Below, piece by piece: positions 1 through 64,000 of a DNA stretch of 64,000 bases. The DNA is taken from assembly GCF_001894865.1 (NCBI RefSeq), contig NZ_BCXA01000041.1:1-64000 (forward strand). The letters are read 5' to 3'. This DNA comes from Rhodococcus maanshanensis NBRC 100610. GTDB taxonomy: Bacteria > Actinomycetota > Actinomycetes > Mycobacteriales > Mycobacteriaceae. Position numbers and translations under genes: made by a program. A model generated the notes under the pieces. That model did no database searches. It was not told where the DNA came from and saw only the letters and a list, made by a program, of their open reading frames with translations. Numbering within the stretch: the stretch's first letter is position 1; every line of letters starts with the position of its first letter.

Positions 1-3000
1 GCGGGTTCACCGGTGTGACAGCGAGTGTGGTGTCGGGCCGGGTGTCGTACGTGTTGGGGTTGGAAGGCCCTGCGGTTTCGGTGGACACGGCGTGTTCGGC
101 GGGTCTGGTGGCGTTGCATCAGGCGGTGGCGGCGTTGCGGTCGGGGGAGTGCTCGCTGGCGCTGGCGGGTGGTGTGACGGTGATGGCGACGGCGGGAATG
201 TTCGTCGAGTTCTCGCGGCAGCGGGGGTTGGCGCCGGATGGTCGGTGTAAGCCGTTCGCGGAGGCAGCTGACGGGACGGCGTGGGGTGAGGGCTCGGGTG
301 TGTTGGTGTTGGAGCGGTTGTCCGATGCGCAACGCAACGGACATCGGGTGTTGGCGGTGGTGCGGGGTAGCGCGGTCAATCAGGATGGTGCGTCGAATGG
401 TTTGACCGCGCCGAACGGGCCCTCGCAGCAGCGGGTGATTCGGCGGGCGTTGGCCGATGCGGGGGTGTCCGCGGCCGAGGTCGATGTGGTGGAGGCGCAC
501 GGTACCGGCACCAGGTTGGGTGATCCGATCGAGGCGCAGGCGTTGTTGGCGACTTATGGTCAGCGTGATCGTGATTTGGAACCGGTGTGGTTGGGTTCGA
601 TCAAATCCAATATCGGGCACACTCAGGCGGCGGCGGGGTTGGCCGGGGTGATCAAGATGGTGCAGGCCCTGCGCCATGGGGTGCTGCCCAAAACCCTGCA
701 CGTGGACGCGCCATCCTCGCACGTGGATTGGACCGCGGGACACGCTGAGCTGCTGAGTCAGGCACGGGACTGGCCGGAGGCCGATCGTCCGCGACGGGCC
801 GCGGTATCGGCCTTCGGTATCAGCGGCACCAATGCCCACGTCATCCTCGAACAAGCACCGGCGAGCGAGCCGGCACCGCAACCACAGACACCGATGGATG
901 TGCCGGTGCCGGTGGCGTGGGTGGTGTCGGCGCGGACCCGGGATGGGTTGGCGGGACAGGCGGCTCGGTTGTCGACCTATCTGGGGCAGCGTCCGGATGT
1001 GGATGCGGTGGATGTGGCCGCGACGTTGTCGGGACGTTCGCGGTTCGAGCATCGTGCGGTGATCGTGGGCGGGGATCGGGCGCAGTTGCTGGGCGGGCTC
1101 GACGCGGTGGCACGGGGGCTACCCGCCGCTGCCTCCGATGCTGGTGTAGTGGTGTCGGGGGTTGCCGGTAGACACGGTAAGACGGTGCTGGTGTTCCCGG
1201 GTCAGGGTGCGCAGTGGCTGGGGATGGGGCGGGAGTTGTTGGTTTCCTCGCCGGTGTTCGCAGAGACCATGACCGAGTGTGATCGTGTGTTCTCCACGTT
1301 GGTGGACTGGTCGCTTCTCGAGGTGCTCGACGGTGGCGAAGGTGCGCCCTCGCTCGAGCGTGTCGAGGTTGTGCAGCCGGTGTTGTTCGCGGTGATGGTG
1401 TCGCTGGCGCAGCTGTGGCGTTCGGTCGGTGTGGAACCCGATGCCGTGGTGGGTCATTCCCAGGGAGAGATCGCCGCAGCCTATGTGGCAGGTGCGTTGT
1501 CGCTCGAGGATGCCGCCCGGATCGTGATCCTGCGCTCGGCGGCGTTGACGGCGTTGGCCGGTCAGGGCGCGATGGTGTCGGTCGGGCTCTCGGTCGAGCA
1601 GGTCGATCGACTGCTCGAGAGGTTCGACCGGTTGGCTGTGGCTGTGGTCAACGGCCCGGGATCGACAGTGGTGTCCGGTGACATCGGGCAGACGGAGTCG
1701 TTCTTGACCGAGTGTGAGCGACTCGATGTTCGCGCACGCCGGATCGCGGTGGATTATGCCTCGCATTCTCCCCAGATCGAACAGCTCCGCGATCACCTGC
1801 ACGACGCACTCACCGAAATCCAGCCGTGTTCGCAAGGTTCCACCGGTTCGAGAGGTTCGTCGGGTGTGGTGTTCTATTCCACCGTCACCGGCACGATTCT
1901 GGACCTGACTGAATTGGATGCCCGGTACTGGTTCCGCAATCTGCGGGAAACGGTGCGTTTCGAGCAGGCCGTGCAGGCATTGCACAGCGACGGATACAGC
2001 GTGTTCGTCGAGGCGAGCCCACACCCCCTGCTGACCGTCGACATCGAACAGATCTGTGCGGCAGTCGATCCCGACAGCAGCGTTCCCCCGAACAACCATG
2101 ACCCGGTGATCGTGGGTTCGCTGCTGCGTGGCGAGGATTGCGCGGTGGCGTTCACGCGTTCGATGGCACGGTTGGATGTGTCGGGTGTGGATGTGGTGTG
2201 GGATGCGGTGCGTCAGGATCGTGGTCGTCGGGTCGAGTTGCCCACGTATGCGTTCCAGCGTCACCGCTATTGGTTGACCTCGACCGGAACCGGTGACGCG
2301 GCGTCGTTGGGGTTGGCTGGGGCCGAGCATCCGCTGTTGGGTGCGGTGATGGTGTCCGCGGACACGGGTGCGGTGACGTTGACGGGTCGGTTGTCGTTGG
2401 CCTCGCAGCCGTGGCTGGTCGATCACGCGGTCCGTGGGGTGGTGTTGTTCCCCGGTACCGGGTTCGTGGAGTTGGCGATGCGGGCCGCGGAGGAAGTCGG
2501 ATGCCCGGTGTTGCGGGACCTGACATTGATGACCCCGTTGGTGTTGACCGCCGAGAACGCGGTGCAACTGCAGGTCGTGGTCGATGGGCACGATGGGCAG
2601 GGTGCGCGGCGGGTGATGGTGTATTCCCGTGATGCCGGGGACCCGCAGGCGGGGTGGGTCACTCATGCCGAGGGGGTGCTCGATCGGCAGGGTGTCGATG
2701 TCACGAATTCGGGTGCCGCCGGTGCGATGTCGGCGGAGTTGGCGGTGTGGCCGCCGCGTGGTGCGGTAGCGGTGGCGGTGGACGATCTGTATCCGGTGTT
2801 GGCGGACCTCGGCTATGACTATGGTCCGACTTTCCAGGGGCTGCGGTCGCTGTGGCGTCGTGGTGAGGAGTTGTTCATCGAGGCCTCGTTGCCGGATTCG
2901 GTGAGTGATGCGTCGGGGTTCGGGCTGCATCCGGCGCTGTTGGATTCGGTGCTGCATGCCAAGGTGATGGATACCGAGGCCGGTGGCGAGGTGATGTTGC

Positions 3001-6000
3001 CGTTTGCGTGGTCGGAGGTGTCGCTGCATGCGGTCGGCGCGTCGGTGGTGCGGGCCCGGATCTGGCCGACCGATTCCGGTCCCGGCGCGGTGGCGATCGA
3101 GGTTGCCGACACGGCCGGGCGTCCGGTGTTGACGGCTGGGTCGTTGACCTTGCGGCCGGTCTCGCCGGGACAATTGGGCGCCGCGAGCACGCGTGAGCGG
3201 TTGTGCGCGGTGCAGTGGACACCAGCGCCGACTCCGATCCCGAGTTCGGTGCCGGAGTCTCGGGTGTTCACCACGGTCGAGGGATTCTTGGCGTGGTCGC
3301 GCGACGATACTGCGTCGGTGCCGCCCGTTGTGGTGTTGGACAGGCGCGAGACCGACGACACTGCTGAGGATGTGACGCGGCGGGTGCATCGGGCGACCGG
3401 TGAGGTACTGGTCGGGTTGCAGGCCTGGCTGGGTGAGTCGCGGTTCGCTGCGAGTGTGTTGGTGGTGTTGACCTGCGGGGCGGTGGCACGTGCGGGTGAG
3501 CAGATCGCTGATCTGGCCGGTGCCGCGGTGTGGGGCTTGGTGCGTTCGGCGCAGTCGGAGGACCCGGGCAGGGTCGTGCTCCTGGACACCGATCACTCCG
3601 TCGACATGTCGGCGGCGACTCTGGCCGAGGTGTTGGCCTGCGGTGAACCCCAGGTGATGGTCCGCGGCGGGGTGCTGCACCTGGCCCGACTGACCCGGCT
3701 GACCGATTCGCTGGGTCTGGTTGTGCCGGAGTCGGTGTCGTGGCGGCTGGAGGCCGGTGACGACACTGTCGACGGGCTCGGACTGAACTCGTGCCGTGCT
3801 GCGGATCAACCATTGGGGCAGGGTCAGGTCCGTGTTGCGGTGCGGGCCGGTGGCCTGAACTTCAGAGACGTTCTCATCTGTCTGGGTGCGGTGGACGTGG
3901 GGAACACCGCGATGGGCATGGAAATTGCCGGGGTGGTCGTCGAGGTCGGCCCGGGGGTGGAGGGCTTTGTCCTCGGAGACCGGGTGATGGGGCTGATCGA
4001 AGATGGTCTTGGTCCTTTCGTGGTGACGGATCAGAGACTGATCGTCCACATGCCCGAGGGGTGGTCGTTCACCGATGCGGCCACGGTTTCGATTGTTTTC
4101 CTCACCGCCTATTACGGCCTCCGGGATTTGGCTGGGGCCCGGCAGGGAGAGACTTTGCTGGTGCACGCGGCTGCCGGCGGGGTGGGTATGGCGGCTACAC
4201 AGCTGGCCCGATACTGGGGAATCGAGGTGTACGGGACCGCGAGCCAGGGTAAGTGGGACACCTTGGCTTCCATGGGGTTCGATGAGCAGCACATCGGTGA
4301 TTCCCGGTCTCTTCATTTCGGGGAACAGTTCATGACGGCCACGGGCGGTCGTGGTGTGGACATCGTTTTGGACTCGCTGGCCGGGGAATTCGTCGATACG
4401 TCCTTGCGGCTGTTGCCGCGCGGTGGCCGTTTCTTGGAGATGGGCAAAACCGACATACGCGATGGCGGAGAGATCGCCGCTCGCTATCCGGGAGTCCACT
4501 ATCGTGCGTTCGACCTGTGGGATGCCGGGCCGGATCGGATCGCAGAGATGCTGGTCGATCTCAAGGCGATGTTCGACAGGGAAGTGATCGTTCCGTTGCC
4601 CGTCAAGACCTACGACATTCGGCGTGCGCGCGATGCGTTCCGATATTTCAGTCAGGCGCGTCATATCGGAAAGATCGCCTTGTCCATCCCGGCGGGGGAG
4701 GCCGGTGTGGATTCGGGTGTGGTGTCGGCGGTGTCGGCGGGCACTGTGTTGATCACCGGTGGTACCGGTGGGTTGGGGTCGATGCTGGCGCGGCATCTGG
4801 TGACCGATTACGGGGTGCGGTCGTTGGTGTTGGCCAGTCGCCGTGGCCCGGCGGCGTCGGGGGCAGAGGACTTGGTCACGGAATTGACCGGGTTGGGTGC
4901 CCGGGTGCGGATCGTGGCGTGTGATGTGTCCGATCGCGGTGAGGTCGTGGAGTTGTTGGCCGCGGTACCTCAGGACGCGCCGTTGACCGGCCTGGTCCAT
5001 ACCGCGGGTGTGCTCGACGACGGTGTCGTGGTGTCGTTGAGCCCGGATCGGGTGGATGCGGTGCTGGCGGCCAAGGCGGATGCGGCGTGGCATCTGCATG
5101 AGTTGACCCGTGAGTTGGATCTGGCGTTGTTCGTGTTGTATTCCTCGGTCGCGGGTGTGTTGGGCACTGCTGGGCAGGGCAACTATGCGGCCGCGAATGC
5201 GTTCCTCGACGGGTTGGCCGAGTGTCGTCGTGGCGAGGATCGGACGGCGGTGTCGATCGCGTGGGGTTTGTGGGCTGCGGGCACCGAGATGACCGGACAC
5301 CTCGGCGGGGCCGACACCACACGTCTGGGTCGGGGTGGTGTGGTGGCGATGTCGGACGAGCAGGGTTTGGCGTTGTTCGACGCCGCTGTGGCGCAGCACC
5401 GTGCGGGTGTGGTCGCTGCCCGCGTGGACACGGCTTCGTTGGCTGCCGGTGCGCGTGCGGGCACTCTGGCTCCGTTGCTGGAGGGCTTGCTGCCGGAGGG
5501 CCGCCGCGTCGCGGGAGTTGTGGTGGGTCTGCGGCAGCGGTTGGTGGGACTGACCGCTGCCGAGCGAGATGCGTTGGTGCTGGACACTGTTCGCGGTCAG
5601 GTCGCGGCCGTGTTGGGCCACGACAGCGGTGCGGCCATCGAGGCCGGCCGTAGTTTCCGGGATCTGGGTTTCGATTCGTTGACCGCGGTCGAGACACGCA
5701 ACCGGTTGAACTCCGTCACCGGGTTGCGGTTGCCCGCGACGCTGGTCTTCGACTATCCGACACCGAACGCAGTGACCGCGTACCTCCTTACCCAGCTCAC
5801 CGACACCGGTATCTCCGACACCGGCATCTCCGACTCTTTGTCGCGCCTGGAAAAGGAAGTACTGGATATGGTCGACGGCAAGACGATGACCAACGAGTTC
5901 TACTCGAAGTTGTTGAATTTGACGCGAATCGCCAGTCGCGCGAACGAAGACCGGGATGCATCCCCGTCGGAGGACGTCATGGCCATGAGCGACCAAACAC

Positions 6001-6038
6001 TATTGGACCTGTTGGAGGACGAATTCGGCATCTCGTAG
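1..6038 (+). CDS. Type I modular PKS, fully reducing extension module (5' end outside window)
   Basis: This polyketide synthase extends and fully reduces a polyketide chain by one unit. The frame is already open at base 3, so the start and probably earlier modules lie to the left. Domains in order: KS (Cys codon 93-95 in DTACSAG, then HGTGT and NIGHTQ), AT (GHSQG Ser codon 1458-1460, with a later YASH motif, the methylmalonyl-CoA pattern), DH (His codon 2424-2426 and Asp codon 2943-2945 both present), ER (nucleotide-binding [10 protein letters not shown] near 4157), KR (GGTGGLG near 4758, Tyr codon 5184-5186, LDD motif of B-type KRs) and ACP (Ser codon 5676-5678). A helical C-terminal docking region follows, ending LLEDEFGIS, so the chain is handed to another polypeptide. 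The best partner in view is the minus-strand PKS at 7710-13925, whose N-terminus is a docking coiled coil. The KS has CSAG where CSSG is usual. Confidence 0.95.
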
Positions 6039-6136
6039 CCGGCGACTGGTCCGCACCGGAAGGCGTGCTGCAGCCCTCCTGCACAATCCCGGTGCAGACC
6101 CCGCCGACGACTGCTCACCACGCCTGAAGAAGCTGA

Positions 6137-7699
6137 TTACGGGAGGCCGGGTGCGTCTACACGACGACCCGGAACCTGATGCTCTGCGTCGAAGTCATAG
6201 TCGGCGAACGGGAAATGTCGACCACGCCAACGCGTTTCGAGGGCGCCGGCAGGACGGAAATATGGCGTGTCACCGTGCGAGTTGCGGTAATAGGTTGGAA
6301 CACCCTGCGACTCGATGTAGTGCCGAAGGACCTGACCACGCTTGCTGACCTCGGCATGGTAAGCGGCGTGCGCCTGTTCGCTCACCTCGACCGTCGACGC
6401 CCGGCGGCGCCGCGCCTCCGCTATCGCTCGAATAGCGTGTGATGCAGTCGTTTCCACCATCCCGTGCCATCCGATATCGGACAGCGAGTACGGTCCGACC
6501 AGCATCCAGCGGTTCGGGAGGCCGGCTATGGCCACACCCTCATAGGCCTGTACTCCATTGGCGCCGAAGAACTGACCGAGATCGAATCCGTCCCGCCCGA
6601 CAACGGTGCCTTCGGCGTAACTTTCCGGTTCGGTGTGCATCTCGTAGCCGGTTGCCAGCACGATGACGTCATACTGATGCTCGGTGCCATCGCTGGTCCG
6701 GATGCCCTGTTCAATGAACTGATCGATGTCATCGGTGACCAGGCGAACATTGTCGCGATTGAACACCGCCGGATATCCGGTCGACAGGGTGAGTCGCTTC
6801 GCCATGGGTCCGTAGCCGGGTGTCAGTGCGGCGGCCGTTGCGGGGTCATCAACGGTCCGTCGGAGATACGCTCGGTAAATCCGCTTGGCGACGGCATCGA
6901 ATGCGGCCATCAGCGGCTTCGCAACTGTCAAGGGCAGATATGTAGCCAGTCTGGCGATGGGTTCCAACCCGAGCAATATCATCCCGGACTGGGCCGCTGC
7001 CACGCCTGGCACCCGCAAGGCGGCCTGGAACCAGCGCGGGACCGGGTAGTTGGGTTTGGGTACGCACCACACAGGTGTCCGCTGGAAGACATCAAGGTGA
7101 TCTACCTCAGGTGCGATCGCGGGCGTGATCTGCACGGAACTCGCGCCGGTACCGACCACAGCCACGCGCTTACCCGCCATGTCGAGTGCATGGTCCCAGG
7201 TGGCCGGGCTCTGCACCACACCGGCGAAGTCATCGAGACCCTTTATGCCACTGTCGACTTTGGGGCGCAGAAAGGCACCGACCGCGCTGATCACGAACCT
7301 GGCCGTAATGATCTCGTTGTCCGCGGTGTGCAACGCCCATCGACGGTGTGTCTCGTCCCAGACTTCGCGGACGACCTCGGTGTGGAACCGTAGATGCCGA
7401 TAGAGACCGTAGCGGCGAGCGACGTCCTGGTGATACGCCTGAACCTCGGCACCTGTCGGAAACAGCGTTGGCCAATCGGCCTTGCGGGCGAACGAGTACT
7501 GGTAAGCGAACGCGGGTACGTCCACACTGATCCCCGGGTAGGTGTTTTCGCGCCAACTGCCGCCGACCTCGCCCGCCCGTTCCAGGATGGTGAACTCTTC
7601 GATCCCCGCGCGTTTGAGCAGCGCACCCGCCGCGATGCCACCGGGACCCGCACCGATCACCACGATCTCGTGATCTGGTTGCGATGTCGTAGTGCTCAT
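6137..7699 (-). CDS. Baeyer-Villiger-type flavin monooxygenase with altered fingerprint
   Basis: A 520-residue class B flavoprotein monooxygenase, probably a post-PKS tailoring enzyme that inserts oxygen next to a ketone. The N-terminal FAD dinucleotide-binding motif is VIGAGPGG (residues ~14-21) and the NADPH-binding motif is VVGTGASS (~181-188). The Baeyer-Villiger fingerprint between them normally reads FxGxxxHxxxW. Here it is F158-A-G-VVQ-S164-PAT-W168, so the conserved His is Ser. The gene follows the minus-strand PKS stop by 10 bp, with a GGGAG ribosome site in the gap, so the two are almost certainly co-transcribed. The substrate cannot be read from sequence. The His to Ser change could mean a different oxygenation chemistry or loss of activity. 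Confidence 0.88.
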   Translation of the reverse strand: MSTTTSQPDHEIVVIGAGPGGIAAGALLKRAGIEEFTILERAGEVGGSWRENTYPGISVDVPAFAYQYSFARKADWPTLFPTGAEVQAYHQDVARRYGLYRHLRFHTEVVREVWDETHRRWALHTADNEIITARFVISAVGAFLRPKVDSGIKGLDDFAGVVQSPATWDHALDMAGKRVAVVGTGASSVQITPAIAPEVDHLDVFQRTPVWCVPKPNYPVPRWFQAALRVPGVAAAQSGMILLGLEPIARLATYLPLTVAKPLMAAFDAVAKRIYRAYLRRTVDDPATAAALTPGYGPMAKRLTLSTGYPAVFNRDNVRLVTDDIDQFIEQGIRTSDGTEHQYDVIVLATGYEMHTEPESYAEGTVVGRDGFDLGQFFGANGVQAYEGVAIAGLPNRWMLVGPYSLSDIGWHGMVETTASHAIRAIAEARRRRASTVEVSEQAHAAYHAEVSKRGQVLRHYIESQGVPTYYRNSHGDTPYFRPAGALETRWRGRHFPFADYDFDAEHQVPGRRVDAPGLP

Positions 7700-7709
7700 T
7701 AAGTCTCCC

Positions 7710-10700
7710 TCACTGAATAGGTCGGATGCCAGTGCTCAGCTGCGTGAGCCATTGGTCGATCAGCTGCGCCGCTACTTGGACCTCGGCGCCGGACAGAGCA
7801 TCGTGATCCGCATCCACGGTCTGGACCGTCTGCGCGGTCGACCACTCTTCTATCGGCCACCCATTGAGGCTCTGATGCAGCGGCGACGATCGCGTGAACT
7901 TGACGGCAAGCGTCGTACATTCAAGAGGCTTGTGTTCGATCTGCATCGCCAGGTCGAACCACCAACCGAAGGCGGTCAATCGTGCGGTGGTCAGGCCGGC
8001 GAGGTCGGGGCTCGTCGCATCCATCTCGAGCATGTGGTTCCCGCGGCCGTTCAGTTGGCATTCATTCGCCTCGCGGGCGATAAAGCCGTCGAGGATGACC
8101 AGGCCCTGCAGCCGGGTATTTCCCTGTTCCAATAGCCGAGCCGCCGCCGCGTGGGCGATATTTCCCCCTGTCGAGTAACCGCCCAGGACGAAATCGTCCT
8201 GACCCACCGCATCGAGGACCGTCGTGACAATGCTGTCGATGGCGGCATCGAGCGATGCGGGGAGCGGCTCGTCCGGGTCGTACCCCGACAGCGGGATAGC
8301 CGAGACACGGCGGTGACCGCCCAGATGGGCGGCAAGCTGCATGTACTGAATGGATCCGCCGAGGAATTCCGGGGGATCAACGAATACCAAGTGTGGCAGG
8401 GCATCCCCGCCACTGATTCCGATACCGGTCGGCACTCCCCCGGAGAAGTGGTCGAACCGCGGACGGAGTTTCGCTGCTGCTCGCAAGAACGCCAAACCCT
8501 GTGTGAACTTATTGTCTGCGATCGCCTGCCGGATGACACCGACCAGAGTCTCTTCGGGACCGGCGGTTTCTGCCGTCGGAAGATCGGTGGATTCGCGAGC
8601 CGCATCCGACGGCCGCATCGGCGCTGCCACGGTCTCCCCATGGGATCCGAGTAGTTCGTCCAGAACGTGTTGGGAGAGGGTGGCCGGTGTGGGATGGTCG
8701 AAGATCACGGTCGCGGGCAGTCGCAGTCCCGTGATCGTATTGAGTCGGTTACGGGCCTCGACCGCGGCCAGCGAATCAAAACCCAACTCCCGGAAGTTGC
8801 GAGCCGGATCGATTGCGTCGGGACCATCATGGCCGAGCACAACCGCCATCTGGTCTCGCACCACGCCCAGCAGCATGGGCAGCCGCTCGGCATCCGCCAG
8901 CACTGAAACCCGCTCTCGCAGAACCGCTCCCTGCTCCCGCGACAGCTCCAGCGCCGAACGACGTCGTGCACTCGACACCAGTCCCCGCATCAGCGGGGTC
9001 AATGTCCCAGCCCTGACCTGCGCATCCAGCGCTACATGATCCAGCGGTGCCGCAACCACTGCCGCACGGTCAGCAACGATCGCAGTGTCGAACATTGCCA
9101 GACCTTGCTCAGTCGAGATGGGTGACAGCCCAACACGACCCAACCGAGCAGTGTCGGTATCAGCGAGATGCCCGGTCATCCCGGTATTGGAAGCCCAAAA
9201 CCCCCACGCGATCGAAGTCGCGGCCAGCCCACTCGCACGCCGATGCTCGGCCAATCCATCCAGGAACACATTCGCGGCGGCGTAGTTGCCCTGCCCTGCA
9301 TTGCCCAACACACCCGCCGCCGACGAGTAGAGCGCGAACATCCCCAAATCCATGCGGCTCGTGGCCTCGTGCAGATACCAGGCGGCATCAGCCTTCGCTG
9401 CCAGCACTGCGTCCATCCGGTCCGGTGTCAGTGACGCGATCACACCGTCATCGAGCACGCCGGCCGCGTGCACCACACCCGTCAACGGGAACTGCTCAGG
9501 CACCGCCGCCAACAACTCGGCCACCCCATCGCGGGTCGCGACATCACAGGCCACCATCCGCACCCGGGAACCCAACGTGCCCAACTCCGTCACCAACTGC
9601 GACGCTCCCGGCGCAGCCGCACCACGACGACTCGCCAACACCAGCGACCGCACCCCATGGTTTGTCACCAGATGCCGCGCCAACGCCGCACCCAAACCAC
9701 CCGTACCGCCGGTTACCAACACCGTCCCAGCCGACACCACGCCACCCGCGCCCGAACCCGGCGCGGCCGGAACAGGTAGCCGGGTCAATCGGGCTGCATG
9801 CACGACACCGGCACGGATCACAACCTGGGGCTCGCCCGAAACGATCACCGCAGCCAGCCCGTCGGCGGTCAGCGCGTCAGCGTCGGTGTCGACCAGCACG
9901 ATTCGGCCCGGAGCCTCCGACTGAGCCGAACGCACCAGACCCCAGACCGCCGACCCTGCCAAATCAGTGACATCGTGCCCAGCCTGGCCGACCGCACCAC
10001 GAGTGACCACAACCAGGGTGCTCGCCGCACACCGCAACCCACCCAGCCAGGCCTGCAACACCCGCAACATCTCATGGGTCGAATCGCGGACACGGCTCGG
10101 CACATCCTGATCTTCACCGGCAACGACCGCGCCACGATCGAATACGACCACCGCAGGTACGGTCACGTCCTGGTTCTGCACCCAGCTACCGAAAACCTCG
10201 CCGCGGGTGAAGGTTTCGGCATCGACAGGCGAGATGACCTGAGCCGCTACTGGCGTCCACTGCACTCCATGCAACCCGTTCTGCACCGAGAAGGCGTCCA
10301 GCTGTGCGGAAAACACCTCCTGCACAGTCAAGGACCGCGTCGTGAGCACCATCCGGCCGACCGCATCGGCGACCTGGATCGATACTGCATCGATATCGCC
10401 AGGTACTGGGGTGATACGCGCCCGCAGCCGCGACGCTCCGGTCGCGTGCAAGGTCACCCCCTGCCAGCGGAGTGGCAACTTCACTCGCCCGGGATTGGGA
10501 TCGACATCGACGAGCTGTCCGTGCAGCATCGACTCCAGCAAGGCCGGATGCACCCCGAACCGCGACACATCGGTCATCGACTCGGGCAGCTCGACCTCCA
10601 CGAACAGTTCCGCGCCACACCGCCATACCGATCGCAACCCCTGGAACGCCGGTCCACACTCGTCACCGGCAACAGCCAGCCGGTCATACAGACCATCCAC

Positions 10701-13700
10701 AGGCACGGCGACCGCACCATCGGGCGGCCACACTGCCAACCCCGCATCCAGTTCCGGCGCACCCTCGATACACAACACGCCCTGTGCGTGCAGAACCCAC
10801 ACGTCGGCGGCCTCGGCGCGGGAATACACCGACACCGACCGGCAGCCGAGCTCGTCGGCACCGTCCACCACTACCTGCAACTGCATCCCGACCTCGTCGG
10901 GCAGCACAAGCGGCGTGAGCAGGGTCAGCTCCTGCACCAGCGCACACCCCACTTCCGCTGCCGCACGCAACACCAGCTCCACGAAAGTGGTCCCGGGTAA
11001 CAGCACAAACCCGCCCACGGCACGATCGGCCAGCCACGGATGGGTCGCCAGGCCGACTCGGCCGGTCAGTACGACACCGTCCCCGCCCGGGGACGCCACC
11101 ACCGCCCCCAGCAACGGATGACCAGCCGCCGAGAGCCCCAGCGACGACGCATCCCCACCACTCGAGCCGCCATTCAACCAATACCTGCGCCGCTGAAACG
11201 CATACGTCGGCAAAGACACCCCACCCCCACGAGCAGGTCCGAGCAACGCCGTCCAATCCACCCCGACACCCGACACCTCCAACTGCGCCGCCGACAGTAG
11301 GAAAGCGTCCATGCACCCTTCGTCACGTCGCAGCGAACCCACCACGATCACGGGATCGGCACCCACCTGAAGGTCACAGATTTGCTCGATACCAACCGTG
11401 AGCAGCGGATGCGGACTGACCTCGACGAAGACGTTGTACCCGTCCTCCATCAGGGCCTGAGCTGCTTGTTGGAAACACACTGGTTCCCGCAGATTCCGGA
11501 ACCAGTAGTCCGCATCCAACTCGGTGCCGTCCAACACACCACCGGTCACGCTGGACCAGAACGCCACATGTGACGATCTGGGCGCAAGTTCGGCCAGCAC
11601 CTTCAGCAGCGGTTCGCGGAGCACGTCGACCTGCGGCGAATGGGAGCCGTAGTCCACCGGGATTCGGCGTGCTTGAATGTCCTGGCGTGCACAGGCTTCC
11701 AGGAAATCCTCGAGCTGCACCGCCACACCGGACACCACCGTTGCCTGCGGGCCGTTCACCGCGGCGATCGACAATTCGTCGTATCCGGCCAGCAGCGTGG
11801 TGACCTGATCGACAGGCAAGGGCACCGACACCATCCCGCCCCGCTCGGTCAAAGCAGTCAAGGCGGCCGACCGCAGGACCACTATCCGAGCGGCATCCTC
11901 GAGGGACAAGGCCCCGGCCACACATGCCGCGGCGATCTCGCCTTGGGAATGACCCACTACCGCGTCCGGAACAACACCAACCGAGTGCCACAGCTCGGCC
12001 AGCGACACCATCACCGCGAACAGCACCGGTTGAACCACGTCGACGCGCTCCAGCGGCGGTGCTCCTTCGGCACCCGCGAGTACGTCGAACAACGACCAAT
12101 CCACCAGCGGCGAGAACGCGGCATCACACTCGGCCATCTTCCGAGCGAACACCGGCGAACAGTCCAGTAGCTGTCTTCCCATGCCCAGCCATTGAGATCC
12201 CTGACCAGGGAATACCAGCACAGTTTTGCGCGGCACTCCAGCCGCGCCGGTGACCACGCCAGGCCTCGGTGTCTGCTCCGACAGCGCGGTCAGCCCGGCA
12301 AGCAACTCGTCACGATTCGCACCTACCACCACCGCACGGTGGTCGAACCGCGACCGCTGAGACACCAACGACCGCGCCACATCCTGCACGTTCATCAACG
12401 GGTCACCGGCCACGAAATCCCGCAGATGCCGCACCTGCCCCGCCAATGCCTCCGGCGTCCGACCCGACACCACCCACACCACCGGCCCGTCCCCGCCAGC
12501 ACCGGCACCGGCGCCGGTCTCGGGGTCGGTCACCGATTCCGGCGCCTGTTCGAGGATGACGTGGGCATTGGTGCCGCTGATACCGAACGCCGACACGGCA
12601 GCACGACGCGGACGATCGGCCTCCGGCCAGTCCCGTGCCTGACTCAGCAACTCAGCGTGTCCCGCAGTCCAATCCACATGTGTGGACGGCGCGTCCACGT
12701 GCAAAGTCTTGGGCAGCACCCCATGGCGCAGGGCCTGCACCATCTTGATCACACCGGCCACACCGGCAGCCGCCTGGGTGTGCCCGATGTTGGATTTGAC
12801 CGAACCCAACCACACCGGCCGACCGTCCGACCGGTCCTGCCCGTAGGTGGCCAGCAATGCCTGCGCCTCGATCGGATCACCCAGCGTGGTCCCGGTACCG
12901 TGCGCCTCCACCACATCGACCTCGGCGGCTGACACCCCGGCATTGGCCAACGCACGCCGAATCACCCGCTGCTGCGAGGGCCCGTTCGGCGCGGTCAAAC
13001 CATTCGACGCACCATCCTGATTGACCGCGCTGCCCCGCACCACCGCCAATACCTGATGCCCGTTGCGTCGGGCGTCGGACAACCGCTCCAGCACCAGCAC
13101 ACCCGAGCCCTCGCCGAACGCGGTCCCGTCGGCCGCGTCGGCGAATGGCTTACACCGACCATCGACAGCGAGCCCCCGCTGCCGGGAAAACTCCACAAAT
13201 GCTCCCGGGGTAGTCATCACCGTCACGCCACCGGCCAGCGCCAGCGAACACTCTGCCGACCGCAACGCCGCCACCGCCTGATGCAACGCCACCAGACCCG
13301 ACGAACACGCCGTGTCCACCGAAACTGCAGGGCCCTCCAACCCCAACACGTACGACACCCGGCCCGACACCACACTGGGCGAAGAGCCGGTCAATCGATA
13401 CCCCTCCACCCCGTGATCGGCCCCGACTCCGACTATCCCGCCATAAGTCTGCCCGATGACACCAACGAACACGCCAGTGTCGCTGCCACGCAACGAATCC
13501 GGCTTGATGCCCGCCCGCTCCAACGCCTCCCATGCGGTCTCCAACAGCAACCGCTGCTGAGGATCCATCGCAATCGCCTCTCGCGGACTGATCCCGAAGA
13601 ACTCCGGATCGAAATCGGCCGCCTCGTAGACGAACCCGCCCTCCCGCACATACGACTTGCCCGCGACACCCGGCTCCGGGGAAAACAAGCCCGTCTGATC

Positions 13701-13925
13701 CCACCCACGATCAGATGGCCACTCCGACACCACATCACGACCCTCGGCAACCAGACGCCACAGATCATCCGGCGACTCGACACCTCCGGGGAAACGGCAC
13801 CCCATGCCCACGATCGCTACCGGCTCCGAGGCCTGCTGCGTCAGCTCCCGCAGCTTGGCCCTGCTTTCCTGAAGCTCGGCTGTGACACGTCGTAGGAGAT
13901 GTTGCAGCTTCTGCTGATCGACCAT
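7710..13925 (-). CDS. Type I modular PKS, terminal module with thioesterase (KS-AT-DH*-KR-ACP-TE)
   Basis: Terminal PKS module of 2071 residues. ATG at 13925 was chosen over the longer open frame because GAGG lies about 8 nt upstream and the protein then begins with a typical docking coiled coil ([18 protein letters not shown]). Domains: KS (Cys207), AT (GHSQG, Ser codon 11946-11948, later YGSH, so methylmalonyl-CoA is likely), DH, KR (Tyr codon 9282-9284, LDD motif, B-type), ACP (Ser codon 8772-8774) and TE (GYSTG Ser codon 8172-8174, Asp in LVILDGF, His in DADHDALS). There is no ER. The DH is predicted dead: its HxxxGxxxxP motif has Arg968 for His and the second motif reads HPALLES with Glu1131 for Asp. 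The module should therefore leave a beta-hydroxyl before TE release. It sits in one operon with the downstream flavin monooxygenase. Confidence 0.94.
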
Positions 13926-14120
13926 TTCGGAACCTCTATTCCAAGGAACAAAAACCCAATCCAGAAAAGACTCAGGCATACCGAACTCGTTGTTCAACAA
14001 AGAGGCGACTTCATCATCTGTCGTAGACTGGAGGTATGCCGATCGGGCCGAATTCGACTAGGTGATGAATCCGCTCGAGATCGGCGATCATGGCCGCCGA
14101 AATGTCATCTGACACAACTG
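13926..14120 (-). pseudogene. Frameshifted relic of a PKS C-terminal docking domain
   Basis: Directly upstream of the minus-strand PKS start are two minus-strand frames that together resemble a PKS docking tail. The upstream frame, with ATG at 14091, reads [15 protein letters not shown] and ends in tandem TGA codons at 14016-14011. The downstream frame, open from about 14055, reads [20 protein letters not shown] and runs into the PKS gene. The acidic DDE...LLNNEFG ending closely resembles [12 protein letters not shown] at the end of the + strand PKS. I infer the decayed 3' end of a PKS gene that once preceded this one in the same orientation. It has no usable start of its own. Confidence 0.55.
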
Positions 14121-14597
14121 AGCATCAGCGAGATCGGCTCGAGCTCAACAGCATCGGTCTGCCGGCCGTGCCGTCATCTGGGCACGCTTCCAGGCGCCAC
14201 CGACGTCTGCGGAAAATTGATTGCCATTGCTCGGCATTGAGCGCTGCCAGGTCACCTGCCCCACCCCCATTGGACTGACTCACAGAGTCCGCATCAGCAT
14301 CACGCAAGAACGCGTTCTAGTCAAGAGATCGGACGCCGCCGGTTCCCATGACATGCTGGCGACGACGTGATACAACAAAAAGCGCTGGTGGAGTCGGTTC
14401 ATTGCGACCGCCGGCGAAGCGCCGGCAAGGCCATCCTTGGCAGCCGAAAGAACATGTTCTACAGCACGGGGGGAGCTGCAGTCGCAATCCGGAAAGAAGT
14501 AGAGTTGTCCGCCTTCGGGTCTCGACACGGGCGCGGATCTCATCATCCCAATACCTCGATTCCGCCGAAATCGGCGACTACATGGGAGCTTTGAGCA
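14121..14597. other. Non-coding interval upstream of the KR-TE gene
   Basis: About 480 bp with no convincing gene. Open frames of 60-110 codons on both strands show no recognisable domain. The promoter of the + strand gene starting at 14598 should lie here; a GGGAGC ribosome site is about 9 nt before that start. Together with the docking relic next to it, this interval looks like a rearrangement scar. Confidence 0.5.
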
Positions 14598-16085
14598 ATG
14601 ACCGCAGAACAAGGCCAGCTCGTCGAGGCATCAGACGAATCCATGAATAGCCATCACGCCATCGAGTGGTCCATGATTCCCACTCCCACATCATTGCCCG
14701 AGGTTGCGCCCTGCGACTGGACAGAAGCACTGAACGGGCCCGACACCGACACTGCCCAGGTCATAGTTCTGGACTGCCGCAGAGACGAATCCGGTGCGCT
14801 CCCAACGGATGCGCACACCATGACACAGAAGGTGTCAGCAGCTTTGCAGTCCTGGTCCGGACAACAACGCTTCGATTCCAGCACTTTCCTGGTACTCACG
14901 CGCGGCGCGATTTCGGTATCGACTGACGAAGTTGTGCACCCGGCAGGATCGGCGATATGGGAGCTTGTGAACTCGGCCCAGGCCGAGAACCCGGGGCGGA
15001 TCATTCTCGTCGACACCGACTCCTCCGATAAAGGCCTCGGGGACTTGTTCGGACTCATGGCCGTACGGAACATGACCGTCATCGCGGTCGCCAGCGCCGA
15101 ACCTCAACTCGCCATACGCGGAGACATCCTGTTTGCACCTCGGCGCAACGGGATCGGACACGCCCCCGGCCGAGCCACCGTGGTCGCCCAGTCCGTCGAA
15201 CAGTCTCCCGCAGTGAGTTCCAAATCCGCTGAGCCATCTATTGTCCGAATGTTCAGACAGGCGGTTGCAGACGATAAGTTCGGCGACGGCCTGGAGTTCC
15301 TTCTTGCGGCTGCGAAACTCCGCCCGGCGTTCGACCACTATGTGGCAGGAATACCGAGAGGCATCGGACTCAGCGGTGGCACGCCCCATAACAGCGGCGG
15401 GGACACCTTGCCTCACGTTGTATTGATCTGCACCCCGGCATTCCTCGGCGGATATATTCAGTACATTCTGCTCGCCGCTCATTTGGGCGGTCATCGCCGT
15501 CTCTCGGTCATCCCACTCTCGGGATATGAGCCGGGCGAGCCCTTGCCTGCGTCGCTCGACGCAGGCATCGAGAGTATCGCCAAGACCGTCCTCGATACCG
15601 TTGGGGACGACGAATTCGTCCTGGCCGGCATGTCGGGAGGAGGAAACCTCGCCCACGCCACTGCGGCTCGATTGCTGGAACAAAGCAATACCCGGCTGCA
15701 GGGATTGATCATCTTCGATTCCTTCATCGCTCGAGAGGCAAACGAGCGCCAAATGGGAACCGCGAGAGACGCCGTGGTCGATACGGAAGCAATGATCCCC
15801 GACCTTGCCGGCTTCACCACCGAACGGTTGACCGCTCTAGCGTGCTGGCTCGAGCTGTTGCTGCAACTCGAGTATCAGCCTGTCGAATGCAAGGCGCTCG
15901 TCATCAAATGCACGAAACCGTCACCAACGCACAACCTCAACGAGTGGCCCATCGAAAGCTGGTCAACCGAACAGACTGTCCAGACCGTGGACGCGGAACA
16001 TGTCGCACTGTGCAGCACTGAGGCGCACACGACCGCACAGGTGGTTGACCAATGGTTGAGGCAGTTGAGCGCAAACGACGGTTAA
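14598..16085 (+). CDS. PKS remnant: KR structural subdomain fused to thioesterase
   Basis: A 495-residue protein with an unusual build. Residues ~20-200 match the non-catalytic N-terminal half of a PKS ketoreductase: HAIEWSMIPTP, LQSWSGQQRF, FLVLTRGAIS, AGSAIWELVNSAQAENPGRI and EPQLAIRGD parallel the same stretch in the two PKSs of this window. The catalytic KR half (GGTGGLG, Tyr) and the ACP are missing. A short linker leads straight to a thioesterase (~215-495) that is clearly paralogous to the TE of the terminal PKS, with Ser346 in GMSGG, Asp in LIIFDSF and His in DAEHVALC. Function is inferred: a free-standing (type II-like) thioesterase for release or editing, or a decaying fragment of a terminal module. 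The reading frame is intact and the catalytic triad is present, which favours a functional TE. Confidence 0.85.
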   Translation: MTAEQGQLVEASDESMNSHHAIEWSMIPTPTSLPEVAPCDWTEALNGPDTDTAQVIVLDCRRDESGALPTDAHTMTQKVSAALQSWSGQQRFDSSTFLVLTRGAISVSTDEVVHPAGSAIWELVNSAQAENPGRIILVDTDSSDKGLGDLFGLMAVRNMTVIAVASAEPQLAIRGDILFAPRRNGIGHAPGRATVVAQSVEQSPAVSSKSAEPSIVRMFRQAVADDKFGDGLEFLLAAAKLRPAFDHYVAGIPRGIGLSGGTPHNSGGDTLPHVVLICTPAFLGGYIQYILLAAHLGGHRRLSVIPLSGYEPGEPLPASLDAGIESIAKTVLDTVGDDEFVLAGMSGGGNLAHATAARLLEQSNTRLQGLIIFDSFIAREANERQMGTARDAVVDTEAMIPDLAGFTTERLTALACWLELLLQLEYQPVECKALVIKCTKPSPTHNLNEWPIESWSTEQTVQTVDAEHVALCSTEAHTTAQVVDQWLRQLSANDG

Positions 16086-16099
16086 CCTCGTCCGATGTC

Positions 16100-16145
16100 C
16101 TGACCTGCCGGTAGGGGCCTCGGAAGACCTCTACCGGCAGGTCAG
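16100..16145 (+). terminator. Strong stem-loop after the KR-TE gene
   Basis: A perfect 15-bp inverted repeat (left arm CTGACCTGCCGGTAG at 16100-16114, right arm at 16131-16145) encloses a 16-nt loop, 15 bp after the stop codon. There is no clear U tract. It probably ends the PKS-side transcripts and may also serve the convergent gene ending at 16230. Confidence 0.7.
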
Positions 16146-16229
16146 TGGTAGTTGGTGTCCCACCGTCAGGAGGCCCGCACCGCGCCACCGAGGCAGATGG
16201 CTCCGAACAGGACGGGGACTGCTCTTGGG

Positions 16230-16724
16230 TCACGCTTGCTGTTGGGCGCGAACGGTTTCACGGTCCGGGCTGGTCGCCATGGTCGCCGACGGTGCGGTGC
16301 GGGGCCAGGTCCAGGCCCACCGCAGGATGAGGGCGAAAATGATCACTTCGAGTGCAACGCCAAGGCCGTAGAAGTAAGTCCAGGAGGGCTCGCCCACCAC
16401 GTTGAATGCTGCGTAGGGGATCTGCACCGAAGCCACGACGAGGTTCGTGATGCGGTTCGCCCGGGCGGGCAGCGTCATCGACAGCAGGACCATGAGGATC
16501 GGGATCGCCATGAGCACGAGGAAGGTGGTCAACAGCGTCTGGGTGACGTCGAACTCGAAGACCTTGCCGACAAGGATGTCCTCGACGACGCCGGGCTTGA
16601 AGAAGGCGATGATGTCCACGTAGGCGTAAAGGAATATCACGCTTGTCCACGCTGCGACGAGCTTGGCCCGCACCGGGATCGGCGGGTCTTGCAGGGTGGT
16701 GGCGGCTTGAGGTGTTCTCATCAT
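16230..16724 (-). CDS. Small four-helix membrane protein, DUF6326-like
   Basis: A 164-residue integral membrane protein with four hydrophobic segments: WTSVIFLYAYVDIIAFF, LLTTFLVLMAIPILMVLL, ITNLVVASVQIPYAAFNVV and YGLGVALEVIIFALILRW. The family resembles uncharacterised DUF6326 proteins; no catalytic residues are evident and the biochemical role is unknown. GGAG lies just before two consecutive ATG codons at 16724 and 16721, and either could be used. It is divergent from the histidine kinase gene at 16888, so it may be a target of, or cooperate with, that two-component system. Confidence 0.75.
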   Translation of the reverse strand: MMRTPQAATTLQDPPIPVRAKLVAAWTSVIFLYAYVDIIAFFKPGVVEDILVGKVFEFDVTQTLLTTFLVLMAIPILMVLLSMTLPARANRITNLVVASVQIPYAAFNVVGEPSWTYFYGLGVALEVIIFALILRWAWTWPRTAPSATMATSPDRETVRAQQQA

Positions 16725-16887
16725 GGGCTCCGTTGCTGTGGTGAGGATCGGTAGGTCTATCTACGATCGCTGAGCCCGGCGGCGGGCGCCTCGGCCCGGA
16801 GGCTGGGGTTCGCCTGGCCGATGGCATGGTCTCTCTCTCGTACTTTCGGCTGGTACGCCGAGGCGCGCCGACCCCTAGGCTGGAGCC

Positions 16888-18027
16888 GTGGTCACTGTCC
16901 GGCGCTCCATCTGGCATGAGCCGCGGCCTGCTGACGCCCCACCCATCGGTCGACTCGACTGGCTGCTGGTGGGCGTGTTCGCGGCCGTGGCCTTGGTCGA
17001 GGGCATCGCTCGGCCGGGCTTGGACTGGCGACCCCTTGTGACGGTGCTCGCCCTGGCGCTGATCCCTGCCCTGCTCTGGCGGCGGGGTCGCCCCCTGATG
17101 GCCGCCCTGGTCGGGTGGGGCGTCGCCGGGCTGCTCTCGGCCCTCCAGCTGACTGCGCACGCCGGGGACCTCAGCCTCTACTCCATGATGGCCGTCTTGA
17201 TCCTGCTCTACTCCCTGGTGCGGTGGGGCTCGGGCCGGGAGATTGTCTTGGGGACGGCGTTCGTGACGGCCGTCGTCGCGCTGGGGATGTACGTCTCGTC
17301 CGCGGGCTGGGCCGACGTTTTCGGCGGGAGCGTCCTCTTGCTGTTGTTCGTCGCCCTCGCGGCGGTGTTCCGCTACCGCGCGGACCTCTGGCATCGTCAA
17401 CAGCGCGAGATCCGCAATCAGGAGCGGGTGGGGCTGGCTCGCGAGCTGCACGACACCGTGGCCCACCACGTCTCGGCCATCGCGGTGCAGGCGCAGGCCG
17501 GTGGCGTGGTTGCCCGCATCGAGCCTGAGAAGGCTGCCGAGATCCTGGCCGCGATCGAGTCTGAAGCGTCGCGAACCCTTGCGGAGATGAGATCCATGGT
17601 GCGGGTGCTGCGTGAGGAGGAAGCCGTCGCCTACTCGCCGCAGCTGGGTGTGGCGGACCTGCCTGCTCTGGCGCGCGCCGACGCGACGCCCACCGTCGAG
17701 GTCTCTCTGGACGGTTCGTTGACCCGGCTGGCACGACCCGTGGATGCCGCGCTCTACCGGCTCGCGCAGGAGTCGCTGACCAACGCCGTACGGCACGCCA
17801 GGAGCGCGACCCGCGTCGGAATCGACGTACGCCGGGAGGGCGACGCCGTCAGGTTGCGTGTCAGCGACGATGGACGGACCGAGCCGGGGCCGGCCCCGGA
17901 GCCTGGGTTCGGCCTGCTGGGCATGGCCGAACGCGCCCAGCTCCTCGGCGGATCGCTCTCCGCGGGGCCGGGGCCCGATGGTGGCTGGGTGGTCGAGGCC
18001 GTGCTGCCGGTGGAGGCGCTGGCATGA
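16888..18027 (+). CDS. Sensor histidine kinase, NarL-partner type (HisKA_3)
   Basis: A 379-residue membrane kinase. The N-terminal ~150 residues carry several hydrophobic helices with only short external loops, the intramembrane-sensing layout. The dimerisation/phosphoacceptor segment RELHDTVAHHVSAIAVQAQ contains His188, typical of HisKA_3 kinases. A HATPase_c domain follows (N box ESLTNAVRHA, then DDGRTEPG and GFGLLGMAERA). GTG at 16888 with GGAG just upstream is the most likely start. The gene overlaps the response regulator by 4 bp (ATGA), so the two form an operon. The signal sensed is unknown. Confidence 0.9.
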   Translation: MVTVRRSIWHEPRPADAPPIGRLDWLLVGVFAAVALVEGIARPGLDWRPLVTVLALALIPALLWRRGRPLMAALVGWGVAGLLSALQLTAHAGDLSLYSMMAVLILLYSLVRWGSGREIVLGTAFVTAVVALGMYVSSAGWADVFGGSVLLLLFVALAAVFRYRADLWHRQQREIRNQERVGLARELHDTVAHHVSAIAVQAQAGGVVARIEPEKAAEILAAIESEASRTLAEMRSMVRVLREEEAVAYSPQLGVADLPALARADATPTVEVSLDGSLTRLARPVDAALYRLAQESLTNAVRHARSATRVGIDVRREGDAVRLRVSDDGRTEPGPAPEPGFGLLGMAERAQLLGGSLSAGPGPDGGWVVEAVLPVEALA

Positions 18028-18680
18028 GCATCCGTGTTGTCGTAGCCGACGACCAGGACTTGGTCCGGACCGGGCTGGTGATGATTCTCGGCGCGCAACC
18101 CGACCTCGAGGTCGTGGGGGAGGCAGCAGACGGGCTCGCAGCGCTCGACCTGGCGACCCGGCTGCGTCCCGATGTCCTCCTCGTCGACATCCGGATGCCC
18201 GGGCTCGACGGCGTCGAGGTGACGCGGCGCCTGGCCGGGCCAGATGTGACAGACCCGATGGCGGTCGTCGTGATCACCACCTTCGACCTCGATGAGTATG
18301 TCCTCGGCGCCCTACGCGCCGGCGCCCGCGGCTTCCTGCTCAAAGACGCCGGGCCGGAGCTCCTCGTGCAGGCCATCCACGCGGCGGCCAACGGGGACGC
18401 GCTGATCGCCCCCAACGTCACCCGCCGGCTGCTGGCGACCTTCGCCGACCAGGCGCCGGTGGTACCGGTCCAGCCCATCGACCCGCTCACCGAGCGCGAG
18501 AAGGAGGTGCTCGCGCTGGTGGCACGGGGCCGGACCAACGCCGAGATCGCCACCGAGCTCTTCGTCGGCCTGAGCACGGTCAAGACCCACGTCGCATCGT
18601 TGATGACCAAGCTCGGCGCCCGCAACCGCGTCGAGATCGCGATGTGGGCATACGACACCAGACGCGTGAGAGTCGATTAG
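18024..18680 (+). CDS. Response regulator, NarL/LuxR family
   Basis: A 218-residue two-domain regulator. The receiver domain (residues 1-120) has the acidic pocket DD near residue 10, phosphoacceptor Asp55 in LLVDIRMPG and conserved Lys in FLLKDAG. The C-terminal LuxR-type helix-turn-helix reads LTEREKEVLALVARG...ELFVGLSTVKTHVASLM. It is the cognate partner of the overlapping kinase and a DNA-binding transcription factor. No target operator was identified; the divergent membrane protein gene is the nearest candidate. Confidence 0.93.
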   Translation: MSIRVVVADDQDLVRTGLVMILGAQPDLEVVGEAADGLAALDLATRLRPDVLLVDIRMPGLDGVEVTRRLAGPDVTDPMAVVVITTFDLDEYVLGALRAGARGFLLKDAGPELLVQAIHAAANGDALIAPNVTRRLLATFADQAPVVPVQPIDPLTEREKEVLALVARGRTNAEIATELFVGLSTVKTHVASLMTKLGARNRVEIAMWAYDTRRVRVD

Positions 18681-18919
18681 CGGGTACAGATTGCAGCGTA
18701 GGCCCGTGGGAGTCACGCCACGCCCACAGGCGATAGACATATGTCGACAAACGGGTGGGCGATCATCCATGCGGTGGCTTCATTCGAGTCTTTCATTCTG
18801 CTGCGGCTTCCTGCTCCGATCGGTTGATCGGGACGTAGTGGCCACCCGGGACGGATGCGTATCATCTGATGCTCGTATTCGAGACGATCCGACACGCGTG
18901 GCTCAACGAGGGGGATTCC

Positions 18920-19744
18920 ATGTGGGAGGAAGCGACATTTCGCGCGCGAATCGACAGTAGCGACCAGCAGCGCAGGTTCCCGGCGACCTCACCCGACGTC
19001 GAGGAGATCGACATCTATCGGCGGGCTGTCAGTGGGCTCGGGGGCGAGGGGCACGCCCTTGTACTCGGGATGACACCGGAGTTGCGATGTATGGCCGGGC
19101 AGGAATTCGGTCGGCTCACGTCGGTGGATGCTTCCGCTCCTGCGATCGACATCTACCGCGACTGGGTTGGCCCGGGCATTGACGAGAAGATCATGTTGGA
19201 GGATTGGGGATCCTTCCTCGCCCAGCATCCGTCGACCTTCTCCGCGGTGTTCGGCGATGGGATCTTCGGGAATGTCCCGAGCGGAGACGATTGCTTCAAG
19301 CTGGTCGACCTCATTCGCCGAGCACTCCGCCCTGGCGGTGTGTTCGTCACCCGAATGGCGGTTGTTCCACCGGGCTTTCGGGCGGCGGACTGGGAATTCG
19401 AAACGCTGCTCGCGCGGTTTCGCGACAACGAGATCGACGATGCCGAATTCAGCCTGGGTGCCAGATTGTTCGGGTTCTTCGAGGAGGCCTACGACAGTGC
19501 GAGCTCGATTCTGGACAACGCCAAGGTGTTCGACGAGATCGATGCCGCGGTGGCGAGGCTCGGCATAACCGAAGCGGAGCTGGGGGTCCTCCAAAGATCG
19601 GCCTTCCGCGGACTGAACTATCTGCCCGATGTGCCGCGGTGGGAGGAAATACTCACGGGTGCGTCCTTGGACTTCGGCGTACACCCGCCTCGAGGCAAGC
19701 TGTGGCACCAGTACTACCGGATCTACACCTGCCGCGGTGCGTGA
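18920..19744 (+). CDS. SAM-dependent methyltransferase-like protein, class I fold
   Basis: About 274 residues with a Rossmann-type methyltransferase pattern. HALVLGMTPELRCMA fits motif I (glycine-poor), LTSVDASAPAIDIYRD the acidic end of beta-2, FSAVFGDGIFGNV the motif II region, and LRRALRPGGVFVTRM the post-motif II segment. ATG at 18920 is preferred over the upstream ATG at 18869 because GAGGGGGA lies directly before it; the upstream extension has no conserved features. Substrate unknown. The gene converges on the ligase-like gene with only 2 bp between stops, so the pair may belong to one small pathway, but nothing in the sequence proves this. Confidence 0.7.
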   Translation: MWEEATFRARIDSSDQQRRFPATSPDVEEIDIYRRAVSGLGGEGHALVLGMTPELRCMAGQEFGRLTSVDASAPAIDIYRDWVGPGIDEKIMLEDWGSFLAQHPSTFSAVFGDGIFGNVPSGDDCFKLVDLIRRALRPGGVFVTRMAVVPPGFRAADWEFETLLARFRDNEIDDAEFSLGARLFGFFEEAYDSASSILDNAKVFDEIDAAVARLGITEAELGVLQRSAFRGLNYLPDVPRWEEILTGASLDFGVHPPRGKLWHQYYRIYTCRGA

Positions 19745-19746
19745 AT

Positions 19747-21141
19747 CTACAGTGACTTCTGGAAATAGCGGAACTTGCCACTGGGGCTGAATTCCGGGCG
19801 CTCGTCAGATCTGCTGAATGTGAAGTGGCCCAGGCCGTTCTCGGCGAACAGGTCGGGGAGTTCGCGCAGCACTGCAGTCCACAATCCTTCCGGATCGGTG
19901 CCCTCCTGCGCCTCCATGCGGATCTGCATGTGGCTCGGTGAGACCTGCTCGAGCTGAATCAGCCGTACTCCGTCGACCCGCCTGCGCAGGGCCAGCAGGA
20001 TGAACTGTGCGAGCGCTACCGGTCGGCCGTCAGCCGTTTCGAGAATGTCCCACGTTCGGCCCTGGACACGGAACGCGGGGTAGCGACTGCCGCAGGGGCA
20101 CGGGTCCGGCCGCTGGAGGACCGAGTCGGCGAGTTCGTACCGGAGAATGGGTTGCGTGCGCCGGTACAGGACCGTCAGCAGCACGGCATGGGAACGCTCA
20201 CCGGGAGGCGTGGGGCGGTGCAGCGAATCGACCGGCTCGAAGATCACCGAATCCGTGTGAACGTGGTGCCAGCCCTCGGTGCAACTGTGGCTGAGCCCGG
20301 GCGCCTCGGTGCACGCATACGTATCGACGGTCACGGCGCCGAAGGCCGATTCCACCTTCGTGAACTGATCCTCCGGCAGGCCCTCCCCGAGTAGCTGGAT
20401 GAACCCCGGGTCGATCTTCAGGCGCCCGGCTTCCTTCTCGTTCGCCAGCATGTAGACGGTTCCGGCACATCCGACGAGTCCGGCGGGCCGGAACTCGTTG
20501 AGCGCGTCGACGATGTCCGGCAGTGGGTCTCCGGCATGGATGGCCCGCCGTTTCGTCTCGGCGCCGTCGGAACCGGACTTCCAGACCGAGTACATCGCGA
20601 AATGCCCGCCCGTGGGGATGACGCTCGCGATCCGCCTCCTTCCGCGCAGCAGACGCACGATGGCGGCCGATCGCACGAGGCGGCGGATGAGCTGTCGATT
20701 CATTTCCCCGCCGGCCACCGCACTGGCCGTGTGCATTTCGTCTCGGCTCATCAAGAAGACGCCGGGACGGCCCGACGAACCGGATGTTGTCGCGACGAGA
20801 TACTTCCCGAGGAAAGCCTCTCCGACCCGAGCGGAGTCGGCGATGAACTCGTCAGTCTCGGTGCGCGTGATCGCCGGGTCGGTCACCCACTCGTCGAAAT
20901 GCTCCATCAGCGTGGGCTTGTCGGTGACCGGAAGGATCTCGACATCCGAGACATTCTCGGGCAGGCCGTCGTACAGCTTTCGGAAGTAGGGGGAATTCGC
21001 TCGCGCGAAGGCGACGGCCTCGGCGAGGCGGAGTCGTTGCAACTCGTCGATGGAGGGCTGTTCCGAGTTCGTCCGCCCTGGCAGCAGCCTCGTGAATACG
21101 TTGCCTACCCCCGCGGGCAATGTTCGTCCACCCATCGGCAC
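19747..21141 (-). CDS. Adenylate-forming enzyme of the PaaK/CapK (phenylacetate-CoA ligase) family
   Basis: A 464-residue member of the ANL superfamily that probably activates a carboxylic acid as its adenylate. The phosphate-binding loop is TTSGSSGRPG (~residues 118-127), the Y-x-x-T/S-E region is DTYACTEAPGLS, and the motif LRYELADSVLQRPDPCPCGSRYPAFRVQGR resembles the PaaK hinge region with its CPCG pair. A C-terminal subdomain ends with a basic FSPSGKFRYFQ stretch. GTG at 21141 has GGAGG about 9 nt upstream; ATG at 21135 is an alternative. CoA ligation is not proven, since CapK-like relatives include other acyl or aminoacyl activators. Substrate unknown. Confidence 0.78.
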   Translation of the reverse strand: MPMGGRTLPAGVGNVFTRLLPGRTNSEQPSIDELQRLRLAEAVAFARANSPYFRKLYDGLPENVSDVEILPVTDKPTLMEHFDEWVTDPAITRTETDEFIADSARVGEAFLGKYLVATTSGSSGRPGVFLMSRDEMHTASAVAGGEMNRQLIRRLVRSAAIVRLLRGRRRIASVIPTGGHFAMYSVWKSGSDGAETKRRAIHAGDPLPDIVDALNEFRPAGLVGCAGTVYMLANEKEAGRLKIDPGFIQLLGEGLPEDQFTKVESAFGAVTVDTYACTEAPGLSHSCTEGWHHVHTDSVIFEPVDSLHRPTPPGERSHAVLLTVLYRRTQPILRYELADSVLQRPDPCPCGSRYPAFRVQGRTWDILETADGRPVALAQFILLALRRRVDGVRLIQLEQVSPSHMQIRMEAQEGTDPEGLWTAVLRELPDLFAENGLGHFTFSRSDERPEFSPSGKFRYFQKSL

Positions 21142-21185
21142 AGCCCTGCCCCTCCAGTCCGCATTCCTACAAAATGAGTGTGGCT

Positions 21186-22643
21186 CTACGCCTTCAGCTC
21201 GTCGCCGAGTAGCGCGCCGCCGGCCACCGAATCCCGCGCCAACGCGTTCAGGAACGACTTGGCCCAGCGGTCCACGTCGTGCGCGAGCACCTGCCGCCGC
21301 ATCGCGCGCATCCGGCGTCGGCCCGCCTCGCGGTCCTGGGTGAGCGCCGCGACCATCTCGTCCTTGACTCCGTCGAGGTCGTGCGGGTTGGCCTGATATG
21401 CCTGTCGCAGTTCGGCTGCGGCGCCGGTGAATTCACTCAGCAACAGTGCGCCGCCGAGGTCGCTGCGGCAGGCCACGTACTCCTTGGCCACGAGGTTCAT
21501 GCCATCCCGGAGCGGGGTCACCAACATGACGTCGGCGGCGACGAAGAAGGCGATCAGCTCCTCGCGGGGGATCGGCCGGTGCAGGTAGTGCACGACCGGC
21601 CTGCCGACCTGACCGAACTCGCCGTTGATCCGGCCCACCTGCTGTTCGATGTCGCCGCGCATCTGGATGTAGCTCTCGACCCGCTCACGGCTGGGGGTGG
21701 CGAGCTGGACCATGATGTTCTGGGCCGGATCCATCCGGCCCTCCTCGAGCAGCTCACGAATCGCGTTGAGGCGGACGTCGATTCCCTTGGTGTAGTCCAG
21801 CCGGTCAACGCCGAGCATGACCTTTTCCGGGTTGCCGAGCTCCTTGCGGATCTGCTTGGCACGGTCCCGGATCGACTTCTTGCGGGAGAGCTCGTCGAGC
21901 TGGCCCGAGTCGATGGAGATGGGGAACGCGCCGACCCGCACATTGCGGAAGCCGACCTGGACGACACCGAGCTTGGACCGGACACCGACATTGCCCCGCG
22001 ACGTCGGCTGGCCCGCCAGCCGCCTCGCGAGGTACAGGAAGTTCTGTGCGCCGCCCGGCAGGTGGAAGCCGATGAGATCGGCGCCGAGCAGGCCCTCGAC
22101 GATCTCCCGCCGCCACGGCATCTGCATGAACAGTTCGACCGGCGGGAACGGGATGTGCAGGAAGAACCCGATGGTCAGGTCCGGGCGCAGCATCCGCAGC
22201 ATCTTCGGCACCAGCTGGAGCTGGTAGTCCTGGATCCACACCGTCGCGCCGTGTGCGGCTGCCGCCGAGGTCGCCTCGGCGAACCGGCGGTTGACCTCGA
22301 CGTACGCGTTCCACCACGAGCGGTCGTAGACCGGCTTGACGATCACGTCGTGGTACAGCGGCCACAGGGTGGCGTTGGAGAAGCCCTCGTAGTAGTCGGC
22401 GACCTCCTGTGCGCTCAGGCGCACGGGGTACAGCTCGATGCCGTCCTCGACGATCGGGCCCAGATCGGTGTCGGGCACGCCCGGCCAGCCGACCCAGGCG
22501 CCCTTCTTACCGCGCAGGATCGGCTCGAGTGCGGTGACGAGGCCACCCGGACTGCGCTTCCACCTGGTGCTGCCGTCGGGCAGGGTCTCGAGATCGACGG
22601 GCAACCGGTTGGCAACGACAACAAATTCCGAGGCGGAGCCCAC
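21186..22643 (-). CDS. otsA: Alpha,alpha-trehalose-phosphate synthase (OtsA)
   Basis: A GT20 glycosyltransferase of about 485 residues that makes trehalose-6-phosphate from a nucleotide-glucose and glucose-6-phosphate in the cytosol; trehalose is a stress protectant and mycolate carrier in this order. Diagnostic segments are [76 protein letters not shown] and [20 protein letters not shown] at 22643 (then [15 protein letters not shown]) was chosen because AAGGAAG precedes it by about 5 nt and the longer open frame adds only a low-complexity Ala/Pro/Ser stretch. A 57-codon gene lies just upstream in the same direction. Confidence 0.95.
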
Positions 22644-22692
22644 AATCTTCCTTTGTTCGGATGCCGCCGCGACCGCGGCGGGCGCCGGCTGA

Positions 22693-22866
22693 CTAGTCGA
22701 TCTTGGCCGAGGGGCCGATGCCGAGCATAGACAGCAACATCCGGCATTCGTCGGCATCTGTCGCATATGCCGCGACAACTCGCTGTGCCTGGCGGGCGGT
22801 CTCGTCCGCTACCGGCTCGAGTTCCTCGTCGGCGATGTCGTTCTCGGTGGTCGTCTTCGCGGCCAT
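22693..22866 (-). CDS. Small conserved-looking protein upstream of otsA (57 aa)
   Basis: A 57-residue acidic protein that starts [20 protein letters not shown] and ends in a hydrophobic [19 protein letters not shown]. The ATG at 22866 has AGAGGA about 9 nt upstream, and the stop is 49 bp before the otsA start. From memory, a similarly small unknown gene (Rv3489) lies beside otsA in Mycobacterium tuberculosis, which supports this being a real gene. Function unknown; there is no signal peptide or membrane segment. Confidence 0.7.
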
Positions 22867-22965
22867 GTCGCTTGTTCCTCTCGGGCGGAGTACGCCGGCT
22901 ACGGCAGGTCGTACTTGTCCGCGACTCTATGAGAACCGGGCGGTCCGGCGCTACTTCCACGTCAG

Positions 22966-22984
22966 TTAGGGTGTACTAACTTCA
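22966..22984. promoter_or_regulatory. Iron box (IdeR/DmdR type) before the ABC exporter
   Basis: TTAGGGTGTACTAACTTCA matches about 13 of 19 positions of the IdeR/DmdR palindrome TTAGGTTAGGCTAACCTAA, including the TTAGG and CTAAC half-site cores. It lies 36 bp before the exporter ATG, the expected place for an iron-dependent repressor. Confidence 0.7.
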
Positions 22985-23020
22985 GCGGCATCGGATCGCC
23001 GCACACGATCGGGAGGCTTG

Positions 23021-24763
23021 ATGGTGCGCACATATGCGCGCGGCGGCGGTGCCGCCAATGGTCCCGGCGGCGGTGCCGGGATTCTCCGGCGGACCCTCGC
23101 CAGGAACAGGGGACGGCTGGCGATCGGTACGGCGCTGCTGGCCGTGCACCAGATCGCCGAGACGATGGTGCCGATCGCCATCGGCATCATCGTCGGCCGC
23201 GCGATCACCACCGGTGACACCGGAGCGCTCGTCGTCTCCGTGCTCGGTCTGGCGGCGCTGTTCCTGGTGCTGACGGCGGCCTGGCGGATGGGCGCCCGAT
23301 TCATCGTGTTCGCGATGCAGAACGAGGCGCACCTGCTCCGGGTGGAGGTGGCAGGCCGGATCCTGCACCCCAGGGGTGTGCGGACGGACCTGCGTTCGGG
23401 GGAACTGCTCACCGTCTCGACCTCCGACGCGGATCGGGAGGCCTGGATCCTCGACGTCATCCCGCGCATTGTCGCGGCGCTCGTCGCGGCGGTGGCCTCC
23501 GCGGTGACCCTGCTGGTGATCGACGTCCCGCTCGGGCTCGCCGTCCTGATCGGCACGCCGGTGATCCTCGGCCTGATGCAGCTCGCGGCGCCGCTGATCA
23601 CCCGTCGCGCCACCGCGGCGCAGGCGGCGACCGCACGCGCGTCGGGCTCGGCCACCGACCTGGTGAGCGGGCTGCGTCCGCTGCGCGGACTCGGCGCGGA
23701 GCGGGCCGCGGCGGCGCGCTACCGAAGTGCTAGCGCCGACGCGCTGCGTTCGACGCTGCACGCGGCCAAGGCCACCGGGGTCTTCGTCGGCACCTCGGTG
23801 ACGGTCAGCGCGCTGCTGGCCGTCGGCGTCGCGGGCGTGGCCGGCTGGTTCGCACTGCAGGGCCGGATCTCGATCGGCGAACTGATCACCGTGGTCGGGC
23901 TGTCCCAGTTCATCATCGAGCCGCTCGGGACCCTCGCGCGGATGCCGGGCTTCCTCGCCACGGCAAGGGCCTCCGCCGATCGGCTCGCGCTGGTGCTCGA
24001 TGCCGCCCCGATGGTCCCTGCCGGATCGCAGACATTGCCCGCCCGCGTCACCCTGGAGCTGGCCGATGTCAGCTACCGGTCGCTGCGCGGGCTCGACCTC
24101 CACGCGCATCCCGGCGAGCTGGTGGGGGTGCTGGCGCACCGCCCGCAGGACGCGGAGGCGCTGGCGCACCTGCTGTCCGGACATGTCGCGCCCGACGACC
24201 ACGGCGGCACCGTGACCGTCGGCGGGGTGCGGTTGGCCGACATCGAGCTGGCGCAGGCGCGCGGCGCCGTCCTCGTGGAACCGCACAACTCGGACCTGTT
24301 CGCGGGGACCGTCGGCTCCAACGTGGTGGCGGGCAGCCCGGACGCCGACCTCACCGAGGTGCGTCGGGCGCTGACCGCCTCCGCGGCGGTGGACGTCGTC
24401 GACGCGCACCCCGACGGGCTGGACCTGCCGGTGACCGACCGCGGCGCGAGCCTGTCCGGCGGTCAGCGGCAGCGGGTGGCGCTGGCGAGGGCGCTGCTCT
24501 CGCAGGCACCCGTGCTGGTGCTGCACGATCCGACCACCGCCGTCGACGCGGTCACCGAACAGGCCATCGCGGATGGCATCTCGCGGATGAGGCACGACGC
24601 CCCCGAACGGGTGCACACCACCGTGTTGATCACCAGCAGCCCCGCGCTGCTGGCGGTCGCGGACCGGGTGCTGGTGCTCGACGAGGGCCGCGTGGTCCGC
24701 GAGGGCACCCACACCGACCTCGCCACGGCCGACGAGAACTACCGAAAGGTGGTGCTGCGATGA
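23021..24763 (+). CDS. ABC exporter half-transporter 1 (degenerate ATP site, intact LSGGQ)
   Basis: A 580-residue half-transporter with an N-terminal six-helix permease (~30-320) and a C-terminal ATPase (~345-575). The signature LSGGQRQRVALARAL is intact, but the P-loop position reads GELVGVLAHRPQDAEAL with no GKS/T, and Walker B reads LHDPTTAVD, with His and Asp for the usual Asp-Glu. Its own ATP site should therefore be non-hydrolytic. The next gene has the complementary defects and overlaps by 4 bp, so the two should form one heterodimeric exporter. ATG at 23021 has GGGAGG 4 nt upstream. The iron box in front and the siderophore NRPS downstream suggest siderophore export; that role is inferred. 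Confidence 0.9.
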   Translation: MVRTYARGGGAANGPGGGAGILRRTLARNRGRLAIGTALLAVHQIAETMVPIAIGIIVGRAITTGDTGALVVSVLGLAALFLVLTAAWRMGARFIVFAMQNEAHLLRVEVAGRILHPRGVRTDLRSGELLTVSTSDADREAWILDVIPRIVAALVAAVASAVTLLVIDVPLGLAVLIGTPVILGLMQLAAPLITRRATAAQAATARASGSATDLVSGLRPLRGLGAERAAAARYRSASADALRSTLHAAKATGVFVGTSVTVSALLAVGVAGVAGWFALQGRISIGELITVVGLSQFIIEPLGTLARMPGFLATARASADRLALVLDAAPMVPAGSQTLPARVTLELADVSYRSLRGLDLHAHPGELVGVLAHRPQDAEALAHLLSGHVAPDDHGGTVTVGGVRLADIELAQARGAVLVEPHNSDLFAGTVGSNVVAGSPDADLTEVRRALTASAAVDVVDAHPDGLDLPVTDRGASLSGGQRQRVALARALLSQAPVLVLHDPTTAVDAVTEQAIADGISRMRHDAPERVHTTVLITSSPALLAVADRVLVLDEGRVVREGTHTDLATADENYRKVVLR

Positions 24764-26517
24764 GCGTCACCGCAGAGCACCGACCCCTGCTCCCGATCGC
24801 GACGGCGGGGGAGAGCTGGGCGTGGCTGCGAGCCGAGTTCGCGCGCGTCCGGCGCCTGACGGGCCTCACGCTCGCAGTCGGGACGGTCGGCGCGGCCGTG
24901 TCCCTTGTGCCGATCTACGTGTTCGGGATCCTGGTCGACCGGGTGTCGGCGCAGGCGCCGACCGAGATCATCGTCGGGGTGGTCGCGGTGATCGCCGTTG
25001 CCGCTCTGCTCGGCGGGCTGTTCGCCGGCTGGGGCTCGGTGCTGATCAGTCGGCTCGGCGAGGGCATGCTCGCGCGGCTGCGGGAGCGGACGGTCGAGCG
25101 GGCGCTGACCCTGCCGATCGCGACTGTCGAGCGGGTGGGCAAGGGCGACCTGCTCTCCCGGGTCGGCGACGACATCTCGGTGATCGGCAAGGCCGTCTCC
25201 GATGTGGTGCCGAACCTGGTCTCGGCCGTGTTGCTGGTGGCGCTGAGCATGATCGCGATGCTCGGCATCGACTGGCGGCTCGGGCTTGCCGGGGCCGTGG
25301 CGCTGCCGATGTACGCGCTCGCGTTGCGCTGGTACCTGCCACGGTCGGGGCCGATGTTCGCCGCGGAGCGGGTCGCGATGGGGGAGCGGTCGCAGGCGCT
25401 GATCAGCAGCATGCAGGGCGCGCGCACGGTCCGTGCCTACGGGCTCGAGGACGCGCACCTGGCTGAGATCGACAGGGCGTCCGGTAAGGCCAGGGACATC
25501 GCGACCGGGGTGTTCACCCTCTTCACCCGGTTCGCGGGCCGCGGTAACCGGGCCGAGTTCGTCGGGCTCTCGGTGATCCTCGTGGTGGGATTCGCGCTGG
25601 TGAAGGGCGAGATGGTGACCGTCGGCGAGACCACGGCCGCCGCGCTGCTGTTCCACCGGCTGTTCAATCCGATCGGCATGCTGATGTACACCTTCGGCGA
25701 GATCCAGTCGGCAGGCGCCAGTCTGGCGCGACTTGTCGGCGTGGTGAACATCCCGGCGGAGAGCGAGGCCGCATCGGGGGCGGTGCCCGCCTCGGCGGAA
25801 CTGCGCCTGGCCGGGGTCCGGCACAGCTACGACGGATCCAGGGAGGTGGTGCGCGGCATCGACCTTCGCATCGAGCCAGGGACGCGGGTGGCGCTGGTCG
25901 GCTCGACCGGCGCAGGAAAGACGACCGTCGCGGCGATCGCGTCCGGCTCGGTCACCCCAACCGCGGGCGAGGTGTCCATCGGCGGGGTCCCGCTGGCGGA
26001 ACTCGGCGAGAGCCTGCGTGAGCAGGTGGTGATCGTGAGTCAGGAGGTGCACGTCTTCGCAGGCCCGCTGATCGAGGACCTGCGCCTGGCCCGGCCGGAT
26101 GCGACGGTCCCACAGGCGCGGGCGGCGCTGGCCACCGTCGGCGCGCTCGGCTGGGCGGATGCCCTCGACGACGGGCTCGACACCGTCGTCGGCGAGGGCG
26201 GACACACCCTGACCGCGGCCCAGGCGCAGCAGCTGGCCCTTGCCCGCCTGGTGCTGGCCGATCCCGCGGTGGCGGTGCTCGACGAGGCCACCGCCGAGGC
26301 GGGCAGCGCAGGGGCGCGGGACCTCGAGGTGGCGGCGGAGGCGGCGACAAGGGGGCGAACCACGCTGGTGGTGGCCCACCGGCTCACGCAGGCGGCCACC
26401 GCCGATCGGGTGCTGGTGCTCGAGCAGGGGGAGGTCGTCGAGGAGGGCACCCACGATGAGCTGGTCGCGGCGGGCGGGCGGTACGCGCAGCTGTGGTCGG
26501 CCTGGGCCGGGCGCTAG
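24760..26517 (+). CDS. ABC exporter half-transporter 2 (intact Walker motifs, degenerate signature)
   Basis: A 585-residue permease-ATPase fusion. Walker A GSTGAGKTT (near base 25909) and Walker B VLDEATAEAG with the catalytic Glu (near 26275) are intact, and the H-loop AHRLTQA is present. The signature has decayed to LTAAQAQQLALARL. With the preceding subunit, one competent composite site forms from these Walker motifs and the partner's LSGGQ. The ATGA overlap (24760-24763) indicates translational coupling. It probably works in the inner membrane exporting the hydroxamate siderophore; import, as in IrtAB-type ABC exporter-fold systems, is the alternative. Confidence 0.9.
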   Translation: MSVTAEHRPLLPIATAGESWAWLRAEFARVRRLTGLTLAVGTVGAAVSLVPIYVFGILVDRVSAQAPTEIIVGVVAVIAVAALLGGLFAGWGSVLISRLGEGMLARLRERTVERALTLPIATVERVGKGDLLSRVGDDISVIGKAVSDVVPNLVSAVLLVALSMIAMLGIDWRLGLAGAVALPMYALALRWYLPRSGPMFAAERVAMGERSQALISSMQGARTVRAYGLEDAHLAEIDRASGKARDIATGVFTLFTRFAGRGNRAEFVGLSVILVVGFALVKGEMVTVGETTAAALLFHRLFNPIGMLMYTFGEIQSAGASLARLVGVVNIPAESEAASGAVPASAELRLAGVRHSYDGSREVVRGIDLRIEPGTRVALVGSTGAGKTTVAAIASGSVTPTAGEVSIGGVPLAELGESLREQVVIVSQEVHVFAGPLIEDLRLARPDATVPQARAALATVGALGWADALDDGLDTVVGEGGHTLTAAQAQQLALARLVLADPAVAVLDEATAEAGSAGARDLEVAAEAATRGRTTLVVAHRLTQAATADRVLVLEQGEVVEEGTHDELVAAGGRYAQLWSAWAGR

Positions 26518-26523
26518 GCGGCG

Positions 26524-27849
26524 TCAGCGCGGGGCGGGGCGGGCCGCCCCGCGGTGGAAGCCCTTTCTGTCGTAGAGCAGGGTCACCGTTGCGCCGAGGG
26601 CCAGCCCGATCACCAGGCCGATCAGCGTCATCATCACGGCGTGGGCGAGGTCGCCGCCCGCGCCGCTCGTGAAGTAGAGCAGGGCCCTGACCCCGAGGAA
26701 CACCTGGTGCATTGGCTCGAAGTTCGCCAGCCAGCCGTAGATCGGTGGGGTCGCCTCGATCGGGATGGTGCCACCCGAGGACGGCAATCCGAGGATGACG
26801 AACAGGATGAGGTTGACCAGTAGCCCGACGGTGCCGAACACCGCGAGCACCGACAGCGCGGTGATGCCGACCGCGGCGATGGCGAAGGTCCCGTACATCC
26901 ACAGCGCGAGTTGGTTGGGGATCGGCATGCCGAGGGCATGGCTGATGGCCAGGTACAGGCCCGAGACGAGCGGGGCGAGCAGGACCATCACGGCCCATTT
27001 GGCCAGCAGGGTCCGGAACCGCGAGATCTCGACCGCCGGGTTGTGTACGTACCGCGGACCGAACTCGGTTGGCGCGAAGCCCAGCATCCCGTCGGCCAGC
27101 GAGTTCACGATCATGCCCCCGGTGAACCCGGCGAGCACCAGCAGGAGCGCGTAGTAGAACGCGGATAGGCCGTTGCCGGTCCCGTCGGGTAGTGGGTTGT
27201 GTGCGGTGGTGAGCACTTTGATCGGTTCGGCCAGGCTCAGTCGCGCGGCGCCCGAGAGTGCCGGTGCGTCCGCGATCGCGGCGAGCTGGGCGTTGACCTG
27301 CTCCGTCAGCTGCGCGCCGACCTTGTCGTTGACCGCGTTGAGGGCGGGCCAGGTGATGCCCGTGACCAGCCCGACGCCGAACGTCCCGGCGCGGGGATTG
27401 GTGTACACGGTGATGATCGGCTTCTCGACGTCCCCCGGGATGACGCCGGCCTTGGCCAGGATCAGGAGCCGCTTGGTGAAGTCGCTCGGGATGACGATCG
27501 CGCCGTAGATCTCCCCGGAGTCGAGCCGGGACTGGGCCTGCGCGATCCCGATCTGCTGCAGGGCGACCTTGTCGGCTGGGACGTTCGCCACCAGGCCCTC
27601 GGTGATCTGGTTGCCGAAGTTCTCCGGCTTGTCGCCCTCGGGGGTCGGCACCGTGTCGCCCTCGTCCTGGTTGACGATCGCGAGGGGGAAGTCGTGCAGG
27701 TTCTTCCGCGCGTCGAGGATCCCGCCCAGGTACAGCGCCGCGAGCAGGGACATCAGCAGGGACACCACGACGAGCGGCGCCATCCAGAATCGGGGCGTGC
27801 GCACGATGTGCCTCGGACGGTCGGTCGAACCAAGCCCCAGCGATGTCAC
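26524..27849 (-). CDS. YhgE/Pip-like membrane protein (DUF3533-type)
   Basis: About 441 residues. One N-terminal transmembrane helix (APLVVVSLLMSLLAALYLGG) is followed by an extracytoplasmic domain of ~170 residues with the family hallmark LAIVNQDEGD, then five or six C-terminal helices. These proteins resemble ABC-2-type permeases and often sit beside MmpL transporters; the substrate is unknown. GTG at 27849 was chosen because AGAGGAG lies ~8 nt upstream and the next residues (TSLGLGSTDRPRHIVRTPRFW) suit a cytosolic N-terminus. It is the last gene of the TetR-MmpL operon and converges on the ABC exporter with 6 bp between them. Confidence 0.85.
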   Translation of the reverse strand: MTSLGLGSTDRPRHIVRTPRFWMAPLVVVSLLMSLLAALYLGGILDARKNLHDFPLAIVNQDEGDTVPTPEGDKPENFGNQITEGLVANVPADKVALQQIGIAQAQSRLDSGEIYGAIVIPSDFTKRLLILAKAGVIPGDVEKPIITVYTNPRAGTFGVGLVTGITWPALNAVNDKVGAQLTEQVNAQLAAIADAPALSGAARLSLAEPIKVLTTAHNPLPDGTGNGLSAFYYALLLVLAGFTGGMIVNSLADGMLGFAPTEFGPRYVHNPAVEISRFRTLLAKWAVMVLLAPLVSGLYLAISHALGMPIPNQLALWMYGTFAIAAVGITALSVLAVFGTVGLLVNLILFVILGLPSSGGTIPIEATPPIYGWLANFEPMHQVFLGVRALLYFTSGAGGDLAHAVMMTLIGLVIGLALGATVTLLYDRKGFHRGAARPAPR

Positions 27850-27961
27850 AGTCGCCACTCCTCTTCCGCGGATGCCCGTCTGCAGATTGTCGCAGCAACG
27901 CCGGAGGCCGGCAGCGCATCGCGCCGCCGGCCTCCTCGATTCGATCAGGGTGTCGCCGCCG

Positions 27962-30319
27962 CTAGCGGGCGGCCACCGTCTCCTCGCCCTCGAGCGCATG
28001 AGCGGGCAGCTCGCGCTGCAGCTTCTCGCCCTCGATGTCGACGTTCGGCAGGATCCGGTCCAGCCAGGCAGGCAGCCACCAGGCCTTGTCGCCGAGCAGG
28101 GCCATCACCGCGGGGATGATCACCATGCGGACCACGAAGGCGTCGAAGAAGACCGCCGCCGCCAGGGCGAAGCCGATCGACTTGATGAACGAGTTCGGCT
28201 CCGCGATGAAGGCCGCGAACACCGACATCATGATCAGCGCGGCTGCGGTGACCACCCGAGACCCGTGGGTGAATCCGATCGTCATCGCGTCCTTGGCCGA
28301 GGCGCCGTGCACGTATTCCTCGCGCATCCGGGTCACCAGGAACACCTGGTAGTCCATCGCCAGGCCGAAGACCACGCCGATCAGGAAGATCGGCATGAAG
28401 CTGACCAGCGGCTGCGGGTTCCCGACCAGCCCGCCCCAGCCGTTCTGGAAGATCGCGACCGTGGCACCGAAGGTGGCCGCGACGCTGAGCAGGAAGCCGA
28501 GGGTCGCGGTGAGCGGCACGAGCAGCGACCGGAACACCAGCGTCAGCAGGATGAACGCCAGGCCGACCACCACGAGCAGGTAGGGGATCAGGGCGTCCTG
28601 CAGCCGGTCGGAGATGTCGGTCTCGAGCGCGGTCTGACCGGTGACGCCGTAGTTGACGCCGATCTGCTCGTGCATCCCGGCCTCGCCGTCGCGGATGGAC
28701 TGCATCAGGTCGACGGTCTTCGGGTCGGTCGGTCCGCTGGCAGGCGTGACCAGGATCTGCGCGGTGTCGCCCGCCTGGTTGACGCCGACCACCTGGGCGT
28801 TGGCCACATCGGGCTGCTCGGAGATCGTCGTGACGACGTCGCCGAATGCCTGCATCGCCGGGACGGTGGCGTCCCGTGCGTCGACGACCACCACCAGCGG
28901 GCCGTTGCGGCCGGGTCCGAAGCCGTCGTCGATCAGGTCGTAGGCCTGACGGGCGCTGGTCGCGGGGTCGGCGGTCGCCTGGCTCGGCAGGGCCAGCTTG
29001 AGGCCCGTCGTCGGCACCGCGAGCACGGCGAGCAGCAGGACGCCGCCGATCAGGGGAACCAAGGGGACACGGGCGATCCAGCGGGCGTAGCGCATGGACG
29101 CTCCCGGCTGCATCGAGCCGGACTCGGGGTCCTTGGCCTTGACGAACGGGATCCGGCCCGCGAACACCTTGCTGCCGAACAGCCCGAGCATCGCGGGCAG
29201 GAAGGTCAGCGCGATCAGCACCGCGATGAACACGGCGAAACCGGCGGCCATGCCCATGTCGGTGAGGAACTTGATACCGACCACCCGCAGCGCGACGAGC
29301 GCGATGATCACGGTCAGTCCGGCGAAGACCACGGCCGATCCGGCGGTGCCGACCGCGCGTCCTGCCGCTTCCTCGCGGTTGTCGGTGACGGTCAGTTCGT
29401 GCCGGAAGCGCGAGACGATGAACAGCGAGTAGTCGATCGCGACGGCCAGCCCGATCATGATCGCCAGCGTCGGCGTCATCGATCCGAGTTCGGTGAATCC
29501 GGTCGCGATGGTGATGCCGAGGCTGCCGATGCCGACGCCGATGATCGCGGAGATCAGCGGCAGACCGGCGGCGACGAGTGAACCGAAGGTGATCATCAGG
29601 ACGACCGCGGCCACGGCCATGCCGATCAGCTCGGTTGTCCCACCGGGAGCCTCCTGGACCTGCGCGGCGCTGCCGCTGAGCTGGACGCCCAGCCCGGCGT
29701 CCCGGCCGACCTGGGCGGCGGCGTCGATCTCGGCGGTCAGTTCGTCGGTGACATCGGTGACCTCGCCGGTGAAGGGCACGTCGACGTAGCCGACGGTCGC
29801 GTCCGCGCTGAGCGAGGACAGGGCCTGCGCGTCGGCGAGCGCGCGGTCGAGCGGCTTGCCGGACTGCTGTGCCTGCTGGGTGACCATCTCGATCAGGCCG
29901 TCATGGGCCACGACGGGGTTGACGAGGGCCGCACTGCGTTCGCCCGCGGCCGGCGGGGTGGCGGGGTCGGCCTTCGCGGCGGGCTCGACCTGTTCGATGT
30001 CGCGCACCCGGTCGAGCACCGCGTCCATCGCGGCCTCGTTCGCCGGGTCCGTCAGCGTCTGGCCGTCGGGTGCGGCGAAGACGAAGCGCGCGCTGAGCGA
30101 GTTGAAGGGATCGTTGCCCGCGGCCTCGGGGAAGCGCTCGGCCATCAGGTCCTGTGCCTGCTGTGCCGGGGTGCCCGGGATAGAGAACGAGTCGTTGGTC
30201 GGCCCGGAGAGGGTCGCGGCGCCGACGCCCATCAGGACGAGGAGGGTGAGCCAGATGGACAGGACCGTGCCTTTTCGCCGATAGGCGAACTTGCCGATCC
30301 GATAGAGATAGGTGGCCAT
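27962..30319 (-). CDS. MmpL-family (RND superfamily) transporter
   Basis: A 785-residue MMPL protein with twelve predicted helices in two similar halves. Each half starts with a helix and an extracytoplasmic domain, followed by helix bundles holding GLAVAIDYSLFIVSRFRHEL (first half) and FGLAMDYQVFLVTRMREEY (second half), the conserved Asp-Tyr pairs of the proton relay. It probably exports lipids or small molecules from the inner membrane. It follows the TetR regulator by 33 bp and is followed by the YhgE/Pip gene in the same direction, so TetR repression likely controls all three. Confidence 0.93.
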   Translation of the reverse strand: MATYLYRIGKFAYRRKGTVLSIWLTLLVLMGVGAATLSGPTNDSFSIPGTPAQQAQDLMAERFPEAAGNDPFNSLSARFVFAAPDGQTLTDPANEAAMDAVLDRVRDIEQVEPAAKADPATPPAAGERSAALVNPVVAHDGLIEMVTQQAQQSGKPLDRALADAQALSSLSADATVGYVDVPFTGEVTDVTDELTAEIDAAAQVGRDAGLGVQLSGSAAQVQEAPGGTTELIGMAVAAVVLMITFGSLVAAGLPLISAIIGVGIGSLGITIATGFTELGSMTPTLAIMIGLAVAIDYSLFIVSRFRHELTVTDNREEAAGRAVGTAGSAVVFAGLTVIIALVALRVVGIKFLTDMGMAAGFAVFIAVLIALTFLPAMLGLFGSKVFAGRIPFVKAKDPESGSMQPGASMRYARWIARVPLVPLIGGVLLLAVLAVPTTGLKLALPSQATADPATSARQAYDLIDDGFGPGRNGPLVVVVDARDATVPAMQAFGDVVTTISEQPDVANAQVVGVNQAGDTAQILVTPASGPTDPKTVDLMQSIRDGEAGMHEQIGVNYGVTGQTALETDISDRLQDALIPYLLVVVGLAFILLTLVFRSLLVPLTATLGFLLSVAATFGATVAIFQNGWGGLVGNPQPLVSFMPIFLIGVVFGLAMDYQVFLVTRMREEYVHGASAKDAMTIGFTHGSRVVTAAALIMMSVFAAFIAEPNSFIKSIGFALAAAVFFDAFVVRMVIIPAVMALLGDKAWWLPAWLDRILPNVDIEGEKLQRELPAHALEGEETVAAR

Positions 30320-30352
30320 GGAAGACCCTTCGTTCGAGGTGGGACGGGTCGG

Positions 30353-30973
30353 TCAGTTCTGCGTGGGGTGGGCAGGCTGCGGGATGCCCGCGCGGAGTTG
30401 GCGGAATGCCTCGGTGACGAGCTCGCCCGGGGTCTCGTAGTCGGAGGTGCCCTGCATCCAGAGTTCGATCGCCGCTCTGGCGGCGGCGCCTGCGGCCATC
30501 TGCAGCAGGTTCGGGTACAGGTCGCGCTCGACGTCGGTGCCGGTGCGTTCGGCGATCGCCTCGCCGAAGATGCGGGTGACGCGCCCGTGCAGTTCGGGCC
30601 TGCGGGCAAGCAGCGCGGGGCTCTCCTCGACGAGCGCCATCACGGCGAAGGTGTCGGTGAGGTCGCGCTCGGGATCCATCACGATGCCGACGACCAGCGC
30701 CTCGAGCGAGTCCCAGATGGGCTCCTCCGCCGGGCGTTCGCGGAGCTTGCGCACCCACTCGGTCACTTCGATCTCGTAGCGGTAGAGGATGGCCTCTTCC
30801 TTGGACGGGAAGTAGTTGTGAAAGGTGCGCGTGGAGACGCCCGCCTCGGACGCGATGGCGTCCGCCGTCACGCCGTCGACGCCGAGTGTCCTGGCGAGCC
30901 GGACCGCGGCATCGCTCAGTGCCTGTCGGGTGGCGGCCTTCTTACGGTCGCGCAAGGGCAGTTCTTGGATCAC
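30353..30973 (-). CDS. TetR-family repressor of the MmpL operon
   Basis: About 206 residues. The N-terminal helix-turn-helix is TADAIASEAGVSTRTFHNYFPSKEEAIL, a textbook TetR signature, followed by an all-helical ligand-binding domain. GTG at 30973 (then IQELPLRDRKKAATRQAL) is the best in-frame start, though the ribosome site is weak. A large double palindrome lies 16-57 bp upstream and is the obvious autoregulatory operator. It heads the transcript for the MmpL and YhgE/Pip genes. Confidence 0.9.
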   Translation of the reverse strand: MIQELPLRDRKKAATRQALSDAAVRLARTLGVDGVTADAIASEAGVSTRTFHNYFPSKEEAILYRYEIEVTEWVRKLRERPAEEPIWDSLEALVVGIVMDPERDLTDTFAVMALVEESPALLARRPELHGRVTRIFGEAIAERTGTDVERDLYPNLLQMAAGAAARAAIELWMQGTSDYETPGELVTEAFRQLRAGIPQPAHPTQN

Positions 30974-30988
30974 TCCATCGAGTGTACG

Positions 30989-31030
30989 AATTTTGCAGAC
31001 CTCTGCAAGGTTGCAGAGGTCTGCAAAATT
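30989..31030. promoter_or_regulatory. Nested double palindrome, TetR operator
   Basis: This 42-bp element is a perfect inverted repeat: two 20-bp arms around a 2-bp centre (GG). Each half contains its own 16-bp near-palindrome, TTGCAGACCTCTGCAA (30993-31008) and TTGCAGAGGTCTGCAA (31011-31026), sharing TTGCAGA-N2-TCTGCAA. The layout fits two TetR dimers on adjacent sites. It lies just upstream of the TetR gene. Confidence 0.85.
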
Positions 31031-31086
31031 GGTGTGGTTGCCCACACTCGACACGGCTCGGTGACGGCGGTCACCGAGCGGGGTCG

Positions 31087-32022
31087 TCAGCTCAGGTAGC
31101 CGCCGCCGTGCGGGAAGAACTCCTTGCCGGTCATCTCGGTGCCGTCGTCGAGGCGCACGCGCTCGATCGACAGGCCCCGGTTGCGGCCGCTCCACGCGTC
31201 GGGCCCGGCGACGATGACCATGCCGTCGCCCTCGTGGATGAAGACCCGGCCGGGGGTGCCGCCGTAGCAGCCCTTGGACACCGAGGACTCGAGGACGCGG
31301 ATGCGCTGGCCCTTGAAGTGGGTGAACGCGTTCGGGTACGGGTCGGACTGCGCGCGGACGAGTCGCTCGATGGCCTCGGCGGGCCAGGTCCAGTCGATCC
31401 GGCTGTCCTCCGCGGCGCGCTTGTGGAAGAAGGTGGCCTGCGACCGGTCCTGCGGCGTCCAGTCCGTGCGGCCGGACTCGATCAGGTCGAGGGCGTCGAC
31501 GGTGATCGGGCCGATCATGTCGACGGTCCTGTGGAACAGGTCGGTGACCGTGTCCTTCGGGCCGACCGGGGTGCTGCGCTGCAGGATGATGTCGCCCGCG
31601 TCGAGCTCCTCGTCCATCAGGTGCGCGGTGAGGCCCACCTCGGGCTCGCCGTTGATCAGCGCCCAGATCAGCGGGGAGAACCCCGTGTACTTCGGCAGCA
31701 GGGAGTCGTGGATGTTGAGGGTGCCGTAGCGGGGGGCGTCGAAGACGTCCCGCGGCAGCCAGGTGCGCCAGTTGTTGGCCACGATGATGTCGGGGTCGGC
31801 CTGCTTCAGGGCGGCCTTGAAATCCTCGTCGGGCTTGTTCGCGATGTGCACCGGCACCCCGTGCTCGGCGGCGAGGTCGGCAACCGAATCGGCCCACATC
31901 CGCTCGTAGGCGTGGTCGCTCTTGGGGTGGGTGATCGCAAGTACCACCTCATGTTTGGAATCCAGCAGCGCCTGCAGGGTACGGTGACCCCAGGTCTGGT
32001 ATCCGAGCGTGGCGACTCTCAA
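31087..32022 (-). CDS. N10-formyltetrahydrofolate-dependent formyltransferase (N-hydroxyornithine formylation)
   Basis: About 311 residues with the methionyl-tRNA formyltransferase fold. The catalytic Asn-His-Asp set is visible in LNIHDSLLPKYTG and HLMDEELDAGDI. It should transfer a formyl group to the delta-hydroxylamine of N5-hydroxyornithine, giving formyl-hydroxyornithine (fhOrn). This fits the nearby ornithine monooxygenase and an NRPS whose first A domain carries an fhOrn code. TTG at 32022 was chosen over ATG at 32049 because AGGAGG lies 6 nt upstream and the protein then starts MRVATLGYQTWG, as related enzymes do. An iron box lies ~50 bp upstream, shared with the divergent hydrolase gene. 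Confidence 0.9.
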   Translation of the reverse strand: MRVATLGYQTWGHRTLQALLDSKHEVVLAITHPKSDHAYERMWADSVADLAAEHGVPVHIANKPDEDFKAALKQADPDIIVANNWRTWLPRDVFDAPRYGTLNIHDSLLPKYTGFSPLIWALINGEPEVGLTAHLMDEELDAGDIILQRSTPVGPKDTVTDLFHRTVDMIGPITVDALDLIESGRTDWTPQDRSQATFFHKRAAEDSRIDWTWPAEAIERLVRAQSDPYPNAFTHFKGQRIRVLESSVSKGCYGGTPGRVFIHEGDGMVIVAGPDAWSGRNRGLSIERVRLDDGTEMTGKEFFPHGGGYLS

Positions 32023-32074
32023 CGGGTTCCTCCTGGACGAGCGCGACATTTGCCGTCGAGTGATCGACGCGGGG

Positions 32075-32093
32075 CTAGCTTAGGCTATCCATA
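32075..32093. promoter_or_regulatory. Iron box between divergent formyltransferase and hydrolase genes
   Basis: Read on the - strand, TATGGATAGCCTAAGCTAG matches about 14 of 19 positions of the IdeR/DmdR consensus. It sits centrally between the two divergent starts (32022 and 32141), so one site could repress both genes when iron is plentiful. Confidence 0.7.
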
Positions 32094-32140
32094 GCGCTGG
32101 CACCGGGCCGTGTCCCGGTTCTCGCCAGAAAGGCTCGTCG

Positions 32141-32941
32141 ATGCCCCTCGCCACGATCAATGGGATTCAGCTGAATTACCAGGTCAAAGGCTCAGGAGAC
32201 CTGGTCGTCATGATCATGGGGACCGGCAGCCCCGGCCGGGTGTGGGACCTCCACCAGGTTCCCGCGCTGCTCGCCGCTGGATATCGCGTGTGCACCTTCG
32301 ACAACCGTGGCATCGCCCCGACCGACGAGTGCGCGGACGGCATCACCATCGAGGACATGGTCGCCGACACCGCTGCGCTGATCGAGCACCTCGGGGGCCC
32401 GGCCCACGTGATCGGCACCTCGCTCGGCGCCCGCGTCGCGCAGGAGCTCGCGCTCGCGCGCCCCGAACTGGTTCGCAAGGCAGTCTTCCTCGCCGCGCAC
32501 GGCCGCCGGGTCGCGCTGCAGAAGGCGCTGTCCGAGGGGGAGCGGGAACTCGACGCGCAGGGCATCACGCTGCCTGCGAGCTACCGGGCCGCGATCACCG
32601 CGGTGCTCAATCTCTCGCCCGCCTCGCTGGTCGATCAGATGGCGGCCCAGGACTGGCTGGATATCTTCGCCTTCTCCAAGGCCGAGACCAGCCGCGGCGT
32701 GCGTGCCCAGCAGAACCTGGACGACTTCGGCGACCGCCTCGCGGCCTACCGCCGGATCACCCGGCCCTGCCTGGCGATCGGGTTCGCCGACGACCGGTTG
32801 GTGCCGCCGCATCTGGCCGCCGAGGTGGCCAAGGCCATTCCGGGGGCGAACTACGTGGAGCTGCCCGAGTGCGGCCACTACGGTTACCTCGAGCGCCCCG
32901 ACGCGGTGAACTCCGCGATCCTGGACTTCCTCACCGGCTAG
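32141..32941 (+). CDS. Alpha/beta-fold hydrolase, iron-regulated
   Basis: A 266-residue alpha/beta hydrolase. The nucleophile elbow is IGTSLGARVA (Ser in GTSLG), the oxyanion region is MIMGTGSPGRVW, and the catalytic His is in ECGHYGYLERPD. There is no signal peptide, so it acts in the cytosol. Sharing an iron box with the formyltransferase puts it in the siderophore pathway. Plausible roles are a type II thioesterase that clears or releases NRPS intermediates (the NRPS has no TE), or a hydrolase that opens the ferri-siderophore. Sequence alone does not decide. Its 3' end overlaps the convergent MerR gene by 4 bp. Confidence 0.82.
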   Translation: MPLATINGIQLNYQVKGSGDLVVMIMGTGSPGRVWDLHQVPALLAAGYRVCTFDNRGIAPTDECADGITIEDMVADTAALIEHLGGPAHVIGTSLGARVAQELALARPELVRKAVFLAAHGRRVALQKALSEGERELDAQGITLPASYRAAITAVLNLSPASLVDQMAAQDWLDIFAFSKAETSRGVRAQQNLDDFGDRLAAYRRITRPCLAIGFADDRLVPPHLAAEVAKAIPGANYVELPECGHYGYLERPDAVNSAILDFLTG

Positions 32942-33657
32942 CCCTTCACGAGTTGGGCGAGGCGGTCCCAGGCCGGGGACGAGGCTCCTGGCTGGGACAT
33001 CGTCGCCAACCGGGCGATGGTCGGATTGTGGACGGGGCGCGCCTCGGATCGGCTGTCGTGGTTGGCGAACCAGGTCCGGGTTCGGTCCGCGAGGGCGGGG
33101 AGACGGGGATCGTCCGGCGACCAGTCGTAGGCGGTGTCGTGGTCGAGATAGAGGGTCCGGAAATCGGGATCGGCTATGAGTTCACGCTTTTCGGCGATCC
33201 ACGCAGCGGCGTCCTCCGGTGACGCCGTTTGCATGAGGATCCAGCCGTCGCGTTCGAGGCGCAACTGGCGCTGGCTGACTCCGAGTTCACGCAGATCGTC
33301 GAGATGGTCGGCGACGTCCGGGGAGACGAAAAGCCTGTCGCCGCCGCGCAACTGGGCGAGGTGATCGCGGGTTCGCCGCAGCTGCGCGATGCGGTCTCGG
33401 AGGTTGTTATCGATCTCGGCGATCGCTGCGGTGAGCGCCTCCGTACCGGCGTCGAGGAGATCCTTGATGCGGGCCAGCGGCACGCCCGCATCGGCCAGCG
33501 TCCTGATCTTGACGAGGTCGATGGCATCTTGGGCGGCGTAGCGCCGGTAGCCGGACGAGTCGCGATCGGGCTCGGCGAGCAGGCCCCGCTCGTGGTAGTG
33601 GCGAATGGCTTTGGTGGTCACCCCGGCGTAGTCCGCGAGCTGGCCGATTGTGATCAT
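32938..33657 (-). CDS. MerR-family transcriptional regulator
   Basis: About 239 residues. The N-terminal winged helix-turn-helix MITIGQLADYAGVTTKAIRHYHERGLL and GYRRY are typical of MerR proteins, followed by the dimerising helix; the long C-terminal part (~residues 90-239) is a putative effector domain without obvious metal-binding Cys residues. ATG at 33657 has AAGG ~9 nt upstream; ATG at 33666 lies too close to it. It probably acts on the 21-bp palindrome upstream of the beta-lactamase-like gene two genes away. It is unlikely to belong functionally to the siderophore pathway. Confidence 0.88.
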   Translation of the reverse strand: MITIGQLADYAGVTTKAIRHYHERGLLAEPDRDSSGYRRYAAQDAIDLVKIRTLADAGVPLARIKDLLDAGTEALTAAIAEIDNNLRDRIAQLRRTRDHLAQLRGGDRLFVSPDVADHLDDLRELGVSQRQLRLERDGWILMQTASPEDAAAWIAEKRELIADPDFRTLYLDHDTAYDWSPDDPRLPALADRTRTWFANHDSRSEARPVHNPTIARLATMSQPGASSPAWDRLAQLVKG

Positions 33658-33707
33658 GCCGGTCATCCTTCCATTCGGCGATCGGGACCGCGCCGCTCGC
33701 GGGGGTC

Positions 33708-33756
33708 GGCCGATGGCTGGGCTTCACCTCGGGAGGGTGGAGCCCCGCCATCGGCC
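33708..33756 (-). terminator. Large hairpin between CMD-family and MerR genes
   Basis: Outer arms GGCCGATGGC (33708-33717) and GCCATCGGCC (33747-33756) are perfect complements. After a 1-nt bulge on each side, inner arms GGGCTTCACC and GGTGGAGCCC pair with one wobble around a 7-nt loop. It lies 27 bp after the CMD gene stop on the minus strand and probably terminates or attenuates read-through into the MerR gene. No U tract. Confidence 0.55.
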
Positions 33757-33782
33757 CTGAGACCTCGTGACCGGGGATCAGG

Positions 33783-34274
33783 TCAGTCCCACTGCTCGTC
33801 CGCCAGCGAGGCGACCGGCGCAGGCTTGCCGATCAGGGCCAGGGCGATGAAGAAGTTGATCTGGCCGATCGCGATGGTGAGGGTGGCCAGCGCCTTCTCG
33901 TCGTAGTGCCTGGCCGCCTCCGCGTAGAGCTCGTCGCTGACGCGCTCCTTGCCTTGCGGGGCGGGCTGGAGGACCGCATCCACCAGGGCCAGCGCCGCGC
34001 GCTCGGCGTCGGTGAAGTATGGGGCGTCCTGCCAGGACGACACGGCCGTGATGCGCTCCTCGGATTCCCCGGCCTTGCGGAGGAAACCGGTGTTCAGGAT
34101 GGTCAGGTAGGTGTTGCCCACGATCTGCCCGGCGCGCAGGTGGACCAGGCTCATCGTGGCGCGGGGGACCGAGTGGTTGCCCGTGGCACGGAACAGGGCG
34201 GCGCTGATGTCCTTCAGTTCCGGCACGAACTCGCCGGGGTTGGGCATCCGCGAGATGGAGGTGGTGTTCGTCAT
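33783..34274 (-). CDS. Carboxymuconolactone decarboxylase/AhpD-like protein lacking CxxC
   Basis: A 163-residue all-helical protein of the CMD/AhpD family. The core helix reads LVHLRAGQIVGNTYLTILNTGFLRKAG, where redox-active AhpD relatives have a CxxC pair; here GNTYLTILN has no cysteine, so peroxidase-type redox activity is unlikely. Further family segments are WQDAPYFTDAERAALALVDAV and a C-terminal IGQINFFIALALI helix. ATG at 34274 was chosen because the protein then begins at a normal family N-terminus; the much longer upstream open frame is a GC artefact. It lies between a MerR gene and a beta-lactamase-like gene on the same strand. Role unknown. Confidence 0.82.
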   Translation of the reverse strand: MTNTTSISRMPNPGEFVPELKDISAALFRATGNHSVPRATMSLVHLRAGQIVGNTYLTILNTGFLRKAGESEERITAVSSWQDAPYFTDAERAALALVDAVLQPAPQGKERVSDELYAEAARHYDEKALATLTIAIGQINFFIALALIGKPAPVASLADEQWD

Positions 34275-34343
34275 GGCTGCTGCTCTCTTTCGGTTGGCGT
34301 CTACACCGCACTGACGGACGGGGCGGCGGGAGTGTGACAGGTT

Positions 34344-34378
34344 CCGGGAAATCTCTTTGCTGCGAAGCGAATTCCCGG
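34344..34378 (-). terminator. Hairpin after the beta-lactamase-like gene
   Basis: Arms CCGGGAA (34344-34350) and TTCCCGG (34372-34378) are perfect complements around a 21-nt loop, starting 3 bp after the stop codon on the minus strand. It is a modest intrinsic-terminator candidate. Confidence 0.4.
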
Positions 34379-34381
34379 CGG

Positions 34382-35815
34382 TCAGGCCCGTCGGGTTAGA
34401 CGGCCGCCGCCGTTGCGGAAGCGCGCCTGGCCGTCGCGGACGTCGTGGTAGGAGACGAGCAGCAGTCGCAGGTATCCGTCGAACGCCTCGAGGGGGTAAC
34501 CGGCGGGTGCGAACAGGCCGGGCCGGACCGGCACGTAGCGCTGCGGAGGGGCGGAGGTCATGCCGCCCGCGAACTCGGTGAAGATCCGCTCTTGCGATGC
34601 GTCCGCCGGTTCGTAGGTCACCCGCTCCTCCAGCTGACCTTCGACGATGCTGACGTCGATGCGGAGCTGATTGGAGCGGTAGGTGCCCACATAGGGGGCG
34701 AGGTCGACGTCCTGCCCCAATTCGGTGATCAGCGTGGGGATCTGGACGCCGAGGTGCTCGGCCATGAGCCACTGCAGGATCTGGTCCTGCAGCATGATCG
34801 CCCCCGAGGTGTTGCCGAAAGCGGCGAAGACCAGGTCGTGTTCGGGCACGACGCACAGGATGGACACACCGCCGGGCGACGCGCCCGACATGGCGAGGAC
34901 GGTCGTCTCGCCGAACGGGTACAGCACCCAACCGAGGCCGATCGGCGGGACGTTCGGGCTGGCCATGTCGTGGGCGACCTGCTGCATCAGCGTGGTCGAC
35001 TCGGGCGAGAGGACCCGTGTGCCCGAGGGGGACACGCCGCCCGCGAGGTGGGTGCGTCCGAAGGCGAGCAGGTCGGCGACGGTGCCGATCGGCGTGCCGC
35101 CTGCCGGTCCCCAGGTCTCGGGCAGCGTGAACATGCCGGTGGGCTCGGCCGCCATCGTCTCGAGGTCATTGAAATGGCCGACCGCGGTGCTGCGGAGGAT
35201 GGCCTGCTCGGCCGAGGTGCTGGAGTCCTGCATGCCGACCGGCGCGTAGACGTCGCGCTCGAGCAGGTCGGGGAAGGACAGGCCGGTCACCACTTCCAGC
35301 AGGCGTCCCGCAACGATCATGCCGCCATTGGAGTAGCTGAGCTGCTCGCCGGGTTCGAACAGGGTGCCGCAGCTGCTCGCGAGGCCGTCGGCGTAGGTCC
35401 TCAGGGCGTCGCGGCCCTTGGCGTCGGGGAAGAACAGGTCCGCGTCGATGCCGTTGGTGTGCGAGATCAGGTGTCGGACCGTGATGTCGTTCGTCGCGCC
35501 CGGTGCGGTCAGGGCGAAGTCGGGTAGGTACTTCACCACCGGCGTGTCGAGGTCGAGGAATCCGCGCTCGACCTGTTGGAGGACCAGCGTCGTGGTCAGG
35601 ACCTTGGTGACGGAGCCGAAGAGGAATCCGGTGTGTTCGAGCATCGGTGCGCCGGTGGCGACATTCGCGGTGCCGTGTGCGACGACGACCTGTTCGCCTG
35701 CGTGGTAGATGCCGGCAACGAAACCGGGGACGTTGTTGGACTCGCAGTAGGCGGCGGCCTGCTCGCGGATCTGGGCTTCGACGGTGTGCAGTGCGTTGTT
35801 GTTCATGCGATCCAT
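34382..35815 (-). CDS. Serine beta-lactamase/class C-like hydrolase (EstB-type)
   Basis: About 477 residues with the beta-lactamase/transpeptidase-like fold. The nucleophile motif SxxK is FGSVTKVLTT and the YxN motif is LSYSNGGMIVAG; a C-terminal domain of about 120 residues follows, as in many EstB/Pab87-like esterases and peptidases. There is no signal peptide, so a cytosolic esterase or amidase is more likely than antibiotic resistance. ATG codons at 35815 and 35806 are both possible; no strong ribosome site is seen and a near-leaderless message is plausible given the promoter-like operator just upstream. It is probably controlled by the MerR regulator downstream. Confidence 0.82.
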   Translation of the reverse strand: MDRMNNNALHTVEAQIREQAAAYCESNNVPGFVAGIYHAGEQVVVAHGTANVATGAPMLEHTGFLFGSVTKVLTTTLVLQQVERGFLDLDTPVVKYLPDFALTAPGATNDITVRHLISHTNGIDADLFFPDAKGRDALRTYADGLASSCGTLFEPGEQLSYSNGGMIVAGRLLEVVTGLSFPDLLERDVYAPVGMQDSSTSAEQAILRSTAVGHFNDLETMAAEPTGMFTLPETWGPAGGTPIGTVADLLAFGRTHLAGGVSPSGTRVLSPESTTLMQQVAHDMASPNVPPIGLGWVLYPFGETTVLAMSGASPGGVSILCVVPEHDLVFAAFGNTSGAIMLQDQILQWLMAEHLGVQIPTLITELGQDVDLAPYVGTYRSNQLRIDVSIVEGQLEERVTYEPADASQERIFTEFAGGMTSAPPQRYVPVRPGLFAPAGYPLEAFDGYLRLLLVSYHDVRDGQARFRNGGGRLTRRA

Positions 35816-35821
35816 CGTCGA

Positions 35822-35842
35822 ACCTTGCCCCAGGGGCAAGGT
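35822..35842 (-). promoter_or_regulatory. MerR-type operator/promoter of the beta-lactamase-like gene
   Basis: A perfect 21-bp odd palindrome, ACCTTGCCCC-A-GGGGCAAGGT. On the minus strand it begins within a -35-like TTGACC (35845-35840), and the palindrome lies where the long 19-20 bp spacer of MerR-controlled promoters would be. The -10 element is not obvious. The gene start is only 7-16 bp downstream. Confidence 0.7.
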
Positions 35843-35885
35843 CAAGTCCCGCACCGAAAATCCCCGCCAAGCACCGGGTAGTTTG

Positions 35886-35902
35886 CCTACCCTAAGGGTA
35901 GG
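35886..35902. promoter_or_regulatory. Second palindrome overlapping the NRPS iron box
   Basis: CCTACCCTAAGGGTAGG is a perfect inverted repeat with 8-bp arms around a central A. It overlaps the iron box at 35897-35915 by six bases. It may be a second repressor subsite or the site of another regulator. Confidence 0.5.
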
Positions 35903-35915
35903 TAGCCTATCCTAA
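35897..35915. promoter_or_regulatory. Iron box before the siderophore NRPS
   Basis: GGTAGGTAGCCTATCCTAA matches about 13 of 19 positions of the IdeR/DmdR palindrome; the right half (CCTAnCCTAA) is nearly perfect. It lies 51 bp before the NRPS ATG, so the NRPS should be repressed by iron. Confidence 0.75.
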
Positions 35916-35966
35916 GGTCCGAAATCACGGCGACGACCGGCGCCGCGCGACGAAGATCGGACCTGT

Positions 35967-38900
35967 ATGTCTTCTCCCTCGGACTCGACGGCACTCCCGC
36001 ACGCCACCGGACAGTGGCTTCCCGTCACCGCCGCCCAGTCCGAGGTGTGGGTCGCGCAGCGGCTCGCGCCCGCCAGCCCGGCCTACAACATCGCCCTGAC
36101 CGTCGAGGTGAACGGGCCGCTCGACATCGCCCGCGCGGTCGAGTCCGTGTACATGACGATCCGCCGGGCCGAGGCGCTGCACGTGCGGTTCGCGGTCGGG
36201 GCCGACGAGGTGCTGCGGCAGCAGCGACTCGATCCCGAGGGGTGGACCCTGCGGATCATCGATCTGCGTGGCAAGCAGGATCCCGCCGCCGCGGCCCGCG
36301 CGTGGGTCGAGAACGACATGCAGACCGTCGCCGAGTTGGAGAGCGACGAGCCGCTGTTCACCCAGGCGATCCTGCGGATCGACGACGAGCTCACGTGGTG
36401 GCACCAGCGCTACCACCACAGCATCGTCGACGGCTATGGAGTCGTGTTGCTGGTCGCCGAGGTCGTCGGGCGGCAGGAGCATCCCGATCTGCTGTTCGAC
36501 GAGCAGGACTGGTCGCTGCAGACCGCGATCGACGAGGACGCCGAGTACCGCGGCTCCGGTCGATACGACGCGGACCGGGCGCACTGGCTGGAGTGGCTGG
36601 CCGACGCCCCCGAACCCCCTGTGCTGCTGCCGCCTTCGCCGGACCCAACCGCGCCGCCGATCAAGGCCACCGTCGAACTCGATGCCGAGACCGTTGTCGG
36701 GCTGTTCCGGTTCGCCGACGCCCAGGACATCCGGCGCACCCGCATCCCGTTCGCGATGATCGCCGCATACCTGCACCGGGTCAGCGGCCAGACCGACCTG
36801 ATGCTGTCGGTGCCGTTGACCGGTCGCACCGGTAGGGCGCTCCGGAACCTGCCGTCGATGGCCTCGACCATCCTGCCGATGCGGCTGCAGGTGAACGGGG
36901 ACAGCACGCTGGCCGCGCTGGCGGCGCACATCGACAAGGGGCTGATCGGCCTGCTCCGGCACGGTCGCTACCGGGGCGAGGACCTCGCCAGGGAGGTGCG
37001 CGCGCTCGACCCGTCGCGGCGCCTGTTCGGTCCCGGCGTGAACATCGTGATGTTCGAGCATCCCATGACCTTCGGCGGCAGCCCCGCATCCGCGCAGAAC
37101 ATGGTCACAGGTGCGATCGGCGAGCTGGACTTCACCGTGCAGGGTGGCCAGGAGGGCCAGTCGATCCGGATCGACCTGCGCGTCGGAGCGGGTCTCGGGG
37201 ACGAACTCGAGCGGCACCGTCAGCAGTTCACCGAGTTCATCGGTCAGCTCGCCGCCGCGCCCGACGCCCCGATCTCGCGATTCGACGTGATGTCGGACGT
37301 GCAGCGGCGGCAGGTGCTGGTGGACTTCAACGACACCGCCCGGCCGCAGCCCTCGCACACCGTGCCCGAACTGTTCGCGGCGCAGGCAGCGGCGACCCCG
37401 GACCGGGAGGCGCTGATCGCGGGCGAGGTCCGGCTCACCTATCGGGACCTCGGCGCGCGCGTGAACCAGCTCGCGCGGCACCTCACCGAGCGTGGACTGG
37501 CGCCGGAAGAAGTTGTCGCGGTGGGCGTTCCGCGCTCCGCCGAGATGGTCGTCGGGCTGCTCGCGGTGATGACCGCAGGCGGCGCCTTCGTGCCCCTCGA
37601 CCCGGCCTGGCCGCAGGACCGCCGCGACCAGGTGCTCGCGGACGCAGGCGCACGGCTGGTGCTCACCGGCCCGGGCGGGGTGCAGGCCCCGCCGGAGTCG
37701 GGGGTGGCGGTGGATCTTGCCGATTGGGCGCACGCGGGTCAGTCGGCGGATCCCCTCGGCGCCGAGATCGCGGGCCAGTCACTGGCCTACGTCATCTTCA
37801 CCTCCGGTTCCACCGGCAGGCCCAAGGGCGCGATGATCCGGCACGAGGCGATCTGCGCCCGGTTGCTGTGGCAGGTCGAGGAGGTGCTCGGGTTCGGCGT
37901 CGACGACGCCTCGCTGTTCAAGGCGCCGCTCTCCTTTGACATCTCGGTCAACGAGATCCTGCTGCCGCTGGTCTCCGGTGGCCGGCTCGTGGTCGCCGAG
38001 GCGGGCGGCGAGCGCGACCCGCACTACCTGCTCGATCTCATCGAACGCGAGCGGGTCACCTTCGTGTACCTGGTCTCGTCGATGCTCAGCGTGCTGCTGG
38101 ACCTGGCCGAGGGCGGCCGCTCGCTCGACGGCCTCCGGCACGTCTGGTGCGGCGGCGAGGTGCTCACGCCGGAACTGTTCGACCGGTTCCGGCGCAGGCT
38201 GAGCACCACGTTCTATCACGGCTACGGCCCCGCCGAGGCGACCATCGGTGTCTCCCATGTGATCTACCGCGACCGGGCCGAGCGGATCGCATCCTCGATC
38301 GGCAGGCCGAACCCCAACACCCAGCTGTACGTGCTGGACTCGCAGCTGCGGCCGGTGCCGCCGGGAGTCGGCGGCGAGCTGTATGCCGGCGGCTACCTGC
38401 TCGGCCGCGGCTACGTCGGCGCAGCCGCGCTGACGGCCTCGAGGTTCATCGCCAACCCGTTCGCCGAGGACGGCTCCCGGCTCTACCGCACCGGTGACCT
38501 CGCGCGGTGGGCGGAGGACGGCAGCCTCGACTTCATCGGCCGCGCCGACAACCAGGTCAAGATCCGCGGCATGCGCCTCGAGCTCGAGGACGTCGAGGCC
38601 GCCCTCGCTTCGCACCCGGGCGTCCGCGACTGCGCGGTGCTGGTGCGCGAGAACAACGGGTCCAAGTACCTTGCGGGCTACGTGGTCTCGCACGCGGACC
38701 ACGCGGCGCTGACCTCCGACGAGGTGCGGGCCTGGGCAGCGGCCAAGCTGCCGGAGTACATGGTGCCCACCGCGGTGCTGGTCCTCGACGAGTTCCCGTT
38801 GACCGCGAACGGCAAGCTCGACCGGCGGGCGCTGCCGGAACCGGATCTGCGCGCCGCGCTGCCCGGGCTGGCGCCGCGCACCGAGCGTGAGCAGCAGCTG

Positions 38901-41900
38901 TGCGCCATCATCGCCGGGGTGCTCGGCGTCGACAGCGTCGGCGTCACCGACGACTTCTTCGCGCTCGGCGGCGACAGCATCGTCGCCATCCAGCTGGTGA
39001 ACCACGCGCGTGGCGCCGGCCTGAACTTCAGTGCCCGCGAGGTCTTCCAGCTGCGCACCGCGGAGGCCCTCGCCCGCGAGATCGAGGGACGCGCCGAGGC
39101 GTTGGTGGACCGGCTCGACGTGCCGCTCGGCGAGGTCCCCGCGACGCCGATCATCGCGCACACCAGCGAGTCCGGCGAGGCCGTCGCCCGGTTCCACCAG
39201 TCGGTGCTCGTGCAGACGCCGATCGGGTTCCACGAGGACGCGGCGCGCGCGGCACTGGCCGCCGTGATCGAGCGCCACGATGCGCTCCGCGCCGCGCTGG
39301 TACGTGGCGAGCGCTGGACGCTGTCAGTGCCCGAGACCGCAAGCGAGACTGCCCTGCTGCGCAGGATCGACGCGGAACACCTGACCTCGGCCGAGCTCGA
39401 TGCCGTGGTTTCACGCGAAACAATCGATGCCGCAGCGCGACTCGACCCCGACGCGGGCGTGATGCTCGTGGCGGTCTGGTTGGACGGCGGGGCGGACCGC
39501 CCCGGGCGGCTGCTGCTGGTGGTCCACCACCTGGTGGTGGACGGTGTGTCCTGGCGGATCCTGATCGAGGACCTGGCCAGGGCTGGATCGGCGGCGACGG
39601 CCGGCATTCCGGTCGAGCTGGCCCCTGTCGGCACCTCGCTGCGCCGGTGGTCCCAGCTGCTGTCCGAGCGGGCCGAATCCGGTGCGTTCGACGGCGAGCT
39701 CGACCACTGGCTCTCGGTGGCACGGACGGCGGACCCCGCACTCGGCTCGCGGGCGCTCGATCCGGCGCTCGACCGCTGCGGCGCAGCCGAGTCGATCACG
39801 GTGAGTCTGGCGCCCGAGTTCACAGGCCCGCTGCTCGGGGCCGTACCCGCCGCGTTCGGCGGTCAGGTCGGCGACGTGCTGCTCACCGGGCTCGCGGCCG
39901 TGCTGGCGGACTGGCGGGGTCAGGCCGGTTCCGGTGCCGGTTCATCCGGCACGCAGGTGGTCCTCGACCTCGAGGGCCACGGCCGCGAGGAGGACGCCGC
40001 GGGCAGGCCGGTCGACCTCGGCCGCACCGTCGGCTGGTTCACCAGCCTGTACCCGGTCCGGATCGACGCGGGTGCGCTCGCGGACAGCCTCGACCCGGCC
40101 GCGCTCGGCGCGGCGGTGAAGGCGATCAAGGAGCAGCTGCGGGCAGTGCCTGGCAACGGCATCGGCTACGGCGCGCTGCGGTACCTGAGCTCCTCGGGTG
40201 CCGAGCTGGCAGGCGGCGTCACCCCGCAGGTGCTGTTCAATTACCTGGGAAGGGTTTCCGCCTCCGAGGGGGCGGACTGGCTGCCGATCGCGATGGACGG
40301 CGCCAATGACCCCGACGCGCCGATGGGCCACGCCATCGAGTTCAACGCGATCGCGGAGGACGGACCCGACGGGCCCACGCTCCGCACCACCATCACCTGG
40401 GCACCCGGGTTGTTCCCCGCGGCGCGGATCGCCGCGCTGTCGGAGGCCTGGACCGCGGTGCTGCGTGCGCTCGCGGCCAGCGCCCCGTTCGGCGGCCACA
40501 CCCCCTCGGACTTCCCGCATGCGCGGCTGGGCCAGGCGGACGTGAGCCAGATCGAGGCCGCGGCCGCCGACCTGGTCGACGTGCTGCCGATGACCCCGCT
40601 GCAGGAGGGCATCTACTTCCACAGCGCGTTCGAGACCGAGCACTCCGATCCCTATGTGGTGCAGCAGATCATCGAGCTGACCGGGCCGGTGAACCCGCAG
40701 GCGCTGCACGCCGCGCTGCAGACGGTCGTTGACCGGCACGCGGCGCTGCGCACCGGGCTGCGCGCGGTGTCCGACGGCCGGGTGGTGCAGGTGGTCTCCG
40801 GCGACGCCCGCGTCCCGATGGAGACGGTCGACCTGCGGGGACTGAGCCGCGACGAGGCCTCGTCGCGGGTCCGGCAGATCCTCGCCGACGAGCGGGTGCG
40901 CGGCTTCGACCTCGAGCAGGCGCCCCTGCTGCGGTACGTGCTGGTGCGGCGGGACGGGGCGAGCGAAGCGGGGGAGGCGACTGCGGACGAGCACCTGCTG
41001 CTGCAGTCGATCCACCACATCGTCGCCGACGGCTGGTCGGTACCGGTGATGCTCCGTGAGCTGATGGCGCTGTACGCGCCCACCGGTTCGGCACCCGCGG
41101 CGCTGCCCGCCCCGGAGCCGTACCGGAACTACCTGGGCTGGTTGGGCTCCCGTGACCGGGAGGCGTCGATCGAGGTGTGGCGTGCCGCGCTCGCAGGCGT
41201 CGACGAGCCGACCGGGCTCAGCAAGGCCGAGCGCGGCACCGAGGTCGGTGTCCGCGAGGTCAAGGTCAACCTGTCCGCGGCGCAGACCGCGGACCTCATC
41301 GCGTTCGGACGCGCTCGCGGCCTGACGCTGAGCACCCTTGTGCACGGCGCATGGGGCCTGCTGCTCGGCCGGCTCACCAAGCGCCGGGACGTGCTGTTCG
41401 GCTCGACGGTCTCCGGTCGGGGAGGCGACCTGCGCGGCATCGAGACCATGGTCGGTCTGTTCATCAACACGGTGCCCGCCCGGTTGCGCTACCGCGCGGA
41501 GGAATCCGTCGCCGCCGCGCTGACCCGTTGGCAGGACGAGCAGTCGAGGCTGCTCGAGCACCAGTACATCGGCCTGAGCGAGCTACGCAGGCTGACCGGG
41601 CTGCAGGAGCTCTTCGACACCCTTGTGGTGTTCGAGAACTACCCGATCGGTGAGGGCGCCGTCGCCGATCCGACCGGCACGCTGGAGATCACCGGCATCA
41701 CCTTCGAGGAGAACCCGCCGTATCCGGTGACGCTGATCGTCGCGCCCGGCGACGAGCTGCGGCTGGAGGTCAAATATCAGGCCGCGGTGGTCGACTCGGC
41801 CACCGCCGACCGGTTGGCCGACGGCATGGTGTCCTTCCTCGGCGAGCTGGTGCGTGACGGCGACCAGCCGATCTCCGCGCTGGCGCTGGTGACCGAGGCC

Positions 41901-44900
41901 GAGCGGGACGAGCTGGAGGCGAGCTGGGCCGCATCCATCGGATCCGCCGAAGCCCGTACCCTCACCGACCTGCTCGACGAGCAGGTCGCGCGCACCCCGG
42001 ACGCGGTCGCCGTCGAGTTCGAGGGCCTGTCGCTGACCTACGCCGAGCTGCACGCGCGGTCGAACCGGCTGGCGCGCCAGCTCGTCGACCGCGGGGTCGG
42101 ACCGGAGTCGCTCGTGGCCGTCGCGCTCGGCCGTTCGCTCGAGCTGATGGTCGCGCTGCTGGCCGTCGGCAAGGCAGGCGGCGCCTACCTGCCGCTCGAC
42201 CTCGACTACCCGGCCGACCGGTTGTCGTACATGCTGGCCGATGCCGAGCCGGTGTGCGTGCTCACCGACGGCCAGCCGTTCGAGACCGGGCTGCCGGTGC
42301 TGACGGTGGATCTGTCCGAGCCCATGGGGGATTCGGATGTGCCGCAGGCGGTTGCCAGGGCCGTGGCGGGCAATCCCGCGTACGTCATCTACACCTCGGG
42401 TTCGACCGGCAGGCCCAAGGGCGTGCTGGTGTCGCACGAGGCCATCGTCAACCGGCTGCTCTGGATGCAATCGGAGAACCCGCTGGCGGTGGGGGACCGG
42501 GTGCTGCAGAAGACGCCGTCGAGCTTCGACGTCTCGGTGCCGGAGTTCTTCGGGCCGTTGATCGCCGGGGCCACCGTCGTGCTGGCCCGGCCCGGCGGAC
42601 ACAAGGATCCGGGATACCTGGCCGGCCTGATCTCCGAACGCGGCATCAGCCGTGCGCATTTCGTGCCGTCCATGCTCGACCTCTTCCTGGCCGAGCCGGG
42701 CGCCGTCGCATGCACCGCGTTGCGGGTCGTCGCCTGCTCGGGTGAGGCGCTGTCCGCCGCAGCGGCCCGGCGCTTCGCCGAGGTGCTGCCCGGCGTCCGC
42801 CTGGACAACCTCTACGGGCCCACCGAGGCCGCGGTCGAGGTGAGCTACTTCTTCGGGGCACAGGCGCTGTCCGCGTCGGCGCACAGCGTGCCGATCGGCG
42901 CGCCGGTCGCCAACACCCGGCTGTACGTGCTCGATCAGTACCTGAACCCGGTGCCGCCGGGCGCCGAGGGGGAGCTGTACCTGTCCGGGCCGCAGCTCGC
43001 CCGCGGCTATCTGGGCCGCGCCGCGCTGACCGGGGACCGGTTCGTGGCCGACCCGTTCGTCGCAGGCACCCGGATGTACCGGACCGGAGACCTGGTGCGG
43101 TCCGTGGACGGTGAACTCGAGTACGTCGGCCGCGCCGACGACCAGGTGAAGCTGCGCGGCTTCCGGATCGAGCTCGGCGAGATCGAGGCTGCGCTGCTGG
43201 CCGATCCGTCGGTGGCCCAGGCCGCCGTCCTGGTGCGCGAGGACCGCCCAGGCCAGCAGCGCCTGGTCGCCTACGTCGTGCCCTCCGGGCCCGTGAGCAC
43301 TTCCGGCCCGCAGGGGGACCAGAAGTACTCACAGGCGCTGGCCGCCTCCCTGCCGGAGTACATGGTGCCCAGCGCCTTCGTGGAGCTCGACGCGTTGCCG
43401 CTGAGCCCGAGCGGCAAGCTGGACCGCAAGGCCCTGCCCGCGCCGGACTTCTCCGTCGCGGTGTCGGAGGCCGCCCCGAGCTCGGGCACGGAGGGACGCA
43501 TCGCCGCCCAGTTCGCCGAGGTGCTCGGCCTGGACCGGGTTGGCGCGGGAGACGACTTCTTCACCCTCGGCGGCGACAGCATCCTGGCGATCCGGCTGGT
43601 GAACCTGGCCCGCCGCGACGGCGTCACGCTCACCCCCCGCCAGATCTTCGAGCAGCGCACCCCGGCCGCCATCGCGCGGTTGGTCGGCGAGGCGGCCCCG
43701 GTCGCGGAGGCGGCCACGCCCGGCGCACCCGTCGCGGACGGCGTCGGCGAGGTCATCCCGCTGCCGGTGGTGCACCGGCTCTCCGAATGGTCCGGCGGCA
43801 CCGACCGCTTCAACCAGGCCGTGCTCCTGTACACCCCGGCAGGCGCCGACGAGCGCGGCCTGACCGCGGCGCTGCAGGCGCTGCTCGACCACCACGACGG
43901 CCTGCGCGCCCGGTTGACCCGGCACGCACCCGGCGTGTGGTCGACGGTGACCACCGAACCCGGTTCGGTGGGCGCCGCCTCGATCTTCACCGCCGTCGAC
44001 GCCCGCGACCCGGAGTCGCTGCGCGACATCGTGACCGAGCACTCCGACGCGGCGACCGACCGCCTCGACCCCGAGTCGGGGGTGATGCTGCAGGCGGTGT
44101 GGTTCGATGCCGGACCGGAGACCACCGGCCGCCTCCTGATCGTCGCGCACCACCTCGTGGTCGACGGGGTGTCCTGGCGGATCCTGCTCGAGGACCTCGC
44201 GATGGCGAACGTGGCGTCGGCATCCGGCCAGGATGCGGCGCTCGATCCCGTCGGCACCTCCCTGCGCGGGTTCGGCCGGATCGTCGCCGAGCAGGCCCAG
44301 GGCGCCGAGCGCCTCGCCGAGCTGGCGCACTGGTCCGACGTGACCGCGCCGGGAGCGGCGCTGGTGCCGGAGGTCAGCGGTCACGCGACCATCGGAACCG
44401 GCTCCCAGCACCGGATTTCGCTCTCCGTGGACGACACCGCCGCCGCCTTGACGACCGTGCCCGCGCTGGCGAACGCCGACGTGACCGACGTGCTGCTCAG
44501 CGCGCTGCGGATCGCGGTCAGCCGCTGGCACCGCGACACCGGCCGCGCCGCGTCGGACCTGCTGGTCGACCTAGAGCGGCACGGTCGCGAGGAGCTGGCG
44601 CCTGGCGTTGACCTGTCCCGCACGGTCGGCTGGTTCACCAGCATCAGCCCGGTCCGGCTGCGGGCGGGCGACCGGCCGCTGGATGTGCTCAAGGACGTGA
44701 AGGAGCGGCTGCGGGACGCGCCCGACGGCGGCATCGGCTACGGCATGCTGCGGTACGCGAACGCCCGCACCGCCGCCCTGCTCGCCGCCCGCGCGGAGTC
44801 GCAGGTCCTGTTCAACTACCTGGGCAGGATGCCGTCGGCGGATCTCGGCATCTCGGTCCCGTGGGCCCCCGCCCCCGAGACCGGTGCGCTGTCAACCGAT

Positions 44901-47900
44901 CCCGACGCCGACATGGGCGGGCCCTACCTGCTGATCGTCAACGCGATCTGCGAGGACACCGCCGAGGGTCCGGTGCTGACCGCGAACTTCGGCCGCTCCG
45001 AGCTGGGGCTGACCGAGGCCGACGGTGAGGCGCTGAGCCAGGGCTGGGCGCAGGCGCTGCGCGAGCTCGTCGAGGTCGCGGCGCGCCACGACGGTCCCGG
45101 TGCGCTGACGCCGTCCGACGTGCCGCTGGTGACGCTGACCCAGGCGGAGCTGGACCTGATCGCCGAGCGCAGCCCGGCTGGGGTCGACGCGGTGTGGCCG
45201 CTGTCCCCGCTGCAGGAGGGCCTGTACTTCCAGGCCACCTTCGACGAGGGCGCCGACATCTACACCGCGCAGTTCTCGCTGGACTTCGCGCACCGGCTCG
45301 ACATCGAGCGGCTGGCCTCGGCGCTGCGCACCCTGCAGCGCCGGAACCCGACCCTGCGTGCGGGATTCCTCAGCGACGGCCTCGCAGCGCCGGTGCAGTT
45401 CATCACCGCGGACCTCGACGTCCCGATCGTCGAGTTCGACCTGCGCGAGCTGACGGAGGCCGAGCGTGAGGCCCACGCCGCCGAGCTGATGGCCACCGAC
45501 CGGCTCGCCCCGTTCGACCTGACGGCGCCGCCGCTGTGGCGGGCAATGGTGATCCGCCTCGGCGACGACCGCGACCGCCTGGTGGTCAACCGGCAGTTCC
45601 TGCTCTGGGACGGCTGGTCGAACGGCATCGTCGTCAGCCAGCTGCTCGCGCTCTACGAGGCCGCGGGCGACGACAACGGGTTCCCGACCCCGACCGGCGG
45701 TTTCGACGACTACCTGGGCTGGCTGCGCGACCGCGACAGCGAGACCGGGCGGACTGAGTGGCGGCGCGCGCTGGCCGGTCTCGAGGAGCCGACCCTGCTC
45801 GGGTCGGCCGTGGCCGGGGCCCCCGCGCTGCCCGGCCGCCGCGACACCGTGCTCACGGCCGAGCTGAGCGAGCGGCTGCGGGCCAGGGCGTCGGCCACCG
45901 GGGTCACCTTCAACGCCGTCCTCAGTGGCGCGCTCGCGCTGGTACTCGGCGCCGCGACCGGCCGCGACGAGGTCGTGTTCGGCATCACCGTCGCGGGCAG
46001 GCCCCCCGAGGTCGAGGGCCTCGACACGGTGGCCGGACTGTTCCTCAACACCGTCCCGGTCCGCACCACCCTGCGTCCGGCGGAGCGGGTGGAGGACCTG
46101 TTGCGGCGCAGCCAGTCCGAGCGCCTCGGCCTGATGCCGCACGACTATCTCGGACTGGCCACGATCGGGCGCGAGTCCGATCACCGTCAGCTCTTCGACG
46201 TGCTCTACGTGCTGCAGAACTTCGTCGACGAGAACCAGGTGTCGGCGCTCAACAGCGCGCACGACATCAGTGGCGGCGACAGCGTCGACCACACCCACTA
46301 CCCGCTGACCGTGGTGGTGACACCCGGCAACCGGGTGAAGATCAAGTTCGAGTTCCGCCCCGAGGCGGTGGCCGAGTCGACGGTCGAGTCGATGCTGGCC
46401 CGGTTCGTCGGGCTGCTCGAACTGTTCGCCGACGACGTGTCCGCACCGGTCGGGTCGCTTGACCTGTCGCTGCCCGGCGAGCGCGCGGCGCTGACGGCAG
46501 GCTCGACCGAGCGGGAGCTGCCCGAGTCCACCATCGCGGACCTGTTCGCGGAGGCGGCCGCGCGCACCCCGGACGAGGTCGCGCTGGTGTTCGGCTCGCA
46601 GTCGGTGACCTACCGAGACCTCGACGGCCGGATCAACGCCATGGCCCGGCTCCTGCTGGCACACGGTGCCGGTCCGGAACAGATTGTGGCGCTTGGCCTC
46701 CCGCGATCGGTGGAGATGGTCGTCGCGCTGTTCGCGGTGCTGCGCACCGGGTCGGCGTACCTGCCGCTCGAGCTGGATCACCCGGCGGAGCGACTGCTCG
46801 GGATGCTCGAGGATGCCGGGCCGGTGGCGCTGGTGACCACCGTCGCGGTCCGCGAGACCCTCGCCGGTTTCGAGGGCGCGGCGATCGTCCTCGACGACGG
46901 CGCGAGCCGGGAGCACGGCACCGGACCGCTGACCGACGCGGAGCTGGGCGGCTTCGCCCCAGGCACCCCGGGGCGGCTGGACCACCCGGCGTACGTCATC
47001 TACACCTCCGGCTCGACGGGCAAGCCCAAGGGCGTGGTCACCGGGTACCGCGGCCTGACCAACATGCAGTTCAACCACCGCGCGGAGATCTTCGACCCGA
47101 CGATCTCGATGACCGGCGGTCGACGCCTCCGGATCGCGCACACGGTGTCGTTCGCCTTCGACATGTCGTGGGAGGAGCTGCTCTGGCTCGTCGAGGGACA
47201 CGAGGTGCACATCTGCGATGAGCACCTGCGCCGGGACGCGGAGGCTCTGGTCGCGTACTGCAATGCCAACGCCATCGATGTCGTCAATGTGACGCCGACC
47301 TACGCGCAGCACCTGTTCGAGGAGGGTCTGCTCGGCGACGGTCCCGGCGAGCATCGGCCGCCGCTGGTGCTGCTCGGCGGCGAGGCGGTGCCGGATTCGG
47401 TGTGGAGCAGGCTGCGGGACACGGAGGGGACGTTCGGTTACAACCTGTACGGCCCAACCGAGTACACGATCAACACGCTCGGCGGCGGCACGTCGGACTC
47501 GGCGACGCCAACGGTCGGCAAGCCGATCTGGAACACCCGCGCCCACATCCTCGACTCGTGGCTGCGCCCGGTCGCGGACGGGGTGGCAGGCGAGCTGTAC
47601 ATCGCGGGCATCGGCCTGGCCCGCGGCTACCTGGACCGCTTCGGCCTGACCGCCGAGCGTTTCGTGGCCGATCCGTTCGCGGCGGGCGGCCGGATGTACC
47701 GCACCGGTGACCTGGTGCGGCGCGGCGCCGACGGCAACATCGACTTCCTCGGCCGCACCGACGACCAGGTGAAGATCCGCGGTCACCGCGTCGAGTTGGG
47801 CGAGATCGAGTCGGTCCTGGCCGGCCTCGACGGGGTGCGGCAGTGCGCCGTCATCGCGGCGCCCGGCCCTGGCGGCGTCAAGCGGCTGGTCGCCTACGTC

Positions 47901-50900
47901 GTGCCCTCCGGGCCCGTGAGTGGTTTCGGCCCCGATGCGGGCCAGAAGTACTCACAGGCGCTGCGCGCCAGCCTGCCGGACTACATGGTTCCCGCGGCCT
48001 TCGTGCCGACCGACACCCTGCCGATGACGGTGAACGGCAAGCTCGACGTGCGAGCGCTGCCGCCGGTGCCGGACGCGGTCGGCTCGGGCTCACGCGCGCC
48101 GGCCGACCACATCGAGCAGGCGCTGTGCGAGCTGTTCGGTGAGGTGCTCGACGTCAGCGAACTCGGCGTGGCGGACAGCTTCTTCGACCTCGGCGGGCAC
48201 TCGCTGCTGGCGACCCGGCTGATCAGCCGGGCCCGGTCGGCGCTCGCGACCGAGCTGACCATGCGGGACCTCTTCGAGGCGCCAACCGTTGCGGAACTGG
48301 CGGAGCGGGTCCGGGCACGGGGCCAGGCGGTACGCCCGGTGCTGGCGCCGATGGACCGGCCCGAGAACCTGCCGATGTCGTCCGCGCAGCAGCGGCTCTG
48401 GCTGATCCAGCAGATCGAGGGGGAGTCCGCCGCGTACAACTTCCCGATCGTGTTGCGCCTGAAGGGCGAGCTCGACGCCGGGCTGTTCGCGACCGCGCTC
48501 GCGGACGTGGTCGGCAGGCACGAGTCGCTGCGCACCGTGTTCGGAGAGGTCGACGGCCTGCCCGTGCAGCGGGTCCTCGACGAGGCGACCCCGGAGCTGA
48601 CGGTGGTGGACGGTACCGAGGCCGAGATCGCGGGCCTGGTCCGCGGCGCCGTGCTGCGGCCCTTCGACTTGACCCGCGAGATCCCGGTGCGCGGCACCGT
48701 GATCCGGCTGGACGCGCACGATCACGTCCTCGCACTGGTGCTGCACCACATCGCCACCGACGAGTGGTCGGACCGGCCGTTCCTGCGCGACCTGATGCTC
48801 GCTTACGCCTCGAGGGCGCACGGGCAGGCACCGCAGTGGGAGCCGCTCGCCGTGCAGTACGCGGACTACACGCTCTGGCAGCGTGAGCTGCTCGGTGACC
48901 CCACGGACCCGGATTCGGTACTGAGCGAACAGCTCTCGTACTGGGAGCGGACGCTGTCCGGTGCGCCGGAGGAGCTGACGCTGCCCACCGACCGGGCCCG
49001 GCCCGCGCGGCCGAGCTTCGCGGGCGGGGCGATCGAACTGGACCTGGATCCGCGTACCACCGCGGCGCTGCGGGCGCTGGCGGCCGACAGCGGCGCGAGC
49101 ATGTTCATGGTGCTGCACGCCGCCGCCGCGGCGCTGCTGCACCGCATCGGCGCGGGCGATGACCTGCCGCTCGGTGCGCCCATCGCGGGCCGCACCGAGC
49201 AGGGCCTCGACGAGCTGGTCGGGTTCTTCGTCAACACGTTGGTGCTGCGCACCGACGTGAGCGGCAACCCGACGTTCGGTGAGCTGCTGGCCCGGGTCCG
49301 CGAGCTCGACCTCGCGGCGTTCAGCCATGCCGACGTCCCGTTCGAATCCGTTGTCGAGCGACTGAACCCGGCCCGCACGCTGGCAAGGAACCCCCTGTTC
49401 CAGGTGATGGTCGGCTACCACAGCCGGACCGCCGACCTCACGGAGCTGGGCGGGCTGACCCTCGAACCGGTGCCGCTGCAGGAGCGGACCGCCAAGTTCG
49501 ACCTGGTGTTCAACTTCACCGAGTTCCTGGACGAGGATCGGATCGCGCTGCGCCTCGAGTTCGGCGCTGACCTGTTCGACCGGTCGACCGCCGACGCGAT
49601 CGCGCACCGCCAGCTGGCGCTGCTCGATGCCGTCGCACAGGAGCCGTCGATGCCGATCGGCGCGGTCGACGTGTTCCTACCGGGCGAGCGGAACCTGGTG
49701 CTGGTGGACTTCAACGACACCGGCAGGCCGGTGCCGGAGGAGACCCTCGACGCCTCCTTCGCGCGCTGGGTCGCGGCAACGCCGGACGCGGTGGCCGCGC
49801 TCGACGAGCACGGCAGCGCGACCTACGCCGAGCTCGACGAGCGGTCCGACCGGATCGCCGCGGTGCTCGCCTGCCTCGGCGTCGGTGCGGAATCGGTGGT
49901 GGGCCTTGCTGTTCCGCGTTCGGTGGACATGGTCGCCTCGGTGCTGGCCGTCCTCAAGCTGGGTGCGGCCTACCTGCCGCTCGACCTGAGCCACCCCGCG
50001 GACCGGATCTCGTACATGCTGGTCGACTCGAACGCGGGGGTGCTGCTGAGCACAGCAGCGGAGTCCGCGCGGATCGAGGAGGTGCCGGGCCTGCGCCGGG
50101 TGCTGCTCGACGAGCCGGACGTCGTCGCGGAGCTCGCCTCGGCGGGGAGGCCGCTGACCGTGGTGCCCGCGGGCATCGATCACGCGGCCTACGTCATCTA
50201 CACCTCCGGGTCCACCGGCAGGCCGAAGGGCGTGGTGGTCTCCCACGAGGGCATCTCCAGCCTGGTCGCCACCGCCGAGGACCGGATGCGACTGGTGCCG
50301 GGTTCGACTGTGCTGCAGTTCGCCTCGGTCGGGTTCGACGTCGCGGTGTTCGAGCTGTCGATGGCCCTGTGCACCGGGTCGCGTCTGGTGATCGTGCCGG
50401 ACCGCTCGCGGGTCGCGGGCCCGGAGCTGACCGACTTCATGCACGAGCACGAGGTGACGCACGCGATCATCCCGCCGTCGCTGATGGCCGCGCTGCCGCC
50501 GGGCGCCCTGGTGCCCGCGGGCTGCACGGTCCTGGTCGGCACCGAGACCGTGCCGCCGGACCTGATCGGGCGGTGGGCGGAGCGGCTGAATCTGCTGGCC
50601 GCCTACGGCCTCACCGAGGCGACGGTGAACAACACCCTGTGGCAGGCGCAGCCGGGCTGGAACCAGGCCGTGCCGATCGGCATCCCGGACCCCAACGAGC
50701 AGGCGTTCATCCTCGACGCGCGACTGCGGCCGGTTCCGGTCGGCGTCGCGGGGGAGCTGTACATCGCCGGCCGCGGGCTGGCCCGCGGCTACCTCGGCAA
50801 GCCGGCGTTGACGGCGGGGCGTTTCGTCGCCAACCCGTTCGGCCCCGGCCGGATGTACCGGACCGGTGACCTGGCGCGCTGGCGGGCCGAGGGCAATATC

Positions 50901-52781
50901 GACTTCCTCGGCCGCGTCGACGACCAGGTGAAGATCCGGGGCTTCCGCATCGAGCTCGGCGAGATCATCGCTGCGCTCGCGGACAGCGAGGGCGTCAACC
51001 AGTCCGCGGTCGTCACCGACCGGGACGGGTCGATCGCCCGGCTGATCGGGTACGTGGTGCCGTTCGAGGGCGCGGTGGTCGATCCGGCCGCGGTGCGCGC
51101 CCACGTGGCGTCGTCGCTGCCGGACTACATGGTGCCCAGCGTGGTCATCGTGCTCGACGGGCCACTGCCGCTCACGCCGAACGGCAAGCTCGACCGTAAG
51201 GCGCTTCCCGCGCCCGACTGGTCGGAGCTGACCGGCGACGTCGCGCCGCGGACCCCGAGGGAGCGGGTGATCGCGGACCTGTTCGCGGAGATCCTGCACC
51301 TGCCCTCGGTCGGTGTGCACGACAACTTCTTCGACCTCGGCGGTCACTCGATGGCCTCGATGCAACTGGTCGGCCGGGTGCGCACCGAACTCGGTGCTCA
51401 GCTGAGCATTCGGGAGGTCTTCGACGCACCGACCGTCGCGGAGCTCGCCGAGCTGACCGAGGCGGACAACGGTGAGGGCAGGCCCGCCCTGCTCGCGGGC
51501 GCGTCCCGCGACGGCGCTGCGCCGCTGTCGCCGCCGCAGCGCAGGCAGTGGCGGATGTACCGGGAGTCGCCGACCGCCAGCCACGCCCTCTCGCTCTACC
51601 CGGAGCGTCGTCTCGACGCCGAGTCGCTGGCGCTGGCCCTCGACGACGTGGTCTCGCGGCACGAGCCGCTGCGCACGGTGTTCTTCGAGCGCGAAGGAGT
51701 GGTGTACGGCCAGGAGGCGGTGCGGCCTCAGGTCGGGCTGGTCGATGTCGGCGACGGCGATCTGCACGCGCGGGTTTTCGAGCTGGCCCAGCAGCCGATG
51801 GATCTCACCGAGCAGGCGCCGCTGCGGGTTCAGCTCGTGGAGGACTCGTCGGGTCGCCAGGCCCTGCTGCTGGTGATGCACTACCTGGCCGTCGACGAAT
51901 GGTCCGTGGTGCCGTTGCTCGGCGAACTGCTCGCCGGCTACCTGGCGCGGCAGGCGGGACACGCGCCCGAACTGCCGCAGCTGCCGGTGACCTATGGCGA
52001 CTACGAGGCGTGGTCGCGGCAGGTGCTCGGCGACCCTGCGGACGAGTCGAGCAGGCATGCAAGGCAACTCGCGTACTGGCGGGAGCGGCTGTCCGGACTG
52101 CCCGAGGCCATGAGCATGCCGGGCGTGAGGCCGGGTGGTCCCCGCCGCGGCGACGTGGTGCCGCTGCCGATCGATGAGTCGCTGCATCGCGAGATCGACG
52201 CGCTCGCCCGTCGGACCGGAACCTCGATGTTCATGGTGTTGCAGTCGGCGCTGGCCGTCGCCCTCACCGAAGCCGGTGTGGGCGAAGATCTTCCGATCGG
52301 GGCCCTGGTGGCCGGCCGGACCGAGGAGGCGCTGTCCGGGTTGATCGGCTGCTTCTTCAACACGGTGGTGCTGCGGACGGACACCTCGGGTGAGCCGACC
52401 TTCGCTGAGTTGCTGGCCCGGGTCCGGGAGAGCAACCTGTCCGCGCTCGAGCATCAGGATGTCGGATTCGATGACGTGGCAACCGATCTCGGTGGCGATG
52501 CGCTGCGGCCTCAGGTGATGGTCGTGCACCACGAACAGGCGCGCCTCGGCGAGCTGGACGGAGTCTTCGGTGGCCTGCTGCCGGTTCCGGTCGGCGAGCC
52601 GGTGTCGGACCTGGCGCTGAGCTTCTACGAGCCGGTGGGCGATGGCCCCGTGCACGCCTACCTCGGCTACCGGACCGACGTGCTCGAGCCCGCCGTCGTG
52701 TCCGCGCTGGCGGATCGGTTGCTGGCCCTGCTGGCAGCCGCGTGTGCCGACGCGGATCGCCGGATCGGGGTGACCGAGTGA
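35967..52781 (+). CDS. Giant four-module hydroxamate siderophore NRPS
   Basis: A 5604-residue synthetase. Domains with landmark residues: C1 (HH 150-151), A1 (TSGSTG 612), T1 (Ser1004), E1 (HH 1187-1188), C2 (HH 1683-1684), A2 (2143), T2 (Ser2538), E2 (HH 2728-2729), C3, A3 (3680), T3 (Ser4079), C4 (HH 4260-4261), A4 (4746), T4 (Ser5128), C5. Specificity codes read by aligning motifs to GrsA: A1 DINYWGGIG and A3 DMENLGLIN equal the codes I recall for the formyl-hydroxyornithine and hydroxyornithine modules of coelichelin synthetase CchH; A2 DVPHASLVE is Ser-like; A4 DVFILGAVN is unassigned. Expected core: D-fhOrn, D-Ser, L-hOrn, X. C3 reads QFLLWDG (Phe3211) and C5 reads HYLAVDE (Tyr5306) instead of HHxxxDG. 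No TE; the protein ends with C5. An iron box lies upstream. Confidence 0.94.
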
Positions 52782-52802
52782 AGGCCCGCCCCGGGCCCCG
52801 AA

Positions 52803-52821
52803 TTAGGGTAGGCTGCGCTAC
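52803..52821. promoter_or_regulatory. Iron box before the ornithine monooxygenase
   Basis: TTAGGGTAGGCTGCGCTAC matches about 14 of 19 positions of the IdeR/DmdR palindrome, with the left half nearly perfect. It lies in the 131-bp gap after the NRPS, giving the monooxygenase and mbtH genes their own iron-responsive promoter. Confidence 0.72.
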
Positions 52822-52912
52822 TATTCAGCGCGGCCCGAATGTTGGACCCCGAGCTATGTCAGCAACAAGTAGCACTGCCGCCGGCCGAACCGGCGAGGAT
52901 GGATGACGCGTC

Positions 52913-54298
52913 ATGGATACGACTCTCTCGGCCGCTGACCGCGACCAGTCGCCGACCTACGACCTGGTCGGTGTCGGCTTCGGGCCGTCCAACCTGGCGC
53001 TGGCCATCGCCATCGAGGAGCACAACGCGAAGTGTGCCCCCGGGGACCGGATCGAGGCGCGCTTCCTGGAGAAGCAGGACCACTTCCGCTGGCACCCGGG
53101 CATGCTGCTGGACGGCGCGACCATGCAGATCGCGTTCCCGAAAGACCTGGTGACCTTTCGGAACCCGGCCAGCTCGTTCAGCTTCTTCTCCTACCTGTTC
53201 GACAAGGGCCGGCTGGTCGACTTCGTCAACCACCAGACCTTCTTCCCGACCCGGCACGAATTCAACGACTACCTGCAGTGGGCAGCGGGCCGGGTGGACG
53301 CGGACGTCAGCTACGGCACCGCGGTCACCAAGGTTCGGGGCGAGACCGGCGCCGACGGCGCGGTCGACGAGTTCACGGTCGAGACCGCCGACGGCGCGCA
53401 GGTCCGGGCCCGCAACCTCGTCGTCGGGGCCGGCCTGCGGGAGCGGATCCCGGAGTGGGCGACGCCGTCGGCGCGCTGCTTCCACAATCACCAGTTCCTC
53501 TTCCGGGTCGACGAGCTGCCCGAGCTCAAGCACCAGCGGTTCGTGGTGCTCGGCGCGGGCCAGAGCGCGGCCGAGGTGGTCCAGTACCTGCACCGCAACT
53601 ACCCGCAGGCCGAGGTGCACAGCGTGTTCTCCCGCTACGGCTACAGCCCGGCGGACGACAGCCCGTACGCGAACCGCATCTTCGACCCCGGCGCCGTCGA
53701 CGAGCTGCACGGTGCCGACAGCACCGAGCGCGAGCGGATCCTGTCCCTGCACAAGAGCACCAACTACTCGGTGGTCGACATCGAGCTGATCAACGAGCTG
53801 TACACCACCGAATACCAGGAACTGGTGCGCGGCCAGCGGCGCCTGTTCATGCGCAGGGCCTCCGAGATCGACGGCGTGGTCGAGACCGAGGAGGGCATCG
53901 AGGTGAGCGTGCGCAGCAACCTCGACGGCCTGACCGACTCGCTGATGTGCGACGCGCTGGTGCTGGCCACCGGGTTCACCCCCACCCCGCTGAGCAACCT
54001 CATCGGCGACCTGGCCCCCGAGGGCGGGGTCGCCACCGAGGTGGACCGCGATTACCGGCTGGTCACCCCCGAGAACGTCCGCGGTGGCATCTATCTCCAG
54101 GGCGGCACCGAGAAGACGCACGGCCTCACCTCGTCGCTGCTGTCCAATGTCGCCGTCCGCGCCGGTGAGATCCTGAATTCTGTGCTGGAAAATCGCCCCG
54201 ACCACGGCGATCTTGATAGGGTCGAGGCGTCCGCTGGGGCGGAAACCTCAGCGCGGGAAACACCGATGAACGAATTTGCGACAAGCGAGGCCAGATGA
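52913..54298 (+). CDS. L-ornithine N5-monooxygenase (siderophore hydroxylase)
   Basis: A 461-residue class B N-hydroxylating flavoprotein that converts L-ornithine to N5-hydroxyornithine with FAD, NADPH and O2. The FAD site is [15 protein letters not shown] (residues ~17-31), the NADPH site is [16 protein letters not shown], and the C-terminal motif is [14 protein letters not shown]. Ornithine is preferred over lysine because the NRPS carries fhOrn and hOrn codes. The product either goes directly to A3 or is formylated by the enzyme at 31087-32022 for A1. It has its own iron box and overlaps mbtH by 4 bp (ATGA). Confidence 0.93.
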
Positions 54299-54534
54299 GC
54301 ACCAATCCCTTTGACGACGAAGACGGCCGTTTCTATGTGCTCGTCAACGACGAGGACCAGCATTCGCTGTGGCCGACGTTCTCGGACGTCCCGCAGGGGT
54401 GGCGTGTGGTGTTCGGTGAGGACAGCCGCCAGGCGTGCGTCGAGTACGTCGAGGCCAACTGGACCGACATGCGCCCGAAGAGCCTGCGTGAGGCCATGGA
54501 ACGCGACGCTGCCGAGCGCGGAAACCAGAGCTGA
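54295..54534 (+). CDS. mbtH: MbtH-like NRPS chaperone
   Basis: A 79-residue MbtH-like protein. The family signature is complete: [24 protein letters not shown], then [17 protein letters not shown], with the conserved Trp residues. MbtH proteins bind adenylation domains and support their folding and activity, so this one most likely serves the four A domains of the nearby NRPS. It is translationally coupled to the ornithine monooxygenase. The gene ends 31 bp before the convergent ThrE gene. Confidence 0.96.
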
Positions 54535-54565
54535 CAACCCGGCGCCACCGGCGCAGGCGCACTGA

Positions 54566-56008
54566 CTACGACGCCCGATTCTGACCCGACCTCCGTCGGC
54601 TCAGGGTCGGGCGTTTCAGCGTTCCTGTGCGGCGCAGAATCCGCGGCCGCCGCATGGTCCTGGCGATCCACTCGCCGAGCGTGACCCCGGCGGCGAGCGC
54701 GCATCCGATGCCGAACGCCGAGAGCAGCGCGCTGAACCCGTCCAGCAACTCGTTGTTGAGCAGGGCGTACAGGCCCCGGTAGAGGGCGAGACCCGGCAGC
54801 AGCGGGGTGATGCCCGCGACCGCGATCACCTGCGGCGGCGTCAGCGCCCGGCGGGCCAGGATGCCGCCGACCGAGCCGACGACGGTCGCCGCGATGGCAG
54901 AGGCGATGACCGGGCCGATGCTCACGCTCAAAGCCAGGCTGTAGACGAGAATGCCGGCGGCGCCGCCGATACCCGCGACGGGCAGCGCCCGTCGCTCCGC
55001 GTAGCAGGCCACCGCGAAGAACAGCGAGGTGAACGCTCCCGCGACCACCTGCACCGGGATCTGGGCCAGCGCGGGCGGCGGGACGGTGGTCAGCACCGGC
55101 AGCGTCGAACCGAGCGCGCCCGCGATCCGCAGCGAGATCGCGACGCCCGCGATGATGCCGCCGGTCATCATGAGGACCTCGAAGAACCGCGCGACGGCGG
55201 TGATCGGCGCGCCGGTGATGGCGTCCTGCACCGAGCCGACCAGCGACAGTCCCGACAGCAGCACGATCACCCCGGCCGCGATGATCAGCGACGGCCGGAT
55301 GGTGATGCCCAGTTGGTCGCTGAAGGTGTACAGCAGGCTGGCGGGCGCGGCGGCGATCAGTCCGCCCATCACGTGCTGGAAGAAGAACGGGAGCCCGACG
55401 GCGTTCAGCCTGCGGTTGACCCGGTCGATGACCATGGTGGTCAGGAAGCTGACAACCGCCACCAGCAGGTTGCCGCCGAGCAGCACCGACGCGGACGCCG
55501 CCATCGACGCCCACGCCAGCGTCGCCGTCCAGCGGTTGTAGGGATGCGGCGCCCGGGTGATCCTGGTCAGCTCGTCGTGCGCGTCGTCCGGGTTGACCGC
55601 CTCCGTCCGCAGTCGGCGGGTGAGCCGGTCGACCGCGGCGAGCCGGGTGAAGTCCAGCGCCCGGTAGTGCACGATCCGCATGGTGGCCGCCGGCGGCATC
55701 GTCGGCCCGCGGTGCGCGCTGATGCGGATCGCGTTGTAGGTGACGTCGACGTCGCAGCGCGCGAGCCCGTAGCTCGCGGCGACGAACTGGACCTGCGCGG
55801 TGGTGTCCATCGCGGAGGTGCCCGACGCGAGCAGCACCTCGCCGGACCGGAGGGCGATGTCGAGGACCTCCGCGACCTTGGCGTCGTCGGTGAGGTCGAT
55901 CGGCTGCAGGGGCGCGGGGGCGGAGGTCTGGTCGTCGACCACCGCCCGTTCTTCACCGATCAGCCTGTTCAGCGAGGTGAGTGCGTCGCGCAGGCGCCCC
56001 CTCGCCAC
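54566..56008 (-). CDS. Threonine/serine exporter family protein (ThrE-like)
   Basis: A 480-residue membrane protein. The N-terminal ~150 residues form the ThrE/DUF1212 soluble domain (SGEVLLASGTSAMDTTAQVQFVA, DVTYNAIRISAHRG), followed by about ten hydrophobic helices arranged as in ThrE plus the DUF3815-like half. The family exports threonine, serine or other small polar molecules; the actual substrate is unknown. The GTG start at 56008 lies one base after the stop of the NTF2-like gene, so translation is probably coupled. Its 3' end faces mbtH. There is no evidence that it belongs to the siderophore regulon. Confidence 0.88.
   Translation of the reverse strand: MARGRLRDALTSLNRLIGEERAVVDDQTSAPAPLQPIDLTDDAKVAEVLDIALRSGEVLLASGTSAMDTTAQVQFVAASYGLARCDVDVTYNAIRISAHRGPTMPPAATMRIVHYRALDFTRLAAVDRLTRRLRTEAVNPDDAHDELTRITRAPHPYNRWTATLAWASMAASASVLLGGNLLVAVVSFLTTMVIDRVNRRLNAVGLPFFFQHVMGGLIAAAPASLLYTFSDQLGITIRPSLIIAAGVIVLLSGLSLVGSVQDAITGAPITAVARFFEVLMMTGGIIAGVAISLRIAGALGSTLPVLTTVPPPALAQIPVQVVAGAFTSLFFAVACYAERRALPVAGIGGAAGILVYSLALSVSIGPVIASAIAATVVGSVGGILARRALTPPQVIAVAGITPLLPGLALYRGLYALLNNELLDGFSALLSAFGIGCALAAGVTLGEWIARTMRRPRILRRTGTLKRPTLSRRRSGQNRAS
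54571..54614. terminator. Stem-loop at the mbtH/ThrE convergence
   Basis: Arms ACGCCCGA (54571-54578) and TCGGGCGT (54607-54614) are complementary, followed on the + strand by TTC. The element overlaps the last codons of the convergent ThrE gene and probably ends the siderophore transcript. Confidence 0.45.
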
Positions 56009-56009
56009 G

Positions 56010-56384
56010 TCAGGACACCGCGTCCGCTTCGCTCAGATCCGTTGCCGCGAAGGCAGATTCGAGGTCAGTGTGCCGGAAGATCGACGTCACCTGATCGTGC
56101 ACAACGCGGAAGGCGGTGGCGACCGTCGCCTTCTCGTCCGGCTTCGAGGCCCAGCTGGCCTCCTCCTCGACCACGACGACGCCCTCGTGCACGAACATGC
56201 GTCCGGCGATCAGGGTCAGCCCGGACTCGGAGGCCCACTCGCGCAATGCGGTGAGGCCCTGCCCGGCACCTTCCGGGCCGGCCACCTCCACGTCGTCGCT
56301 CGAGAGTGCGAGGAGGGTGTCGATGTCGGAATCGTTCAGTGCGTCGTGCCACGCGAGGACCGTGGCGATCTCCGAGGTGCTCAT
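56010..56384 (-). CDS. NTF2/SnoaL-like small protein
   Basis: A 124-residue protein with the SnoaL/NTF2-like cone-fold pattern: N-terminal helix EIATVLAWHDALNDSDIDTLLALSSDDVEVAGP, then GLTALREWASESGLTLIAGRMFVHEGVVVVEEEASW and FRVVHDQVTSIFRHTDLESAFAA. Such proteins are ligand-binding folds or enzymes of many kinds; no catalytic residues can be assigned. It sits one base ahead of the ThrE-like gene on the same strand and forms an operon with it. The upstream side faces the multicopper oxidase gene divergently. Confidence 0.82.
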   Translation of the reverse strand: MSTSEIATVLAWHDALNDSDIDTLLALSSDDVEVAGPEGAGQGLTALREWASESGLTLIAGRMFVHEGVVVVEEEASWASKPDEKATVATAFRVVHDQVTSIFRHTDLESAFAATDLSEADAVS

Positions 56385-56531
56385 GCGTCCACGCTATCGG
56401 TTTCCGGCCGCGGAGGGCGTGCATGGGGCCTGCGCCTTTTCGGGTGCGACCGCCGGACCAGCGAACTAGGCTTTGAGGCGCTGACGCTGGAGCGCCGGTG
56501 CTCGCATTCGTTCCGGAACGAGGCGGCAAAG

Positions 56532-59500
56532 ATGGTGGTGAATCGTCGAAGGCCGATCTCCGTGGTGGCGTGCGCCGTGATCTCCCTGGCGCTGGTCCTC
56601 ACCTCGTGCTTCTCGAAGACGGGGGAGCCGGGGGTCAACGCAGGCCCCGAGGGCGCCCCAGCCGCGTACCGGGAGCCGGTGAAGCTGTCGAGCGAGGACG
56701 GCGTGCTCGAGGTGCGGTTGTCGGCGCACCAGGGCACGGTCGCCCTCGACACCGCCTCGGGGCCGGTCTCGAATTTCCTGCTGTTCGGGTACGAGGTCAT
56801 CAGGGGGACGGCCTCGGACGGCGAGGCGAAGGGCGAGGACGTGTACCCGGCGCCGACGCTGCGGGTCGACCCGGGGGAGCGCCTGATCATCCACTACGAC
56901 AACGACCTGCAGGGCCTGACGATCGAGGACTTCTACGATCCGGCCTTCACCCCCGCGGGCGGTCAGGTGCCGATCTACCCGCAGGCGCTGGCGTCGGCGC
57001 CGTTGAACCTGCACACCCACGGGCTGCACGTGAGCCCCGACGGCAACGCCGACAACGTGCTCCTCGACATCCCCGCCGGGATGGGTAACCGCTACGACTA
57101 CGCGGTCCCGGAGGACATGCCGAACGGAATGTACTGGTACCACAGCCATCGCCACACCCTCACCGCGCAGCAGACGTATCTGGGGCTCGCGGGCATGCTG
57201 GAGATCGGGCGCCCGGACGGCAACCTACCGCTGGTGACGCAGAACGAGATCCCGGTCCGCGACATGGCGCTGCAGTACAACTTCGTCTTCGACCGCAAGG
57301 GCAGCGGACGGCAGCTGAACGACCCGGACTGGCCGCAGTACGTCAGCACGCTGACGCCTCCGAAGGGTTCGGAGCTGGCCGACGGCACGTACTCCCCGAG
57401 CCTGGCCCCGGTGAACTTCCCGGAGACGACGAAGGGCTCCCGGTACCTCACCAACTGGTACGCGGGGCCGCTGTCGCCCGCCAACCACCGCGGCCAGAAC
57501 CAGTTCGTGCCGGGCAATCTGCAGACCTTCACCAGCGACACGGTGACCGTCCCTGCGGACCCGTCGCTGCCGGAGAACCAGCGGGACGTGCAGTTCACCA
57601 TCAACGGGCAGTTCCAGCCGGAGCTCGACGTCGAACCCGGCCAGACCGAGATCTGGGTGCTGGCCAACATCAGCGACTTCGCCTACATGCCGATCCGGCT
57701 CACCGAGACGGCGACGGGAGAGCACCCGACGTTCGCGATCGTCGGGCAGGACGGCAACCCCTTCACCCGGGTGGAGCCGCCGGTCGGCGGCGACGGCACC
57801 CGGCTCGTCATCCCGCCCGGCTCGCGGTTCGCGATCGCGGTGACGATGCCGAAGACCGGCGACCTCGTCCTCGACATCCCGCCGTTGGAGGGCGCGAAGC
57901 CGGTGACCAATCCGGGCGTGCTCTACACCAACGACGGCTCCGAGAACCCGCAGGCGGTGCTGGGCACGGTGACCGTGGACCCGTCGGTGATCAGCTACGC
58001 CGACGGCTTCTTCACCTTCCCGACCCAGACGCTGCTGCGCGTGACGCCCGCGAGCGGGGAGGGGCGGACGACGGCGTTCACGCCCGGCCAGAACCTGGAC
58101 GCCTACACCTCGTTCGTGGACACCTCGGTGATGACGCCCGACGTCAAGCGCACGCTGACGGTCTCGGGCGGGTTCGGCAACGAGAAGGCCTCGGGCAGCG
58201 ATCCGAAGGCGTTCACGTACGAGTTCGATGCCAACACCTTCCCGAACATCCCCCTGCTCCAGCCGCGACTCAACTCGGTCGAGGAGTGGACGATCACCAA
58301 CCTCAACAACGACGAGCACCCGATGCACATCCACGTCAACGACTTCCAGGTGATGGAGGTCGTGGATCCGGTTGCGGGGACCAGGACCGGCGTGCAGCCG
58401 TGGGGGATGGACAACGTCAACGTCCCAGCGCCGGTGACGGACGAGAACGAAAGCGCGCTCGAACCGGCGTCGGTGACGCTGCGCACGAAGTTCACCGAGT
58501 ACACCGGCACCTTCGTGATCCACTGCCATCGCCTCAACCACGAGGACAACGGCCTGATGGCGCTCGTCAACGTGATCCCCGAGGCGTCGACGTACGCGGT
58601 GGCGGTACCCGGCTCGCCCGGCACACCCGCGACGGTGCGGGTCCACGACGGCAACGGTGACAGGGTGATCGCCGCCGTCACGCCGTTCCCGTCCTTCGAG
58701 GGCACCCCGACGGTGGCGATGGCCGACGTGAACGGCGACATGGTGCTCGACCTCGTCGTCGGTACCGGCCCGGGCACGGAGCCGGTGGTGGTGGCCTACG
58801 ACGGCGCCGATCGCGCCGCGGGTCCGTTCAGCGCCGAGCTGACCCGGTTCACCCCGTTCGACAAGGGATTCCGCGGCGGGGTGACCGTCGCGGGCGCCGA
58901 TATCGATGGAAACGCCTTGGCAGACAACATCATCGTGGGAACCGGCCCCGGCGTCGAGGCACAGGTGAAGGTGTTCTCCTCGACGCTGCCCGCCGCGAAG
59001 GGCGAGGCGCCGCAGGTGTACTCGACCTTCACGCCGTACCCGGGGTCCGAGGCCGGGGTCTCGGTCGCGACCGGGCTGGTGGACACCGCCTCGGGCCGGG
59101 CCAGCATCGTGACCGCGCCCGGCCGGGGGGAGGCGCCGCGGGTGAAGACCTTCCGGTACGACCTGTTCGAGCCGACCGCGGCCGCGGCGGCGTCGAGGGG
59201 CGGCCACGGCGGGCACGGCGGCGGCACGGGCGCGAACGGCGGCGGCACCGACGAGCCGAGGATGACGTCGGAGTTCCTGGCCTTCGACGAGGGCTATCGG
59301 GATGGCGTCTCGCTCGCGACCGGCTGGGTGGCAGGCGCCGAGGGCGGCGCGAAGAGCATCGTGACCGGCATGACCGGCGGGGCGGGCACGGTGCGCGTGT
59401 GGTCGAGCGGCTCACGGCTCGACGGCGAGCCCGCGATGTACCTCGAGAGTCCGGACCACCACTCGGGCCCAGTGGATTTCCGGCAGATCGCCTCCTTCGA

Positions 59501-59711
59501 GCCGTTCGCGGGCGGCGGGGTGCAGGTGGCAACCACCAGCACCACCGCGGGCGCGGATCTGCTCGTCAGCGGCGCGGGTGCGGCGGGATCCGAGGTCCGC
59601 AAGATCGGGCTGGGCCGGGCGGACCCGCAGTCGACGACGCTGACACCAGCGCCGCTTGGAGAACTCCCCCCGCTGCCTGCGGCAGGCGCGGTTCCGCTGG
59701 GCGGGCGGTGA
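56532..59711 (+). CDS. Multicopper oxidase lipoprotein with C-terminal FG-GAP-like repeats
   Basis: A 1059-residue exported protein. Basic N-terminus, hydrophobic segment and lipobox LTSC (Cys26) mark a lipoprotein. The oxidase part (~60-685) has all four copper-ligand clusters: HTHG (His161, His163), HSH (204, 206), HPMHIH (596, 599, 601) and HCHRLNHEDNGLM (His664, Cys665, His666, His670, Met676). It should oxidise metal ions or phenols with O2 outside the membrane. The last ~370 residues hold repeats such as MADVNGDMVLDLVVGTGPG and GADIDGNALADNIIVGTGPG, like FG-GAP/integrin-type propeller blades with Ca-binding DxNxD loops, broken by a Gly/His-rich stretch near 59200. ATG at 56532 was chosen because the lipoprotein signal starts there; the open frame further upstream is a shadow. 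Confidence 0.9.
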   Translation: MVVNRRRPISVVACAVISLALVLTSCFSKTGEPGVNAGPEGAPAAYREPVKLSSEDGVLEVRLSAHQGTVALDTASGPVSNFLLFGYEVIRGTASDGEAKGEDVYPAPTLRVDPGERLIIHYDNDLQGLTIEDFYDPAFTPAGGQVPIYPQALASAPLNLHTHGLHVSPDGNADNVLLDIPAGMGNRYDYAVPEDMPNGMYWYHSHRHTLTAQQTYLGLAGMLEIGRPDGNLPLVTQNEIPVRDMALQYNFVFDRKGSGRQLNDPDWPQYVSTLTPPKGSELADGTYSPSLAPVNFPETTKGSRYLTNWYAGPLSPANHRGQNQFVPGNLQTFTSDTVTVPADPSLPENQRDVQFTINGQFQPELDVEPGQTEIWVLANISDFAYMPIRLTETATGEHPTFAIVGQDGNPFTRVEPPVGGDGTRLVIPPGSRFAIAVTMPKTGDLVLDIPPLEGAKPVTNPGVLYTNDGSENPQAVLGTVTVDPSVISYADGFFTFPTQTLLRVTPASGEGRTTAFTPGQNLDAYTSFVDTSVMTPDVKRTLTVSGGFGNEKASGSDPKAFTYEFDANTFPNIPLLQPRLNSVEEWTITNLNNDEHPMHIHVNDFQVMEVVDPVAGTRTGVQPWGMDNVNVPAPVTDENESALEPASVTLRTKFTEYTGTFVIHCHRLNHEDNGLMALVNVIPEASTYAVAVPGSPGTPATVRVHDGNGDRVIAAVTPFPSFEGTPTVAMADVNGDMVLDLVVGTGPGTEPVVVAYDGADRAAGPFSAELTRFTPFDKGFRGGVTVAGADIDGNALADNIIVGTGPGVEAQVKVFSSTLPAAKGEAPQVYSTFTPYPGSEAGVSVATGLVDTASGRASIVTAPGRGEAPRVKTFRYDLFEPTAAAAASRGGHGGHGGGTGANGGGTDEPRMTSEFLAFDEGYRDGVSLATGWVAGAEGGAKSIVTGMTGGAGTVRVWSSGSRLDGEPAMYLESPDHHSGPVDFRQIASFEPFAGGGVQVATTSTTAGADLLVSGAGAAGSEVRKIGLGRADPQSTTLTPAPLGELPPLPAAGAVPLGGR

Positions 59712-60635
59712 TGAGAGGCATCGTCATTGCAGTCTCGGGTCAACCGCAATACCCACATTGAGTCGCAGCAATCGGCAATCGACGCGATCTGGTGTGTCCA
59801 CAGACAGCTCGCTTCGATGCTTCACACCTCGGGCGGGGGTAGCGCAGTGTGTGAAGCACGGAAGTACTTGACTGGTAGGGAGTTCCTGCCGTGCCGAGGG
59901 TCAATATCCGTCACACAAAGAGGCAGTCCGTAGGTGAGGACCAACGTGTTCCTAGTTTCGATCCTCGATCCCAGCCGTGATCATGGGGATTGCTGCTGCC
60001 ACGCGGGTGTTCCGCGACTCGAAACTGGACCGGGCAGGTCCCAAGTGACGGCACCGTGGCGATTCCTCGATCGACTCATGACCGGGCCAAAGTGTTGATC
60101 GACCCGGCACCGCAGTCGCGGTCTGCGGTGGTTCCGCCGCGATCTGGCCGTGGGGCGCGCCCGAACGGACCTGTTGGGTCAACTGGCGCTGCTCCGACAG
60201 TGCTACGTCTTGTCACCGCCCCCTAGACGAGGACGGCGAGATCGCTGCCCGCGATTCGGGCTGACTTCACCCATGCACCGAGGTGATGTCGCGTCGGCGG
60301 GCGGTGACGTTCGATCCCGACTTGACCTTGCGAGGTTCTCATCAGTGTTCTCGTGGCCGAGGATCGCGGAGCTGGTGGTTGGCGTGGATCCTCCGCAGTG
60401 TGTACGTCCGTTTTGTGGGTGGAGTTGCGCCAACTCCTTGTACGAGTGTGCAGTCACCACCCGCCAACTGGAACGCCGCGTACAGTGGTCGCGTTCTACC
60501 ACTCCATCCACGTCGACTCAGGCTGACCAGCGCAACGGTACTCCCATGTGGCGCATTCTGACCCTGACCAATGCCCGATGGCTGAGCCTTGCCTAAAGTG
60601 CAGACCGTGGGGTTTGTTGCGGTTATGGTTTCGCC
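59712..60635. other. Long gene-poor interval at the edge of a lower-GC island
   Basis: About 920 bp with no gene I can support. Short open frames on both strands (60-150 codons) overlap one another and show no recognisable domain. Base composition falls to the right of about 59.75 kb. One fragment near 60150-60200 on the + strand (RTDLLGQLALLRQ) faintly recalls integrase-type transposases but is too short to call. It probably marks the boundary of the acquired ABC-3C segment and carries its promoter near 60600. Confidence 0.5.
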
Positions 60636-61856
60636 ATGGGAAAACCCTCATCGACCTCCGCCGCAGGTACTGCGTTGGGATACCTGGCCCAGGTCGAATA
60701 TGCTCTGGCTGCGGCCGTCGAACTTGTACGAGATGCCCACCAGGACGCCTCCGTCAGTATTGAATTGCTGGACGACTTTGCAGTGCATGCTGATTCCACA
60801 ATAGCGGGAGACATGTGGTATCAGTCAAAGCACACAGTCGACCCTTCGAAGAACATCTCAGATCTTGACGTGGAGTTCTGGAAAACGATCTCATTGTGGA
60901 TTGATGCTTCACCGGAGTCCAATGTCTCGATGTTTTTGGTCACAAATGGGGGAGTCTCGGAGGGTTCCGGTATCGAGAAACTGATTCGTGGTTCCCGGGA
61001 TCCCGTCAAGGCATCAGCGATGCTAGCCTCAGCCGTTGAAAAATCCAGATCAGACGACATCAAGAAGTACTCGAAGTCCTTTATGGAGATGAAGCCGTCG
61101 CGGCGGATTGAATTCTTTGAACAGGTGACTGTGATTGTCCATGCGCCCGGGGCTGATGAGATCGACGAAAAGATACGCCGCGGGCTGACGATCGCCTGCC
61201 GCCCCCAGCATCATCAGGCAGTGACAGAATGGTTGCGAGGATGGTGGCATGACCGTGTTCGGCAGCATCTTATGGACTTCTGGCGAGGCAAGTATGAACC
61301 GATTCCTGTTCAAGAAGTAATGGATAGGATATTTGCAATTCAGGACCGGTTGCGTTCGGATGATCTGCCAATCTTTGAGGACCGAGACATGGGCGTCGCG
61401 GAGACGGAACTAGATTTCGAAGACGCGGTTTTTGTGCAGCAGTTGAGATTGATTTCAGTGCATCGCAAGCGGATAGAGAATTGTATACTTGAGCACAACC
61501 GGGCGTATCAGCAGCGGTCATATTGGCAGCGTTTCTCCCTCCTTTCTGTCGGCGAATTAGAGCGCTATGAGAAGATCCTCAAGAATGAGTGGATGAGATA
61601 TTTCCTTCCTCTTTCCGATGCCGATGAGGATGGGATCGACGAGAGCGAGCTTTGTAAGATCTATCGCAAGAATTTCGATGATCTCGACAAAAGTCCACTT
61701 CCCGCGATTAGGCCGTACGTATCGGAGCGGTTTGTTGCGAATGGGTCCTTGCATATCATGGCGGACCGCCTGGATATTGGTTGGCATCCAGACTATGTCG
61801 CCAGGCTTAGGGGTGTACTAGAGACGCCACTAGTTCGGAAGGGCGGTGCCGCGTGA
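60636..61856 (+). CDS. ABC-3C system effector: Cap4/DUF4297-like nuclease domain plus C-terminal ABC-3C domain
   Basis: A 406-residue soluble protein, first of three overlapping genes. The N-terminal ~210 residues start GTALGYLAQVEYALAAAVEL and carry the pattern E43..D46-D47...Q63-S-K65-H66 (SIELLDDFAV, WYQSKH), which looks like the PD-(D/E)xK-type nuclease core of Cap4/DUF4297-like effectors. The C-terminal half (WLRGWWHDRVRQHLMDFW, RKRIENCILEHNRAYQQRSYW, WHPDYVARLRGVLE) fits the domain that couples ABC-three-component effectors to their ATPase. Expected role: a DNA-targeting effector in anti-phage or anti-plasmid defence, held in check until triggered. The ATG has no strong ribosome site. 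Codon use is much less GC-rich than in genes to the left. The nuclease fold is inferred from motifs only. Confidence 0.72.
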   Translation: MGKPSSTSAAGTALGYLAQVEYALAAAVELVRDAHQDASVSIELLDDFAVHADSTIAGDMWYQSKHTVDPSKNISDLDVEFWKTISLWIDASPESNVSMFLVTNGGVSEGSGIEKLIRGSRDPVKASAMLASAVEKSRSDDIKKYSKSFMEMKPSRRIEFFEQVTVIVHAPGADEIDEKIRRGLTIACRPQHHQAVTEWLRGWWHDRVRQHLMDFWRGKYEPIPVQEVMDRIFAIQDRLRSDDLPIFEDRDMGVAETELDFEDAVFVQQLRLISVHRKRIENCILEHNRAYQQRSYWQRFSLLSVGELERYEKILKNEWMRYFLPLSDADEDGIDESELCKIYRKNFDDLDKSPLPAIRPYVSERFVANGSLHIMADRLDIGWHPDYVARLRGVLETPLVRKGGAA

Positions 61857-62368
61857 ATACGGCTCCTGTGAGCAACCGGGGTCTTGATTCTCAGGTGCCG
61901 ATGGAGGAGCGGGCGCTATTCAACCCAGCGTTCATTGCGGTCCTGCTCCATCGTGCGGTGAGGTCGTGGGAGCGAGAGCGACCCGATGGGATGCACGTAA
62001 TCTTATTGTTCCTAATCATTCCCATTGCGCTGCATAGCCCAACGCGAGCGAGACTTCCTCGCACCAAGAAATCGCCGATGATGGAGTGGATTCAAAGAAA
62101 TCCGGACAGCATGGTCTACATTCCTTCCAATTCGGTTGCTCTCCAGAGGAAGATTGGCAGAGGCGTGGAGCTAGCGATTCGATCGGGGGTGTTGGTCTCG
62201 CGTGGTACAGCCATCGTTGGCGTAGGAGAGGTAAAGCGGAGGACGAAGAGCACCGTATTCACGGAGGATTTTGACCAATGTATCAAGGCTGCAGATTTTC
62301 TAGGTAAATGGTTTGCGCAGCAGAATGACTACGCAACGATTCTGGCCACATGGGGAGTGAGACCGTAG
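61853..62368 (+). CDS. ABC-3C system middle component
   Basis: A 171-residue protein between the effector and ATPase genes. GTG at 61853 overlaps the effector stop by 4 bp (GTGA). The segment NPAFIAVLLHRAVRSWE near the N-terminus, the central LLFLIIPIALHSPTRARLP, and the C-terminal CIKAADFLGKWFAQQNDYATILATWGVRP match the pattern of ABC-three-component middle components, small winged-helix-like linkers thought to bridge ATPase and effector. The stop overlaps the next start by one base (TAGTG). Its exact middle-component subfamily cannot be fixed by eye. Confidence 0.7.
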   Translation: MNTAPVSNRGLDSQVPMEERALFNPAFIAVLLHRAVRSWERERPDGMHVILLFLIIPIALHSPTRARLPRTKKSPMMEWIQRNPDSMVYIPSNSVALQRKIGRGVELAIRSGVLVSRGTAIVGVGEVKRRTKSTVFTEDFDQCIKAADFLGKWFAQQNDYATILATWGVRP

Positions 62369-64000
62369 TGCAGATTGATTCTATTGTTCTCTACAGCAAG
62401 CTCGGCGATCGCCGTCAGATAGATTTTCGCTCAGGATCGCTAAACGTAATTACTGGATCTTCCCTGAAGGGGAAGTCTACCTTGATTCCAATAATTCGAT
62501 ACTTGCTGGGTTCGGGGTCTCCGCATACGCCCACGGGAGTTATCCGTAGGTCGGTCTCCTGGTTTGGACTGTCTGCACATGTCGGAGACACGCAATTCTA
62601 CATCGCACGGCCAGCGCCACCGGCGGGTACTGAGACCAGTCAGGCGATGCTTCTTATCAACCCTGCCGGAATTCCGGAATACGATGAATTGTCAGTCAAT
62701 GCGACAAGTGACGGCATTCGGGCGTACCTTGGCAATTTGATGGGAATAGAAGACAATGCCAATATTCCCAATGAGGGTCAAACCCGTCGTGCCTTGTCGG
62801 CAACTTTTGTTCATTCCCTGTATTACTGCTTTCAGGGGCAAGGTGAAATTGCCAATCCTGATATTCTTTTTCATCGGCAGAACCGGGACTTTCAGAAGCA
62901 AACCATTAAAGACACGCTACCTTACTTCATCGGTGCTCAAGGGTCGGCCGAGCTGAGGGCTCGCGAAGAGTTGCGTCAGTTGCGGCGGCAATTGAAGATT
63001 ATGCAGCAGCGACTCGCCCAGTATGAGATCATTCAGGAGTCGGGATTAGCGAACATGCAGTCGCTGATCAGCCAGGCGAGATCCTATGGGATGCTCGCGG
63101 AGGGTTCGACACCCATGACCACCGACGCTGCGACCGCGGCACTCTCCGAGGTGTTAGATGCGAAATGGGACCTCACAGCGCCTCCATTGAATACAAGCGA
63201 GTATGAGCGACTGCTGGAGGAAGCGAGCCGGTTGCGCGATGAGATCGCGCAGAAAGACCAGCAAATCCGACGCCTGGATGAGTATGCCGAGGTGCGGAAA
63301 TCCTACGCTGTCGAATTGGATCACCAGAGGTCCCGGCTCTCTTCGTTGCATCTGCTCCCTGACCTTAAATCTGAAGCGCAGCAATGCCCTGTTTGCGCTC
63401 AATCCTTGAATCCATCTGACACGAGTGTTCTGGACGAAGTCCAGCATTCCCTTGGGGAAATCGACATGCGCCTTCGTAATGTCGACAGAGAGGCTCCCCG
63501 TGTGGCAGAGAAGCGTGGCGAGCTCCGCGCGTCTGTGGAGGAGTCGAGGGCCGAATACCGGTCGACAGTCCGTGCGATTGACGAACTCGCAGAACTACAG
63601 AGACTGGAAGGACTCCGGTCCCGCGAGATTGAGATGAGGAGCTTCATAGCCGGACGCATCACGCAGTTTCTAGAACAAGCTGGTGCAGGTGAGGATGATG
63701 ACTTAGAGGGGCTTCGCAGTAGCTGCGAATCTCTTCAGAGGCGTACCGATCGGTTGGCACAGCGTGTTGACGGCGATGCGGTTCGATCGAGAACCGACTC
63801 GCTTCTCCGTGTGGTTTCCAGAAGGATGGGCGAGTTTGCCGCCCAACTCGGTCTGGAACACGCTTCATCCGGGGTAAGGATTGATTCAGGCCGTCTCACA
63901 ATCGTCGTCGTCGAGCCCTCAGGTCCTGCTTACATGGATGAACTGGAGATCGGGAGCGGAATGAACTGGGTGGGTTACCACCTGTGCGCCTATCTCGCGC
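62368..64000 (+). CDS. ABC-3C system ATPase, DUF3732/RecN-like (3' end outside window)
   Basis: An SMC/Rad50-like ABC ATPase, 544 residues visible before the window ends. GTG at 62368 overlaps the previous stop by one base. Walker A is G30-SSLKG-K36-S-T with typical N-terminal context (IDFRSGSLNVITGSS). A helical coiled-coil region spans ~190-480 and is interrupted by a single CPVC motif (Cys340, Cys343), a Rad50-like zinc-hook half. Near the right edge, EIGSGMNWVGYHLCAYLA looks like the signature region of DUF3732 ATPases. Walker B should follow outside the window. It would sense foreign DNA or replication structures and license the effector. The lower GC content is shared with the two preceding genes. 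Confidence 0.85.
   Translation, partial: MQIDSIVLYSKLGDRRQIDFRSGSLNVITGSSLKGKSTLIPIIRYLLGSGSPHTPTGVIRRSVSWFGLSAHVGDTQFYIARPAPPAGTETSQAMLLINPAGIPEYDELSVNATSDGIRAYLGNLMGIEDNANIPNEGQTRRALSATFVHSLYYCFQGQGEIANPDILFHRQNRDFQKQTIKDTLPYFIGAQGSAELRAREELRQLRRQLKIMQQRLAQYEIIQESGLANMQSLISQARSYGMLAEGSTPMTTDAATAALSEVLDAKWDLTAPPLNTSEYERLLEEASRLRDEIAQKDQQIRRLDEYAEVRKSYAVELDHQRSRLSSLHLLPDLKSEAQQCPVCAQSLNPSDTSVLDEVQHSLGEIDMRLRNVDREAPRVAEKRGELRASVEESRAEYRSTVRAIDELAELQRLEGLRSREIEMRSFIAGRITQFLEQAGAGEDDDLEGLRSSCESLQRRTDRLAQRVDGDAVRSRTDSLLRVVSRRMGEFAAQLGLEHASSGVRIDSGRLTIVVVEPSGPAYMDELEIGSGMNWVGYHLCAYLA

Follow-up and report, generated by a model that had tools for sequence, protein, structure and literature searches.

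We assign the non-ribosomal peptide synthetase (NRPS) described here to the erythrochelin-type hydroxamate siderophore synthetases, as their Rhodococcus (rhequichelin-type) member, on the basis of orthology, architecture, adenylation codes, a conserved gene set, the clade membership of its third condensation (C) domain and a Tyr-type terminal C domain. The interesting part is a His-less C subtype linked to hydroxyornithine, and not the synthetase as such.

Architecture, relatives and gene neighbourhood

In the window, by which we mean the whole 64,000-nucleotide stretch of Rhodococcus maanshanensis DNA that was analysed, the NRPS is encoded by a single open frame without an internal stop. A Pfam scan detected seven condensation-type stretches (five C and two E), four A and four T domains, in the order C1-A1-T1-E1 / C2-A2-T2-E2 / C3-A3-T3 / C4-A4-T4 / C5, and no thioesterase (TE) family at E ≤ 0.001 in the five pieces scanned. 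The preliminary description of a four-module NRPS with a terminal C5, no TE and the codes below is borne out by the frame, Pfam and the code reading.

35967..52781 (+): NRPS, 5604 residues, no TE (Pfam, motif and code reading)
36018..37316 (+): C1, N-terminal C, [11 protein letters not shown], His pair intact (motif); N-acylation of residue 1 likely
37374..38816 (+): A1, code DINYWGGIG, coelichelin-type, formyl-hydroxyornithine (Pfam, alignment columns)
39186..40478 (+): E1
40578..41915 (+): C2, canonical HHIVADG (motif reading)
41973..43418 (+): A2, code DVPHASLVE, Ser-like (Pfam, alignment columns)
43782..44822 (+): E2
45192..46493 (+): C3, in the Trp-Asp-Gly clade of C domains associated with hydroxyornithine A domains; hydroxamate formation proposed (motifs, trees, AlphaFold model)
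45588..45614 (+): C3 motif NRQFLLWDG, residues 3208-3216, without His (motif reading)
46545..48041 (+): A3, code DMENLGLIN, hydroxyornithine type (Pfam, direct motif reading)
48366..49691 (+): C4, HHIATDEWS, His pair intact (motif reading)
49758..51188 (+): A4, code DVFILGAVN, acyl-hydroxyornithine type; start approximate (Pfam, alignment columns)
51516..52766 (+): C5, terminal C, HYLAVDEWS; proposed diketopiperazine-releasing (motif reading)

The A1, A2 and A4 codes were taken from MAFFT alignment columns and the A3 code directly from FDMSWEE...[11 protein letters not shown]; the W given by the MAFFT column as the third letter of A3 is a local misalignment, the direct reading being E. Residue 4 may be either formyl- or acetyl-hydroxyornithine. 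A search of the open-licence literature for two of the code strings found no paper containing them.

The full architecture with the fhOrn / Ser-like / hOrn / DVF codes is common to 25/33 fetched family regions, and the same architecture, terminal C included, is present in all 18 family matches with a C3 identity of at least 64%. Species that have it include Prescottella (Rhodococcus) equi, R. jostii and R. erythropolis, as well as Saccharopolyspora erythraea. The architecture is not peculiar to the R. maanshanensis genome, and the synthetase is of a known kind. The P. equi synthetase (L163, DSM 20307), whose identification as the published rhequichelin gene rests on the organism and on a description in passages of PMC5550956, shares the 15-domain order and, as far as read, the codes. 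Its C3 is 71% identical to that of the window, with the same NRQFLLWDG motif, its C5 carries the same His-Tyr, and formyltransferase, hydrolase, monooxygenase and MbtH genes lie nearby as in the window.

By architecture, S. erythraea L136 is the erythrochelin synthetase EtcD. It resembles the window NRPS in its domain order, extra module, Ser-type A2, DMEN A3, DVFxLGAVN A4 (DVFALGAVN against DVFILGAVN) and His-Tyr terminal C, and a monooxygenase, an MbtH protein and an ABC pair are encoded nearby. Its A1 code differs (DVWALGAVN against DINYWGGIG), and its C3 motif THHLVLWDG keeps His-His one place upstream, so that its chemistry may differ in detail from that of the window C3. The extra module and the His losses had been regarded as a puzzle unique to this synthetase. 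This does not hold, since S. erythraea too has the extra module together with a His-Tyr terminal C, and the full set, including the Gln-Phe of C3, recurs in P. equi.

Exochelin-type synthetases (L133, L150, L151 and L154, by architecture) contain two C3-type C domains, each before a DMEN A domain; unlike the window NRPS, they form a longer line, with one module code that we take to be beta-Ala-like, and keep a His just before the hydrophobic residue. Synthetases of the CchH type (L129 and L266-L270, by architecture) match the A1 and A3 codes, as had been suspected, and likewise end modules 1 and 2 with an E domain; the C3 domains of L129, L266 and L268 belong to the window C3 clade. However, they have no N-terminal C, fourth module or terminal C, their A2 is of the Thr type, and their C3 motif is SYHLLLWDG in place of NRQFLLWDG. 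A coelichelin synthetase has three modules, a Thr-type A2 and no terminal C, and the window NRPS, with its N-terminal C, Ser-like A2, fourth module and terminal C, is not one; the earlier view that the product is probably not coelichelin is judged right. Passages of the review PMC9854754 give a coelichelin composition with two Thr, at odds with the one assumed here.

The following genes and sites surround the NRPS.

23018..26517 (+): ABC transporter pair, membrane and ATPase domains, also near orthologous clusters
31087..32049 (-): formyltransferase, probably for hydroxyornithine formylation, in 8/8 orthologous loci tested
32075-32093 and 52803-52821: further iron-box-like sites
32141..32941 (+): alpha/beta hydrolase, in 8/8 orthologous loci tested
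35877..35915 (-): pair of adjacent iron-box-like sites, upstream of the NRPS, 13/19 each, weak score
52913..54298 (+): L-lysine/L-ornithine N-monooxygenase family protein
54295..54534 (+): MbtH-like protein

Genes for the formyltransferase, the ornithine monooxygenase and the MbtH protein accompany the NRPS in 8/8 orthologous loci tested. A search for a full IdeR-type box gave no match, a looser iron-box pattern gave two sites against 0.02 expected, and the scan at ≥13/19 is weak, as shuffled sequences also yield 0 to 6 sites. A promoter and terminator scan upstream found none.

The C3 domain and its clade

C3 lacks the canonical second His of HHxxxDG, whereas the protein's C2 and C4 domains keep both His residues. 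The preliminary description reported this loss at Phe3211 in C3 and at Tyr5306 in C5; both residues stand, and C3 has in fact lost both His residues, replaced by Gln3210 and Phe3211. The loss is not a matter of chance, since none of the 25 relatives of full architecture whose C3 motif was read has a His there (22 have Gln and 3 have Glu).

The predicted fold of C3 is confident in the AlphaFold model. His-containing relatives prompted a gapped reading, in which the motif is one residue longer (HHxxxxDG) and Gln3210 stands at the catalytic place; the AlphaFold models disfavour this reading. In these models, the distance from the end of the preceding strand to the Asp is equal in C3 (residue 135 to Asp140) and C2 (residue 146, the first His, to Asp151), and the ungapped reading, which would put Phe3211 at the catalytic place, is favoured. 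The loops differ, the helix that follows the motif beginning one residue past the Asp in C3 but three residues past it in C2. A local bulge may exist at the C3 motif; under either reading C3 has no His at this place.

A C-domain phylogeny, as proposed in the preliminary description, places C3 in a well-supported clade together with domains of the coelichelin, exochelin and erythrochelin types. Members of this clade stand almost only before hydroxyornithine A domains, and have Trp before the DG and a hydrophobic residue at the place of the catalytic His; in the window, the DMEN A domain lies directly downstream of C3. The residue before the DG was Trp in 159, Phe in 5 and Leu in 2 of 166 C domains surveyed, most of them from regions fetched by similarity to C3. 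An earlier motif table chose its reading frame by the presence of WDG, and Trp was partly selected for there; the 166-domain survey is free of this. In the sub-clade including the window C3, the neighbouring His is lost too (Gln, Glu or Arg), while the Trp-Asp-Gly and other clade residues are kept. Clade rows of this form come from Nocardiaceae, Frankiaceae, Kineosporiaceae, Kribbellaceae and Pseudonocardiaceae.

Five canonical C domains preceding hydroxyornithine modules were found, and the four placed in the tree fall outside the C3 clade. Three rows were removed before the careful tree, namely L272, L273 and a long outgroup row; L273 carries Glu at the His place, falls outside the clade and would represent a separate His loss. 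Among the first 82 loci, L103 alone showed no hydroxyornithine A domain in frame downstream. An A-domain-based check covered 38 contexts, the best 30 loci of an A-domain search and 8 chosen ones; among these L263 has no C domain, and the C domain of L247 is cut and was misread. The check omits L131 (Arg, shifted) and L272 (canonical), and with both becomes 33/38.

We consider it an even call that the hydroxamate bonds of actinobacterial NRPSs are made by a separate C subtype that does not use the canonical His, because an N-hydroxylamine needs no general base. Its catalytic place would be hydrophobic and the neighbouring His dispensable, lost once in an ancestor of the Rhodococcus/Frankia lineage, and the motif, with its hydrophobic residue at the His place and Trp ahead of the Asp-Gly, would predict delta-N versus alpha-N linkage. 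The listings and passages of open-licence papers examined here contained no description of a His-less C domain before hydroxyornithine.

Chain assembly, release and competing explanations

In coelichelin, exochelin MS and erythrochelin, hydroxyornithine is linked via its delta-N. By analogy with these product structures, module 1 of the window NRPS would supply D-formyl-hydroxyornithine, possibly alpha-N-acylated by C1, and C2 would join it to D-Ser. C3 would then transfer the D-Ser carbonyl to the delta-N-OH of the hydroxyornithine on T3, and not to its alpha-amine, forming a second hydroxamate. Hydroxylamines react readily as nucleophiles and are mostly in the unprotonated form at neutral pH, so the catalytic His may be dispensable in the C3 clade. 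C4 would make an ordinary peptide bond to the acyl-hydroxyornithine on T4. Since acylation of the delta-N-OH would leave the alpha-amine of residue 3 free, this amine could attack the T4 thioester in the C5 pocket and release a diketopiperazine, for which no TE would be needed.

C5 carries HYLAVDE from residue 5305, with Tyr at the second-His place, and is by motif comparison a Tyr-type terminal C like that of EtcD; we infer that it releases a diketopiperazine, as in erythrochelin. His-His is kept in 7/73 terminal C domains, two of them in window-type proteins (L037 and L040). The 73 remain from 111 rows after exclusion of 14 cut C4 pieces (among 21 His-His rows), 5 SHQH pieces, L062, 13 unread rows and the misread L143, L197, L215, L218 and L227.

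The erythrochelin-type reading as a whole, with a C3 hydroxamate bond and C5 release, seems probable. Among the four routes of transfer and release raised beforehand, attack by the hydroxylamine and release by C5 fit best, and module skipping is without support. The His-His of those seven terminal C domains and the upstream His-His of the S. erythraea C3 count against this reading, as does the alpha/beta hydrolase, which could free a linear peptide. C3 and C5 might be ordinary if atypical C domains. C3 would then form a standard alpha-peptide bond, its transition state supported by Gln or a neighbouring residue, and C5 would be a relic, with a linear tetrapeptide freed by an iron-regulated hydrolase. 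The hydrolase gene adjoins that of the formyltransferase with an iron-box-like site between the two, and neither gene was found in the 13.0 kb and 8.5 kb of flank fetched at the S. erythraea locus; moreover, passages of PMC10587159 assign the second His of one studied terminal C to substrate positioning. We nevertheless regard this explanation as unlikely, given the almost complete tie of the C3 clade to hydroxyornithine acceptors, the position of the four canonical domains outside it and the retention of the terminal C in the 18 close family matches.

Somewhat less likely again is an orthologue family with differing products, in which C1 would accept an aryl or acyl starter unit, giving a rhodochelin-like product. 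Rhodochelin is a mixed catecholate-hydroxamate siderophore with an ester bond, and not an erythrochelin-like product. In passages of PMC5550956 the clusters of R. jostii and R. equi are grouped together and the R. jostii member is placed under rhodochelin, which also counts against the erythrochelin-type reading. The A2 codes of R. jostii and P. equi differ (DVL.SSLVD and DVP.ASLVE), but the window has the P. equi code and not that of R. jostii, and its four A domains already fill the chain. Finally, the absence of His at both motif places could mean that C3 is dead, with module 3 skipped or hydroxyornithine coupled in trans to give a shorter or non-linearly assembled product. We rejected this as highly improbable: the His-lost form is inherited across several families with its Trp-Asp-Gly and clade residues kept, where decay would be expected of a dead domain, the predicted fold is intact, and a hydroxyornithine-type A domain adjoins it.

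Implications for hydroxamate siderophores

If the proposed role of C3 is true, whether a hydroxyornithine module forms a hydroxamate or a peptide bond could be read from its C domain; our search of literature listings and passages found no rule that reads bond type in this way. The C3 clade would be a natural test of the role of His in HHxxxDG, as evolution would there have removed the His alongside a change of nucleophile. The conserved Rhodococcus cluster would be predicted to make a formyl analogue of erythrochelin.

Domain organization and genomic setting

The synthetase frame encodes 5604 residues, in which Pfam and profile scans recognize C1-A1-T1-E1, C2-A2-T2-E2, C3-A3-T3, C4-A4-T4 and a terminal C5, and no thioesterase (TE). 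The A-domain codes of the preliminary description were borne out on re-reading. The His-His pair is present in C1, C2 and C4. C3 reads NRQFLLWDG, with Gln3210-Phe3211 at the His-His place, and C5 reads HYLAVDE (His5305-Tyr5306). The strain's 5.67-Mb genome gives 97 condensation-type matches. A formyltransferase and an alpha/beta hydrolase lie upstream of the synthetase, with an ABC transporter pair more distant, and a lysine/ornithine N-monooxygenase and an MbtH protein lie downstream.

7710-14000 (-), large polyketide-synthase-like ORF, as read from its translation
14598-16085 (+), 495-aa ORF, its translation resembling the C-terminal hydrolase-like end of the neighbouring polyketide-synthase-like ORF
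32075-32093, iron-box-like site between formyltransferase and hydrolase
35967-52781 (+), the synthetase
52803-52821, iron-box-like site between synthetase and monooxygenase
54566-56008 (-), 480-aa protein adjoining MbtH, kept in 8/8 orthologous loci
55800-59711 (+), long frame with a multicopper-oxidase-like match in its later part; the real start probably lies deeper inside the frame

In all eight orthologous loci examined, the synthetase is accompanied by genes for the formyltransferase, the hydrolase, the monooxygenase and MbtH. The ABC transporter pair is complete in seven of the eight and interrupted by the edge of the fetched region in one. Sites like the two iron-box-like ones recur in several orthologous loci.

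Relatives of the synthetase

The window synthetase is of a known kind. C3 was searched against 151 family, 397 order and 394 class genomes in overlapping sets, and a named-genome scan found relatives encoded in 511 of 523 stretches; among the best 80 of these 511, R. tukisamuensis (96% identity over C3) and R. oryzae (94%) are closest. The full architecture occurs in 25 of 33 family regions fetched, a shorter one in seven and an exochelin-like one in one. The 25 full-architecture relatives share the A1, A3 and A4 codes, and A2 is Ser-like but variable. Their C3 carries Gln (22) or Glu (3) at the His place, and their C5 pair is His-Tyr (22), Gln-Tyr (1) or His-His (2). Named carriers include P. 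equi DSM 20307, R. jostii, R. erythropolis, R. opacus and R. koreensis. PMC5550956 describes the rhodochelin/rhequichelin cluster from 11 Rhodococcus strains, among which the second of the four A domains varies and the other three are conserved; our A2 codes match this pattern (DVP.ASLVE in P. equi, whereas R. jostii has DVL.SSLVD).

The Saccharopolyspora erythraea synthetase (L136) has the same domain order, with a Ser-type A2, a DMEN A3 and DVFALGAVN as A4, and its terminal C domain reads HYLGIDEWS. Judging from this architecture, it is EtcD. Monooxygenase, MbtH and the ABC pair are present at its locus, and the fetched flanks of 13.0 and 8.5 kb contain neither formyltransferase nor hydrolase. 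The same genome encodes an erythronolide-synthase docking domain within a 3577-aa frame.

According to PMC9854754, CchH activates formyl-hydroxyornithine, Thr and hydroxyornithine and has no integral TE; the coelichelin composition stated there, with two Thr, differs from the one assumed here.

A His-less motif before hydroxyornithine-type A domains

Trp-Asp-Gly was found in every C3-like domain of the 82 loci first collected, and 81 of these loci have a hydroxyornithine-type A domain in frame downstream. Among 172 distinct C domains directly preceding such an A domain in all fetched regions, a sample mostly drawn by C3 similarity, 100 have His at the first canonical place and a hydrophobic residue at the second; the first His is replaced by Gln in 52, Glu in 12 and Arg in two, while five are canonical and one was unread. 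C domains before other A domains are canonical in 362 of 407 cases (31 unread, 14 misread). Since the first sample was mostly chosen by C3 similarity, the count was repeated on loci retrieved through their resemblance to A3 (38 of 61 places used, the window among them), giving 32 shifted motifs and four canonical ones among 36 readable domains.

The exceptions with a canonical motif belong to assembly lines of two kinds, both named by architecture: fuscachelin-like ones with the order Gly, Gly, Ser, hydroxyornithine (L122-L124, L265), and a heterobactin-like one with Gly and hydroxyornithine (L272). In fuscachelin and heterobactin, hydroxyornithine is acylated on the alpha-N, and in coelichelin, exochelin MS and erythrochelin on the delta-N. 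On these product structures, the motif would track the nucleophile rather than the amino acid.

A tree of 80 C-domain rows, calculated with the motif columns left out, recovers a Trp-Asp-Gly clade of 67 rows (support 100/99). Within it, coelichelin- and exochelin-type domains (12 rows, 100/100) are sister (97/98) to a His-lost group of 27 rows (98/93) from Nocardiaceae, Frankiaceae, Kineosporiaceae, Kribbellaceae and Pseudonocardiaceae. The C3 of the window synthetase is a member of this clade and of its His-lost group. On this tree, the neighbouring His disappeared a single time, with Gln, Glu and Arg interchanging afterwards. In a separately drawn tree, the C3-type domain of L136 groups with other His-keeping rows. 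Asp3203, Trp3214, Asn3316, Pro3346, Leu3360, Arg3386 and Thr3443 also mark the clade: every one of these residues is present in 62 or more of the 67 rows, versus less than 15% of 70 canonical domains.

Other His-less forms were also seen. In two family genomes (L131, L264) the motif reads SRRFLLWDG and SRRFLVWDG, with Arg where His would stand. In L273 (G719), the C domain LTSELILLDGWS preceding a hydroxyornithine A domain has Glu at the His place without Trp, and forms a long branch outside the Trp-Asp-Gly clade. A second family (L049, L052, L055, L056, L061, L063), with a 4.0-4.1-kaa synthetase and a 2.3-kaa partner, has NREFILWDG or NREFIVFDG (DREFILWDG in L056) before the hydroxyornithine A domain, and modules of the Ser type and with the code DAWEGGLVD come next. 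Among named species, R. triatomae (L202) and R. globerulus (L192) have this second family.

Building blocks and release

A1 and A4 more probably both use formyl-hydroxyornithine, since a formyltransferase lies at the locus and the sole above-cut-off match in the genome to PF13523, the hydroxyornithine-acetyltransferase-like family, is on another contig (37.8 bits). The window A4 code resembles that of L136, however, so residue 4 may be either formyl- or acetyl-hydroxyornithine. According to PMC4786211, Glu239 probably marks A domains that take oxidised ornithine, the exochelin synthetase FxbC being an example.

Chain transfer and release had appeared puzzling in the preliminary description, with C3 and C5 lacking the catalytic His and no TE. 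The relatives mostly resolve this puzzle; the bond type at C3 and the release step we infer. Tyr occupies the second His place in 66 of 73 readable terminal C domains (111 rows listed) of hydroxyornithine synthetases, 57 of them His-Tyr, including L136, and His-His is kept in seven. Erythrochelin is reported as a 2,5-diketopiperazine siderophore (PMC7752772). If C3 acylates the delta-N-OH of residue 3 with Ser, the alpha-amine of residue 3 stays free. This amine could then attack the residue-4 thioester and close a six-membered ring, so that a TE would not be needed; the terminal C domain would be the natural site for this closure.

Neither the tight link between the His-less C-domain motif and hydroxyornithine acceptors nor the further His loss in the lineage of the window synthetase was found in the open-licence literature searched.
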